41,602 nt of DNA from Eubacteriales bacterium (GTDB taxonomy: Bacteria > Bacillota > Clostridia > Lachnospirales > Lachnospiraceae). Numbering within the stretch: position 1 is the first letter of the stretch; each line of letters starts with the position of its first letter. The stretch spans positions 1 to 41,602 of the forward strand of contig JAUNHC010000044.1 in the NCBI GenBank assembly GCA_030524175.1, in the 5' to 3' direction. Both the position numbers and the translations under genes were made by a program. The notes below the pieces were generated by a model. That model was not told the DNA's origin and ran no database searches. It was given only the letters and a program-made list of their open reading frames with translations. Below are positions 1 to 41,602 of the stretch, in pieces.

Positions 1-770
1 AGCATTGCGCTCCAGCCATTCACACTAGCTGAATAGCTTTTGCGCAAAGTAAATGCAACATATTTACAGCCAAAATCCCCACAAATCTTTCTGGCAACCT
101 CTTCGTAGCCTTCCTCATTCAACTTCCCTGCATAAATATCATTATTCTTCGTTTTGATTCCAAGCACCTTATCAGCATCTTCCTCGTTTCCAATGCACAC
201 ATCCACATAAGGCATAAGCTTCGCTATAACAAATTTTGCTTTATCGCTGCTCCACAAATTTTTTCGATAATTTAAATCGCAGGATATCGTCATACCCTTA
301 GATTTTGCTACTTTGCACGCTTCCTCACAGATAGTGATTAATTTCTCAGACAACGCAGGATTGATACCTGTCCAATGAAACCAGTGAGCTCCTTCAAAAA
401 TCTGATCCCACTCAAACTCTTCACTATTTGCCCGTGCAATTGCGGAATACGCACGATCATAAATTACCTTTGAGGGACGCTGCGAAGCTCCCTTTTCTAA
501 ATAATAAAGCCCCATGCGGCCATTTCCATATATAATTTTTTCCGTATCTACCCCAAAATAGCGCAAAGAATCCGCTGCAGCCTTTCCAATCGGATTGGCG
601 GGCAATTTTGTAACAAAAACGGAGTCTAACCCATAATTAGCAAGAGAAACTGCAACATTCGCCTCTCCCCCACAAAAAGTAGCATCAAACCTATCCTTCT
701 GGAATAGCTTGGTATATCCTGGTGCTGCCAGTCTCAACAATAATTCTCCAAATGTAATTATCCTCATCAT
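1..770 (-). CDS. kdgK: 2-keto-3-deoxygluconate kinase, PfkB family (3' end cut by window)
   Basis: My own translation of the minus strand from 770 gives an open frame running off the window edge, about 256 residues. The N-terminus (MMRIITFGELLLRL) and the following CGGEANVAVSLANYG segment are the typical PfkB/ribokinase opening in its KdgK subgroup. KdgK phosphorylates 2-keto-3-deoxygluconate to KDPG in the cytoplasm. The C-terminal PfkB signature lies outside the window, so activity cannot be judged. AAGGGG precedes the start, and the gene follows the aldolase gene by 8 nt, so the two are co-transcribed. Next to two CMP-sugar synthetases it may act on a 3-deoxy-ulosonate intermediate rather than in uronate breakdown; that is inference. 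The second Met codon (765-767) is an alternative start. Confidence 0.85.
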   Translation of the reverse strand, partial: MMRIITFGELLLRLAAPGYTKLFQKDRFDATFCGGEANVAVSLANYGLDSVFVTKLPANPIGKAAADSLRYFGVDTEKIIYGNGRMGLYYLEKGASQRPSKVIYDRAYSAIARANSEEFEWDQIFEGAHWFHWTGINPALSEKLITICEEACKVAKSKGMTISCDLNYRKNLWSSDKAKFVIAKLMPYVDVCIGNEEDADKVLGIKTKNNDIYAGKLNEEGYEEVARKICGDFGCKYVAFTLRKSYSASVNGWSAM

Positions 771-778
771 AGCACCCC

Positions 779-2359
779 TTATGCAATAGTAACTTGTCTT
801 GGAGTAGTCAAAAATTTAATATGTATTTCTGTGGAATACTCTTTAAGTACCTTTCTCATACCTTCATTCATGGCATCAAGTACCGTGTTTCTTGTAATAA
901 ATGACATTTGGCTATCAGTATAATTTGATTCAAAATCATGGGAATACCCATCAAATCCTGCTAAATAAATCTCATCTATACCATATTTCATAAAAAATTT
1001 AATCGCCATAAGACCTGCATTATCCTCCACTTCACTAACACTGTTAAGAAGATCACTGTAATTGGTCTGAAGATATACATTTTCAGATGGTATTTTAGAT
1101 GTCACAATACATTTGCTTCTTTTTGTTGGGTCGAGTTCTCGATATCTTCTCAAATTACTCAGAAAAATGAAGTCCGTATCAATTACAGAATAATTAAAAT
1201 TTATGCTTACCGAAACAACATCTGCCCGATTTGCAAAAGCCTTAATCTTATTCGCCTCAGTATCACAGCTCTTTCCCGGAGCAATCATCAATATCTTCTT
1301 TCCAGTTATCTTTTCCTTAAGTTCAGCCTTATGCTGTTCCTGAATGACACCAGCCGCCATGTATTCACGATATAATTCCTCTATATATGCTTTGTCAAAA
1401 GATACTTTCATTTTATTGTCCATCATATCAAAGATTTCACTCATATCTTCGACCGTCAATGTTTTCTTATCATCAAGAAAACCTGCATAGTTCGGATGTG
1501 CATTATGTACTGCTGATAAATAGTTAGGTAAAGAATATCCCCAGTAATTCCTTTGATAAAATTCATTCAAAACTTCATCAATTACATTCAGAAGAGGTTT
1601 TAATTCATATTTTCCTTCTGCATTCTCATTCAAATACTCAACAAAAAGCTCAGTATTTAGATTCCCCGCACCACGTCCCATTCCATAAATTGACGAATCA
1701 ATAATTAACGTTCTTTCTGTTTGTTTTTCAACCAGACTTTGAGCATTAGAATATGCCAATTGTATATTGTTGTGTGAATGAAATCCTATGATAATGCTTT
1801 CCTTTAGGTTATGTTCGACTAGATAAAAAAGTCTGGAAAGCTCTTTCCTTTTCATCATGCCAAAGCTGTCTACAATATAAAATGCATAAGGTTCAATTTT
1901 ATTTACTTGTTTAATAAGATCCAAAAACTCCTCATCTGTATAAGCAACAGAAACCATAGCCTGAACAAAGACTTTATATCCTTTTTCTTTTACGCAGCGG
2001 CACTCATCGAGACCGGCAACGCGATCTTTTTTATGGAAAGCTACTCTTAAGCCATCTATAGAGCTTCCGTCATACTCAGGAAGATTTTCCAAGTTATATT
2101 TACCATAATCTGTAAGAGCAACAAATATCTTGCTCCCTCTGTTCTTAGGAATAATTTTCGCAATTTGTTCAACTGAATTAAACCTTGTTCTTTCTGGATC
2201 ATACTCGATTAATTCCGTCAAAAAACCACACTCAATTATATCAATATTTGCCTCCACCAAACTCTTAACTATCTTTATTTCATTCTCAAATCCAAAGTGG
2301 CAATCATTACAATATCCACCATCTCTGAGTGTACAATCGAGTACGCTTATACGATTCAT
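779..2359 (-). CDS. DRE-TIM (HMGL-like) aldolase fused to a DUF115/GT42-like domain
   Basis: The 526-aa protein has two parts. Residues about 1-290 are an HMGL-like TIM barrel: the signature LDCTLRDGGY is at residues 7-16 and a metal-binding GFHSHNN lies near residue 200. This family joins or cleaves pyruvate- or acetyl-CoA-derived carbon with aldehydes, for example 4-hydroxy-2-oxovalerate aldolase. Residues about 350-526 begin KKILMIAPGKS and later read DEIYLAGFDGYS. That pattern matches the GNGPSL and NEIYLLGMDNKY segments of the separate protein at 4041-4859, so I read it as a DUF115/GT42-type Rossmann domain. Two CMP-sugar synthetase genes precede it and a KDG-type kinase follows 8 nt later. 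Aldol synthesis of a 3-deoxy-2-ulosonic acid for CMP activation is inferred. The aldolase call is firm; substrate and the role of the C-terminal domain are unknown. Confidence 0.8.
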   Translation of the reverse strand: MNRISVLDCTLRDGGYCNDCHFGFENEIKIVKSLVEANIDIIECGFLTELIEYDPERTRFNSVEQIAKIIPKNRGSKIFVALTDYGKYNLENLPEYDGSSIDGLRVAFHKKDRVAGLDECRCVKEKGYKVFVQAMVSVAYTDEEFLDLIKQVNKIEPYAFYIVDSFGMMKRKELSRLFYLVEHNLKESIIIGFHSHNNIQLAYSNAQSLVEKQTERTLIIDSSIYGMGRGAGNLNTELFVEYLNENAEGKYELKPLLNVIDEVLNEFYQRNYWGYSLPNYLSAVHNAHPNYAGFLDDKKTLTVEDMSEIFDMMDNKMKVSFDKAYIEELYREYMAAGVIQEQHKAELKEKITGKKILMIAPGKSCDTEANKIKAFANRADVVSVSINFNYSVIDTDFIFLSNLRRYRELDPTKRSKCIVTSKIPSENVYLQTNYSDLLNSVSEVEDNAGLMAIKFFMKYGIDEIYLAGFDGYSHDFESNYTDSQMSFITRNTVLDAMNEGMRKVLKEYSTEIHIKFLTTPRQVTIA

Positions 2360-2392
2360 AGGCCTTTTTCACTCCCTTATCATTCTTAGTAA

Positions 2393-3157
2393 TTATCCTA
2401 CAGATATTTCTCCATTTTTTATTTTCTTTTCTACTATCTTTCTGACTTTCTCCAGATCATTAGGAGTGTCTACTGCAACCGACTCTGAATCAACCTCAAT
2501 ATATTGAACTTTAAAACCATTTTCAATAAAACGCAGAACTTCAATATCCTCTACAGCCTCTATCTTTGCCTTACCATAGGTCATGCCATAATCACAATAG
2601 AACTGCAACGCCTCAGGTTTGAACCCATAGACGCAGACTTGTTTATAATAGTTAAATTCCAAGCTTCCCTTTGGATACGGTGCCATAGCCCTGGTCAAAT
2701 ATACGCCGATACCTTCCTTATTAGTGATAACCTTTGGCACTGTAAAATTCACCACATCAATAGGGTCAATAATCCTTGTCATTAAATTGGATATCTGCAG
2801 GTTCGAATTTGAATAGAACGGCTTTATCGCGGCAGCTATTGTGTTTGGCTCTAATAATGGCTCATCGCCTTGAATATTGACTATTAAATCTGCTGGAATT
2901 TTCCGTGCTACTTCGCCAATACGGTCCGTACCTGTTCTATGTGACTCGGATGTCATAACCGCACTAATACCTAATGCTTCACATGTATCAAATATTTGTT
3001 TATCATCGGTAGCTACAAATACGCCATCAAAATCTTCTACCTTTTTACACTGCTGATACACCCACCATATCATGGGTTTACCACAAATATCAGCCAACGG
3101 TTTACCTGGAAAACGGGAGGATTTATAGCGTGCAGGAATTACACCAATAATTTTCAT
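2393..3157 (-). CDS. kdsB: KdsB-like CMP-3-deoxy-ulosonate cytidylyltransferase
   Basis: The 254-aa length is normal for CMP-Kdo synthetase. Visible motifs are the nucleotide-binding IPARYKSSRFPGKPL at the N-terminus, HRTGTDRIGEVA near residue 75 and NIQGDEPLL near residue 95, all characteristic of KdsB. The enzyme transfers CMP from CTP to a 3-deoxy-2-ulosonic acid in the cytoplasm. Its start codon overlaps the stop of the upstream cytidylyltransferase gene (TAATG), and AGGAGG lies 9 nt before it, so translation is probably coupled. Kdo itself is typical of Gram-negative LPS. In a Firmicute capsule locus without KdsA or KdsD homologues in view, the substrate may be another ulosonate. Family is near certain; substrate is not. 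Confidence 0.85.
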   Translation of the reverse strand: MKIIGVIPARYKSSRFPGKPLADICGKPMIWWVYQQCKKVEDFDGVFVATDDKQIFDTCEALGISAVMTSESHRTGTDRIGEVARKIPADLIVNIQGDEPLLEPNTIAAAIKPFYSNSNLQISNLMTRIIDPIDVVNFTVPKVITNKEGIGVYLTRAMAPYPKGSLEFNYYKQVCVYGFKPEALQFYCDYGMTYGKAKIEAVEDIEVLRFIENGFKVQYIEVDSESVAVDTPNDLEKVRKIVEKKIKNGEISVG

Positions 3158-3891
3158 TATGCTGCACCTCCTATGCTACATACCGGAAAGGAGTTTTTGC
3201 GCATAATAAAACTATATTTACGTATTACCCCCCCCCCATATTGTACAAATATGTGATTAAATATTGCATCTGCAATCATAAAATCCTCTGCTTCATCTAT
3301 ATCAATACTCTCAATTTCTCCAATTTCTACGATAAACGGATTACTTCCAATTCTGCGATTTAACTTTGTTATGACCTCATTTTTATAAATATAGAAACCG
3401 CTAGTTTCCACATAAAGAGCTGGAAGATCCTGTGTTCGTGGAATCTCGTTTAATTCATAATTAAACGGCATCCCATCCTTCCACAGGAAATCCTGCATCT
3501 TCCTAGCCGCAAATGAAGAGTCATATGCTCCGCTCTTTACAGCATTCAATCCCCTCTCTATCGAATTCTTAGAAATAAACGGAGCTGTAGTATGTGTCAT
3601 TACATAGATATCTGCCGGAACATCTGTCGCAAAACATTGGAGCACTTCATTCATTTTAGTAGTGTCCTGGTCCAAGTTTTCGGAACGCCTTAAATATTTA
3701 ACTCCTGCAGGAATAAACTCCTGAATATCAGAATTACTACAGTATACATATACTTCATTTATTCCCTCGACCTTTAAAAGCGTAGATAAAATATAATAGC
3801 AAAGCGGATTGCCATTTGTAAAACGCTTTGTGTTTTTTTGCGGAAGTCTACGATTATTTAGTTTCATAGGCACAATCGCTACCGTTTTCAT
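3157..3891 (-). CDS. NeuA-like acylneuraminate cytidylyltransferase family protein
   Basis: The 244-aa protein belongs to the CMP-NeuAc synthetase branch of GT-A nucleotidyltransferases: VAIVPMKLNNRRLPQKNTKRF at the N-terminus, THTTAPFISKNSIERGL in the middle and an ESIDIDEAEDFMIADAIFN end. It lacks the C-terminal hydrolase domain of long NeuA proteins. GGAGG lies 9 nt before the ATG at 3891; another ATG at 3897 is in frame but too close to it. Near the 3' end the frame crosses a ten-G tract (3228-3237). The last 20 or so residues after the tract look unlike the family, and the stop overlaps the next start. It may activate a sialic-acid-like sugar or work with the KdsB-like enzyme. Being the second CMP-transferase in one operon is unusual. 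Confidence 0.7.
   Translation of the reverse strand: MKTVAIVPMKLNNRRLPQKNTKRFTNGNPLCYYILSTLLKVEGINEVYVYCSNSDIQEFIPAGVKYLRRSENLDQDTTKMNEVLQCFATDVPADIYVMTHTTAPFISKNSIERGLNAVKSGAYDSSFAARKMQDFLWKDGMPFNYELNEIPRTQDLPALYVETSGFYIYKNEVITKLNRRIGSNPFIVEIGEIESIDIDEAEDFMIADAIFNHIFVQYGGGVIRKYSFIMRKNSFPVCSIGGAA
3228..3237 (-). repeat. G10 homopolymer tract in coding sequence
   Basis: Ten consecutive C on the plus strand (G on the coding strand) near the 3' end of the NeuA-like gene. With ten G the frame runs to a stop overlapping the kdsB-like start. With nine G it stops at once (TAA directly after the tract), and with eleven it stops three codons later. Such tracts mutate by slipped-strand mispairing. Confidence 0.85.
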
Positions 3892-4040
3892 TCTCATCTT
3901 CCTCCAATCTTAATATTTTGTTCCTTTCCAAACCTCGGAGACGGCTTAGGCTACAATCGAAACTTCGGCTGTCGGTTTCTGTCAATATAATTTTGTCTTC
4001 GTTTATCTATCAATTGAATTCCAACAAAAACCACCATTGT

Positions 4041-4859
4041 TCAGCCCCGTTTCTCTGTTCTGGCAAGTATCTCGTCTAAGTCTACACGTTCAAATTTCTC
4101 CAGAAACCCTCCGCGGGTAGCGTTATATATTCTAAAACCGTGCTCACGAGAATATTTTTCCGCATACTCATAGGCTGCATCCATTTCCCAAGTAGCTACT
4201 GCGGTTGTTGGAGCAGGAAGTTCCTGCCCTTGATCAGAAAAGTACGAAGCTACACCTTCATTGCGTACAATAGAACCATCTCTTAGTCTGCTATAAGCAT
4301 ACTTATTATCCATCCCTAGAAGGTATATTTCATTAAATCCCATCCATCTGGCAATTTGTATAGCTGCATACGTTACAGTTGAAATTGAATATATGTAACA
4401 AACAAGGTTCTCTGAAAATTGTGGATTATCAAGGTATTTTCTATTGTATCTTGAATGAATAAAACACACTTTCCCTGTTATATCTTTATAAGCGAAATAG
4501 CCCTGTTCTCTTACAAACTTTATACAGTCAATCTTGCTAATATTTTTAGCTACTCCTTCACTCATGCCGACTCCCTCGTCAAACATGACAAAGTATGTTG
4601 GTCTCCATTCAGTCTCATGAAAAATCTTATAAATCCTGTTTGATGCAAATGTAATCTCGCTCTTTAGTTTATCTAGATCTTCTGAAGTAAGGCTCGGACC
4701 ATTTCCAAGCACAAAGCATCTTTGTCCTTCATATTTTCCCTTTACAGATAGAAGTATATCTTTGCTATATTTACTTAATCCTTTACTTCTCACTTGACAA
4801 GAGCTTAATAAATATTTCAAATCTACCTTTCTCCAGTGGGCAAATTCTCTTATGGTCAT
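4041..4859 (-). CDS. DUF115 / GT42-like protein, probable CMP-sugar glycosyltransferase
   Basis: The 272-aa cytoplasmic protein contains CFVLGNGPSLTSEDLDKL near residue 52 and STVTYAAIQIARWMGFNEIYLLGMDNKY near residue 165. These two blocks recur in DUF115 (MptE-like) proteins and, from memory, resemble the GNGPSL and EIYLSGID segments of Campylobacter GT42 sialyltransferases. GT42 enzymes use CMP-activated nonulosonic acids, and this gene sits directly upstream of two CMP-sugar synthetase genes, so a role in transferring the CMP-activated sugar is likely. Its start overlaps the wzx stop by 4 nt (ATGA). A 3' gap of about 145 bp without a gene separates it from the NeuA-like gene. Databases often label such proteins 6-hydroxymethylpterin diphosphokinase-like, which is misleading here. 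Confidence 0.6.
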   Translation of the reverse strand: MTIREFAHWRKVDLKYLLSSCQVRSKGLSKYSKDILLSVKGKYEGQRCFVLGNGPSLTSEDLDKLKSEITFASNRIYKIFHETEWRPTYFVMFDEGVGMSEGVAKNISKIDCIKFVREQGYFAYKDITGKVCFIHSRYNRKYLDNPQFSENLVCYIYSISTVTYAAIQIARWMGFNEIYLLGMDNKYAYSRLRDGSIVRNEGVASYFSDQGQELPAPTTAVATWEMDAAYEYAEKYSREHGFRIYNATRGGFLEKFERVDLDEILARTEKRG

Positions 4860-6301
4860 TTTATCCTCCTGATTTTAGTCTTAATCATATTGAAGCCCAT
4901 GAGTGCCATTTCATTTTTAATAACTATATTAAGAGCAAAGTATACAATCGCACCAACTACCACAGCTCCAATTGTCTGAACATAAAAATTTATATTCCAC
5001 TGGCTAATCACAAACACGACAGCTCCCATAATAGCAGTTGTTATTATCCCTTGAAACATCGATTTGCCAGGAACGGAAATATGTATTATCTTGCTTATAG
5101 CGAATAGCTGTATTGTATTTACAACAAACTCACTTATTACAGATGCAATTGCCGCACCATTCTGATGCATCCCTGGTATCAAAAATGCGTTAAAAATAAT
5201 ATTTAAAATGGCTGCTGCCAGATATGCCGGTAATCTTTTCTTTTCGTTTCCTGTTGCAACTATTAACTGATAACATAGGAGGTTTCCAAAGCTTTTGATA
5301 ATTATGAGTACAGCAAAGATTCTCACTGTTAAACTGCCCGGAACAAATGAATTACCATACAAAATTTTCATCATTTGTGGTGCCAGGACGAACAGACCTA
5401 TGCAAATTGGAAAAGTAATAAAGCTTAGAACCTTAATTCCCTTTTCAATTAATTCTCCAAACTCTTCTCTATCATGTTCATAGTAATAGCTAAGTCTAGG
5501 TAGAAAGACTGCTGAAACTGCTGTACATACAGTTATTATTACCTCAACGATTTTGTGGGCATTGTTATATAAACCAGTTGCAGTGTCCGTTGTCATTGAG
5601 CCCAGCATTGTAACATCTATCTTACTGTAAGCACTGGATAGAAATACCGACAAAGCGAGCACTAATAACGGTGTAAAATGCCGTTTCAATTCGAGTTTTT
5701 TAAATTCGAGTTTAACAAACTTGCGGACATGGATAATGTTGAATACATTATTTAACGTAATAGCCAATGAAGAAATAAAAGCATAAATAACATAGTCCTC
5801 AATCTCCCTCACAAAAATTAACACCGCAAGAAAGCATAATAACTTAACTAAAATGCTTCTTATGGTAATATATCTATATTCTTCTTGTCCCTGATAAAAC
5901 CAATCTATGTTGAAATAATTCATTATAATCTGCAGACCACAGCACAAAAAGAGAGTATGGTCGCTTCTAAACTTTAGAACGCTTAAAACAAGAACTATAT
6001 AGGCTACAGATGCTATTGTGGTAGAACATGAATTTATTACAAATAATGCCGAAAAAACTTTATTTGTACCTTCCCTACTCCCCCTCACTTTGGCAATTTC
6101 TCGTACTCCGTAGGTAGGTAGGCCCAGAGAAGCTAAAATGAGGAAGTATGACGCAATATTCTGTCCATAAGCTACACGCCCAATTCCATCTGTAAACAAT
6201 ACCCTTGCAACATATATCGATGTTATAAGTGGAAACAGAATATTTGCAACACTATATATTATGTTATATAATGAATTTTTCTTTAGTGATTTTTCTGACA
6301 T
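4856..6301 (-). CDS. wzx: Wzx-type polysaccharide flippase (MOP superfamily)
   Basis: 481 aa with about 14 hydrophobic segments across the whole length, opening with KNSLYNIIYSVANILFPLITSIYVARV, the standard start of polysaccharide flippases (Polysacc_synt family). It moves undecaprenyl-pyrophosphate-linked repeat units across the membrane for polymerisation by Wzy. It lies between the GT32-type gene and the GT42-like gene, overlapping the latter by 4 nt. With a Wzy-like polymerase in the same operon, this defines the locus as Wzx/Wzy dependent. Family assignment is firm; specificity cannot be read from sequence. Confidence 0.9.
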   Translation of the reverse strand: MSEKSLKKNSLYNIIYSVANILFPLITSIYVARVLFTDGIGRVAYGQNIASYFLILASLGLPTYGVREIAKVRGSREGTNKVFSALFVINSCSTTIASVAYIVLVLSVLKFRSDHTLFLCCGLQIIMNYFNIDWFYQGQEEYRYITIRSILVKLLCFLAVLIFVREIEDYVIYAFISSLAITLNNVFNIIHVRKFVKLEFKKLELKRHFTPLLVLALSVFLSSAYSKIDVTMLGSMTTDTATGLYNNAHKIVEVIITVCTAVSAVFLPRLSYYYEHDREEFGELIEKGIKVLSFITFPICIGLFVLAPQMMKILYGNSFVPGSLTVRIFAVLIIIKSFGNLLCYQLIVATGNEKKRLPAYLAAAILNIIFNAFLIPGMHQNGAAIASVISEFVVNTIQLFAISKIIHISVPGKSMFQGIITTAIMGAVVFVISQWNINFYVQTIGAVVVGAIVYFALNIVIKNEMALMGFNMIKTKIRRIK

Positions 6302-6318
6302 ACCAGTGTTTGCCCCAT

Positions 6319-7140
6319 TTATCTCTTATTCATCAATTTCAATCTTATCTTAGATCCCACAAACCAAACAAAGTTCTTTGCTTTGCCTTCTTCCTTTGTC
6401 ATCCTGTAAAGCATCCACTGCTTTTTAACCTGCCCGACTATCTTCCCGTTGTTTTTCTCCAGCTCCTCAATCCTCCTCATCATATCCCTATCTTTATCAG
6501 AAATCCAAAGAGCTGAGTAGTGATGGATTGAATAACTGTTTTCGGTTATTCTTGTCTCCCCAGTTATATAGTTCATTGGACTAAAATACTCAGGAGGGTA
6601 AACCACAACATCTTCTGTTTCCCAAACCTTGTTTCTACTATACTTAAAACCCAATCCTAACAATGGAACTGTGTTTCTCTCTGGGCACGGGGTAGCATCA
6701 CATATACCATTTGCGCCTCTGAAGTGGATACCCTCATACTGATCAAGCATAGCCTTCACTATTTTATTCTTCTTCTCAGCGCCAAAACCAAGACCTGTGT
6801 TCACCAATCCACCATCATCTTTTCCTATTTCTGTTCCCAGGAAGCAGGGGTTGGATAGAAGATTGTCAAAGGAATGGAGGACTTCCACATCCGTATCAAG
6901 GTATATCCCACCATTCTCATAAATCACCTTAAGCCGGGCGTAGTCCGAAACAAACGCCCAACGTTTTTCTTTATATGCTTCCTGTATATAGGGACATGAA
7001 TTGTAATCAAAATTTTTTTCATTCCATAGCTTAATCTCGTAGTGAGGACATAGTCGCTTCCATGACTCAATACATCGGATCGCGAGGTCTGGAAGGGGGT
7101 TATTTCCAAACCAACAATAATGAATTATTTTAGGAATCAT
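6319..7140 (-). CDS. GT32-type glycosyltransferase (DXD motif)
   Basis: About 273 aa starting MIPKIIHYCWFGNNPLP, the typical N-terminus of capsular glycosyltransferases of the Gly_transf_sug/GT32 group. IYLDTDVEVL near residue 85 supplies the DXD motif that binds metal and the sugar nucleotide. I chose the start at 7140 because AAGGAG lies about 10 nt upstream and homologues begin with this motif; a longer frame to 7179 lies inside the polymerase gene. The gene overlaps the end of wzy by 11 nt, so the two are probably coupled. It adds one sugar to the lipid-linked repeat unit on the cytoplasmic face. Donor and acceptor are unknown. Confidence 0.85.
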   Translation of the reverse strand: MIPKIIHYCWFGNNPLPDLAIRCIESWKRLCPHYEIKLWNEKNFDYNSCPYIQEAYKEKRWAFVSDYARLKVIYENGGIYLDTDVEVLHSFDNLLSNPCFLGTEIGKDDGGLVNTGLGFGAEKKNKIVKAMLDQYEGIHFRGANGICDATPCPERNTVPLLGLGFKYSRNKVWETEDVVVYPPEYFSPMNYITGETRITENSYSIHHYSALWISDKDRDMMRRIEELEKNNGKIVGQVKKQWMLYRMTKEEGKAKNFVWFVGSKIRLKLMNKR

Positions 7141-8251
7141 TTTTCTTTCTTCTCCTTCGTCCAAACTCATATGTTCCATCCAGATCAGCTAGATAAATCA
7201 ATGGAAAACCTGAGACGATCTCCAGCGCAGAATTCTCCATTATTCCAGCAAGTAGAATAAGTATTGTTACAGCAAGAATGCTATATTTTTTTTTCTCAAT
7301 GCTTTTATACAATGTGAGCATATATCCCAAAAGGAACACAACAGTTCCAATAATTCCACATTGAAGCAACACAGAAAGATACGAACAGTCAATCGTGTTA
7401 TGTCCTTGCAATGCTGTATAATCTATCTCAATTCTACGTCCTAACCACTTAAATCCAAACTGCTGATAATTGTAATGATTTAAAATAGGTCTTCCTGAAA
7501 GCATCTGGCTCAACTCATAATGAATAGGATTTGTGTAATCAAAATTAATTGTGATATACATCACGGCAGTAAATATTAAGATTGGCAATAAGCATATTAT
7601 CACTTTAATGATTCTATTTTGCTTTTTGAGTATCTTTGGGAGCAACCATTTAATTATTGGTAACAGCACTAATAAGACTGCAGTTGTCCTACTAGATAAA
7701 ACAAATAGATTAACAAGTATTCCAGCAATCAACACAATCCATTGTCTTTTTCTGTATTTCTTGTCGCTCAGTGAAAAGTAAAGGAATATCATTGTAGTAA
7801 TCACAGAGCCGCAAACATTTGGATGACCAAAACCTAGTGCAATCGCATCACGACGACTTACACCGCTATTTGAAACGCCCAATATATAGAGAAGTACAGA
7901 TAATGCAAATGCAATGGTAGTTCCTTTCAATAGAACTTTGCATATTTCCTCATAGTTTTCTTTCTTAGACACAATGATAGCTAAGATTGCGCAAAGAAAT
8001 AACGCCTCTCCTGATGTAAAAGTTAAAACAACTCCCACAACTCCAAGAAGAGCGTATAACCCTAGTTCTTTGGCCCTATATCCCTTGACTTCTAGCCCTC
8101 CCAACAGCAACAAATAGTCTGCATATTGAAAATATTGAATGATAGTCATTACTACATTTGAACTACTTATTGCATATATCCTTGTTGCGGTATGTAAAAA
8201 AGCCAAGAGTCCCAATGCAAATAGTTTTAGTGTCCTCTTGTTCAACTTCAT
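7130..8251 (-). CDS. wzy: Wzy-like polysaccharide polymerase, O-antigen ligase fold
   Basis: 373 aa, strongly hydrophobic with about ten membrane segments and one larger extracytoplasmic loop (about residues 220-280) in the second half. That topology and the neighbouring wzx point to the polymerase joining repeat units outside the membrane. Sequence conservation in Wzy is poor, so the call rests on topology and context. It is the only intact polymerase candidate here; a second one at 8370-9521 is broken. A run of nine A on the coding strand (7286-7294) falls in the stretch encoding IEKKKYSIL and is a possible slippage site. The gene is in frame as given. Confidence 0.7.
   Translation of the reverse strand: MKLNKRTLKLFALGLLAFLHTATRIYAISSSNVVMTIIQYFQYADYLLLLGGLEVKGYRAKELGLYALLGVVGVVLTFTSGEALFLCAILAIIVSKKENYEEICKVLLKGTTIAFALSVLLYILGVSNSGVSRRDAIALGFGHPNVCGSVITTMIFLYFSLSDKKYRKRQWIVLIAGILVNLFVLSSRTTAVLLVLLPIIKWLLPKILKKQNRIIKVIICLLPILIFTAVMYITINFDYTNPIHYELSQMLSGRPILNHYNYQQFGFKWLGRRIEIDYTALQGHNTIDCSYLSVLLQCGIIGTVVFLLGYMLTLYKSIEKKKYSILAVTILILLAGIMENSALEIVSGFPLIYLADLDGTYEFGRRRRKKNDS
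7286..7294 (-). repeat. A9 homopolymer inside wzy
   Basis: Nine consecutive T on the plus strand (A on the coding strand), in frame in this copy. A length change would truncate the polymerase in its last third. A-tracts are common in AT-rich genomes, so this is weaker evidence of a contingency site than the G tracts. Confidence 0.5.
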
Positions 8252-8369
8252 GTTATCTCACCTTACAATCCACCGTATGGATTCCTTTCAACAAAATTGC
8301 CAACTATTCATCAACGCTTCTTTTCTGGAAACCGCAATTTGTTAGGCTGCGAACATGAAGCGAATGACC

Positions 8370-9521
8370 TTACTGACTTTGTTGATTTGCTGTCTGAGTT
8401 CTTGATTGTTTTAGTGCAATGTACGGAACACCCATTATCATGTATACTAAATATCCAGATATAGATACTCTTAAAGTTGAGTCTTTGACTGCCACAAGCA
8501 CCACACAGATAAAAAACAATTGAGAACTCACCAACCATTCGAAATTGTTCCTTTTTTCAAATTCGAATGGTTAAAATGAACCCCATTAGCCAGAATAATC
8601 CGTACCAGATTAACCCTAGAACGCCTCTTTCAATATATATCATGGAATGGAAATAGCCGTGATACATGTAAATGTTGTACCTGTCGTAAAATGCACTTGT
8701 AATCAACCGCCCAGCAACATTCATAAATTCAGCATTCCCCACTCCAATTCCAATCGACTTTGGTAGATTATAATTATAAAAGAAAACTCTGTTAATAATA
8801 TCAAATGCTGTGAATCTTCCAAAACCGTACGCACCAACGCATACTATTATCGCATACCAAAGCATATTTGAAATATTGGTTACATACGCAACCTGATCAG
8901 GAAAGGCAATCATTAGTACAAGCACCCCAGGCCTAAAAATCTCACTAAAGATCCCACCCACTTCGTCTTACTGAGAGAATGTCCCCTTACAAAGGAAAAA
9001 TTACAGCACCTATTAACACCAATTCTACATAGAATATTTTTATTTCATCGAGTACCGCCCAATAGACTGATATTAAAAGGATAACTATAGCTTTTCTCTT
9101 TTGTATTCTCTTATACAAGTTCCCGATAATTCCATAGGTAACCATTATATATAAGAAATGGTCTATGTCGTCCAGTTTCCAAAACATACAAACAACAAGG
9201 AATATTAATAAAAACCTATATTGATTTCGGATGCCCCAGAAAAACAAGATAACATCGGTTCTGGTTACTAATGCTCTTACAATGTCGAAAAGAAGCATAG
9301 TAAATATCATAATAATTACATATCTGCAATACCCCCCTCATTTCTTGCTTCATGAGCCCTATAATAATGAAAAAGAGTAGTATAATATTAATAATATCCA
9401 CCGTATGCTCCAGCAATGCCAGAGCAGGTATAACCTGTGCGATTAACTTAACCAGCATGCTAACCATTATTTGCCAATATATAAGTTTCCTAGGATTTAT
9501 TGTCAAATTCACACTAATCAC
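8370..9521 (-). pseudogene. Decayed Wzy-like membrane polymerase with at least three frame breaks
   Basis: Four consecutive pieces in different frames read as one hydrophobic protein of about 380 residues. The first starts MISVNLTINPRKLIYWQ at 9521 and loses frame near the C6 run at about 9332-9337. The second covers about 9310-8987 and ends at a TAA. The third covers about 8961-8557. The last, which I translated by hand, starts with FEFEKRNNFEWLVSSQLF at about 8560 and ends QTANQQSQ at 8370. The third piece contains YMYHGYFHSMIYIERGVLGLIWYGLFWL, similar to the C-terminal region of O-antigen polymerases. Flanking genes are intact, so genuine decay is likelier than poor sequence. It may be a former polymerase replaced by the one at 7130-8251. 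Confidence 0.7.
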
Positions 9522-9589
9522 CGAACTAAACCACTCCCTCCTCCTCTGTTCATTAAATATTCACAACAGTACCTCTAATGAACTAATTA

Positions 9590-10558
9590 TTAAACTCTTG
9601 CAACTTTAAGCGATTTTAACTTATTATAAATTGGTGCTACATGTATCCTTGCCATTATGGTTTTTACTTTCATAATTTTAGGAACACTATCGTTCTTAAT
9701 TACACTTTTCCAAACTTTATTTAAATCATTACACAGTATCTTCTCTTCCTGTTGAAATGCATTTTGATTTTTACTCTCATATAAGGTATATAGTATTTCA
9801 CATACCTTACACCCCCAAAAGGCATCCGCATCCTCAATATACCGTGGATAATGTCTTTTTGCTCTCTCCCATATCGCCTTAGAAAACTCATAATGATCCA
9901 TTTTCCTAATCGAAAAGGACTGACCACAGATGCTATCCGCTCTCTGGAAATAGTTGTATTGTGGCCTTCCAATTACCGCTACCTTACTAACGGAACATAG
10001 GATATCAAAAATTACCGGTGCATCTTCGTATTGTTTCCCCACGGGGAATCTGCGAGTGTCAAATAGGGATTTTAAATAGAGCTTATCCCCGGCCGAAGTA
10101 GAGAATGTACCCTGTTGAAGGTATGCTTGGATTATTTCATCTCCAGTAATGATAAAAGGCGTATCACATACGAACTGTACACGACTATACCCATTATCAT
10201 ATGTCCGTTTTATTCCCGTAACAGCTAACTCTGTGTTCTCCTGTTCAATGGCCCCAAGAAGATCCTGATACATATCTGGCTCAATCCAGTCATCGCTGTC
10301 AACAAATCCTATGTACTGCCCCGTTGCAATATCTAAACCTGCATTTCTCGCATCAGATAAACCACCATTCTTTTTATGAATTATCTTGATACGTCCATCT
10401 TTTTTGGCCCACTCATCGCACATTTCGCCGCAATTATCCGGCGAGCCGTCATCTACAAGAATGATTTCCAAATCCGCATACATCTGGTTGATTATGCTCT
10501 CCACGCAACGGTCCAAATATGCAGCTACATTATAAACTGGTACAATTACTGAAATCAT
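9590..10558 (-). CDS. GT2 family glycosyltransferase
   Basis: 322 aa with a complete GT-A domain at the N-terminus: ISVIVPVYNVAAYLDRCVESI, EIILVDDGSPDNCG and FVDSDDW, the last giving the metal-binding DXD. These are textbook GT2 (WcaA-like) motifs. The C-terminal third has no obvious membrane anchor. It would transfer one sugar to the undecaprenyl-linked repeat unit in the cytoplasm. It follows the NAD-dependent epimerase gene and precedes the broken polymerase. Family certain; donor sugar unknown. Confidence 0.9.
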   Translation of the reverse strand: MISVIVPVYNVAAYLDRCVESIINQMYADLEIILVDDGSPDNCGEMCDEWAKKDGRIKIIHKKNGGLSDARNAGLDIATGQYIGFVDSDDWIEPDMYQDLLGAIEQENTELAVTGIKRTYDNGYSRVQFVCDTPFIITGDEIIQAYLQQGTFSTSAGDKLYLKSLFDTRRFPVGKQYEDAPVIFDILCSVSKVAVIGRPQYNYFQRADSICGQSFSIRKMDHYEFSKAIWERAKRHYPRYIEDADAFWGCKVCEILYTLYESKNQNAFQQEEKILCNDLNKVWKSVIKNDSVPKIMKVKTIMARIHVAPIYNKLKSLKVARV

Positions 10559-10593
10559 GTCACTCCCTCCTGCGGATTTGAATACTTCAGTTC

Positions 10594-11553
10594 TTATCTA
10601 TCTATGATATCTTTCAGTTCAGATACCAGTTCCTTAATTGCGAGTTTAATTGATTCATCCGAAGTCATCTCGGTTTTCCACCCAAGATCATTTGCCTTAT
10701 CCACGTTGTATTCATAGAAGGCCACATCTCCCTTCCAGCCGATAGACTGCTCTTCATAGTTAATTGGTATTGTAGCAAACCCCATTTCTTCTGCAACAGT
10801 CTTTGCAATGAAACGAACATTCGTGCAAGTTGTAGCCCCAACATTCAGAATTTGGATTCCATTAGTTGTGCCAGCCAGCATCATAATGGCACGAATCAGC
10901 TCCGTCACATGGCAGTAAGGCTTTGTCTGGTAACCATTCCCGCGCACATCAAGATGATTGGGTTCCTTATTCAGACGCAAGATAAAGTCCCTGATTACAC
11001 CATGTGTCATCTTTCCTCCAATGATATTCGAGAAGCGGAAGATTAATGCATTGAAGTCATTCATGTGGGCAAACGCATATATATATGCTTCTGATGCCAT
11101 CTTTGCCGCACCATAATATGATATCGGAAACAGCTTATCGTCTTCTTTGAATCCCTCACCTGTCTGCTCCCCATAAATGGCAGAAGTTGATGAAAAAAAT
11201 ATATCCTTGACGCCTTTTGCTTTCATTGCATTAACTAGTGCTTTGGTAGTGAGGAATGTATTCACATGTTCAATTTCTGGATCCCTCATGCTCTCCCACA
11301 AGTCTGTATTGGCTGCAAGATGGAAAACAAAGTCTATTTCATATTTTTCTAAAATCTCTTCCAGTGCAGACTGATTCGTGGCATCCTGTTTGACGAAAGT
11401 GAAATTAACATTTCCCATTAAAGGACGAATATTATACTCATTCCCGCGTTGTAGATTGTCTACGCAAACTACTTTAAGGCCTTTTTCCAAAAGCGCTTTA
11501 CACAGATAACATCCAATAAATCCAGCTCCGCCGGTTACCATTACATTCTTCAT
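10594..11553 (-). CDS. NAD-dependent sugar-nucleotide epimerase/dehydratase
   Basis: 319-aa extended short-chain dehydrogenase. The NAD site reads VTGGAGFIGCYLCKAL at residues 5-20, VDNLQRG follows the second strand, and SSTSAIYGE with SYYGAAK gives the Ser/Thr and the Tyr-X3-Lys catalytic pair near residue 147. This is the GalE/WbpP group acting on UDP- or other NDP-sugars; C4 epimerisation or 4,6-dehydration cannot be separated by eye. It lies directly downstream of the acyltransferase and likely supplies a donor to one of the local glycosyltransferases. Confidence 0.85.
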   Translation of the reverse strand: MKNVMVTGGAGFIGCYLCKALLEKGLKVVCVDNLQRGNEYNIRPLMGNVNFTFVKQDATNQSALEEILEKYEIDFVFHLAANTDLWESMRDPEIEHVNTFLTTKALVNAMKAKGVKDIFFSSTSAIYGEQTGEGFKEDDKLFPISYYGAAKMASEAYIYAFAHMNDFNALIFRFSNIIGGKMTHGVIRDFILRLNKEPNHLDVRGNGYQTKPYCHVTELIRAIMMLAGTTNGIQILNVGATTCTNVRFIAKTVAEEMGFATIPINYEEQSIGWKGDVAFYEYNVDKANDLGWKTEMTSDESIKLAIKELVSELKDIIDR

Positions 11554-11562
11554 TTTAATCTC

Positions 11563-12674
11563 CTATCTTTCTGATTTTAAACCGCTCCTTCTTGAGCCAG
11601 TTAAAATAATGTATAAAGCGGGAAGTAATTTCTTGAGTATAAAGCTAACAAGTACACAGATTACACATACCGCAAACGGCAAAATGAAATAAGCTAATAT
11701 TTGGGCCCAGTCTGTACCCGGTAGCAATTTCTCGCTGATTTTTTTTAAAACAGTTTGAACAAAATCACTGGATACATATACGAAAAAACTGAATTCTGCC
11801 AATATTTCAGCCGCCTTTGGTACATAATTATTTTTACAAATGTATCCTGATAATCTGATTAACAAGAAAATCCCTGTTATAACGGAAAAGGAATGGGCTG
11901 CAACCTTCAATGCACTATCCGTTACATAAAAGTAATATTCTATCGTAATCAGAATGATATATAAAATACCCCCCCCCTAACGGATAATTTATCAAGCAAC
12001 TTCATCCGTATGCCGTATTTAACCACATAATATCCCAAGCAGAAAAATACAATACTTTGCGTGTTCAGAATCAATATTCCTGGTACATGTCCCATATTCC
12101 AGAGAATCATAAGAAGTATGAAAACTAACCTCGGAAACCTGTCTATAAGAATTTTTATCATTGGCGCAATGAAATTTAAAATAATCAAATCTCGCAAAAA
12201 CCAAAGTGCGTTTACAAAAATTCCATTACCGCCAACTCCAGTGTATGCGCCAATAAAATCACAAATAGCCATCTCTCTGACTTGCCTTTTGGCATTGGCA
12301 AAGTACAATGCAGTTGCCGGAATTGTCTGCCCGATACAATAAATCAAAATGTATATAGTTATCCAAAGTACATATGGAAAAATCAGCGATTTCAGCTTTT
12401 TCTTCATATTGCTTTTCCAAGTGAACTCTTTTGCATAAAGCAATACTGAAGAAATCAAAAAAAACAAGGGTACAGCAGCAAATGTTACAATACGCGAAAT
12501 TATGTATTGAATCGCTTCAAGTGTTTGATTTGAAACTACTGTTCCTGTTGCCACAAATGCTGTATCTCCCAATGCTCCGGCATATTGATGTAGAAATATA
12601 ACAAGGACAACGCAAAGAGCCCTTAGACAGGTTATTCGATTTGACTCTCTTTTATCTATTGTGTATATTACCAT
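11563..12674 (-). pseudogene. Acyltransferase-3 family O-acyltransferase, out of frame at a G9 tract (phase OFF)
   Basis: The ATG at 12674 (GGGAG 8 nt upstream) opens a frame with acyltransferase-3 features: ITCLRALCVVLVIFLHQYAG at the N-terminus and repeated membrane segments. It stops at 11949 just after nine G (11969-11977). The missing C-terminal half lies in the next frame: my reading GILYIILITIEYYFYVTDSALK joins without a stop to residues ending at 11563. One extra G (or two fewer) would restore a protein of about 370 aa, the normal family length. The family adds acetyl or other acyl groups to surface sugars through the membrane. This looks like a switch in the OFF state rather than permanent decay. 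The GT8 gene stop lies 2 nt upstream. Confidence 0.8.
11969..11977 (-). repeat. G9 homopolymer tract, probable phase-variation switch
   Basis: Nine consecutive C on the plus strand. By hand, 9 G gives a stop 6 codons past the tract; 7 or 10 G continues into the open C-terminal frame of the acyltransferase. Confidence 0.85.
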
Positions 12675-12676
12675 TC

Positions 12677-13714
12677 TCAAATCTCCCGCTTAATCTTCTT
12701 ATCCATATCCGAAATGTGTTCACGCAACCATTGAATCCATCTGTATCTCAGCTTAAAATAGGCGTTATCATGCCCGTTCATTCTCAGATAGATGAGCATC
12801 TTGTAATAAAATTTAAAGAATAGCGAAATATTATCCGGCTTCTTATCTAAAGGTTCTTTACCCCATGGAGAATTCTTGTAATATTTCATGTATTCGGTTT
12901 TATATCGACAAATATTATTCTCATACCATGGTCGATTAAAGTAATCCCCAATGAAATGTACAATAATCGGATGAGCAATTGCTTTTTCGTATTCATCTTT
13001 TTCAAATACCGTCTTTCGCTGGTACCATTTGCATATAGTTTCGTAAGGGATACCATGGAGGGCAGTAGAAAAATTATATTTAACAGGCAGGGTCATCGTA
13101 TGGTCTTTAAAAACCAAATTCAGAATGCTCTGTTCAGCAATTCGAAAGGGCTGCTTAGCATCTGCCACACACTTGCGAATCATTGCATCACCATCAAATT
13201 TGCGCCAGTTTTCAAGGTTGATATATGCAACACCATAATTGATATAATGCGGACATTGATTCAGCAGATCCAAATCCTCGTAGCACAGGTCGGCAATCAT
13301 GACAGAAATCTCGTACACACCAGCTACAATGTTGTCTGCCATATCCAAGGTTTCAAGATCAGTCAGACTCCCTGTCACCATAAGATCAGAGTCAATAAAC
13401 AATGCCCTCTTTACATCAGCAGACATAAACTTGTTCGCCATTGCCCTTGCATAGGTATTCAGACCCCCCTTAAAGTCAAGGAGGTTCAACTCGCTCTGAG
13501 CCTGCTCAAGTATAGCCAATGCTTCGACTACAACCATTTTACGCTTGTACTTCTCACACATATCATTTAGCATCTGCTGATGCTCTTTCGACATGTCTGT
13601 TGTCAACACATAGATATTCAATTCTCCCAGTTCTTTGTTGTTCTCCAAAAGCGAATAGATGGCGATGCCTGTACATTTCGCATATAAATCACTGGAACAG
13701 AAAACTACATTCAT
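12677..13714 (-). CDS. GT8 family glycosyltransferase
   Basis: 345 aa. It starts MNVVFCSSDLYAKCTGIAIYSLLENN and has ALFIDSDLMVTGSL near residue 108, the DXD motif in the exact setting of GT8 (LgtC-like) retaining transferases. HFIGDYFNRPWY near residue 250 corresponds to the conserved HF-G-KPW block that binds the donor. GT8 enzymes typically use UDP-galactose or UDP-glucose. The stop sits 2 nt before the acyltransferase start and the gene lies 17 nt after the GT26 gene, so it is part of the same transcript. Confidence 0.9.
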   Translation of the reverse strand: MNVVFCSSDLYAKCTGIAIYSLLENNKELGELNIYVLTTDMSKEHQQMLNDMCEKYKRKMVVVEALAILEQAQSELNLLDFKGGLNTYARAMANKFMSADVKRALFIDSDLMVTGSLTDLETLDMADNIVAGVYEISVMIADLCYEDLDLLNQCPHYINYGVAYINLENWRKFDGDAMIRKCVADAKQPFRIAEQSILNLVFKDHTMTLPVKYNFSTALHGIPYETICKWYQRKTVFEKDEYEKAIAHPIIVHFIGDYFNRPWYENNICRYKTEYMKYYKNSPWGKEPLDKKPDNISLFFKFYYKMLIYLRMNGHDNAYFKLRYRWIQWLREHISDMDKKIKREI

Positions 13715-13731
13715 TTAATTATCCTCGTTTC

Positions 13732-14496
13732 TTACTCAGTAACAGCACCTTTCTTGTACTGTCTTGCCCATTTACGCATAAAAATGAGCGTAGGTAAATC
13801 GTGGATGATATAGCGTTCAAAAAGTCTCTTCGGCTCCTGAACCATCCGGAAAAACCACTCCATACCTGTTTTATTCACCCACTCGGGTGCCTGTTTAATG
13901 CGACCTGCAAAATAGTCAATAGCAATTCCCGCTCCAAAGGTAACCGGAATGCCAAATTTCCTGCGGTACTTTTCCACAAATATTTCCTGTTTGGGTGCGC
14001 TTAAAGCCATGAGAAGAATATCCGCTTTACTGTCAGTCAACATCTTCACCATCTTTGCAGTTTCCTGCTCATCTCTTTCAAAGCCAAATGGCGGACAATA
14101 ATACTCGGATTCAAAGTTCCCATACATCTTCTTGATGTTCTCCAAGGCTTTTTCCGCAGAGCCTTCTTTGCCGCCAAGAATAAAAATCTTATACTGCTTC
14201 TTAGCAGCGAGCTCACAAAGCGCCAGCGTAATGCTAGGACCAACCACTTTCTGTTTAAGAGGTTTTCCCATCCATTTGGATATCCACATTACAGGGGTAC
14301 CATCCGGAGGACACAGAACGGCATTATTAATTGCTTTGGCAAAATCCGGGTTGTTCTGTATAAGATAAAGTTGATTCAGATTGATACCCGTACCAAATAT
14401 CTGTTTCCGGTTTCTGATTGCTTCATCCGATAACTCCATCATTTCTTCAAGAGAGCCGTTTAAAACATGGACATTGAGAATCTTTACACTATCCAT
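13732..14496 (-). CDS. WecG/TagA/CpsF family glycosyltransferase (GT26)
   Basis: 254 aa, typical for the family. Characteristic blocks are GTGINLNQLY, PDGTPVMWISKWMG, LSAPKQEIFVEKYRRKFG and GAGIAIDYFAGRIKQAPEWVNKTGMEWFFRM. GT26 members transfer N-acetylmannosamine(uronic acid) or related sugars onto undecaprenyl-PP-GlcNAc; TagA does this in wall teichoic acid and WecG in enterobacterial common antigen. It probably adds the second sugar of the repeat unit. The basic C-terminal tail (about residues 220-254) may mediate membrane contact. No priming glycosyl-1-phosphate transferase is visible in the window, so the first step must be encoded elsewhere. Confidence 0.92.
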   Translation of the reverse strand: MDSVKILNVHVLNGSLEEMMELSDEAIRNRKQIFGTGINLNQLYLIQNNPDFAKAINNAVLCPPDGTPVMWISKWMGKPLKQKVVGPSITLALCELAAKKQYKIFILGGKEGSAEKALENIKKMYGNFESEYYCPPFGFERDEQETAKMVKMLTDSKADILLMALSAPKQEIFVEKYRRKFGIPVTFGAGIAIDYFAGRIKQAPEWVNKTGMEWFFRMVQEPKRLFERYIIHDLPTLIFMRKWARQYKKGAVTE

Positions 14497-14505
14497 CGCT
14501 TACCT

Positions 14506-15429
14506 CTAATTATTATCTCTGATCCACAAAGCAGTTCTCCTTATGCCATCTTCAAAACTGACCTTCGGTTCAAAGCCTGTGTCTCTTGCTAATTTACTTA
14601 CATCAAATGTCTCAATAGGAAGGCTGATAACGTTGCTTGTAACCTTTCCAAAACCAAGTGGAATGTCTGAGCCATTGATTTCGTTCGCAACTTTCCCCAC
14701 AACCTTCAGAAACTTTCTAAGCTCTTTCGCTTCACCGGAGCCAATGGTATAATTTCTTCCATTAATTCCTTTTTCCGCAATCAAATAAAGTGCGCGAGCA
14801 ACATCACTTACATGTACAAAGTCATAGTATTGATTGCCCGCGGACAAGTCGGGTGATTCGTTCTTATATATTTTTCTTATGATTGTATTTACAAGCCTCG
14901 CAGAACTCTCTTCTTCTCCGTATGTATTAATGAGAGGCCAGAAGAAGCGAATGCCATAGCTACCTGCCTTGGCTTTCCCCATCCAATGCGCGGATGTTTT
15001 CGCGGACTTATAAAAGAACCCGAGGTTATCGACTACCTTATCCTCTGCCATCTCCACAAGCGCCTCAGCTTCATGCATGCTGCCGCAGCCAATGATAGTT
15101 TTAATTTCCATCTCATACATTGCATCAATAAGATCAAGGGTTGCTACAAGATTTTTGATTTGCACATCCTGGTTACGTGCATCTGTATCTGATACTCCCT
15201 GCCACGCAGTATGGAAAACTACTTCTATATCTCTATCATCGATGTACATTGGAAGTTCGCTAATTCTATCCAAGCTGCATTCCACTACATGTACTCCGGC
15301 AGGAAGATTTCCTATATTTCCGGTATTTGGACGTACAATAGCAAAAACCTCAATGTTCTGTGTCAGTAACTCTCTAACTAAAAACTTCCCTATAAAGCCG
15401 GTAGCACCAGTTACTATTGCTTTTTTCAT
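14506..15429 (-). CDS. NAD(P)-dependent epimerase/reductase, likely last step of the CDP-6-deoxyhexose branch
   Basis: 307-aa extended SDR: VTGATGFIGKFLVREL at residues 6-21 binds the cofactor and FFYKSAKTSAHWMG near residue 138 carries the Tyr-X3-Lys pair. HVSDVARALYLIAEKGINGRNYTIGSGE is the usual substrate-domain block. It overlaps the RfbC-like gene by 4 nt and follows rfbF and rfbG, so it most likely reduces or epimerises the CDP-4-keto-6-deoxyhexose they produce. The exact sugar (6-deoxy-altrose, -gulose or another isomer) cannot be told from sequence. Confidence 0.8.
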   Translation of the reverse strand: MKKAIVTGATGFIGKFLVRELLTQNIEVFAIVRPNTGNIGNLPAGVHVVECSLDRISELPMYIDDRDIEVVFHTAWQGVSDTDARNQDVQIKNLVATLDLIDAMYEMEIKTIIGCGSMHEAEALVEMAEDKVVDNLGFFYKSAKTSAHWMGKAKAGSYGIRFFWPLINTYGEEESSARLVNTIIRKIYKNESPDLSAGNQYYDFVHVSDVARALYLIAEKGINGRNYTIGSGEAKELRKFLKVVGKVANEINGSDIPLGFGKVTSNVISLPIETFDVSKLARDTGFEPKVSFEDGIRRTALWIRDNN

Positions 15430-15992
15430 CTCACCAGTCCCTTCTTGTATTCTTCAAAAGTTGGCCAGTTCTTGTCCTTATCTGTTGCAATAACTTGTTC
15501 GATACCGTACTCTTTTAACGGCCAGGGGATATTGAGTGTCGGATCATCCCAACGAATACCGCCACAAGCCTCTGGAACATAACGTCCTGAACACTGATAT
15601 GAGAAAACCGTGTCATCTTTTAAAGCAATAAAACCATGTGCAAATCCCTCTGGGATGAACTCAAATTTTTGACTATTTTCGTCCAGAAGCTCAGCTCTAT
15701 ATTTCCCAAATGTCGGTGAATCACGTCTTAAATCAACAGCTACATCAAATAATGCCCCACATATAACATGAATCAGCTTAGCTTGCGAATCAACGGTTTG
15801 ATAATGTAATCCACGCAATGCACCTTTCTTAGAATACAAATCACTGCTTTCAGTAAACTCACAGGTAATACCGTTTTCAGCGAAAATAAATTTCTCATAA
15901 TTTTTCTTATACAAACCACGGTCATCTGGGAACATATGCGGTTTAATAATCAGGAGACCAGGGATTTCCGTATTATGAAATGCAAAAGCCAT
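15426..15992 (-). CDS. rfbC: RfbC/RmlC-like NDP-4-keto-6-deoxyhexose 3,5-epimerase
   Basis: 188 aa starting MAFAFHNTEIPGLLIIKPHMFPDDRG; GGAGGG lies 8 nt upstream. ALRGLHYQ near residue 61 holds the catalytic His, and FIPEGFAHGFIAL with FSYQCSGRY completes the cupin core. RmlC epimerises C3 and C5 of dTDP-4-keto-6-deoxyglucose. No rmlA, rmlB or rmlD is present here and the neighbours are the CDP-glucose enzymes, so a CDP-linked substrate is more likely; that is inference. The start overlaps the end of rfbG by 20 nt. A longer frame to 16019 exists but has no advantage. Confidence 0.88.
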   Translation of the reverse strand: MAFAFHNTEIPGLLIIKPHMFPDDRGLYKKNYEKFIFAENGITCEFTESSDLYSKKGALRGLHYQTVDSQAKLIHVICGALFDVAVDLRRDSPTFGKYRAELLDENSQKFEFIPEGFAHGFIALKDDTVFSYQCSGRYVPEACGGIRWDDPTLNIPWPLKEYGIEQVIATDKDKNWPTFEEYKKGLVR

Positions 15993-17052
15993 AATCGTGT
16001 CCCTCCAAAAATTCCTCAAGCTGTCTGTCCATCACCGTTCTTACATTCTCTCCTGCTACCCATGCCTTGCTCCATTCCACAACCTTCTCTATCGCTGTTT
16101 CCAGATTCCAGCGTGGATGCCAGTTAAATGTATTTTTCAATTTTGAACAGTCGAGTTTTAGAAAATTTGCTTCGTGTGGACCACCATCATATTTGCTCAC
16201 CCATTTGAGTCCTTCTCCCCAGTGCTTAACGAATAATTCCACCAAAACACCTGTCTGGAAGCAATCCTGGTCATTTGGGCCTACATTGTACCATGACTGA
16301 TACCTAGGATTGTGATACTGCATTGCTGCAATCATCAAATAAGCATACACCGGCTCCAAGACATGCTGATAGGGACGGGTTGAAAAAGGATTCCTGACAA
16401 TAATGTCTTCACTTTTTACCGCCGCCCTGATGCAATCTGGTATGATTCTATCATTTGCAAAGTCACCGCCACCGATTACGTTGCCAGCACGAACTGTGGA
16501 CACAGAGACACGGTTATCTGCCCAAAAAGAGGACTTATAGCTGTGTGTTACAAGCTCTGAACATGATTTCGAATTGGAATATGGATCATAGCCATCTAAA
16601 GGATCGTTCTCACGATAACCCCATTCCCATTCCTTATTTTCATAGACCTTATCTGTGGTGACATTAAGAAAAGAACGGACTGAACGTGTCTGTCTTACAG
16701 CTTCACAGATGTTCACAGTGCCCATAACATTGGTACTGTAAGTGCCAACAGGATCCCTATAACCATCACGCACAATCGGCTGCGCCGCCATATGGATAAC
16801 TATTTCAGGTTGATATCTTCTACAGACCTCCAGCAAATGATCTAAATCACGCACATCACCTTTGATATGAGTAATCTGTTCTTTTACACCACAAAGATCA
16901 AAAAGGCAATCAGTTTTTTTTCTGCAGCTTGCATAACCGATAACTTCTGCTCCAGCATTAACAAGCATTACACACATCCACGAACCTTTAAACCCGGTAT
17001 GGCCTGTCAGTAAAACTTTTTTATTTTTATAAAAACTCAAATCAAACCTCAT
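15973..17052 (-). CDS. rfbG: CDP-glucose 4,6-dehydratase
   Basis: 359 aa, the usual length. LLTGHTGFKGSWMCVML near residue 14 is the NAD-binding motif in the form specific to RfbG; HMAAQPIVRDGYRDP, NVTTDKVYENKEW and YDPYSNSKSCSELV (Tyr-X3-Lys) follow in the expected order. It converts CDP-glucose to CDP-4-keto-6-deoxyglucose, the branch point for CDP-dideoxy and 6-deoxyhexoses. GAGGGGAA precedes the start, and rfbF ends 9 nt upstream. An eight-A run (16914-16921) early in the gene is a possible but weak slippage site. Confidence 0.95.
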   Translation of the reverse strand: MRFDLSFYKNKKVLLTGHTGFKGSWMCVMLVNAGAEVIGYASCRKKTDCLFDLCGVKEQITHIKGDVRDLDHLLEVCRRYQPEIVIHMAAQPIVRDGYRDPVGTYSTNVMGTVNICEAVRQTRSVRSFLNVTTDKVYENKEWEWGYRENDPLDGYDPYSNSKSCSELVTHSYKSSFWADNRVSVSTVRAGNVIGGGDFANDRIIPDCIRAAVKSEDIIVRNPFSTRPYQHVLEPVYAYLMIAAMQYHNPRYQSWYNVGPNDQDCFQTGVLVELFVKHWGEGLKWVSKYDGGPHEANFLKLDCSKLKNTFNWHPRWNLETAIEKVVEWSKAWVAGENVRTVMDRQLEEFLEGHDYGFCIS

Positions 17053-17061
17053 GCTTTCCCC

Positions 17062-17844
17062 TCAATCTTCCCAGGTTTTCCACGGAGCTTTCCCTTGTTG
17101 AAGCAATTGCTCGAGCTTCTCCATCTCACGTTTCGTATCCATACACTGCCAGAAACCATCATGACGAAAAGCCTTAAGCTGACCATCCGCTGCCAGTCGC
17201 TGCATGGGTTCCTTCTCAAACACAGATGCATCATCCACGAGATAGTCAAAGATTACGGGCTCAAGCACCATGTAACCGCCATTAATTCGGGCACCATCAA
17301 GATCGTCCTTCTCACGGAAAGAACAGATATCATCCGTATCGGTGATATCAAGTACACCTTTTAATTGCTCGAATACTACAGATGTAATGGTGCAAACTTT
17401 TCCGGATGCTTTATGGAACTCCACAAGTTTACCAATGTCCACGTCTGATACACCATCCCCATATGTAAGCATGAAAGTCTCACCCTCAACATAAGGCTTC
17501 ACACGCTTCACACGACCGCCTGTCATAGTGTTCAGCCCGGTGTCCACAACCGTAACTTTCCAAGGCTCTATATTCTGATTATGGATAATCATGTCATTTC
17601 TTCCCTGAGTAAAATCAAATGTAATATCACTATTATGAAGGAAATAGTCTGCAAACCACTCCTTTATCATATGTTGCTTATATCCAGCACAGATGATGAA
17701 CTCATTGAAACCAAAATGGGAATATTCCTTCATTATGTGCCACATAATTGGCTTTCCACCAATTTCAATCATTGGTTTTGGTTTTAAATGAGACTCTTCA
17801 GATATTCTTGTTCCAAATCCACCAGCCAGAATAACTACTTTCAT
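17062..17844 (-). CDS. rfbF: Glucose-1-phosphate cytidylyltransferase
   Basis: 260 aa, matching the 257-aa norm. It starts MKVVILAGGFGTRISEESHLK, the nucleotide-binding signature with the RISEES form specific to RfbF; KPMIEIGGKPIMWHIMKEYSHFG and YGDGVSDVD follow. It makes CDP-glucose from CTP and glucose-1-phosphate, feeding rfbG directly downstream. AAAGGAG lies about 9 nt before the ATG at 17844; the frame is open to 17871 but that extension has no ribosome site and is not family-like. Confidence 0.95.
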   Translation of the reverse strand: MKVVILAGGFGTRISEESHLKPKPMIEIGGKPIMWHIMKEYSHFGFNEFIICAGYKQHMIKEWFADYFLHNSDITFDFTQGRNDMIIHNQNIEPWKVTVVDTGLNTMTGGRVKRVKPYVEGETFMLTYGDGVSDVDIGKLVEFHKASGKVCTITSVVFEQLKGVLDITDTDDICSFREKDDLDGARINGGYMVLEPVIFDYLVDDASVFEKEPMQRLAADGQLKAFRHDGFWQCMDTKREMEKLEQLLQQGKAPWKTWED

Positions 17845-17904
17845 ATTCAAATTCTCCTTTGGGTACTTCACTAATATTAAGCCTTGCTCAGGGACAAACC
17901 GCCT

Positions 17905-20900
17905 TTATTCTGCTAGTTTTATTGATATATTCACAGCCTCATTTTCGGACTTGTTGTTTTCATCTTTTTCTTCCCGCATCCAAACCTCACAATCCCAAAC
18001 CTCAACCCCACTATCCTCAAACACCCCACGCAGTCTCTTCTGCAGTTGTTCTTTTGTGACGCCTTTTTTCAAAAGCACCTGCAGAAACCCTCCGCCGCCT
18101 GCGCCGCAAATAAATCTCGCAGCGAGTAAATCCTCACACGATTGAAATATCTGGTCAATGCAGGTGTTTGTTGAGCCTTGGTCCAGTTGTTTGGACAATT
18201 CCCAGTGTTCGTCTAAAAGATTTGCGAAGGAATCAAGGTTGCCTTCCTCAAGTTCAAAGCACATCCGGGGCACCATGCGTTTCATTTTATAAAGAGCATC
18301 AACGGACTCTTTACGACCGCCGATATAGTTACCAACTACATCTCGCAGGAGGTTTCTTGCTAGTCGGCGCTGTCCGGTATAGATAAGTACGAATCGGCTG
18401 CTCAATTCTTTCAATGTGTCTTGGGCGATATCAAGCTGGTGTACGCGGATATCCTGACGGATGCCCGGCTTAGAAAGGATACACTTGATCCCTGGAGTGA
18501 GTCCACCCACCTGATCCTGCCAGCCCCCTCCGGTGCTCATAATCTGTTCTATTCCCAGGACTATATCATAAAGTTCATTTTCTCCGGCATCCCTACCTAA
18601 TAAGTGGTATATAGCCTTTGCACATGCACCGGCCAAAATGCTACTGGTTCCAAGACCGGAGCCTTTGGGTACACCGATGACACGAGTGGAAAGATAAATC
18701 CCACCGCCTAGTCTCCTGAGAATTTCTACAAGGTTTCCTCCCCCTTCCATGGGTATGATTCCGCAGGCAATAAGGGTTGCCTTGTGTAGTACAAAGGGGT
18801 CATAGGGATTATGACAATCCTGAATATCGGATAGTTCAGTAAAGCTTCCTTTTGCGCCAAAGTCCACACTTTCAAATACAATCCTCAGTTCCTTTAGTCT
18901 TCTTGCCTCCGCACATATTGGCAGCTTTCCTCGCAGCGATATCGCCGCATTCAATACGGCACCGCCTTGTTCATTGCAGTAGGGCGGAGTATCAGTCCAG
19001 CCTCCGGCAAGGTTAATTCTTACAGGCAGCTTAACCTCCACATTTTCCTTTTGTATACGACAGTTTTCATCTAAGACAATCCGCTGCCTCATTTCCTGAA
19101 AAATCTCATTTTGTATTGTATGAAAACACATCGTTTCTAAGGCATCATACGCTTTACCGTCAAAATGGAGCCGGTTTTCTTTCATAATTCTTGACAGATC
19201 ATAAAAGATACGAATCTTATCGGAAAAATCACTTTTTTCCGCAGTCTCAATCATCTGCCGGAATCGTTCGATATTCAATCCAGCCGTTCCAAAAACCTTG
19301 TTTGCCTCTTTGTAATAAATTCCTGCACGGATATTTTGCAGAAATTTATCTACCAGGATTCTGTTTTCTAAAGACTTCTGCATCCGCAGGCCATGTCGCA
19401 TATCTGCGGCATTGAAACTGGAATATAGACTTAAGCGTTCACATGCTTTCCAAGCCTGGATTTCCTTTTTCGATGCAGTGCCTTTGGCCATACGGCAGAG
19501 CATTACTGCATAATCAAGTGCATCCTTTTGAGCGGAACACGCCGGGTAAAGTTTTGCAAACCATAAGTATTCTTCACCCTGTCGCTCTTCGTCCCACAAG
19601 TCCATTACGCTTAGATTATTTATATCCATGAAATTCTTTAAATTTGTGCCCATAAAGCTTGGATTATCAGCAAGGCAGCTCTTGGGATTATCCTCCACAC
19701 CGAAAGCTCTAACCACATATTTACCATTCCCAAGCTTCAGCCCATGAAAAACCGTTTCAGGGGGTATGGTCTCGTTTTCCATCTCAATTCCAGACACAAC
19801 AGAGTGTTTCCCAAGTTCTACCCCTTTTCCAAGGTAGCTGTCCTCGACATAACAGGCATCAGAGAGCTGGACATCCTTGGATATAAAACTATTATGTATG
19901 GCGAAATTTCCTTCATCTTTCCAGTTCGTTCCTACCAGACGTTTCCAATCTAGAAATTCATATGCCCCTATAGTTTCCGTGAGAAGTTGGAGTAACTCGC
20001 GGGTTGTCCCAAAATGAATGAATTCTGCTGGAGACAGGTGAAGAAGTTTCATATTATAATGATGGATTGCCTCCCATATTTCTTTTCTGCAGGCAAGCAG
20101 TTCCTCGCATATCTGTCCTTCTGCAGTTTCTTTATAATACTGTTCCAAGGTTGATTCCCCTGCAAGCGGATAGAGAAAATCTCCATAAAAGCTCAACCTT
20201 GCTTTCTCATTGACAAATCTGCTGTATTTGACCTCATCTGGCTTTCCATTTGTGGAAATCAGAGAATATAGAGCGTGGAGCAGGCTGCAGTCCATGAGGA
20301 TTGCACCCGTATCCAAATCTACTTTATCTTGTGTGTTTACTGCACCCAACTCACGTAAACGGTATTCTGTTTGTTTATGTAAAAACTGGGCCACATTATC
20401 ATTACCGTCATTGAGAAAAACACCATGGTTTTTTCCAGTATTGACATGCTCTTTTATAGAAATAGCCGCAGCACCGTCAAATTGGGAATCAATTTGCAGA
20501 GGATTGAACAGAAGCAGAACATCTCCGGATAAAACCAGCATTCCTTCTTTGATTCTCGCGGGAACCCCTGACATTCCTATTATAAATTCGTCAAACAACG
20601 TAGACGTTTCACCGTTAGGCAATTCTCGCGGCACTGGCGAAAAAAGCTTTCCGCAGGCAGAATATTGAGGTACTCGTTTGCTGTCTCCACCGGAATGGAT
20701 GACCATAATGCGCCTGCCCTTAAAAGGTTCCTCGGCTTTTTCCCGGTCTGCGATATACCGCAGGGCATGAAACGTTGCTCCGCCGGACCCCACTCTTTTC
20801 CCTTCAGGGTCAGGGAGAACCGCATAGTGGACTTTTTCGGGAATCAAATGATTGTCAAGGCGATACTGGATCTGCTCCCTGTAAATCTCAGCCTGCGCCT

Positions 20901-21036
20901 CATTGGACGCCGTCAGAATCAAATAATCCCATCTGATAAAGTTCTCTTTGTTAATGCTTCTGTTATAATCTTCCCAGGAATCAAGATAAGACTGCCTAAG
21001 AAAAAGATTCTGCATTTTATGGTACTGTGCTTTCAT
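17905..21036 (-). CDS. fkp: Bifunctional L-fucokinase / fucose-1-phosphate guanylyltransferase
   Basis: 1043 aa, somewhat longer than Bacteroides Fkp (about 950). The N-terminal half is the GDP-fucose pyrophosphorylase domain: GKRVGSGGATFHALRY near residue 79 and SGGDSKRVPQYSACGK near residue 115. A left-handed helix-like stretch (about 395-455) follows. The C-terminal half is a GHMP kinase: VRINLAGGWTDTPPYCNEQGG near 690 and PKGSGLGTSSILAGACAKA near 800, the ATP loop. The enzyme phosphorylates free L-fucose and makes GDP-L-fucose, so the cell can put host-derived fucose on its surface. It is the first gene of the polysaccharide operon; AAGGA lies 7 nt before the start. Related heptose or arabinose kinases share this layout, so the substrate is likely rather than proven. 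Confidence 0.88.
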   Translation of the reverse strand: MKAQYHKMQNLFLRQSYLDSWEDYNRSINKENFIRWDYLILTASNEAQAEIYREQIQYRLDNHLIPEKVHYAVLPDPEGKRVGSGGATFHALRYIADREKAEEPFKGRRIMVIHSGGDSKRVPQYSACGKLFSPVPRELPNGETSTLFDEFIIGMSGVPARIKEGMLVLSGDVLLLFNPLQIDSQFDGAAAISIKEHVNTGKNHGVFLNDGNDNVAQFLHKQTEYRLRELGAVNTQDKVDLDTGAILMDCSLLHALYSLISTNGKPDEVKYSRFVNEKARLSFYGDFLYPLAGESTLEQYYKETAEGQICEELLACRKEIWEAIHHYNMKLLHLSPAEFIHFGTTRELLQLLTETIGAYEFLDWKRLVGTNWKDEGNFAIHNSFISKDVQLSDACYVEDSYLGKGVELGKHSVVSGIEMENETIPPETVFHGLKLGNGKYVVRAFGVEDNPKSCLADNPSFMGTNLKNFMDINNLSVMDLWDEERQGEEYLWFAKLYPACSAQKDALDYAVMLCRMAKGTASKKEIQAWKACERLSLYSSFNAADMRHGLRMQKSLENRILVDKFLQNIRAGIYYKEANKVFGTAGLNIERFRQMIETAEKSDFSDKIRIFYDLSRIMKENRLHFDGKAYDALETMCFHTIQNEIFQEMRQRIVLDENCRIQKENVEVKLPVRINLAGGWTDTPPYCNEQGGAVLNAAISLRGKLPICAEARRLKELRIVFESVDFGAKGSFTELSDIQDCHNPYDPFVLHKATLIACGIIPMEGGGNLVEILRRLGGGIYLSTRVIGVPKGSGLGTSSILAGACAKAIYHLLGRDAGENELYDIVLGIEQIMSTGGGWQDQVGGLTPGIKCILSKPGIRQDIRVHQLDIAQDTLKELSSRFVLIYTGQRRLARNLLRDVVGNYIGGRKESVDALYKMKRMVPRMCFELEEGNLDSFANLLDEHWELSKQLDQGSTNTCIDQIFQSCEDLLAARFICGAGGGGFLQVLLKKGVTKEQLQKRLRGVFEDSGVEVWDCEVWMREEKDENNKSENEAVNISIKLAE

Positions 21037-21352
21037 TTTTCGTTCCTTATTGATGTTTCACCGGTTATCCTTACCTGTGATTATAGTTAGGTTTCTCATG
21101 ATCCAGAGGGATATCCTCTGTCAAGCACCTTTTTAAAAAAATAACTTCAAATACCCTCTCCCTATCCCCAATAGGGCACCCGGGACGTCTTCGCTGACTC
21201 TTTCCTATAAGAAAAGACACAACAGGCGGTATTCAACCTGACAGAGATTGTCACTGGCAGTCTCTGTGTTTCGCTCTCGCTGTATTCTCCGAAGTTTCGC
21301 TTCGAATCATTCTTTATGCAGGCACGTCATTGGCGTGCCTTTAAAACAGTGG
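21037..21352 (-). ncRNA. Hairpin-rich segment: candidate guide (omega-like) RNA and/or fkp leader
   Basis: No gene lies in these 316 bases. Perfect stem-loops seen by eye are 21321-21339 (GGCACG stem), 21290-21304 (CGAAG stem), 21241-21267 (ACAGAGA stem, 13-nt loop), 21160-21176 (CCCTAT stem) and 21104-21120 (CAGAGG stem). This density is unusual for a plain spacer. In TnpB and TldR systems the guide RNA scaffold lies directly 3' of the protein gene, which is exactly this position on the minus strand. It could equally be the structured leader of the fkp operon, or both. No guide or RNA boundary could be assigned. Confidence 0.4.
21080..21124 (-). promoter_or_regulatory. TTGACA and TATAAT-like boxes around a 17-bp palindrome before fkp
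   Basis: On the minus strand a perfect TTGACA (21119-21124) and TATAAT (21080-21085) lie 44-83 bases before fkp, but 33 bases apart, too far for an ordinary sigma-70 promoter. The palindrome CAGAGG-N5-CCTCTG (21104-21120) sits between them and overlaps the last bases of the -35-like box. It may be an operator, or the boxes may belong to different promoters. The real start site is unknown. Confidence 0.3.
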
Positions 21353-22558
21353 TCATCCCACATGTTTCCCGAATTGAATGAGGCATTTCTTTCCCATATT
21401 CCTTGCAGAATTCAGGTAGCGGCTGCCCCGGTGGCCGTCCTCGCACACATATTCATTCGTCTTCTTATCCGTAAATATTACTTTTTTTCCGCATTTCGCA
21501 CACACGGAGCTGATGTCGTTTGCGTGGACCTCTATGACGATGATCCCGGATTTCCAGGCTTTATATGACAGATACTGGCGGATTCTTGTGCTGAGATGTA
21601 TGGGGCTCCAGTCACCGGAGCTGACCATCACATATTTTGTGTAATTTTCGTTATATTTTGGCAAGACAATGACTGAAACTGCCTGTTCCTCACAATACCG
21701 CACAATTTCTGTGCTTACCTTATGTGCATAATGCTCTGCCAGGTGTTTGAGATGCATCCAATACTTCTGATTTGGACGCCCTGGCTGAGAGCCGCCCATT
21801 GATCTGCGGGACTTCTCGATTTTTTCTGTAAGCTGTCTGCAATGGTGGCTGTATTCTTTTCCGCCGTTCCAGAACTTTGCAGAAAGCTCTTGACCCTTTG
21901 AATTCATAACAGTTCCAACAGCAAAAGCATCACTGTTGGTAAACTGAACGCTGCATAAGTTTCTTTCCTCTGACAAGCGCTGCTTTACTGAGGATGTATC
22001 ATGGACGGTTTCCTTCACAGGGACGTGAAGCATGACAAAACCATTCTCAAATACCACAGACGGAGACATAAGCTGTGCGTCTTGGGGAAGTTCTCTGCCG
22101 TAGAGCCGGCAGTGCAGCCATTGCCATTGACTGCCGTCCCAGACCTTCAGAGTTATCTCATCCGGATAAAAATCGCGGTACATCCCTTTATAGTACACAA
22201 CTGCGGAATTTAGCTGTCCGGCCTTACGTCCGGGTGCAGTTTCCATACGTGTGCAGTGGCTTTTAGCCGCAGCAATTCCTGCATTGGCTGCAGCCCGCCT
22301 GAAATAAAGCGGAACTTTTTCCCAGGGTAGCGGTTCTTCAGGTTCTTTTTTGTTCCTTCCGGGAATGCTCAGCACTTCCAGCTCTCTGAGTATTTTCTGA
22401 CTGTTCAAATCCCATAATTGTGGATTCTTCAGAAGTAGTTCATAGTAGAAACGCTCAATCTTATTGTAAAATTTCTGTGTTAACCGCAGCCATTCAGGAT
22501 GTTTGCAGCGTAACCGGAGCCGTCGGGTAGTAATACTGTACCCCTGTGTACTGCTCAT
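21353..22558 (-). CDS. TnpB-like protein with all three RuvC catalytic acids lost (TldR-like)
   Basis: 401 aa from the ATG at 22558 (GGTGA 5 nt upstream; a TTG at 22570 adds 4 residues). The C-terminal half is recognisably TnpB/Cas12-type RuvC: a beta strand NLCSVQFTNSDAFAVG, a second strand VSVIVLPKYNENY, a zinc-finger region with CAKCG, and the closing SRYLNSARNM. In active TnpB these positions carry Asp (GIDLG), Glu (IVxEDL) and Asp (DRDxNAA). Here they are Phe206, Pro300 and Tyr381. The second zinc pair is also altered (CEDGH). The frame is otherwise intact and full length, so this is not decay. It fits a domesticated RNA-guided DNA-binding protein without nuclease activity. There is no tnpA. 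The next gene on the same strand is fkp, after a hairpin-rich spacer. An inactive transposon remnant is the alternative. Confidence 0.75.
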   Translation of the reverse strand: MSSTQGYSITTRRLRLRCKHPEWLRLTQKFYNKIERFYYELLLKNPQLWDLNSQKILRELEVLSIPGRNKKEPEEPLPWEKVPLYFRRAAANAGIAAAKSHCTRMETAPGRKAGQLNSAVVYYKGMYRDFYPDEITLKVWDGSQWQWLHCRLYGRELPQDAQLMSPSVVFENGFVMLHVPVKETVHDTSSVKQRLSEERNLCSVQFTNSDAFAVGTVMNSKGQELSAKFWNGGKEYSHHCRQLTEKIEKSRRSMGGSQPGRPNQKYWMHLKHLAEHYAHKVSTEIVRYCEEQAVSVIVLPKYNENYTKYVMVSSGDWSPIHLSTRIRQYLSYKAWKSGIIVIEVHANDISSVCAKCGKKVIFTDKKTNEYVCEDGHRGSRYLNSARNMGKKCLIQFGKHVG

Positions 22559-22653
22559 TTTTGTCACCAAAATCCCTTCATTTTGAAATTTGGCATTAAT
22601 CTTCTCGGCGCAAATTTTATTTAATATATAACTTATCCAATAATTATTTTTTT

Positions 22654-22678
22654 GTCGCTTATTATCGTAATAAGCGGC
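22654..22678. repeat. 25-bp palindrome, near-copy of the terminator stem at 23012-23040
   Basis: An 11-bp stem around TCG, differing from the core of the downstream palindrome mainly in loop orientation and one base. It is preceded by T7 on the plus strand and is not followed by a T-run on either strand, so it does not look like a terminator. It may be a protein-binding site or a dispersed repeat. Confidence 0.5.
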
Positions 22679-22680
22679 AG

Positions 22681-22719
22681 AAATAAGAAAACCTGTATAA
22701 AATATGGGTTTTCTTATTT
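22681..22719. other. 13-bp perfect stem-loop upstream of the TnpB-like gene
   Basis: AAATAAGAAAACC pairs perfectly with GGTTTTCTTATTT across a 13-nt loop. On the plus strand it runs into TATTTTAT, so it could terminate plus-strand transcripts. On the minus strand it would lie in the leader of the TnpB-like gene. Confidence 0.5.
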
Positions 22720-22932
22720 TTATTTTATAAATGACTACTTATAAAAATGGTTTGTTTGAACGATTGTTCTGAAATATGGTGATATAATTTGATAGATAAA
22801 CAATTTTTCAATCTAGAAATGTCTCTTAATCTGACCCCTTGTCTGACCATTTATACAGGGAATTTTGCTATAAATGAAATTTTATTTGTTTTTTGCGACA
22901 GATTATGACACTAAGACGTCATTATTCACAGC

Positions 22933-23044
22933 TTGACAGGACAAATATGAAGTGTTACCATAAATTAGGCCTAAAAATCAACAATAAGCCCATCTAATAT
23001 ATAAAAAAATCAAGCCGCTTATTACGATAATAAGCGGCTTTTTT
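22933..23044 (+). promoter_or_regulatory. Possible plus-strand promoter and small RNA ending at a terminator
   Basis: TTGACA at 22933-22938 is followed after 17 bases by TACCAT (22956-22961). Transcription would start near 22968 and end at the terminator at 23044, giving a roughly 75-nt RNA without a reading frame. The -10 box matches only 4 of 6 positions, so this is tentative. It would be the only plus-strand transcript in the window. Confidence 0.25.
23012..23044. terminator. Strong bidirectional intrinsic terminator after the aldo/keto reductase gene
   Basis: AAGCCGCTTATTA and its exact complement form a 13-bp stem with a CGA loop. It is followed by T6 on the plus strand and, after four bases, T7 on the minus strand. 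It lies about 105 bases past the reductase stop. Confidence 0.8.
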
Positions 23045-23149
23045 GATACTTATCCCTCTTCCGGGCGGGATTCTGTATCTGACTATTCAGTTGTTTCATT
23101 ATTATATCTCTTTTATGTTCTTCAATTCTTCCTGCACAACTTATTATAA

Positions 23150-24292
23150 TTATCCAAATAATTCCGCAGCTTTCTGCATCCTTTTAGCAACTTCCACTCC
23201 AAAGGGACAGCGTTCTTCGCAGCTCTGACATGCCACACAGTCTTTGCCGTTGGCGGAAAGGTCTTCGTAATGGGCTTTTACTGTTGCCGGGACTTCAGGC
23301 TGCATGACAGCCAGATCGTACAATTTGTTGACCATGGCTATGTCGATTTCCACCGGACAGGGAGCACAGTGGCCGCAGTATGTACACTGACCATAGTAGG
23401 CATGAGCCGGAGCCTTTGCCAAAACAGTAGCGTAGTCTTTTTCTTCCTCTGAAGCTGTTTCATAGGCCACTGCTTCATCCACATGCTGTGTTGTATCGTA
23501 TCCCACCAGTACACTGGCTACTGCTGGCCTGGTCAGGGCATAGTGCAGACATTGCACCGGTGTAAGGGCAACTCCGAAGGGTGATGCTTCCGCAGAAAAA
23601 AGACGGCCGCCTGCATATCCTTTCATGACTGTAATCCCTACACCATTCTGTTCACAGATTTTGTACAGCTCGGCTCTCTCCGGAGCAATCCCTCCCAGTT
23701 TTTCGTCATAAGATTCTTTGAAATAATCATCAATATTTTCACTTGCAGGCAGCATATCAAAGGCCGGGTTGATGCTGAACAGGATCATCTCGATTTTTCC
23801 GCTCTCTGCCGCCATTTTAGCAACTGCAGGATTGTGGGTGCTCATACCGATATGGCGGATAATGCCCTTATCTTTATATTCCTTTGCACAGGCATAAAAT
23901 TCTCCGTCCATAATCTGCCGGAATTCCTTTTCCTGGTCTACGAAATGAATCATTCCCAAATCAATATAATCCGTGTCCAGACGTTTCAGCAGATCATCGA
24001 AGGCCGGAATTGCTTTATCCAGCTCCCGTGTCTTTACATACTGACCGTCCTGCCATGTAGAGCCAAAATGTCCCTGAATGATCCATTTCTCCCTGCTTCC
24101 CTTGATGGCAGCTCCGATATTGGATCTTACATTAGGCTCTGACATCCAGCAGTCTAGAATATTGATCCCCAGCTCTTCACAATGAGCAACCACCCCTTTG
24201 ATTTCTTCCTTATTATGCCTTTCCAGCCATTCTGCCCCAAGACCGATCTCACTTACTTTTAATCCCGTTTTTCCTAGTTCTCTGTATCTCAT
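23150..24292 (-). CDS. Aldo/keto reductase family protein with two C-terminal 4Fe-4S motifs
   Basis: 380 aa from ATG 24292 (GAGAAGG upstream; a TTG at 24310 is the longer alternative). Residues 1-290 are an AKR barrel: MRYRELGKTGLKVSEIGLG, DLGMIHFVD and HIGMSTHNP. The C-terminus has CTYCGHCAPCP near residue 303 and CVACQSCEERCP near residue 352, two ferredoxin-like clusters. Of the AKR catalytic tetrad, Asp (ILDCW) and His (IHFVD) are visible, but the Tyr and Lys positions appear to be Glu and Gln/Gly. That suggests electron transfer or non-classical chemistry, as expected for the Fe-S AKR subgroup. It lies downstream of the LacI gene with a 151-bp spacer and may have its own promoter. Substrate unknown. 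Confidence 0.85.
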   Translation of the reverse strand: MRYRELGKTGLKVSEIGLGAEWLERHNKEEIKGVVAHCEELGINILDCWMSEPNVRSNIGAAIKGSREKWIIQGHFGSTWQDGQYVKTRELDKAIPAFDDLLKRLDTDYIDLGMIHFVDQEKEFRQIMDGEFYACAKEYKDKGIIRHIGMSTHNPAVAKMAAESGKIEMILFSINPAFDMLPASENIDDYFKESYDEKLGGIAPERAELYKICEQNGVGITVMKGYAGGRLFSAEASPFGVALTPVQCLHYALTRPAVASVLVGYDTTQHVDEAVAYETASEEEKDYATVLAKAPAHAYYGQCTYCGHCAPCPVEIDIAMVNKLYDLAVMQPEVPATVKAHYEDLSANGKDCVACQSCEERCPFGVEVAKRMQKAAELFG

Positions 24293-24326
24293 ATACCTTC
24301 TCCTCTCCAAATGCTTGTGTAAAAAA

Positions 24327-24425
24327 GTATATCACAAACAATGGCTTGAATCCAGTTTCCCGTAAGCAAATGCATGGTACGTCTTGGAGTTCATTTGTGA
24401 AATGCCGTATATCACAACAATAGCC
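24327..24425. repeat. Two GTATATCAC-type repeats exactly 80 bp apart
   Basis: GTATATCACAAACAATGGC (24327-24345) and GTATATCACAACAATAGCC (24407-24425) are near-identical direct repeats in the spacer between the LacI gene and the reductase gene. The second overlaps an inverted repeat, ACAACAAT-N7-ATTGTTGT, ending next to TTGACA on the minus strand. They look like paired regulator-binding sites for the reductase promoter. The regulator is unknown. Confidence 0.4.
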
Positions 24426-24443
24426 TAAATTGTTGTCAAGCCT

Positions 24444-25460
24444 TTAAATCGGTCTGCACGACTCCCGCTTGATGAGTGTAGTCTTCATCTGAATTAGACC
24501 ACGTTCTTCCAGCAGATCCGGTTCATTCATTCGTTTTAAAAGTAATTCAGCACTCTTACGTCCCATTTCAAAAGCTTCCTGTCGGATAACTGTCAACGGC
24601 GGGCGGTAAATTTTTGCCCAGCTGTAGTCATCATAAATCACCATGCTGATATCCTCCGGGATTGAAATGTGCGCCTCCCTGAAATACTGCAGTGCTCCCA
24701 TTGCATTTACATTACTCACAACATAGAGAGCTGTAATATCTGTCTCCTCCATAATTCTTCTGGTAGCATCATAACCGCTTTCAATACTGGACTGGCATTC
24801 CTTGACGTATTCTCTACGAAATGGGATTCCGCTGTCCTTGAGTGCCTTCAGATACCCCTGGTAGCGCCGGTCTGAATTAGGGTATTCACCAATAATGTCA
24901 CATAAAACACCTATTTTACGGTGTCCGAGTTCCGCAAGATAACGCACTGCTTCATAACTTCCGCTCTCCCCGTCACTGATAATGCAGTCTACGTCACTTA
25001 TCCCTTCCGGAACACGGTCGATAAATACATATTCTTTTTCCTCCAACAGCTGATGGATAAATGAGTGGTCTCCCCTGGAACTGGCTATTATTACACCATC
25101 TACCTGACGCATCAGAAGATTCTTTATCTCCTGCTCCTCACATTTAATGTCTTCCTTTGAGTTGCTAAGTACAAGAAAATAGCCATTTTTACTGAGCACT
25201 GTCTCTATTCCCTGCATGACCTGCATAAAAAAAACGTTAGAAGTTTCATCTTTTGTGATGGGAATCACAACTCCGATATTCTTTGATTTTTTTGTCCTGA
25301 GGGAGAATGCGGCTACATTTGGGACATAGTTCAGACTTTCCATTGCTTGTCTGACTTTTTCTTTTGTTTCCTCTGAAACAAACCGGGTTCCGTTAATTAC
25401 ATGTGACACAGTTGATATTGATACATTTGCCATTTTTGCTACATCTTTAATATTGGACAT
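24444..25460 (-). CDS. LacI/GalR family transcriptional regulator
   Basis: 338 aa from ATG 25460, which gives the classical start MSNIKDVAKMANVSISTVSHVIN; the GTG at 25484 adds 8 atypical residues. The helix-turn-helix and hinge (residues 1-60, SLNYVPNVAAFSLRTKKS) are followed by a periplasmic-binding-protein-like sensor domain (IGVVIPITKDETSNVFFMQVMQGIE onward). It is the last gene of the GH172 operon. The perfect 20-bp palindrome downstream of that operon's -10 box is the obvious candidate operator, so it is probably a local repressor released by a product of the glycan. The inducer is unknown. Confidence 0.93.
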   Translation of the reverse strand: MSNIKDVAKMANVSISTVSHVINGTRFVSEETKEKVRQAMESLNYVPNVAAFSLRTKKSKNIGVVIPITKDETSNVFFMQVMQGIETVLSKNGYFLVLSNSKEDIKCEEQEIKNLLMRQVDGVIIASSRGDHSFIHQLLEEKEYVFIDRVPEGISDVDCIISDGESGSYEAVRYLAELGHRKIGVLCDIIGEYPNSDRRYQGYLKALKDSGIPFRREYVKECQSSIESGYDATRRIMEETDITALYVVSNVNAMGALQYFREAHISIPEDISMVIYDDYSWAKIYRPPLTVIRQEAFEMGRKSAELLLKRMNEPDLLEERGLIQMKTTLIKRESCRPI

Positions 25461-25554
25461 AACCCACACTCTCTCTTCTTTCACTTTGTTTCATACTGAA
25501 ATCGGCCGGCTGTTCCGCCGCCATATTTATTAACTATAACATGTCCATGAAAAT

Positions 25555-28260
25555 TCAACAATCACTTTTCCCAGAATCTGTAAATTCAAGCTTTATCCTT
25601 AATTGGTGTTTTCCGCCCAATCCTCTGGGTATAACCTCTGTGATTTCATTATCCAGCAGCATTTCCCGAAAACCTCCGAAGCCTTCCGTTATTATCTCAA
25701 ACAAGCCGCCTCCATAACGAAAATTCCGGATGTAAAGCCCTTGGAATTCTTTTCTGAGAAAGGGTTTTATCCTCATTCCCTTCTCATCATAACTGATACC
25801 GAGAATCCCGTAAAAAATAAGTGATATAAAACCAGCCGCATGCCAGAGCTGTGCAGGCCACCTCCAGGCTACGCCGCTTTCCGAATCTATTACTTCATAA
25901 AATGTTTTATTCATAACACAACTGCGAATCTGCTGGTACAGCAAAGTGTAAACAATATCCTCCCGGCCGGCGTCCGATGCCGCAGAAGCAATCCCGGCCT
26001 CCCACACTCCCCACACGGATCCACAGAAATGATTTTGTTCCTTACGGTATGGAAACAGGACAACCCCATATTCGCACATAGCTGCCGCTTCCATATGGTT
26101 CAGGATTTTCTTCTTCTGTTCATCCTCACACAGACTGAACTTGTTCCACAGCACACTTTCCTCCCCCGAGGTTTCCCAGAAGCCTTTGGAAAAAGACTCA
26201 CTTCCCTTGGGGCCGCTGGTATAGTAGCCGTATTGTTCATTCCAGTATTGTGTCTTTATTTCATACCGCAGTCTGTCTCCCCGTTGTTCCCAGTGAGACA
26301 CCAGAGTATCATCTGCTCCGATCCGGCGTCCTAAATATGCCATTGCCTCGTAAGCCTTCATGTCATAGCATTGCGTACTCAAACAATAGCCTTCACATTC
26401 CGGTTCTTCAAATGCATCGTTGGAAGTTGACTGAGGTGCATACACCAGATTCTTTTCCTCCATGAACAATTCATCCAGATATGCAATATTTTTCAGAAGC
26501 CTTGGCCATGCCTCGTACACTGCCGTGATATCATCCGTAGCCAGATAATAATCCCACAATCCCACAATTGCCATAGCGGCACCATCGCAACCGTTGTCAA
26601 ACCCCTGGCTTGTGGTATACAGTAATGTCTTTCTGGCTGTCTTTGGGTCGATGAGATTTCCGCATCGTAATGCAATATGCGCACTATCCCTCATCCATAC
26701 GCCAAACCCCTGTCCTTTACCCTGGAAGGCTCCGGCTGACCACATTCCTTCCTGCCCGGGCAGTGCATAATCCCTGCTTTTACAAATACAAAAAGTATCT
26801 AAGGCCAGCTTGTATGCTGCATCAAAAACAGGAATTCCGCTTTTTATTTCGGGGTACTGAATCACATCAAAAGATGGATGCCAGATTTCTTTTCTGTTAA
26901 GTACCCTTACCATATCCCCCCATTTTGTCTCGCGCCACTGAAATTCCTCCACTGCCCGGACAAGAGATACTATAGTTTCCCCATCAGGGGTGTATGCATC
27001 CGGTTTTCCATAATTCTTGTCTGAAATCCGATTTTCGTAAACCTGAAAATGAGGCTCTGAATGCAGCAGTCTGCCCGGCTTTATCTTTTCCAGAAGTCTC
27101 TGTGTATCTGGTTCATATTTCAGCTTCCTTAAACCATAAACCTTCAGTTCTCTTATACTTGCTGTTCCTCCTTGTACCGTAATACTGATCTCATTGTGTA
27201 AAACAGTCTCAAGTGTACACTTATCAAGATTACCGCTTATATTGTCCACATATCCGGACTTCTTTTCCTCGTTTTTAAGCAAAAAAATCATTGACTGTCC
27301 GCAAAAAATCTCGCCACAGTTTTTGTCAATAAATCCTCTGAGATGAATACAATTTTCCTTTTCCCGGCATTCCACACCATAGGCCCCGCTTTCCAGCATG
27401 CCTGAACTTCTGTCCCAGGTAAGTGTTATTCCGCAAATGGATATTCGTATTTTCATGGCCGTCCCTGTATCCAAATCCAATGTAAATTCATGGGCATCTG
27501 CCTGAATATCATCTGTCTTACCTTCTGCGGGCAGCAAACGGATATTGGGCCAGACAGAAGGAGCAGTACGAAACCGCAGTTCTGTATCAAAGCGATTTTC
27601 AATATCAATATCAGACCATACTCTTTTCCATGTCCGAAGCTGTTTCATATCAGCTGCCGGACGGATTTCTTGTGAAAAGGTGACAGGAAGCATAAGATAC
27701 TGCCCTCCTGCTCCAAAAACCACACATTTCTCTTTTGTCTGGTATAGATATAGCCCCTGAATATCACCTCGGATACGGTCTGTATGAAATTCCTGAGGTA
27801 CAGCCTCCGGTTTATTTATGATCTCCCCTGCTGCCCAGGACAACAGATCATCACTTACAGCTTCCATACATACGTTCATGCCGCACACATTTACTGCAAA
27901 CCCAACCTTCCAGGTTCCGTTTTCCTCTTTTACTGAATGTATTTGCTGAATTCTATTTGCTGATATGCAGTGGTACGCCTGCTGCTCTTTTTGAAAAAGC
28001 TCATCATAGGCACGTGCTGTTTTTTTACAGGGAATAATCAAATCCAGGCTTTCACTCTTAATGTCGGCTTTCAACGTGAATTTTTCACCTGGAGGCAGCA
28101 GCAGGATCCGCCAGCCGTCAATTTTCTCAGCGGCAAGAGGAAACTTTGTTTCATAATGCTTCCCGCCGTCACAGATAATATCAAGTTTCACCGGAGGTTT
28201 TTCCCATTGGACAGGTATTTTGAGACATTCATATGGTTCATTCCAACTCTTCTCCTTCAT
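25555..28260 (-). CDS. Six-hairpin (alpha/alpha)6 glycosidase, family not assigned
   Basis: 901 aa from ATG 28260 (a GTG at 28269 is possible). No signal peptide, so it is cytoplasmic. The N-terminal half (to about residue 450) is beta-rich. The C-terminal half resembles six-hairpin glycosidases: GFGVWMRDSAHIALRCGNLIDPKTAR near residue 535, FDNGCDGAAMAIVGLWDYYLATDD near 567 and CGSVWGVWEAGIASAASDAG near 750. A barrel followed by a short beta domain is seen in GH63, GH78 and amylo-glucosidase relatives, but I cannot place it in one family. The catalytic acids may be Asp of WMRDSA and a later Glu, by analogy. The genes for a GH172 enzyme and a sugar importer are in the same operon, so it likely finishes breakdown of the imported oligosaccharide. 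Confidence 0.7.
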   Translation of the reverse strand: MKEKSWNEPYECLKIPVQWEKPPVKLDIICDGGKHYETKFPLAAEKIDGWRILLLPPGEKFTLKADIKSESLDLIIPCKKTARAYDELFQKEQQAYHCISANRIQQIHSVKEENGTWKVGFAVNVCGMNVCMEAVSDDLLSWAAGEIINKPEAVPQEFHTDRIRGDIQGLYLYQTKEKCVVFGAGGQYLMLPVTFSQEIRPAADMKQLRTWKRVWSDIDIENRFDTELRFRTAPSVWPNIRLLPAEGKTDDIQADAHEFTLDLDTGTAMKIRISICGITLTWDRSSGMLESGAYGVECREKENCIHLRGFIDKNCGEIFCGQSMIFLLKNEEKKSGYVDNISGNLDKCTLETVLHNEISITVQGGTASIRELKVYGLRKLKYEPDTQRLLEKIKPGRLLHSEPHFQVYENRISDKNYGKPDAYTPDGETIVSLVRAVEEFQWRETKWGDMVRVLNRKEIWHPSFDVIQYPEIKSGIPVFDAAYKLALDTFCICKSRDYALPGQEGMWSAGAFQGKGQGFGVWMRDSAHIALRCGNLIDPKTARKTLLYTTSQGFDNGCDGAAMAIVGLWDYYLATDDITAVYEAWPRLLKNIAYLDELFMEEKNLVYAPQSTSNDAFEEPECEGYCLSTQCYDMKAYEAMAYLGRRIGADDTLVSHWEQRGDRLRYEIKTQYWNEQYGYYTSGPKGSESFSKGFWETSGEESVLWNKFSLCEDEQKKKILNHMEAAAMCEYGVVLFPYRKEQNHFCGSVWGVWEAGIASAASDAGREDIVYTLLYQQIRSCVMNKTFYEVIDSESGVAWRWPAQLWHAAGFISLIFYGILGISYDEKGMRIKPFLRKEFQGLYIRNFRYGGGLFEIITEGFGGFREMLLDNEITEVIPRGLGGKHQLRIKLEFTDSGKSDC

Positions 28261-28272
28261 ACATGCCACATC

Positions 28273-29403
28273 CTATTCAATAAAATATTTCTCCGTTTCC
28301 AGTATGGGCAGAAGGTTTTCTGCCTTGTGGTAATAAAAATAAGTACAGCAGGACCAGTCATCCTGTCTTTCAAATAACTCGGGCATTACGTTGGATGCAT
28401 CGATTTGAGGGAAGTCGATCTTTCCTCCGTTGACCGATGTATACTGATATCCTTTCATCACTTCATTAAAATATAGTTTTGCCTTATTTTCTTCATCATC
28501 TGTATCAATTCCGCCAATCTGCTGAATTGTCACTCTGATATCCTTGTGAAAAAATATAGGATCTGGAATATGCAGCCGATAACATGCTATTTCCATTTTT
28601 TCTGTGTCGTATATCTGGCTCCCATGATACAGATCATAATAGTAATCCTGTCCCCATGCTGTGGCAACATAGTCCTCCACGCCGGTTCCGCATAATGTAG
28701 GATATTGCTCATCTCCGTCCAGATAAACTTTTACTTCCCCTTCTCCCCACCATGTATGAAAATATCTGTCTGTATCACAGCGGATTCCCAGATTTACTCC
28801 CAGATACCTTCCGCTTCCGTTCAGATGAGGAAGTAATTCAAAATCTTTTCCCATTGAGGTAGGATTTTCTCTGTTAAACCAGCAATGGAAATATAATGTA
28901 TTTTCATCGGTTTTATCCCCTAATGTATAGTCTATATCATAATAGAAATGCTTGATCAGCACTCCGCTTTCATTTTTCACTACTACTTTCATACCTGTGC
29001 GAAAGGGCATAGGAATATAACAATTAAAATTTCTGCCCTCGGGGCTTGAGAACAGGGCATTTTTTACAACTGCCATCCTCCCGATCCCATGACAGAAAAA
29101 ATCTCCGATGGGAGCATGCACAGCCGGCGTTTCCGCGCCATCCCAGTAAATTTCAAATATAACACCCCTGAGTGCTTCTTTACTTCGGTTGTTCATAGTT
29201 ATCCAGATCCTGCGCAGCATACCGCTGCTTTCTTTCACCTCTGCCAATGTTGCGGAAGCACCTGCTTCCAGGGTAAACCAGGCCGCTCCCTTCCTGCCGC
29301 CTCTGGCTTTCCCTCCGCCTCCCTTCTCCCCGGACGGATTCTCATAGCTGGCCCAACGGCTCATAACATGTGGCTGCATTTCAAATAAATTTTCATTAAA
29401 CAT
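28273..29403 (-). CDS. GH172 (DUF2961) glycosidase, copy A
   Basis: 376 aa from ATG 29403 with GAGGAGG 6 nt upstream; no signal peptide. RWASYENPSGEKGGGGKA near residue 15 is the DUF2961 opening, and FHTWWGEGEVKVYLDGDEQYP with GTGVEDYVATAWG holds the conserved glutamates. GH172 enzymes act on furanosides: bifidobacterial difructose-dianhydride synthase/fructofuranosidase and D-arabinofuranosidases are known. The gene lies 12 nt before the six-hairpin enzyme and 40 nt after the permease gene. It differs considerably from copy B (32470-33816), so the two probably cut different bonds of the same glycan. Confidence 0.9.
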   Translation of the reverse strand: MFNENLFEMQPHVMSRWASYENPSGEKGGGGKARGGRKGAAWFTLEAGASATLAEVKESSGMLRRIWITMNNRSKEALRGVIFEIYWDGAETPAVHAPIGDFFCHGIGRMAVVKNALFSSPEGRNFNCYIPMPFRTGMKVVVKNESGVLIKHFYYDIDYTLGDKTDENTLYFHCWFNRENPTSMGKDFELLPHLNGSGRYLGVNLGIRCDTDRYFHTWWGEGEVKVYLDGDEQYPTLCGTGVEDYVATAWGQDYYYDLYHGSQIYDTEKMEIACYRLHIPDPIFFHKDIRVTIQQIGGIDTDDEENKAKLYFNEVMKGYQYTSVNGGKIDFPQIDASNVMPELFERQDDWSCCTYFYYHKAENLLPILETEKYFIE

Positions 29404-29442
29404 ATATATCCTCCTCATATTTTACGTAATTTTCATCTGTCT

Positions 29443-30243
29443 TCATTTTATACCTGTTGCCTTGATTCCATCTACAAGCTGCCGCTGCATACATAAAAAC
29501 AGAATAAACACAGGTACTGCAGCCAGGGCAGCTGAAGCGATCAAAATATTCCACGGTGTTCCATAGCCGGATACAAGATTTGCCAGATATACCTGCACTG
29601 TATAGTATTCTGCTTTCTTGTTCACAATTAAAGGCCACAGATAATTATTCCAGGTTCCCAGAAAAAAGGCGATGGTCAACGGCACGATCATGGGCTTTGA
29701 CAAGGGAAGCACTATCTGAAAAAACATTTTCAGCCTGGAACACCCCTCCACCTCGGCAGCCTCTTCCAGTTCTCCTGGGAAATCCAAATAAAACTGATGA
29801 AAAAGAAAAATTCCGTAAGCATTAAAAAACGCCGGTATTATCAGACCGCTGTAGGAATTCGTGATACCAATGGCCTTACAAACCATAAACAAAGGCACTA
29901 AAATCGTGGTAGTAGGAATCATCAGTGTGCTTATGATCATAGTAAAAATTGCCGTTTTGCCCGGAAATTTCATTCTTGCCACTGCATATCCGCACATAGC
30001 ATGAAGAATCATTGCCACAACAGTAACAGTCACTGAAACAAAAAGGGAATTCTTAACAGAACGTATAAAATCCGGCTTCAATGCATCCTGCAGGCTTCCA
30101 AGTGTGGCCTTTTGAGGCCAGAGTGATACTACAAATATTTCATTCACAGATTTAAAGCTGGTCATAAATAATATGTAAATGGGAAATAGAAACAGCAAAC
30201 CTATCAACACCAGACAAATTGCAGATATTTTATGATTTTTCAT
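29443..30243 (-). CDS. Sugar ABC transporter permease, MalG type
   Basis: 266 aa with six membrane segments. ELEEAAEVEGCSRLKMFFQIVLPLSKP near residue 165 is the EAA loop contacting the ATPase. It follows the MalF-type permease by 11 nt. No ATP-binding gene is present in this operon, so a shared MsmK/MsiK-like ATPase elsewhere is expected, as is usual for this carbohydrate uptake family in Firmicutes. It imports the oligosaccharide acted on by the two GH172 enzymes. Confidence 0.93.
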   Translation of the reverse strand: MKNHKISAICLVLIGLLFLFPIYILFMTSFKSVNEIFVVSLWPQKATLGSLQDALKPDFIRSVKNSLFVSVTVTVVAMILHAMCGYAVARMKFPGKTAIFTMIISTLMIPTTTILVPLFMVCKAIGITNSYSGLIIPAFFNAYGIFLFHQFYLDFPGELEEAAEVEGCSRLKMFFQIVLPLSKPMIVPLTIAFFLGTWNNYLWPLIVNKKAEYYTVQVYLANLVSGYGTPWNILIASAALAAVPVFILFLCMQRQLVDGIKATGIK

Positions 30244-30254
30244 TCCGTTCCCTC

Positions 30255-31145
30255 CTATTCTTCCTTTGTAAGCTTAAGCTGTATAAAAGAAAATACCAGC
30301 AATACAACAAACATAAATACAGATAAAGCTGATCCATACCCCAGTTCCATCATATTGAAAGAACGGTCATAGATATAGAGTGCTCCTACCCCAGTGGCTT
30401 TCGCCGGGCCTCCCTTTGTCATGACCATGATTAAATCCAAAACCTGGAAAGAAGCGATGGTAGTGGTTATCAATATAAAAATACTTGTCTGTTTGATCAG
30501 CGGGAACGTAATATACCTGAACACTTCCCAGCCATTGGCTCCATCTATGGTGGCTGCCTCCTGATAGCTGGAAGGAATATCTTTTATGGCTGAAAGAAAA
30601 AGTATCATATTGTACCCAATATTAATCCACAAAAGTACAATGATCACAGAAACCATAGCCTGGCTTTCTGACCCGATAAAAGGCTGGTCCGGGATACCGA
30701 CAGCATTCAGAAGTGCATTCAAGTATCCTCTCTTTTCATTATATAAAAACATCCACAGTGTGGAGGCAATAACTGAAGTAATGGCAAATGGCATTAAAAA
30801 AGATGTTTTGATAAAAGATGCGGCCTTTGTTTTAATCCTGCTGACTAACACCGCTGCCAGAAGGGAAAAGCAAAACAGTCCCGGCACATAAACCAAAGTA
30901 AGCTTCAATGTCCTGAGCAAGGCCGTCCACCAATTCTTATCCTGAAACATACGGATATAATTATCCAGCCCGATAAAAATCTTATCTGAGACAAGATCCC
31001 ATTTAAAAAAGCTGATATACAGAGCATATACAATAGGCAGAATGACAAAAACCAGCAGCCCGGCAAAATCCGGTATAATAAATGCATAGGCTGTAAAATG
31101 CTCCCGCCGCTCTCTCTTTGAATATTTTTTTCTCTGATTTGACAT
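30255..31145 (-). CDS. Sugar ABC transporter permease, MalF/UgpA type
   Basis: 296 aa with six membrane segments. The cytoplasmic basic N-terminus (NQRKKYSKRERRE) precedes AYAFIIPDFAGLLVFVILP, and YQEAATIDGANGWEVFRYITFPLIKQT is the EAA loop near residue 197. It forms the channel with the MalG-type partner. The spacer to the binding-protein gene upstream contains a stem-loop that probably lowers permease expression relative to the binding protein. Confidence 0.93.
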   Translation of the reverse strand: MSNQRKKYSKRERREHFTAYAFIIPDFAGLLVFVILPIVYALYISFFKWDLVSDKIFIGLDNYIRMFQDKNWWTALLRTLKLTLVYVPGLFCFSLLAAVLVSRIKTKAASFIKTSFLMPFAITSVIASTLWMFLYNEKRGYLNALLNAVGIPDQPFIGSESQAMVSVIIVLLWINIGYNMILFLSAIKDIPSSYQEAATIDGANGWEVFRYITFPLIKQTSIFILITTTIASFQVLDLIMVMTKGGPAKATGVGALYIYDRSFNMMELGYGSALSVFMFVVLLVFSFIQLKLTKEE

Positions 31146-31164
31146 AGATTATCCTTTCTAATGG

Positions 31165-31192
31165 AAAAGCAGGTTCCGCAGAACCTGCTTTT
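31165..31192 (-). terminator. Attenuator-like stem-loop between binding protein and permease genes
   Basis: AAAAGCAGGTTC pairs perfectly with GAACCTGCTTTT across a 4-nt loop. It lies 5 bases past the binding-protein stop and before the permease ribosome site. A partial terminator or RNA-stabilising hairpin here is common and keeps binding protein in excess. Confidence 0.7.
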
Positions 31193-31197
31193 CATCT

Positions 31198-32451
31198 CTA
31201 ATTCAAAGCAGCGTTGATCGTTTTCTCTGCAGCAGCCGCTGCATCGGCACCCGTACTTCCGCTGAACATTACTTCCTGCAGCATATCACTTAGTGCGTCT
31301 GTCACTTCTGCTGAATAACTTGGCTCAGGAACCGCTGTAACATAAAATTCAGTAAAGGTCTTCCTCAGTCCTTCTTCAAAAATCTCTTTGTTCTGGTCAA
31401 TGACTGATTGTCTTGCCGGATATGCAAATTTTGCTTTTGTAGTCCAGTCAGTAAGATGTGTAATATCCTCACCGCCGAAAAGCCACATGATAAACTCTGC
31501 TGCCTCTTCCACATGCTCAGAATTTGCATTTACTGCCAGTCTCTGCCCGCCTGCTACAGTGACAGATTCCTTTCCGTCAGGATACGGGAGGGGCACTACT
31601 CCTATATTCACATCCTGGTATGTTGATTCAGCCGCATTGATCACATAAGTTCCTGATATTTGCATAGCAGCAATACCAGTTCCCACATTGCCGATATCAT
31701 ATGGCCCTATCTGCAGTGAAGAAGGGGCAAGGCCTTCCTGATAAAATCTGCCCCAATAGTCCAGGGCCTCTGCCATCTCTTTGGAATTCACTTTGCATTC
31801 TTTCCCATCTTCGCTAAGAATATCTGCGCCTGACATCCAGACAAAAGGCCAGAAATTGAACAATGTATAGCTGGTCTTCTCTACAGGAAGCACAAGACCG
31901 TACACATCGTCTGTCGTCAGCTGCTTTGCCGCTTCATACAATTCATCCCAGGTTTTGGGCGGTTCCACACCAGCTTCTGCCAGCATATCTTTATTGTAAA
32001 AAAGTCCAAGCGTTTCCATTTCATATGGCAATGAAAGCTGTTTACCATCATATGTAGAAGCTTCCAGCGCTGACGGAAGTAAATCTTCCTTCAGTTCATC
32101 TGTATAATAGGGAGATAAATCTGCAAGCATCCCTTTTTCCGCATATTTCCTGAAGGTAGCAGGCTCCACAAACATGACATCCGGTGCCTCTCCATTGGCA
32201 TAAGCTGTTGGAATAAGTGTAGTGGTATAGTCTGACTGGTTTACCACTGTCTGCTCAACCTTCACACTGTCGTGAGTGTCATTCCATTCCTGGACAAATT
32301 TCTCCAAATATGCTGCCTCTTCTCCTGCCTGGAACGTCCAGAATTTTAAAGTCACAGGTTCTTCCTCCGCCCTGACAGTCAATGCACCTGATGCTGTAGA
32401 TATTGTGAGTAATGCGGCCATCCCTGCTGCAACTAATTTCTTCATTTTCAT
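31198..32451 (-). CDS. Extracellular sugar-binding protein, ABC family 1
   Basis: 417 aa. The N-terminus KKLVAAGMAALLTISTASGALTVRAEEE is a signal peptide; there is no lipobox Cys, so unlike most Gram-positive binding proteins it seems to be cut by signal peptidase I. VTLKFWTFQAGEEAAYLEKFVQEWN and NGEAPDVMFVEPATFRKYAEKGMLADLS are standard SBP family 1 segments. It captures the oligosaccharide for the two permeases downstream. Absence of the lipid anchor is worth noting: release from the cell would be expected unless the signal remains uncleaved. Confidence 0.92.
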   Translation of the reverse strand: MKMKKLVAAGMAALLTISTASGALTVRAEEEPVTLKFWTFQAGEEAAYLEKFVQEWNDTHDSVKVEQTVVNQSDYTTTLIPTAYANGEAPDVMFVEPATFRKYAEKGMLADLSPYYTDELKEDLLPSALEASTYDGKQLSLPYEMETLGLFYNKDMLAEAGVEPPKTWDELYEAAKQLTTDDVYGLVLPVEKTSYTLFNFWPFVWMSGADILSEDGKECKVNSKEMAEALDYWGRFYQEGLAPSSLQIGPYDIGNVGTGIAAMQISGTYVINAAESTYQDVNIGVVPLPYPDGKESVTVAGGQRLAVNANSEHVEEAAEFIMWLFGGEDITHLTDWTTKAKFAYPARQSVIDQNKEIFEEGLRKTFTEFYVTAVPEPSYSAEVTDALSDMLQEVMFSGSTGADAAAAAEKTINAALN

Positions 32452-32469
32452 AGTAAAATCCCTCCTATT

Positions 32470-33816
32470 TTATTTTGTGTGGTATTCTTCCCAAACCTTT
32501 CTGGCAAGCTTATAGTTTCCTGTCTGCAAATCTGCGGTCCGGGCAGCATTAAGCTCAGTCTGATGTTTCTTTTCTTTCATAAATTCTTTGTAACGCTTCT
32601 TTGATGTATCTTTTGCTTCTTTCATAGATTCATCCATGGGGAATGGTTTCCCTTCAGGTATTTCCTGGACTTTTTTCAACGGAATCCTCTCTTCGGCAGG
32701 CTGGATAGTAACCGGCGCAGAAGGAAAGCTTTGATACCAATAAGCTGTGGATGCCCAGTCATCCGATAAGTGGTTTGCATGGCCGTGTTCCATTGTCACC
32801 TTGATATGTTTATTAAAGTGAATGGGGTCAGTGATGTGAAAGCGGTAGGAAACCTGATATCCCTGAACTGTTGTTTCATGAATAATCGTACCGCTGTACA
32901 GGGATGTGTTTTTCTGCATACCCCAGGCATGATTGAAATAGTCCTCGCTTCCGGTACCATTGATACTGGGATATTCTTCACCGTCAATAAAAATCATGTC
33001 GTCTCCCTCACCCCACCATGAGCCCTGGAAATGAGTGACGGAAAGATTACAGCCCACAAAATGTCCCTTTCCTTCCACATCCAGAAATACATAATTTTCC
33101 GCTCCGTCCAGGTTAGCTACACTGTTGACCTCCGGAGTATTCACGGCCAAATCGGCACCCCAGCCGTCACAAGGCTTTTCTCTGTGCCATTTTGCATGAA
33201 AATATGCAAGGTTGTCCATCTCATCCTTATACAATTCATAATCAATATGAAAGAACAATCCTAAAGGTAATTCATTCTCATTGATTATCTCAATCTTTGC
33301 CTTTTTATTAAACGGCATTGGGAAGTAACAATTCATAGATGCGGTCCCGCCGAATGTATTTTCCTCCTGTGGTCTGGATGAAACATGGAAGGGGATGGAG
33401 GAAAAGCTTGCCGGCATGGAATGTCCGATACAGAAGAAGTCTCCCAAAGGTGTGAGAACGCTTGGCCCTTCCTGATCTTCCCAGGTCATCTTGATCAATA
33501 CCTTGCGGTAATAATCCGGGTCATTGATTTCCCAATTTACTCCGATCGCGTTTTCCATTTCCGTAACCGGTGCTACATTCGCACCCAGAACAGGGTTCTG
33601 TATACTTGGACCTATAATTTTACGGCAAAAGCTGGTCATCCATATATGATTAATACATCCCGGACCGTCTATTTCCGCCAATGTCACTGTACTGCCCGGA
33701 TTGATCAGCCAATAATCCTTGTTTCTGCCGCTCTGATCCCAACTGGATGCTCTCCCGCTTCTGGCTTCTGATATGGTTGTCAAGTTTTTCAGATATGTCT
33801 TTTGATTCTCTCTCAT
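32470..33816 (-). CDS. GH172 (DUF2961) glycosidase, copy B
   Basis: 448 aa, first gene of the operon; AAGGAGG precedes the ATG closely. No signal peptide. RSGRASSWDQSGRNKDYWLI is the DUF2961 start, and SWWGEGDDMIFIDGEEYP followed by GTGSEDYFNHAWG gives two Glu 21 residues apart, the spacing of the catalytic pair I recall in bifidobacterial GH172. A lysine- and glutamate-rich C-terminal tail of about 80 residues is extra. GH172 acts on D-fructo- or D-arabinofuranosides. Its position after the operator makes it the first product when the LacI regulator releases. Confidence 0.9.
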   Translation of the reverse strand: MRENQKTYLKNLTTISEARSGRASSWDQSGRNKDYWLINPGSTVTLAEIDGPGCINHIWMTSFCRKIIGPSIQNPVLGANVAPVTEMENAIGVNWEINDPDYYRKVLIKMTWEDQEGPSVLTPLGDFFCIGHSMPASFSSIPFHVSSRPQEENTFGGTASMNCYFPMPFNKKAKIEIINENELPLGLFFHIDYELYKDEMDNLAYFHAKWHREKPCDGWGADLAVNTPEVNSVANLDGAENYVFLDVEGKGHFVGCNLSVTHFQGSWWGEGDDMIFIDGEEYPSINGTGSEDYFNHAWGMQKNTSLYSGTIIHETTVQGYQVSYRFHITDPIHFNKHIKVTMEHGHANHLSDDWASTAYWYQSFPSAPVTIQPAEERIPLKKVQEIPEGKPFPMDESMKEAKDTSKKRYKEFMKEKKHQTELNAARTADLQTGNYKLARKVWEEYHTK

Positions 33817-33856
33817 ATAACCTCCTTATTAATTCACAAGTGTCTCGTTTTCATCG

Positions 33857-33876
33857 AAACGTTTGCGCAAACGTTT
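33857..33876. promoter_or_regulatory. Perfect 20-bp palindrome, LacI-family operator
   Basis: AAACGTTTGC and its exact reverse complement, centred on GCGC. This is the classical LacI/GalR operator form with a central CpG. It lies just downstream of the -10 box of the GH172 operon, where a bound repressor blocks polymerase. The operon encodes its own LacI-type protein. Confidence 0.85.
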
Positions 33877-33883
33877 TCTTAAT

Positions 33884-34165
33884 TCACATTATATGTATGA
33901 TGTCATATTTTGTCAAATATATTTTTGTAATATACTGAAGTTTGTGTGTTTTTAACATATTTTGTTTCAATATTTTGTACAATGTTTTTGCTATACTAAA
34001 CAGAAGGATATCTCCCACTAAAAAAAGTTGAAGGAATGCAGTCGTAGATACAGCAAATGAAAAGTCTTCTTTTGCAATCACGGGAATTAAAATTGAAAAT
34101 AATACAAGATTTTTTCTAAGATTTTGATAGGAATACCTTTTACCAATAAGAAAGGCTGAAAGATA
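33884..34165 (-). pseudogene. Possible remnant of a membrane-protein gene
   Basis: A 93-codon open frame without a good start or ribosome site, translated by hand. It contains SILIPVIAKEDFSFAVSTTA followed by FLQLFLVGDILLFSIAKTL, which looks like two membrane segments. It runs into the GH172 operon promoter. Chance openness in AT-rich DNA is possible. The rest of the 575-bp spacer (33817-34391) holds the promoter, the operator and the terminator listed separately. Confidence 0.25.
33888..33916 (-). promoter_or_regulatory. Consensus sigma-70 promoter of the GH172 operon
   Basis: On the minus strand TTGACA (33911-33916) and TATAAT (33888-33893) are separated by exactly 17 bases. Both boxes match the consensus fully. 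Transcription should begin near 33881, within or just before the operator. Confidence 0.88.
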
Positions 34166-34270
34166 TCAGAATTTGAGAGCATCTACCGTATATATTTCAA
34201 GGGTATTAATGCCTATGTTAAAATTTTTTAAAACAAACATATCGCAGAAGATCAAATGCATTATCTATGA

Positions 34271-34313
34271 AAAATAGGTATCCATTTTACATATAAATCT
34301 GGATACCTATTTT
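34271..34313 (-). terminator. Intrinsic terminator after the ROK gene
   Basis: AAAATAGGTATCCA and TGGATACCTATTTT form a perfect 14-bp stem with a 15-nt loop, followed by T on the minus strand. It lies about 80 bases past the ROK stop and closes the second uptake operon. Confidence 0.8.
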
Positions 34314-34391
34314 ACATGATGTTATTATTATTTTTCCAGTTGTGAAGACAATGGAATACAGCCAAAAGAAATCATCCCTAAATTTCAATCA

Positions 34392-35585
34392 CTACACCCA
34401 ATCCGTAAACAGCACCTTCTCCATATAAATTTCCTGTGCTGAAAAGGCTGCTCCGGCTACGCTGTTATCCTTTTCGTCTACCCTCTTAAGCCGCAGTCCT
34501 GAATAAAGGTTTGCGTGAAGAAGCTCCCCCACCTTTCCTTCTGTAATCTGGAATAGTTCGGGAAAGTCAAAGATGATGGCGCCTCCTACCAGAATATACT
34601 CGGTATTATACATATACACCAGGTTGCGGATGAGCAGAGCCAGGTGATCTGCCTGGCGTTCCACGAAGGTGAGAGCCCATTCCTCCCCGTCACGAAAAGC
34701 CTGGTAAATCTGGCTTACATGGTCAATTGCTCTGCCTTCCTCCCGGCACTGGTCTATGAGGCTGTTTTTCGTGAGATAGGTCTGCACACATCCGCGCTGC
34801 CCGCAGTCACAGGGGCGTCCGCCTGGTTCCATGATCACGTGTCCCACTTCGCCAGAAGCATTATTAGTACCCCGGACAAGGGTTCCCCCATACATGACGG
34901 CAGAGCCTACACCCATACCAATTGACAGATAGGTTACATCTTCATGGCCGATATCTTTATGTCTGTGCGCCAGCCCCACAAGGGATGATTTCATGTCATT
35001 GTCCACAAAAACCGGCTGTTCAAACAATACCTGTGCCATCTTACCCAGTTCCACATCTGTCCATTGAAACTGCGGTGCAAAAAACACCTTTCCTGTCTGA
35101 TAATCCACATTACCAATACAGGAAATTCCCACCGCTTTTATCTGCTTTGTGTCATAGCCTGCAGAACGGCATACACTTTCGAACAACTCCCTGGCAATCT
35201 TCAGCACTTCCTGAGGCTCATAAATCCGGTTCTCAAGCTCTGCTCTGTCAGTTGCCGCTATCCTGTCCTCAAAATCCAGAATACAAGCGTCTACATAGTC
35301 GGAGTCAATGGAAATCCCGGCGGTAAGCAGGGCATCCGGAAGGACCTGGAGTTGAAAGGCATTTCTTCCTACAGTTCCTGTTGAAACTGCCTCTGCCTGT
35401 TTGACCAGTCCCAGTTCCATCAGATGATCGGTTATCCTGGTTATGCTGGTAGCACTCATCTTTGTAATTTTTGCAATTCCTGCCCTTGAAATGTTTGCTT
35501 CCTGATTTTCACGGATAAGATTCAAAACAAGCTTGCAGTTGTTTTCTTTCATATTATTTTGTTTCTGAACAGTACGATATTTCAC
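34392..35585 (-). CDS. ROK family transcriptional regulator (NagC/XylR type)
   Basis: 397 aa from a GTG with GGAGGA about 7 nt upstream. Residues 10-75 form a winged helix (NISRAGIAKITKMSATSITRITDHL). The ROK domain shows SIGMGVGSAVMYGGTLVRG near residue 220, GEVGHVIMEPGG and the zinc-binding CDCGQRGCVQTYLT near residue 260. Such proteins repress sugar operons until a sugar binds. It is the last gene of the operon with the ribose-type importer, 91 bases after the M20 gene, and probably regulates it. Confidence 0.92.
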   Translation of the reverse strand: MKYRTVQKQNNMKENNCKLVLNLIRENQEANISRAGIAKITKMSATSITRITDHLMELGLVKQAEAVSTGTVGRNAFQLQVLPDALLTAGISIDSDYVDACILDFEDRIAATDRAELENRIYEPQEVLKIARELFESVCRSAGYDTKQIKAVGISCIGNVDYQTGKVFFAPQFQWTDVELGKMAQVLFEQPVFVDNDMKSSLVGLAHRHKDIGHEDVTYLSIGMGVGSAVMYGGTLVRGTNNASGEVGHVIMEPGGRPCDCGQRGCVQTYLTKNSLIDQCREEGRAIDHVSQIYQAFRDGEEWALTFVERQADHLALLIRNLVYMYNTEYILVGGAIIFDFPELFQITEGKVGELLHANLYSGLRLKRVDEKDNSVAGAAFSAQEIYMEKVLFTDWV

Positions 35586-35676
35586 ACCCTACTCCTCCGC
35601 ATTTCTATACTATTTCCCCATATTTTACCATAGAGCGCGCATATCCTCAATGAAATTCCCTGCCGTACAACGAGCT

Positions 35677-37023
35677 TTACTTTGGTGTATTGCACCAGTC
35701 ACAACAAATATTTGCAACACCTTTACAGCAGGTAACAATATCTTTTACTTTACATTTTTCATTTGTTCTGTGGGCAAGGGCAGGATTTCCCGGGCCGTAA
35801 TTGACAACAGGGATCCCCGGCACACGCATGAGCCAGCCCGTATCCGTATGGAATCCGGAACCATTTAAAATTGTCTCTTTTCTGATTTCTGATGTACTTT
35901 TTATAAACTGGACTACAAATGGATGGTCTGCCGGTACCTCAGAACAGTCTGCCTCACACACCCATTCTACCTTAGGAGGATTCTCTCTCAGCCAATCATC
36001 CGCCTGGGAAATACGATGCATAAATTCTTCAAATTCTTTTCTTGTGTTCACACCAAGTCCGTCCTCATTTGTCTCATGAGGCAGTACCTGTATATTATAA
36101 GACAGCTTGCATGTGGCCGGAAAGCTTGATCTGTGGTGGCCGCCTTCTATCATGGCAACTTTTACCTGACAGGATTCTTTCAGCAATGGATGATTTTTAT
36201 CCGGTCTCAAGGCCCATTCTTTATTCAGATTATCGATCTGATCCATCACATACCTGGCTTTTTCAATGGCATCCACCACACCGCCCTGGCTCCAATGAGG
36301 CTGCCACACCTCAAGATGCCCTGTTTTACCATAGATCGTGATGTCGCCCCACTGGATATTTCTGCACAGCAGGCTGATTTCCAAGTCTGTTGGTTCCCCC
36401 ATGATCCCGGCGTCAATATGGGCCTCATTCTTCTTCAGCCAGTCTGCGATAGCCAGACACCCGGTCCCGCCTGATTCTTCGCAGACTGCACTGGCAAACC
36501 ACACATCTCCCTTTGGCCTGTTTCCTGTCTCTTCCAATGCTTTTATTGCCATGACCATGCCTGCCAGTCCGCCCAGCATGTCCACCACGCCTCTGCCGTG
36601 GAGAACCCCGTCTGCTATGGTCCCGTCAAATGGCGGATATTCCCACTCTTCCAGGTCATCCGCAGCCACTACATCACAATGTCCTATCAAAAGGATGGAT
36701 TTATAATGCTCCGGGTCTGTTCCCGGAAGTTTTGCCACTATATTGGGACGTCCCCGAAAATCGATCAAGTCTGTATAACCTGTAATAAACCCGGGTTTTT
36801 CCCTGTATGGCTCCAACTCCTGTAAATCCACATCAAAAGTATAGATTTCAAGACCAAGGCCCTCCAATTTCTGCAGAATTATTTTCTCACAGACAGCTTC
36901 ATTGTAACCATGCTCTTTTGCATATACAGGATTCACCGGACGGGACTGTATCATTTCCTGTAAAAATGTAATAAGCTCTTCTTCATGTAGTTCTATATAA
37001 TTTAAAACCTGCTGTTTTTCCAT
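35677..37023 (-). CDS. M20 family metallopeptidase (ArgE/DapE/acylase type)
   Basis: 448 aa from ATG 37023 (MEKQQVLNYIELHEEEL). Metal ligands are visible in order: His of LIGHCDVVAADD, Asp of LHGRGVVDMLGG, the Glu pair in CEESGGTG, the later MGEPTDLE, and His of AHRTNEKCKVKD near the C-terminus. All are intact, so it should be an active zinc deacylase or dipeptidase. No signal peptide, hence cytoplasmic. A longer frame to 37305 overlaps the permease gene and is not family-like. Its position in a sugar-type importer operon suggests it removes an acyl or amino-acyl group from the imported compound. The specific substrate is unknown. Confidence 0.92.
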   Translation of the reverse strand: MEKQQVLNYIELHEEELITFLQEMIQSRPVNPVYAKEHGYNEAVCEKIILQKLEGLGLEIYTFDVDLQELEPYREKPGFITGYTDLIDFRGRPNIVAKLPGTDPEHYKSILLIGHCDVVAADDLEEWEYPPFDGTIADGVLHGRGVVDMLGGLAGMVMAIKALEETGNRPKGDVWFASAVCEESGGTGCLAIADWLKKNEAHIDAGIMGEPTDLEISLLCRNIQWGDITIYGKTGHLEVWQPHWSQGGVVDAIEKARYVMDQIDNLNKEWALRPDKNHPLLKESCQVKVAMIEGGHHRSSFPATCKLSYNIQVLPHETNEDGLGVNTRKEFEEFMHRISQADDWLRENPPKVEWVCEADCSEVPADHPFVVQFIKSTSEIRKETILNGSGFHTDTGWLMRVPGIPVVNYGPGNPALAHRTNEKCKVKDIVTCCKGVANICCDWCNTPK

Positions 37024-37040
37024 AGTTTTTCCCCTTCCTG

Positions 37041-37994
37041 TTATCTCACTTTTTCTCTGGATGTACTGATCGCCACGGCGACGATGATGACAAGTCCCCG
37101 TACGATCATCTGCTGATGTACATTCAATCCATACATAACCAGAGCATTGTCGATCATGCCTATCATAACCGCACCCACAATTGCGCCTGACACAGACGCA
37201 ACACCTCCAAACATGGACGTTCCGCCCAGCACTGATGCCGCGATCACTGAGGTTCCTGAATCCTCTCCCAATGTATAGCGTCCGCCCCCAAAACGTCCGC
37301 TCCATAATACACCGGCCAGAGCTGCAAGCACTCCCATGATCACCATCACCTGCATCTGTATCCTTTCAATCTTAATCCCGGAGTAAAAGGCAGCTCTGGC
37401 ATTTCCCCCCACTGCAAGGACTTTTCGTCCAAAAGGCATTTTCCGCATCAGCACAAGTCCCAGAACAAAAATCACTACCATCCATAAAAATACAGAGGGC
37501 ACCGGTCCCACACTGCCTCCTCCGAAAATGGCGGTAAAGGTCTTATTTGTGATAGGTACTGCTTTTAAATTAGTCATGGTCCTGGCAACTCCCATGAAAA
37601 CTGTCTGCGTGCCTAATGTTGCAATAAAGGGCGGCATTTTCAGCCATGCCACCAGGAATCCGTTTAATGCACCTGCCGCTGCACCAAACAGCAGTGTCCC
37701 TAACACACCGGGTAAAATACCAAAAGACTGCACCAACAAAGCGCAGATCAGCGATGAACACGCAACAATAGGACCGGTAGATAAGTCGATAAGCGCAGTC
37801 CCAAGAACAAATGTCATACCCACTGCCATAATAGCGATGAGACATGTCTGGCGTAAAATATTCATCAGGTTATCAATGTTCGCAAAGCCCAGCCCCACAT
37901 TTCTCAGAGTTATGCTGAATACTAAAAACAGGACTGCAAAAGCTATAAATACTATCATCTCATTCAGCTTAAGTTTTTTCTTCTCTTTCTTCAC
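37041..37994 (-). CDS. Ribose-type ABC transporter permease (RbsC family)
   Basis: 317 aa, hydrophobic with eight to ten membrane segments. AVGMTFVLGTALIDLSTGPIVACSS near residue 55 and GRKVLAVGGNARAAFYSGIKIERI near residue 188 are the family hallmarks (BPD_transp_2). It pairs with the duplicated ATPase upstream and the binding protein before that. Members carry ribose, galactose, autoinducer-2 or other small polar molecules. Confidence 0.93.
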   Translation of the reverse strand: MKKEKKKLKLNEMIVFIAFAVLFLVFSITLRNVGLGFANIDNLMNILRQTCLIAIMAVGMTFVLGTALIDLSTGPIVACSSLICALLVQSFGILPGVLGTLLFGAAAGALNGFLVAWLKMPPFIATLGTQTVFMGVARTMTNLKAVPITNKTFTAIFGGGSVGPVPSVFLWMVVIFVLGLVLMRKMPFGRKVLAVGGNARAAFYSGIKIERIQMQVMVIMGVLAALAGVLWSGRFGGGRYTLGEDSGTSVIAASVLGGTSMFGGVASVSGAIVGAVMIGMIDNALVMYGLNVHQQMIVRGLVIIVAVAISTSREKVR

Positions 37995-38006
37995 GTATCT
38001 GTCCCC

Positions 38007-39497
38007 CTACTGTATTTCAGCTGCCAGCATATCCTGCGTGACAGTCTCATAATCTTGATTCAGCAGTTCCTTTACCAGCCTGCGGTTTTTTAATATGAGT
38101 ATCCGGCTGCAGTTCTGATTGACTTCCTCAATCTCTGAGGATGCCAGAAGTACAGCTCCTCCTGTTTTTTTGAAATCATCTACAATTTCCATGATTTCTG
38201 TCTTGGCATGGACATCCACTCCGAAGGTAGGGTCGTCCATAAGGATTATCTTAGGCTTGGTAGCCATGGCTTTCGCTATCACTACCTTTTGCTGGTTTCC
38301 TCCTGACAAATTTTTGATTGCCGCATCTTTTCCGGATGTTTTGATCTGCATTCTCCGGATGTAATCCTCCACCACTTCACTGCCTCTTCTCTCATCCAGA
38401 AAAATCCCTTTTTTCATCTTTTCAAGCCAGGGCAGCTGGAGATTAAACCGAAGAGAATGTTCGATACTCAAGCCTTGTATCTGACGGCTTTCAGGGACAA
38501 GAAATATCCCGGCCCCCACTGCATCTTTTGGATGGCGGATCCTCACTTCCTTTCCATTTATATAAATTGCACCTGAAGTAATAGGTTCCACCCCGTAAAG
38601 TGCCCGGAAAACTTCCGTTCTTCCGCATCCTTTAAGTCCTGCCAGACCTACTACCTCCCCTGGATAAATTTTAAATGACAACGGCTCTTTAATCTGTCGT
38701 GATGTAATCTCTTTTGCTTCCAGCACCGGTGTCCCTTTATTGACTTCCACAATGCTGCGTTTCTTTTTCAATGCTGCACTTTCTTCACCCAGCATGGCAC
38801 TGATGATTTCTTCCAGTGTTGTATGACAAATGTCTGAGTTCAAAGCCAGAATACCATCTCTGATCACTGTCACACTGTCACAATTCTGCATGATTTCTTT
38901 TAGATGATGGGTGATCAGCACCACAGATATTTTATTCTTTTTTAACTGACGAACCATGGCAAAAAGTTTTTCACACTGCTTTTCATCCAAAGCAGCTGTG
39001 GGCTCATCCATCAAAATTATTTTCTTATTTTTCAATACTGCTTTACAGATTTCAATCATCTGCATATCCGATGAATTTAATTCCCTGACTTTTTTATGTA
39101 CATCAATATGAATGTCATATTGTGCGAAATACTCTGTAACTCTTCGTTCTGCTTCTTTATCGTCAATAAACCCTTTCTTCAGTATTTCTGAATTCAAATA
39201 AATATTCTCCAATACCGTAAGGTCGCTTACAAGGCTGAATTCCTGAAAGATCATTCCCACATATTGGGATGCCTTTTCATATTTCCCCTTCATTTCCTCC
39301 CCGAAAATCCTCACTGTGCCGCCGGTGGGAGTATAGATTCCCTGAACTATTTTCAGAAGGGTACTTTTTCCGGCACCGTTTTTTCCGATCAGACCCCGGA
39401 TTTCTCCCTGCCCAAGTGAAAAATCCACATCCTTTAATACTGAAACGCCATTAAAGCTCATACATATCTTCTGCATTTCCAATGCTTTTGCGTCCAT
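38007..39497 (-). CDS. Ribose-type ABC transporter ATP-binding protein (RbsA/MglA family)
   Basis: 496 aa from ATG 39497, with AGGCGGAAGG ahead; an extended frame to 39563 covers the upstream hairpin. Two ABC domains: GLIGKNGAGKSTLLKI near residue 35 with ILMDEPTAALD near 160, then the degenerate second loop GLAGLKGCGRTEVFRALYG and LSGGNQQKVVIAKAM near 395 followed by LMDDPTFGVD. The first signature (LNSSDMQM) and the weak second Walker A are normal for this family. It powers import through the permease 12 nt downstream. Confidence 0.94.
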   Translation of the reverse strand: MDAKALEMQKICMSFNGVSVLKDVDFSLGQGEIRGLIGKNGAGKSTLLKIVQGIYTPTGGTVRIFGEEMKGKYEKASQYVGMIFQEFSLVSDLTVLENIYLNSEILKKGFIDDKEAERRVTEYFAQYDIHIDVHKKVRELNSSDMQMIEICKAVLKNKKIILMDEPTAALDEKQCEKLFAMVRQLKKNKISVVLITHHLKEIMQNCDSVTVIRDGILALNSDICHTTLEEIISAMLGEESAALKKKRSIVEVNKGTPVLEAKEITSRQIKEPLSFKIYPGEVVGLAGLKGCGRTEVFRALYGVEPITSGAIYINGKEVRIRHPKDAVGAGIFLVPESRQIQGLSIEHSLRFNLQLPWLEKMKKGIFLDERRGSEVVEDYIRRMQIKTSGKDAAIKNLSGGNQQKVVIAKAMATKPKIILMDDPTFGVDVHAKTEIMEIVDDFKKTGGAVLLASSEIEEVNQNCSRILILKNRRLVKELLNQDYETVTQDMLAAEIQ

Positions 39498-39527
39498 TCC
39501 CTTCCGCCTTTCCTGATTCTCTGTTTC

Positions 39528-39560
39528 CCGGCAGCAGCTCTTTATAAGAACTGCTGCCGG
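39528..39560. other. 10-bp GC-rich stem-loop in the binding protein-ATPase spacer
   Basis: CCGGCAGCAG pairs with CTGCTGCCGG across a 13-nt loop. No T-run follows, so it is more likely an RNA-stabilising hairpin protecting the binding-protein message than a terminator. Confidence 0.6.
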
Positions 39561-39594
39561 CACTGTCCTGTTGCTTTACCTCATGAATGCCATA

Positions 39595-40689
39595 TTATTG
39601 TTTGATTCCTTTTTCTGTAAGCGCATCCCCCAGAACATCAGGCAGTTCCTCTCCAAAGGACCATTTCCACATCTCTTCCAGGTTCTCCGGCGTTACCTTT
39701 TTGCCCGGTCCTGCCAGCTCAGCCGGAAGTTCCTCTCCCAGATAGGATTTAGCAAGTGCAATAGTGGCTGCCGAAGCATAATAATATGCGGAATCACAGA
39801 CAATCCCTGCAATATTTCCTTCATTGATCATATCCAGACAACAAATTGAATCCAAATCAATAGTCACAATTTTAAAATCTTCTTTTCCCAGACTCTTCAC
39901 AAGTTCCAGCACTTCCAGTGCAGGAGTGGAGAAGGTGACAAACATACCTTTTGCATCTGGGTGTCTGGTGAGCATAGCACTTGCCACAGATCCTGCATCG
40001 CTTGCAGATTCAATTCCGCCTTCCTCAGCAAGGGTAAGTCCTGGATAATCGTTTTCAATGGCTTCTACAAAAGCACCGTCCCGGGTGTTTGATACATAAT
40101 TGACACTGGAAATCGTAATTGCCAGCACTTCTCCTTCTCCGCCTACAGCATCGGAAAGCATCTCTGCAGCCAGTCTTCCTTCTTCTGCAAACTCATCAGA
40201 TACCATCGTCACATATTCTTTTCCGGCCGTATACCCTTCAGGTACTGAACCTGTAAATGCCAGCTTGATTCCCGCATCCACAACGGGATTGAAATTTTGT
40301 GCCGCAATTTGGGCCTCCTGTGCCTGGCATACAATTCCATCCACATCCATGGATATAAAGTTTTCCATATTTTCCTGCTGTTTTGCAGGATCAAGTTCAC
40401 AGTATGCCTCCCCGGCAGCCTCAATGCCCAACGCCTCACAGGTGTCCTTAAATCCGCGGATCTGCCCGTACCCGAAATCAGATTCCGTAGGTGCTTCAAT
40501 TGCAAATCGAAGATTCATATCCTTGATTTTCTGTATCTCTTCACCTGAAAGCCCAAAATCTTGTCCGGCCCATTCAATATAAAAGCCGTCCTTGTTGTCA
40601 GCCGCACAGACTCCATAAGCCCCAGTCATCGGTATTGCCATAACAACTGCTAAACTCACTGCCATCATTTTTTTCAATTGTCTCTTCAT
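39595..40689 (-). CDS. Ribose-type ABC transporter substrate-binding protein
   Basis: 364 aa. The N-terminus KRQLKKMMAVSLAVVMAIPMTGAYGVCAADN is a signal peptide with an AxA-like cut site; the Cys before AAD is not in a proper lipobox. The body fits the Peripla_BP_4 group: QQENMENFISMDVDGIVCQAQE, TISSVNYVSNTRDGAFVEAIE and FKIVTIDLDSICCLDMINEGNIAGIVCDS. GGAGG lies 7 nt before the start. It captures the ligand for the RbsA/RbsC pair. The ligand is unknown. Confidence 0.9.
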   Translation of the reverse strand: MKRQLKKMMAVSLAVVMAIPMTGAYGVCAADNKDGFYIEWAGQDFGLSGEEIQKIKDMNLRFAIEAPTESDFGYGQIRGFKDTCEALGIEAAGEAYCELDPAKQQENMENFISMDVDGIVCQAQEAQIAAQNFNPVVDAGIKLAFTGSVPEGYTAGKEYVTMVSDEFAEEGRLAAEMLSDAVGGEGEVLAITISSVNYVSNTRDGAFVEAIENDYPGLTLAEEGGIESASDAGSVASAMLTRHPDAKGMFVTFSTPALEVLELVKSLGKEDFKIVTIDLDSICCLDMINEGNIAGIVCDSAYYYASAATIALAKSYLGEELPAELAGPGKKVTPENLEEMWKWSFGEELPDVLGDALTEKGIKQ

Positions 40690-40790
40690 AAATTTTCCTC
40701 CAATTTATACATTTTATCCTTTCGCCTGTTCCCTGAAACCTTCTCCTTTCACACCTCCTCTGCCGGTTTCTGGCATTCTATTCTTTTCTC

Positions 40791-41602
40791 CTATGGTGTT
40801 ACTTTTATCTTAAATGCCCAGTCCTTATTGAGGACATATGGCCTGTAATATCCGCAGATTCCTGACATAGGCAGCATATCGTCTCCTATGGGAATCCCTA
40901 ATATTTCACGCATATATGTGCGGCGTCTCATCATCCGGTTCCATACCTGAGGATATTGATCCTTAATTTCTCTTCTGAGCTGTTCATCTGCCAGCAGAAT
41001 CCCATCCTCTGCATTGGCTCCCCCATACCCCGGAACTTTTATAATAATATCCATCTGCAGCAGCATCCCGCTTTTCAGAATAATTTCCGACCCTTCCCAG
41101 AAAGGGGAAGACATCCACTCTTCTCCTGCTGTGTAATGTCCCGGATTCAGTTTCCACCCATATATGCTTTTTGGAATTACCTGCTCTATCTCCGAATAAA
41201 TCTCCCCTGCACTCCTCCCTATCCTCGTCTCGGAATACCAAACTGCCAGTGCCCTGTAATAAGGCTTGGCTGCCTGTTCCAGATAATCTTTCTCCTCCCG
41301 GGGAAGTTCCCTGCTTTCCCCCACCACATATCCTGTGCGGCAAGTCAATCCTCCCCGCAGCCCCATAGTGACCGTAAACTGTTCCCCTACCCCTGCCTTT
41401 TTCTTTCTTGGTGCAGCTACTGCATTGGTAAAACGCTGACCGCTGGCACAAATAGTCTGTACGCTTAACGGCTGGCCATAGGCAGAAAGCAGTTGGGCAA
41501 GTTCCAGCTCTGTCTTCCCCTCTGTGACCTCATCCAAGACTTTTCTTACACATTGCCCTGCAAGGGAAGCCCCGAACTCATAATGGGCAGCCTCATTTGC
41601 AT
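40791..41602 (-). CDS. M24 (Xaa-Pro aminopeptidase-like) protein with altered metal ligands, 5' end outside window
   Basis: The frame continues to the window edge, giving about 270 C-terminal residues. ANEAAHYEFGASLAGQCVRKVLDEVTEGKTELELAQLL and the closing NAEDGILLADEQLRREI match the pita-bread fold of M24 peptidases. The usual five ligands are Asp, Asp, His, Glu, Glu. Here the first Asp region reads EQFTVTMGLRGG and the second CRTGYVV without Asp, the His is NPGHY, the first Glu appears as Asp in LQMDIII, and only the last Glu (AEDG) is standard. It may be a binding or creatinase-like non-metal enzyme. It is the upstream neighbour of the ribose-type importer. Confidence 0.8.
   Translation of the reverse strand, partial: ANEAAHYEFGASLAGQCVRKVLDEVTEGKTELELAQLLSAYGQPLSVQTICASGQRFTNAVAAPRKKKAGVGEQFTVTMGLRGGLTCRTGYVVGESRELPREEKDYLEQAAKPYYRALAVWYSETRIGRSAGEIYSEIEQVIPKSIYGWKLNPGHYTAGEEWMSSPFWEGSEIILKSGMLLQMDIIIKVPGYGGANAEDGILLADEQLRREIKDQYPQVWNRMMRRRTYMREILGIPIGDDMLPMSGICGYYRPYVLNKDWAFKIKVTP

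Follow-up and report, generated by a model that had tools for sequence, protein, structure and literature searches.

This study asked what a TnpB-like gene beside a surface polysaccharide operon still does: whether its product cuts DNA, is a defective transposon protein or regulates the operon. The gene lies in the window, by which we mean the whole analyzed stretch of 41,602 nucleotides from a Lachnospiraceae genome (contig JAUNHC010000044.1). The first-pass annotation of this DNA had proposed a TnpB-like nuclease-dead repressor (TldR) that would use a guide RNA to block promoters and would thereby control a surface glycan. The features of the locus are collected in Table 1.

Table 1. Features of the window at and around the TnpB-like gene
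Feature	Position	Strand	Basis
Further surface polysaccharide genes, same strand	4856..17871	-	Domain scan, except 6302-9589 and 11554-11948
fkp-type gene (fucose pyrophosphorylase and GHMP kinase), first glycan gene	17905..21036	-	Pfam
AT-rich variable stretch, expected place of a guide (nucleotides 5-15 past the junction)	21130..21140	-	Base composition
Omega-RNA-like structured scaffold with three covarying helices, presumed protein partner	21139..21270	-	Covariance model, E 1.8e-21 (the model was built from 33 sequences, the window among them)
Near-constant 3' end of the RNA (AAG-TTAT), either a fixed seed or the end of the scaffold	21141..21147	-	Pattern in 37 of 42 loci
Extra 5' stem-forming sequence between reading frame and RNA model, less conserved	21271..21345	-	By eye
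tldR-like gene, nuclease-dead TnpB-like (TldR-like) protein, 401 aa	21353..22558	-	Reading frame, Pfam, alignment, AlphaFold model
Leader motif GATAAGTTAT between proximal arm and start codon	22628..22637	-	Sequence comparison
Inverted-repeat arm of presumed invertible promoter, proximal	22656..22678	.	23 nt, 100% complementary to distal arm
Promoter-like TTGACA-17-TACCAT between the arms, directed away from tldR	22933..22961	+	Best site, 10/12
Inverted-repeat arm of presumed invertible promoter, distal	23014..23036	.	335 nt between arms

Protein fold and RuvC active site

The reading frame (21353-22570, reverse strand) is uninterrupted from the start codon ATG at 22558 onward, in agreement with the earlier description of it as full length. 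Pfam identified Cas12f1-like_TNB in the 401-aa protein (E 5e-10) and gave OrfB_IS605 at E 2e-4, which is under the cut-off of that family; the NCBIfam model guided_TnpB scored 59.9 bits, which is sub-threshold against a cut-off of 100. A profile built from 16 clade members matched PDB chains of Cas12f and TnpB (best E 1e-8), and the AlphaFold model (mean pLDDT 85.1, pTM 0.61) matched the structures of AsCas12f, OsCas12f, ISFba1 TnpB, and dCas12f with E values from 3.8e-14 to 7.5e-11. The zinc ribbon CxxC...CxxGH is retained, as the annotation had reported for its CxxC. The profile alignment and structure modeling that it had recommended thus indicate that the protein adopts the TnpB/Cas12f fold expected of a TldR. 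CRISPR-Cas12f was rejected as an identity because no CRISPR array lies beside the gene; the only direct repeat of at least 18 nt in 20800-23400 is the pair of inverton arms.

As catalytic reference we used L155, the nearest active relative found, an IS605-type TnpB with the motifs CAVDLG, IVFEYLD, and NCDLN. Its three RuvC acids aligned by MAFFT to Gln205, Pro300, and Tyr381 of the window protein. The annotation had placed them at Phe206, Pro300, and Tyr381; the latter two positions held, whereas the RuvC-I aspartate belongs one residue earlier, an offset that leaves intact the claim that all three acids are replaced. The 42-locus alignment described below has aspartate or glutamate at columns 205, 206, 300, and 381 in no row, with G098a (which ends before RuvC-III) and G433b (which lacks the zinc ribbon) being uninformative for RuvC-III, and column 300 is proline in every row except G433b (alanine). 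An active IS200/IS605 TnpB was rejected as an identity, given that the RuvC D-E-D is missing in this alignment and in that with L155.

A nuclease could survive these losses if other acids had moved into the active site, and several acids are well conserved. Only E61, D187, D210, and E/D275 are acidic in at least 90% of the 39 rows that exceed 380 aa, and none of them occupies a catalytic column. The nearly invariant D187 and D210 columns comprise 36 D and 3 N, and 35 D, 3 N, and 1 E, respectively. Residue 275 lies in the modeled helix 264-291, ahead of the RuvC-II strand 294-301, and position 301, which is E or D in some paralogs, is variable and is K in the window. These observations make a rearranged catalytic site in the window protein very unlikely.

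Clade, glycan operons and presumed invertible promoters

The search located 48 places with related genes. Seven were left out (G098 contig 134, G174, G242 contig 11, a tandem copy in G424, G431, and two pieces on G451 contig 36) and L013 was added, giving 42 Lachnospiraceae loci that encode RuvC-dead proteins of the TnpB/Cas12f fold. The loss of the RuvC acids in an intact frame, as in TldRs, appears to be general in this clade, with 39 of the 42 genes coding for more than 380 aa; broken or partial copies are G098a and G433b among the 42 and the gene in two pieces on G451 contig 36 among those left out. At L065 (G424 contig 109), a second tldR copy stands in tandem, and its decayed RNA end reads AAAGTATTGG. 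Outside Lachnospiraceae, five members (L170-L174) were found in G1092, one genome of another family that consists of a single complete contig; their RuvC-I and RuvC-II motifs are dead in all five, and the RuvC-III motif was matched in four.

The genome of the window carries three further full-length paralogs of 42-47% identity. Clade members occur in 14 of 64 genomes of the same genus, with up to four per genome, and in at least 9 of 397 genomes sampled from the family when the best four candidates per genome were scored. The class sample gave matches in 5 of 391 genomes, and the strong ones, besides those in the window's own genome, were confined to G1092. Phages yielded no match to the clade, viral contigs no confirmed match, and plasmids 10 records that were all remote TnpB (21-32% identity). 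No transposase was present among the window neighbors scanned, and the copies within this genome have diverged to the 42-47% given above. Across 11 pairs, dN/dS was 0.057-0.105, with dS saturated (>1) in several pairs; by this measure the clade is under purifying selection.

The genes that follow tldR on the same strand encode surface polysaccharide functions, as the annotation had noted. The scanned genes in 4856..17871 are of the following types: NTP transferase, epimerases, dTDP-sugar isomerase, WecG/TagA, GT8, acyltransferase, GT2, and Polysacc_synt flippase. Within 3.2 kb downstream, 38 of the 42 loci have an open reading frame of 180 aa or more and four have none; we scanned 31 of the 38 (30 plus the window), omitting G098a, G411d, G412a, G412b, G433a, G455b, and G455d. 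The first such frame on the same strand was a glycan gene at 27 of the 30 loci, where two of the 27 (a DUF4422 protein and a lone CoA_binding_3 protein) are presumed by us to be glycan genes, and the remaining three were two frames with no Pfam match and one thymidylate-kinase-like protein. The first sizeable downstream frame is 1-2 kb away from tldR in some loci. In G1092, the first frame of at least 150 aa was a glycan gene at five of five loci. These results point to a stable association with non-transposon genes, which is a further property of TldRs.

Homologues with the same substitutions in the same setting, which the annotation had named as a check, were thus found at many loci. Its own alternative, a merely defective transposon protein, finds little support, since the full-length genes, the purifying selection, and the common setting all speak against it; nor are the homologues degenerate scattered copies, most of them being intact and located alike.

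The region upstream of tldR in the window is built like an invertible promoter. The segment between the two arms contains three promoter-like sites, compared with a mean of 3.6 after shuffling, and the best of them is directed away from tldR, which suggests that the assembly captured the switch in its off state. At 27 of 41 loci, we found exact inverted repeats of 15 nt or longer whose near arm lies no more than 350 nt from the start codon, the longest in 205 mononucleotide shuffles being 17; seven of the other 14 loci have inverted repeats of 11-13 nt and seven have none. All five G1092 loci have repeats of 15-26 nt. Between G405a and G412a, a 1.44-kb segment containing a tyrosine recombinase gene is inverted, with 91.6% identity and flanks at approximately 97%. 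The claim that the locus is phase-variable is supported by anatomy in the window; the inversion itself was observed in these relatives and not in the window.

A script called the promoter on at 12 loci, off at 20, and undecided at two, with L013 scored as off although it appears on by eye. The loci called on include both of those in G407 and two of the four in G411. More than one locus can therefore be on in a genome, and inversion alone does not enforce a single coat.

Several other elements were observed in this region. Tyrosine recombinase genes lie upstream of tldR at L070, L069, L068, and L013 (by Pfam) and at L062, L064, L077, and L088 (by motif only). Direct repeat pairs of the form TGGTCA-N4..9-(T/G)GGTCA occur upstream of tldR at 21 of 46 loci (22832-22850 in the window) and in 1 of 920 shuffles. 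They point forward in 17 loci, none of which was called on, and are reversed in four, of which G388a, G412a, and G455d were called on and H5 is on by eye. The pairs are probably recombinase arm sites inside the invertible segment. A near-palindromic leader motif of the GATAAGT type was seen at 18 of 37 loci, 11 of which have exactly GATAAGTTAT, and it shares AAGTTAT with the 3' end of the RNA.

The downstream RNA and its candidate guide

A structured RNA is predicted immediately downstream of tldR. The alignment comprised 33 sequences, namely the 35 loci of the guide tests minus the near duplicates G412a and G407a. Its three helices were paired in 87.0% of cells, compared with 68.8% after shuffling, and changes on both sides of a pair numbered 170 versus 52.7 (none of 500 shuffles reached this level, and slid controls did not exceed 55), for a structure drawn by hand from the very alignment on which it was scored; two pairs, 44-160 and 54-91, fit poorly. 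The helix at the 3' end pairs GAATACC with GGTATTC and has covarying forms, and we take it to be the positional counterpart of the guide-adjacent stem in TnpB RNAs. Across 12 genomes of the genus that carry tldR, the covariance model gave 31 matches (150 of 263-710 candidates scored per genome), every one of them next to a tldR gene. Rfam had nothing at the site, its one match being sub-threshold (E 0.99) and elsewhere. The RNA end of L155 has little likeness to this scaffold. The G1092 RNAs were assessed by eye, and their constant end differs from that of the 42-locus clade. The gene is thus accompanied by a scaffold of the guide-RNA type, as TldRs are, and the protein is its presumed partner.

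The RNA is closed by the pattern [GCA]AAGT[TA]AT at 37 of 42 loci, the letters being in part set by the search because loci were chosen by this pattern; in the 35 loci used further, the end reads AAG and then TTAT, except for TAAT at one of them. Five distant loci have other ends, by eye for example AGAGGTAT or AGAGATAT, and the constant end of the five G1092 loci is CGAGTTTTAAAT. L155 reads GAGAGTTCAC ahead of its likely guide, which suggests that TTAT may be an old right-end tetranucleotide and that any guide would begin past it. At 35 loci, bases 5-15 past the junction are 74-97% A or T, compared with 46-80% beyond position 15.

We searched for targets of this stretch at 35 loci, after dropping the broken G098a and G433b and the pattern-less G016a, G016b, G242a, G242b, and G242d. 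Comparison with the upstream and downstream regions of own and sister loci revealed no cognate preference (permutation p 0.55, 0.53, and 0.36), and the cognate differences in nine combinations of region and offset stayed within approximately 1.4 null SD. Sister loci showed an uncorrected excess downstream of up to 0.60 against a null SD of 0.27, which after centring left 2 of 16 tests with p values of 0.02 and 0.04 and was not significant after correction. The best individual matches were mostly A- or T-rich runs. Against the GATAAGT leader (18 loci), positions 5-15 matched 4.56 of 11 bases in cognate pairs and 4.59 in others (p 0.53); as a universal target this leader was rejected, the motif being missing at 19 of 37 loci.

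Genome-wide searches with 16-mers covered three guides (G412c in G412, G405, and G263; G000c in its own genome; H5 in G1092), and at 0-1 mismatches each matched only itself. All matches of the G412c and G000c guides together were at the control level, with three-mismatch ones among the matches listed. The H5 guide had 23 matches in total versus 8 in the reversed control, with an excess of two-mismatch matches. After correction, no target above chance emerged from leaders, promoters, and downstream regions, or from whole genomes for the three guides, in tests that are blind to an AT-rich seed of six to nine bases with an adjacent motif.

Two pairs of loci illustrate how the RNA end behaves. G405b (L080) and G412c (L078) are 95.4% identical over a 2.5-kb block that takes in the upstream region, the gene, and the RNA; homology ends approximately 10 bases past the junction, and from there the two loci have different glycan genes. 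With dS at 0.096, 11 of 16 bases are kept at positions 5-20; the bases in the guide place change even in this near-identical pair, since the cassettes of the two loci diverge at that point. G402a and G407a, whose proteins are 79% identical with dS at 1.6, share 59 identical bases past the junction, in a comparison in which the RNA ahead of the junction is almost identical too and G402a ends after the 59 bases.

Interpretation and comparison with known systems

The anatomy of the locus lends good support to describing the window protein as a TldR-like regulator of a phase-variable glycan. We give a probability of roughly 0.6 to the reading in which the bacterium domesticated the TnpB of an IS605-type element and turned it into a regulator dedicated to phase-variable surface glycan operons, for which we infer RNA binding, DNA binding, and repression. 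When the promoter is flipped on, one mRNA would yield both the protein and the RNA. Their complex would bind DNA without cutting it and adjust transcription, most likely by holding down competing glycan loci or by damping its own operon, and one or a few coats would be made at a time. Of the repressor originally proposed, the dead TnpB under selection, the covarying RNA, and the glycan setting stood. Guidance of the protein to a promoter by the RNA is conjectural, no target having exceeded chance in the guide searches; the window protein may nonetheless act as an RNA-guided repressor. The missing guide target also counts against the regulator reading itself, as do the changed bases in the guide place between G405b and G412c, the 14 of 41 loci without inverted repeats of at least 15 nt and the promoters of G407 and G411, which are not limited to one on per genome.

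If the domesticated regulator exists, its RNA could work in different ways. Programmable guides may have been abandoned, such that the near-fixed RNA end (AAG-TTAT, or CGAGTTTTAAAT in G1092) serves as a hard-wired seed or self-recognition tag that also provides coat exclusivity, a suggestion we put forward tentatively. The complex would then bind the boundary of its own operon, the GATAAGT-bearing leader, or sister loci, exclusivity would be added on top of DNA inversion, and glycan cassettes could be exchanged right behind the RNA. Each locus might instead carry a true guide of approximately 12-16 nt that represses a specific other gene, as in flagellin-linked TldRs. The AT-rich stretch of roughly guide length, the 59 bases that G402a and G407a share at a high dS (although the preceding RNA is near-identical too), the uncorrected paralog excess downstream, and an architecture shared with the csrA-tldR loci and their invertons, as described in PMC13418256, are consistent with this classical arrangement; it is nevertheless doubtful, considering that at 0-1 mismatches the three guides searched genome-wide matched only themselves and that no own or paralog leader was matched beyond chance.

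An RNA-protein element that acts in cis, with a fixed and non-programmable RNA end, would agree with the position of the RNA between tldR and the glycan genes, with an end that stays near-constant while the cassette may change right behind it, and with the failure of the guide searches to find a target in trans. Such an element would engage the nascent transcript (through antitermination, processing, or leader control) or the DNA of its own RNA-operon junction. We consider it unlikely, in view of a fold that is that of DNA-targeting effectors and of the 31 RNA matches among the candidates scored, none of which lacked tldR. A selfish or neutral IS605 remnant carried along by the glycan locus would explain the TnpB ancestry and the broken or partial copies, including the G424 tandem; the predominance of full-length genes, the low dN/dS, the covariation of the RNA, and the same setting in two bacterial families render it highly improbable. 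An active nuclease with a rearranged site, which the nearly invariant acids might suggest, has almost no probability, as all three catalytic columns are lost, position 210 varies, and the acids at 275 and 301 are, respectively, inside a helix and not conserved.

Should the domesticated-regulator reading be true, the choice of surface sugar that a gut commensal presents to host and phages would fall to a descendant of an RNA-guided nuclease. Several genomes of this lineage carry three to five of these loci. The system is directly testable, with defined protein-RNA pairs and a promoter state that is readable from orientation. Such tests could draw on related genomes distinguished by an inversion or by a different glycan cassette after a near-identical module, and the five closely related loci in the one complete genome G1092 are well suited to target mapping.

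Regulators at the head of invertible polysaccharide loci have a parallel in Bacteroides, where UpxY, a NusG-like antiterminator, and its inhibitor UpxZ control invertible capsule loci. Regulator genes heading phase-variable polysaccharide operons, several per genome, are common to both systems; UpxY and UpxZ differ in having no kinship to TnpB. The fliC- and oppF-TldRs of Wiegand et al. 2024 reportedly have demonstrated guide-target pairs and repression. They share with the present clade the loss of the RuvC acids in an intact frame, the downstream RNA, and non-transposon neighbors, but those neighbors are genes other than glycan genes. A further relation is to dCas12f, which is linked to a sigma factor. 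The likeness to dCas12f (PDB 9n9c, 9n9m) consists in a nuclease-deactivated Cas12f fold, with a structural match at E 7.5e-11.

Among titles and the beginnings of abstracts, none reported a TnpB or TldR located at a glycan operon; the founding TldR paper (Wiegand 2024) or Altae-Tran 2023 may list the clade. The closest precedent that we found, described in PMC13418256, is the csrA-linked TldRs of gut Clostridia (Oscillibacter, Flavonifractor), with hin invertons and four loci in one genome, although it concerns flagellin. That source predicts cross-targeting of flagellin, shows fliC guide targets by ChIP-seq, and gives the seed as nucleotides 1-6 in a figure legend. Its system has flagellin, CsrA, a Hin invertase, and ChIP-seq fliC targets, whereas the present clade has glycan operons, with tyrosine recombinase genes at part of the loci, a near-constant RNA end, and no guide target in our searches. 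Both systems occur in gut Clostridia and combine a dead TnpB with an RNA encoded 3' of tldR, promoter-bearing DNA inversions beside the locus, several loci per genome, and a surface structure.
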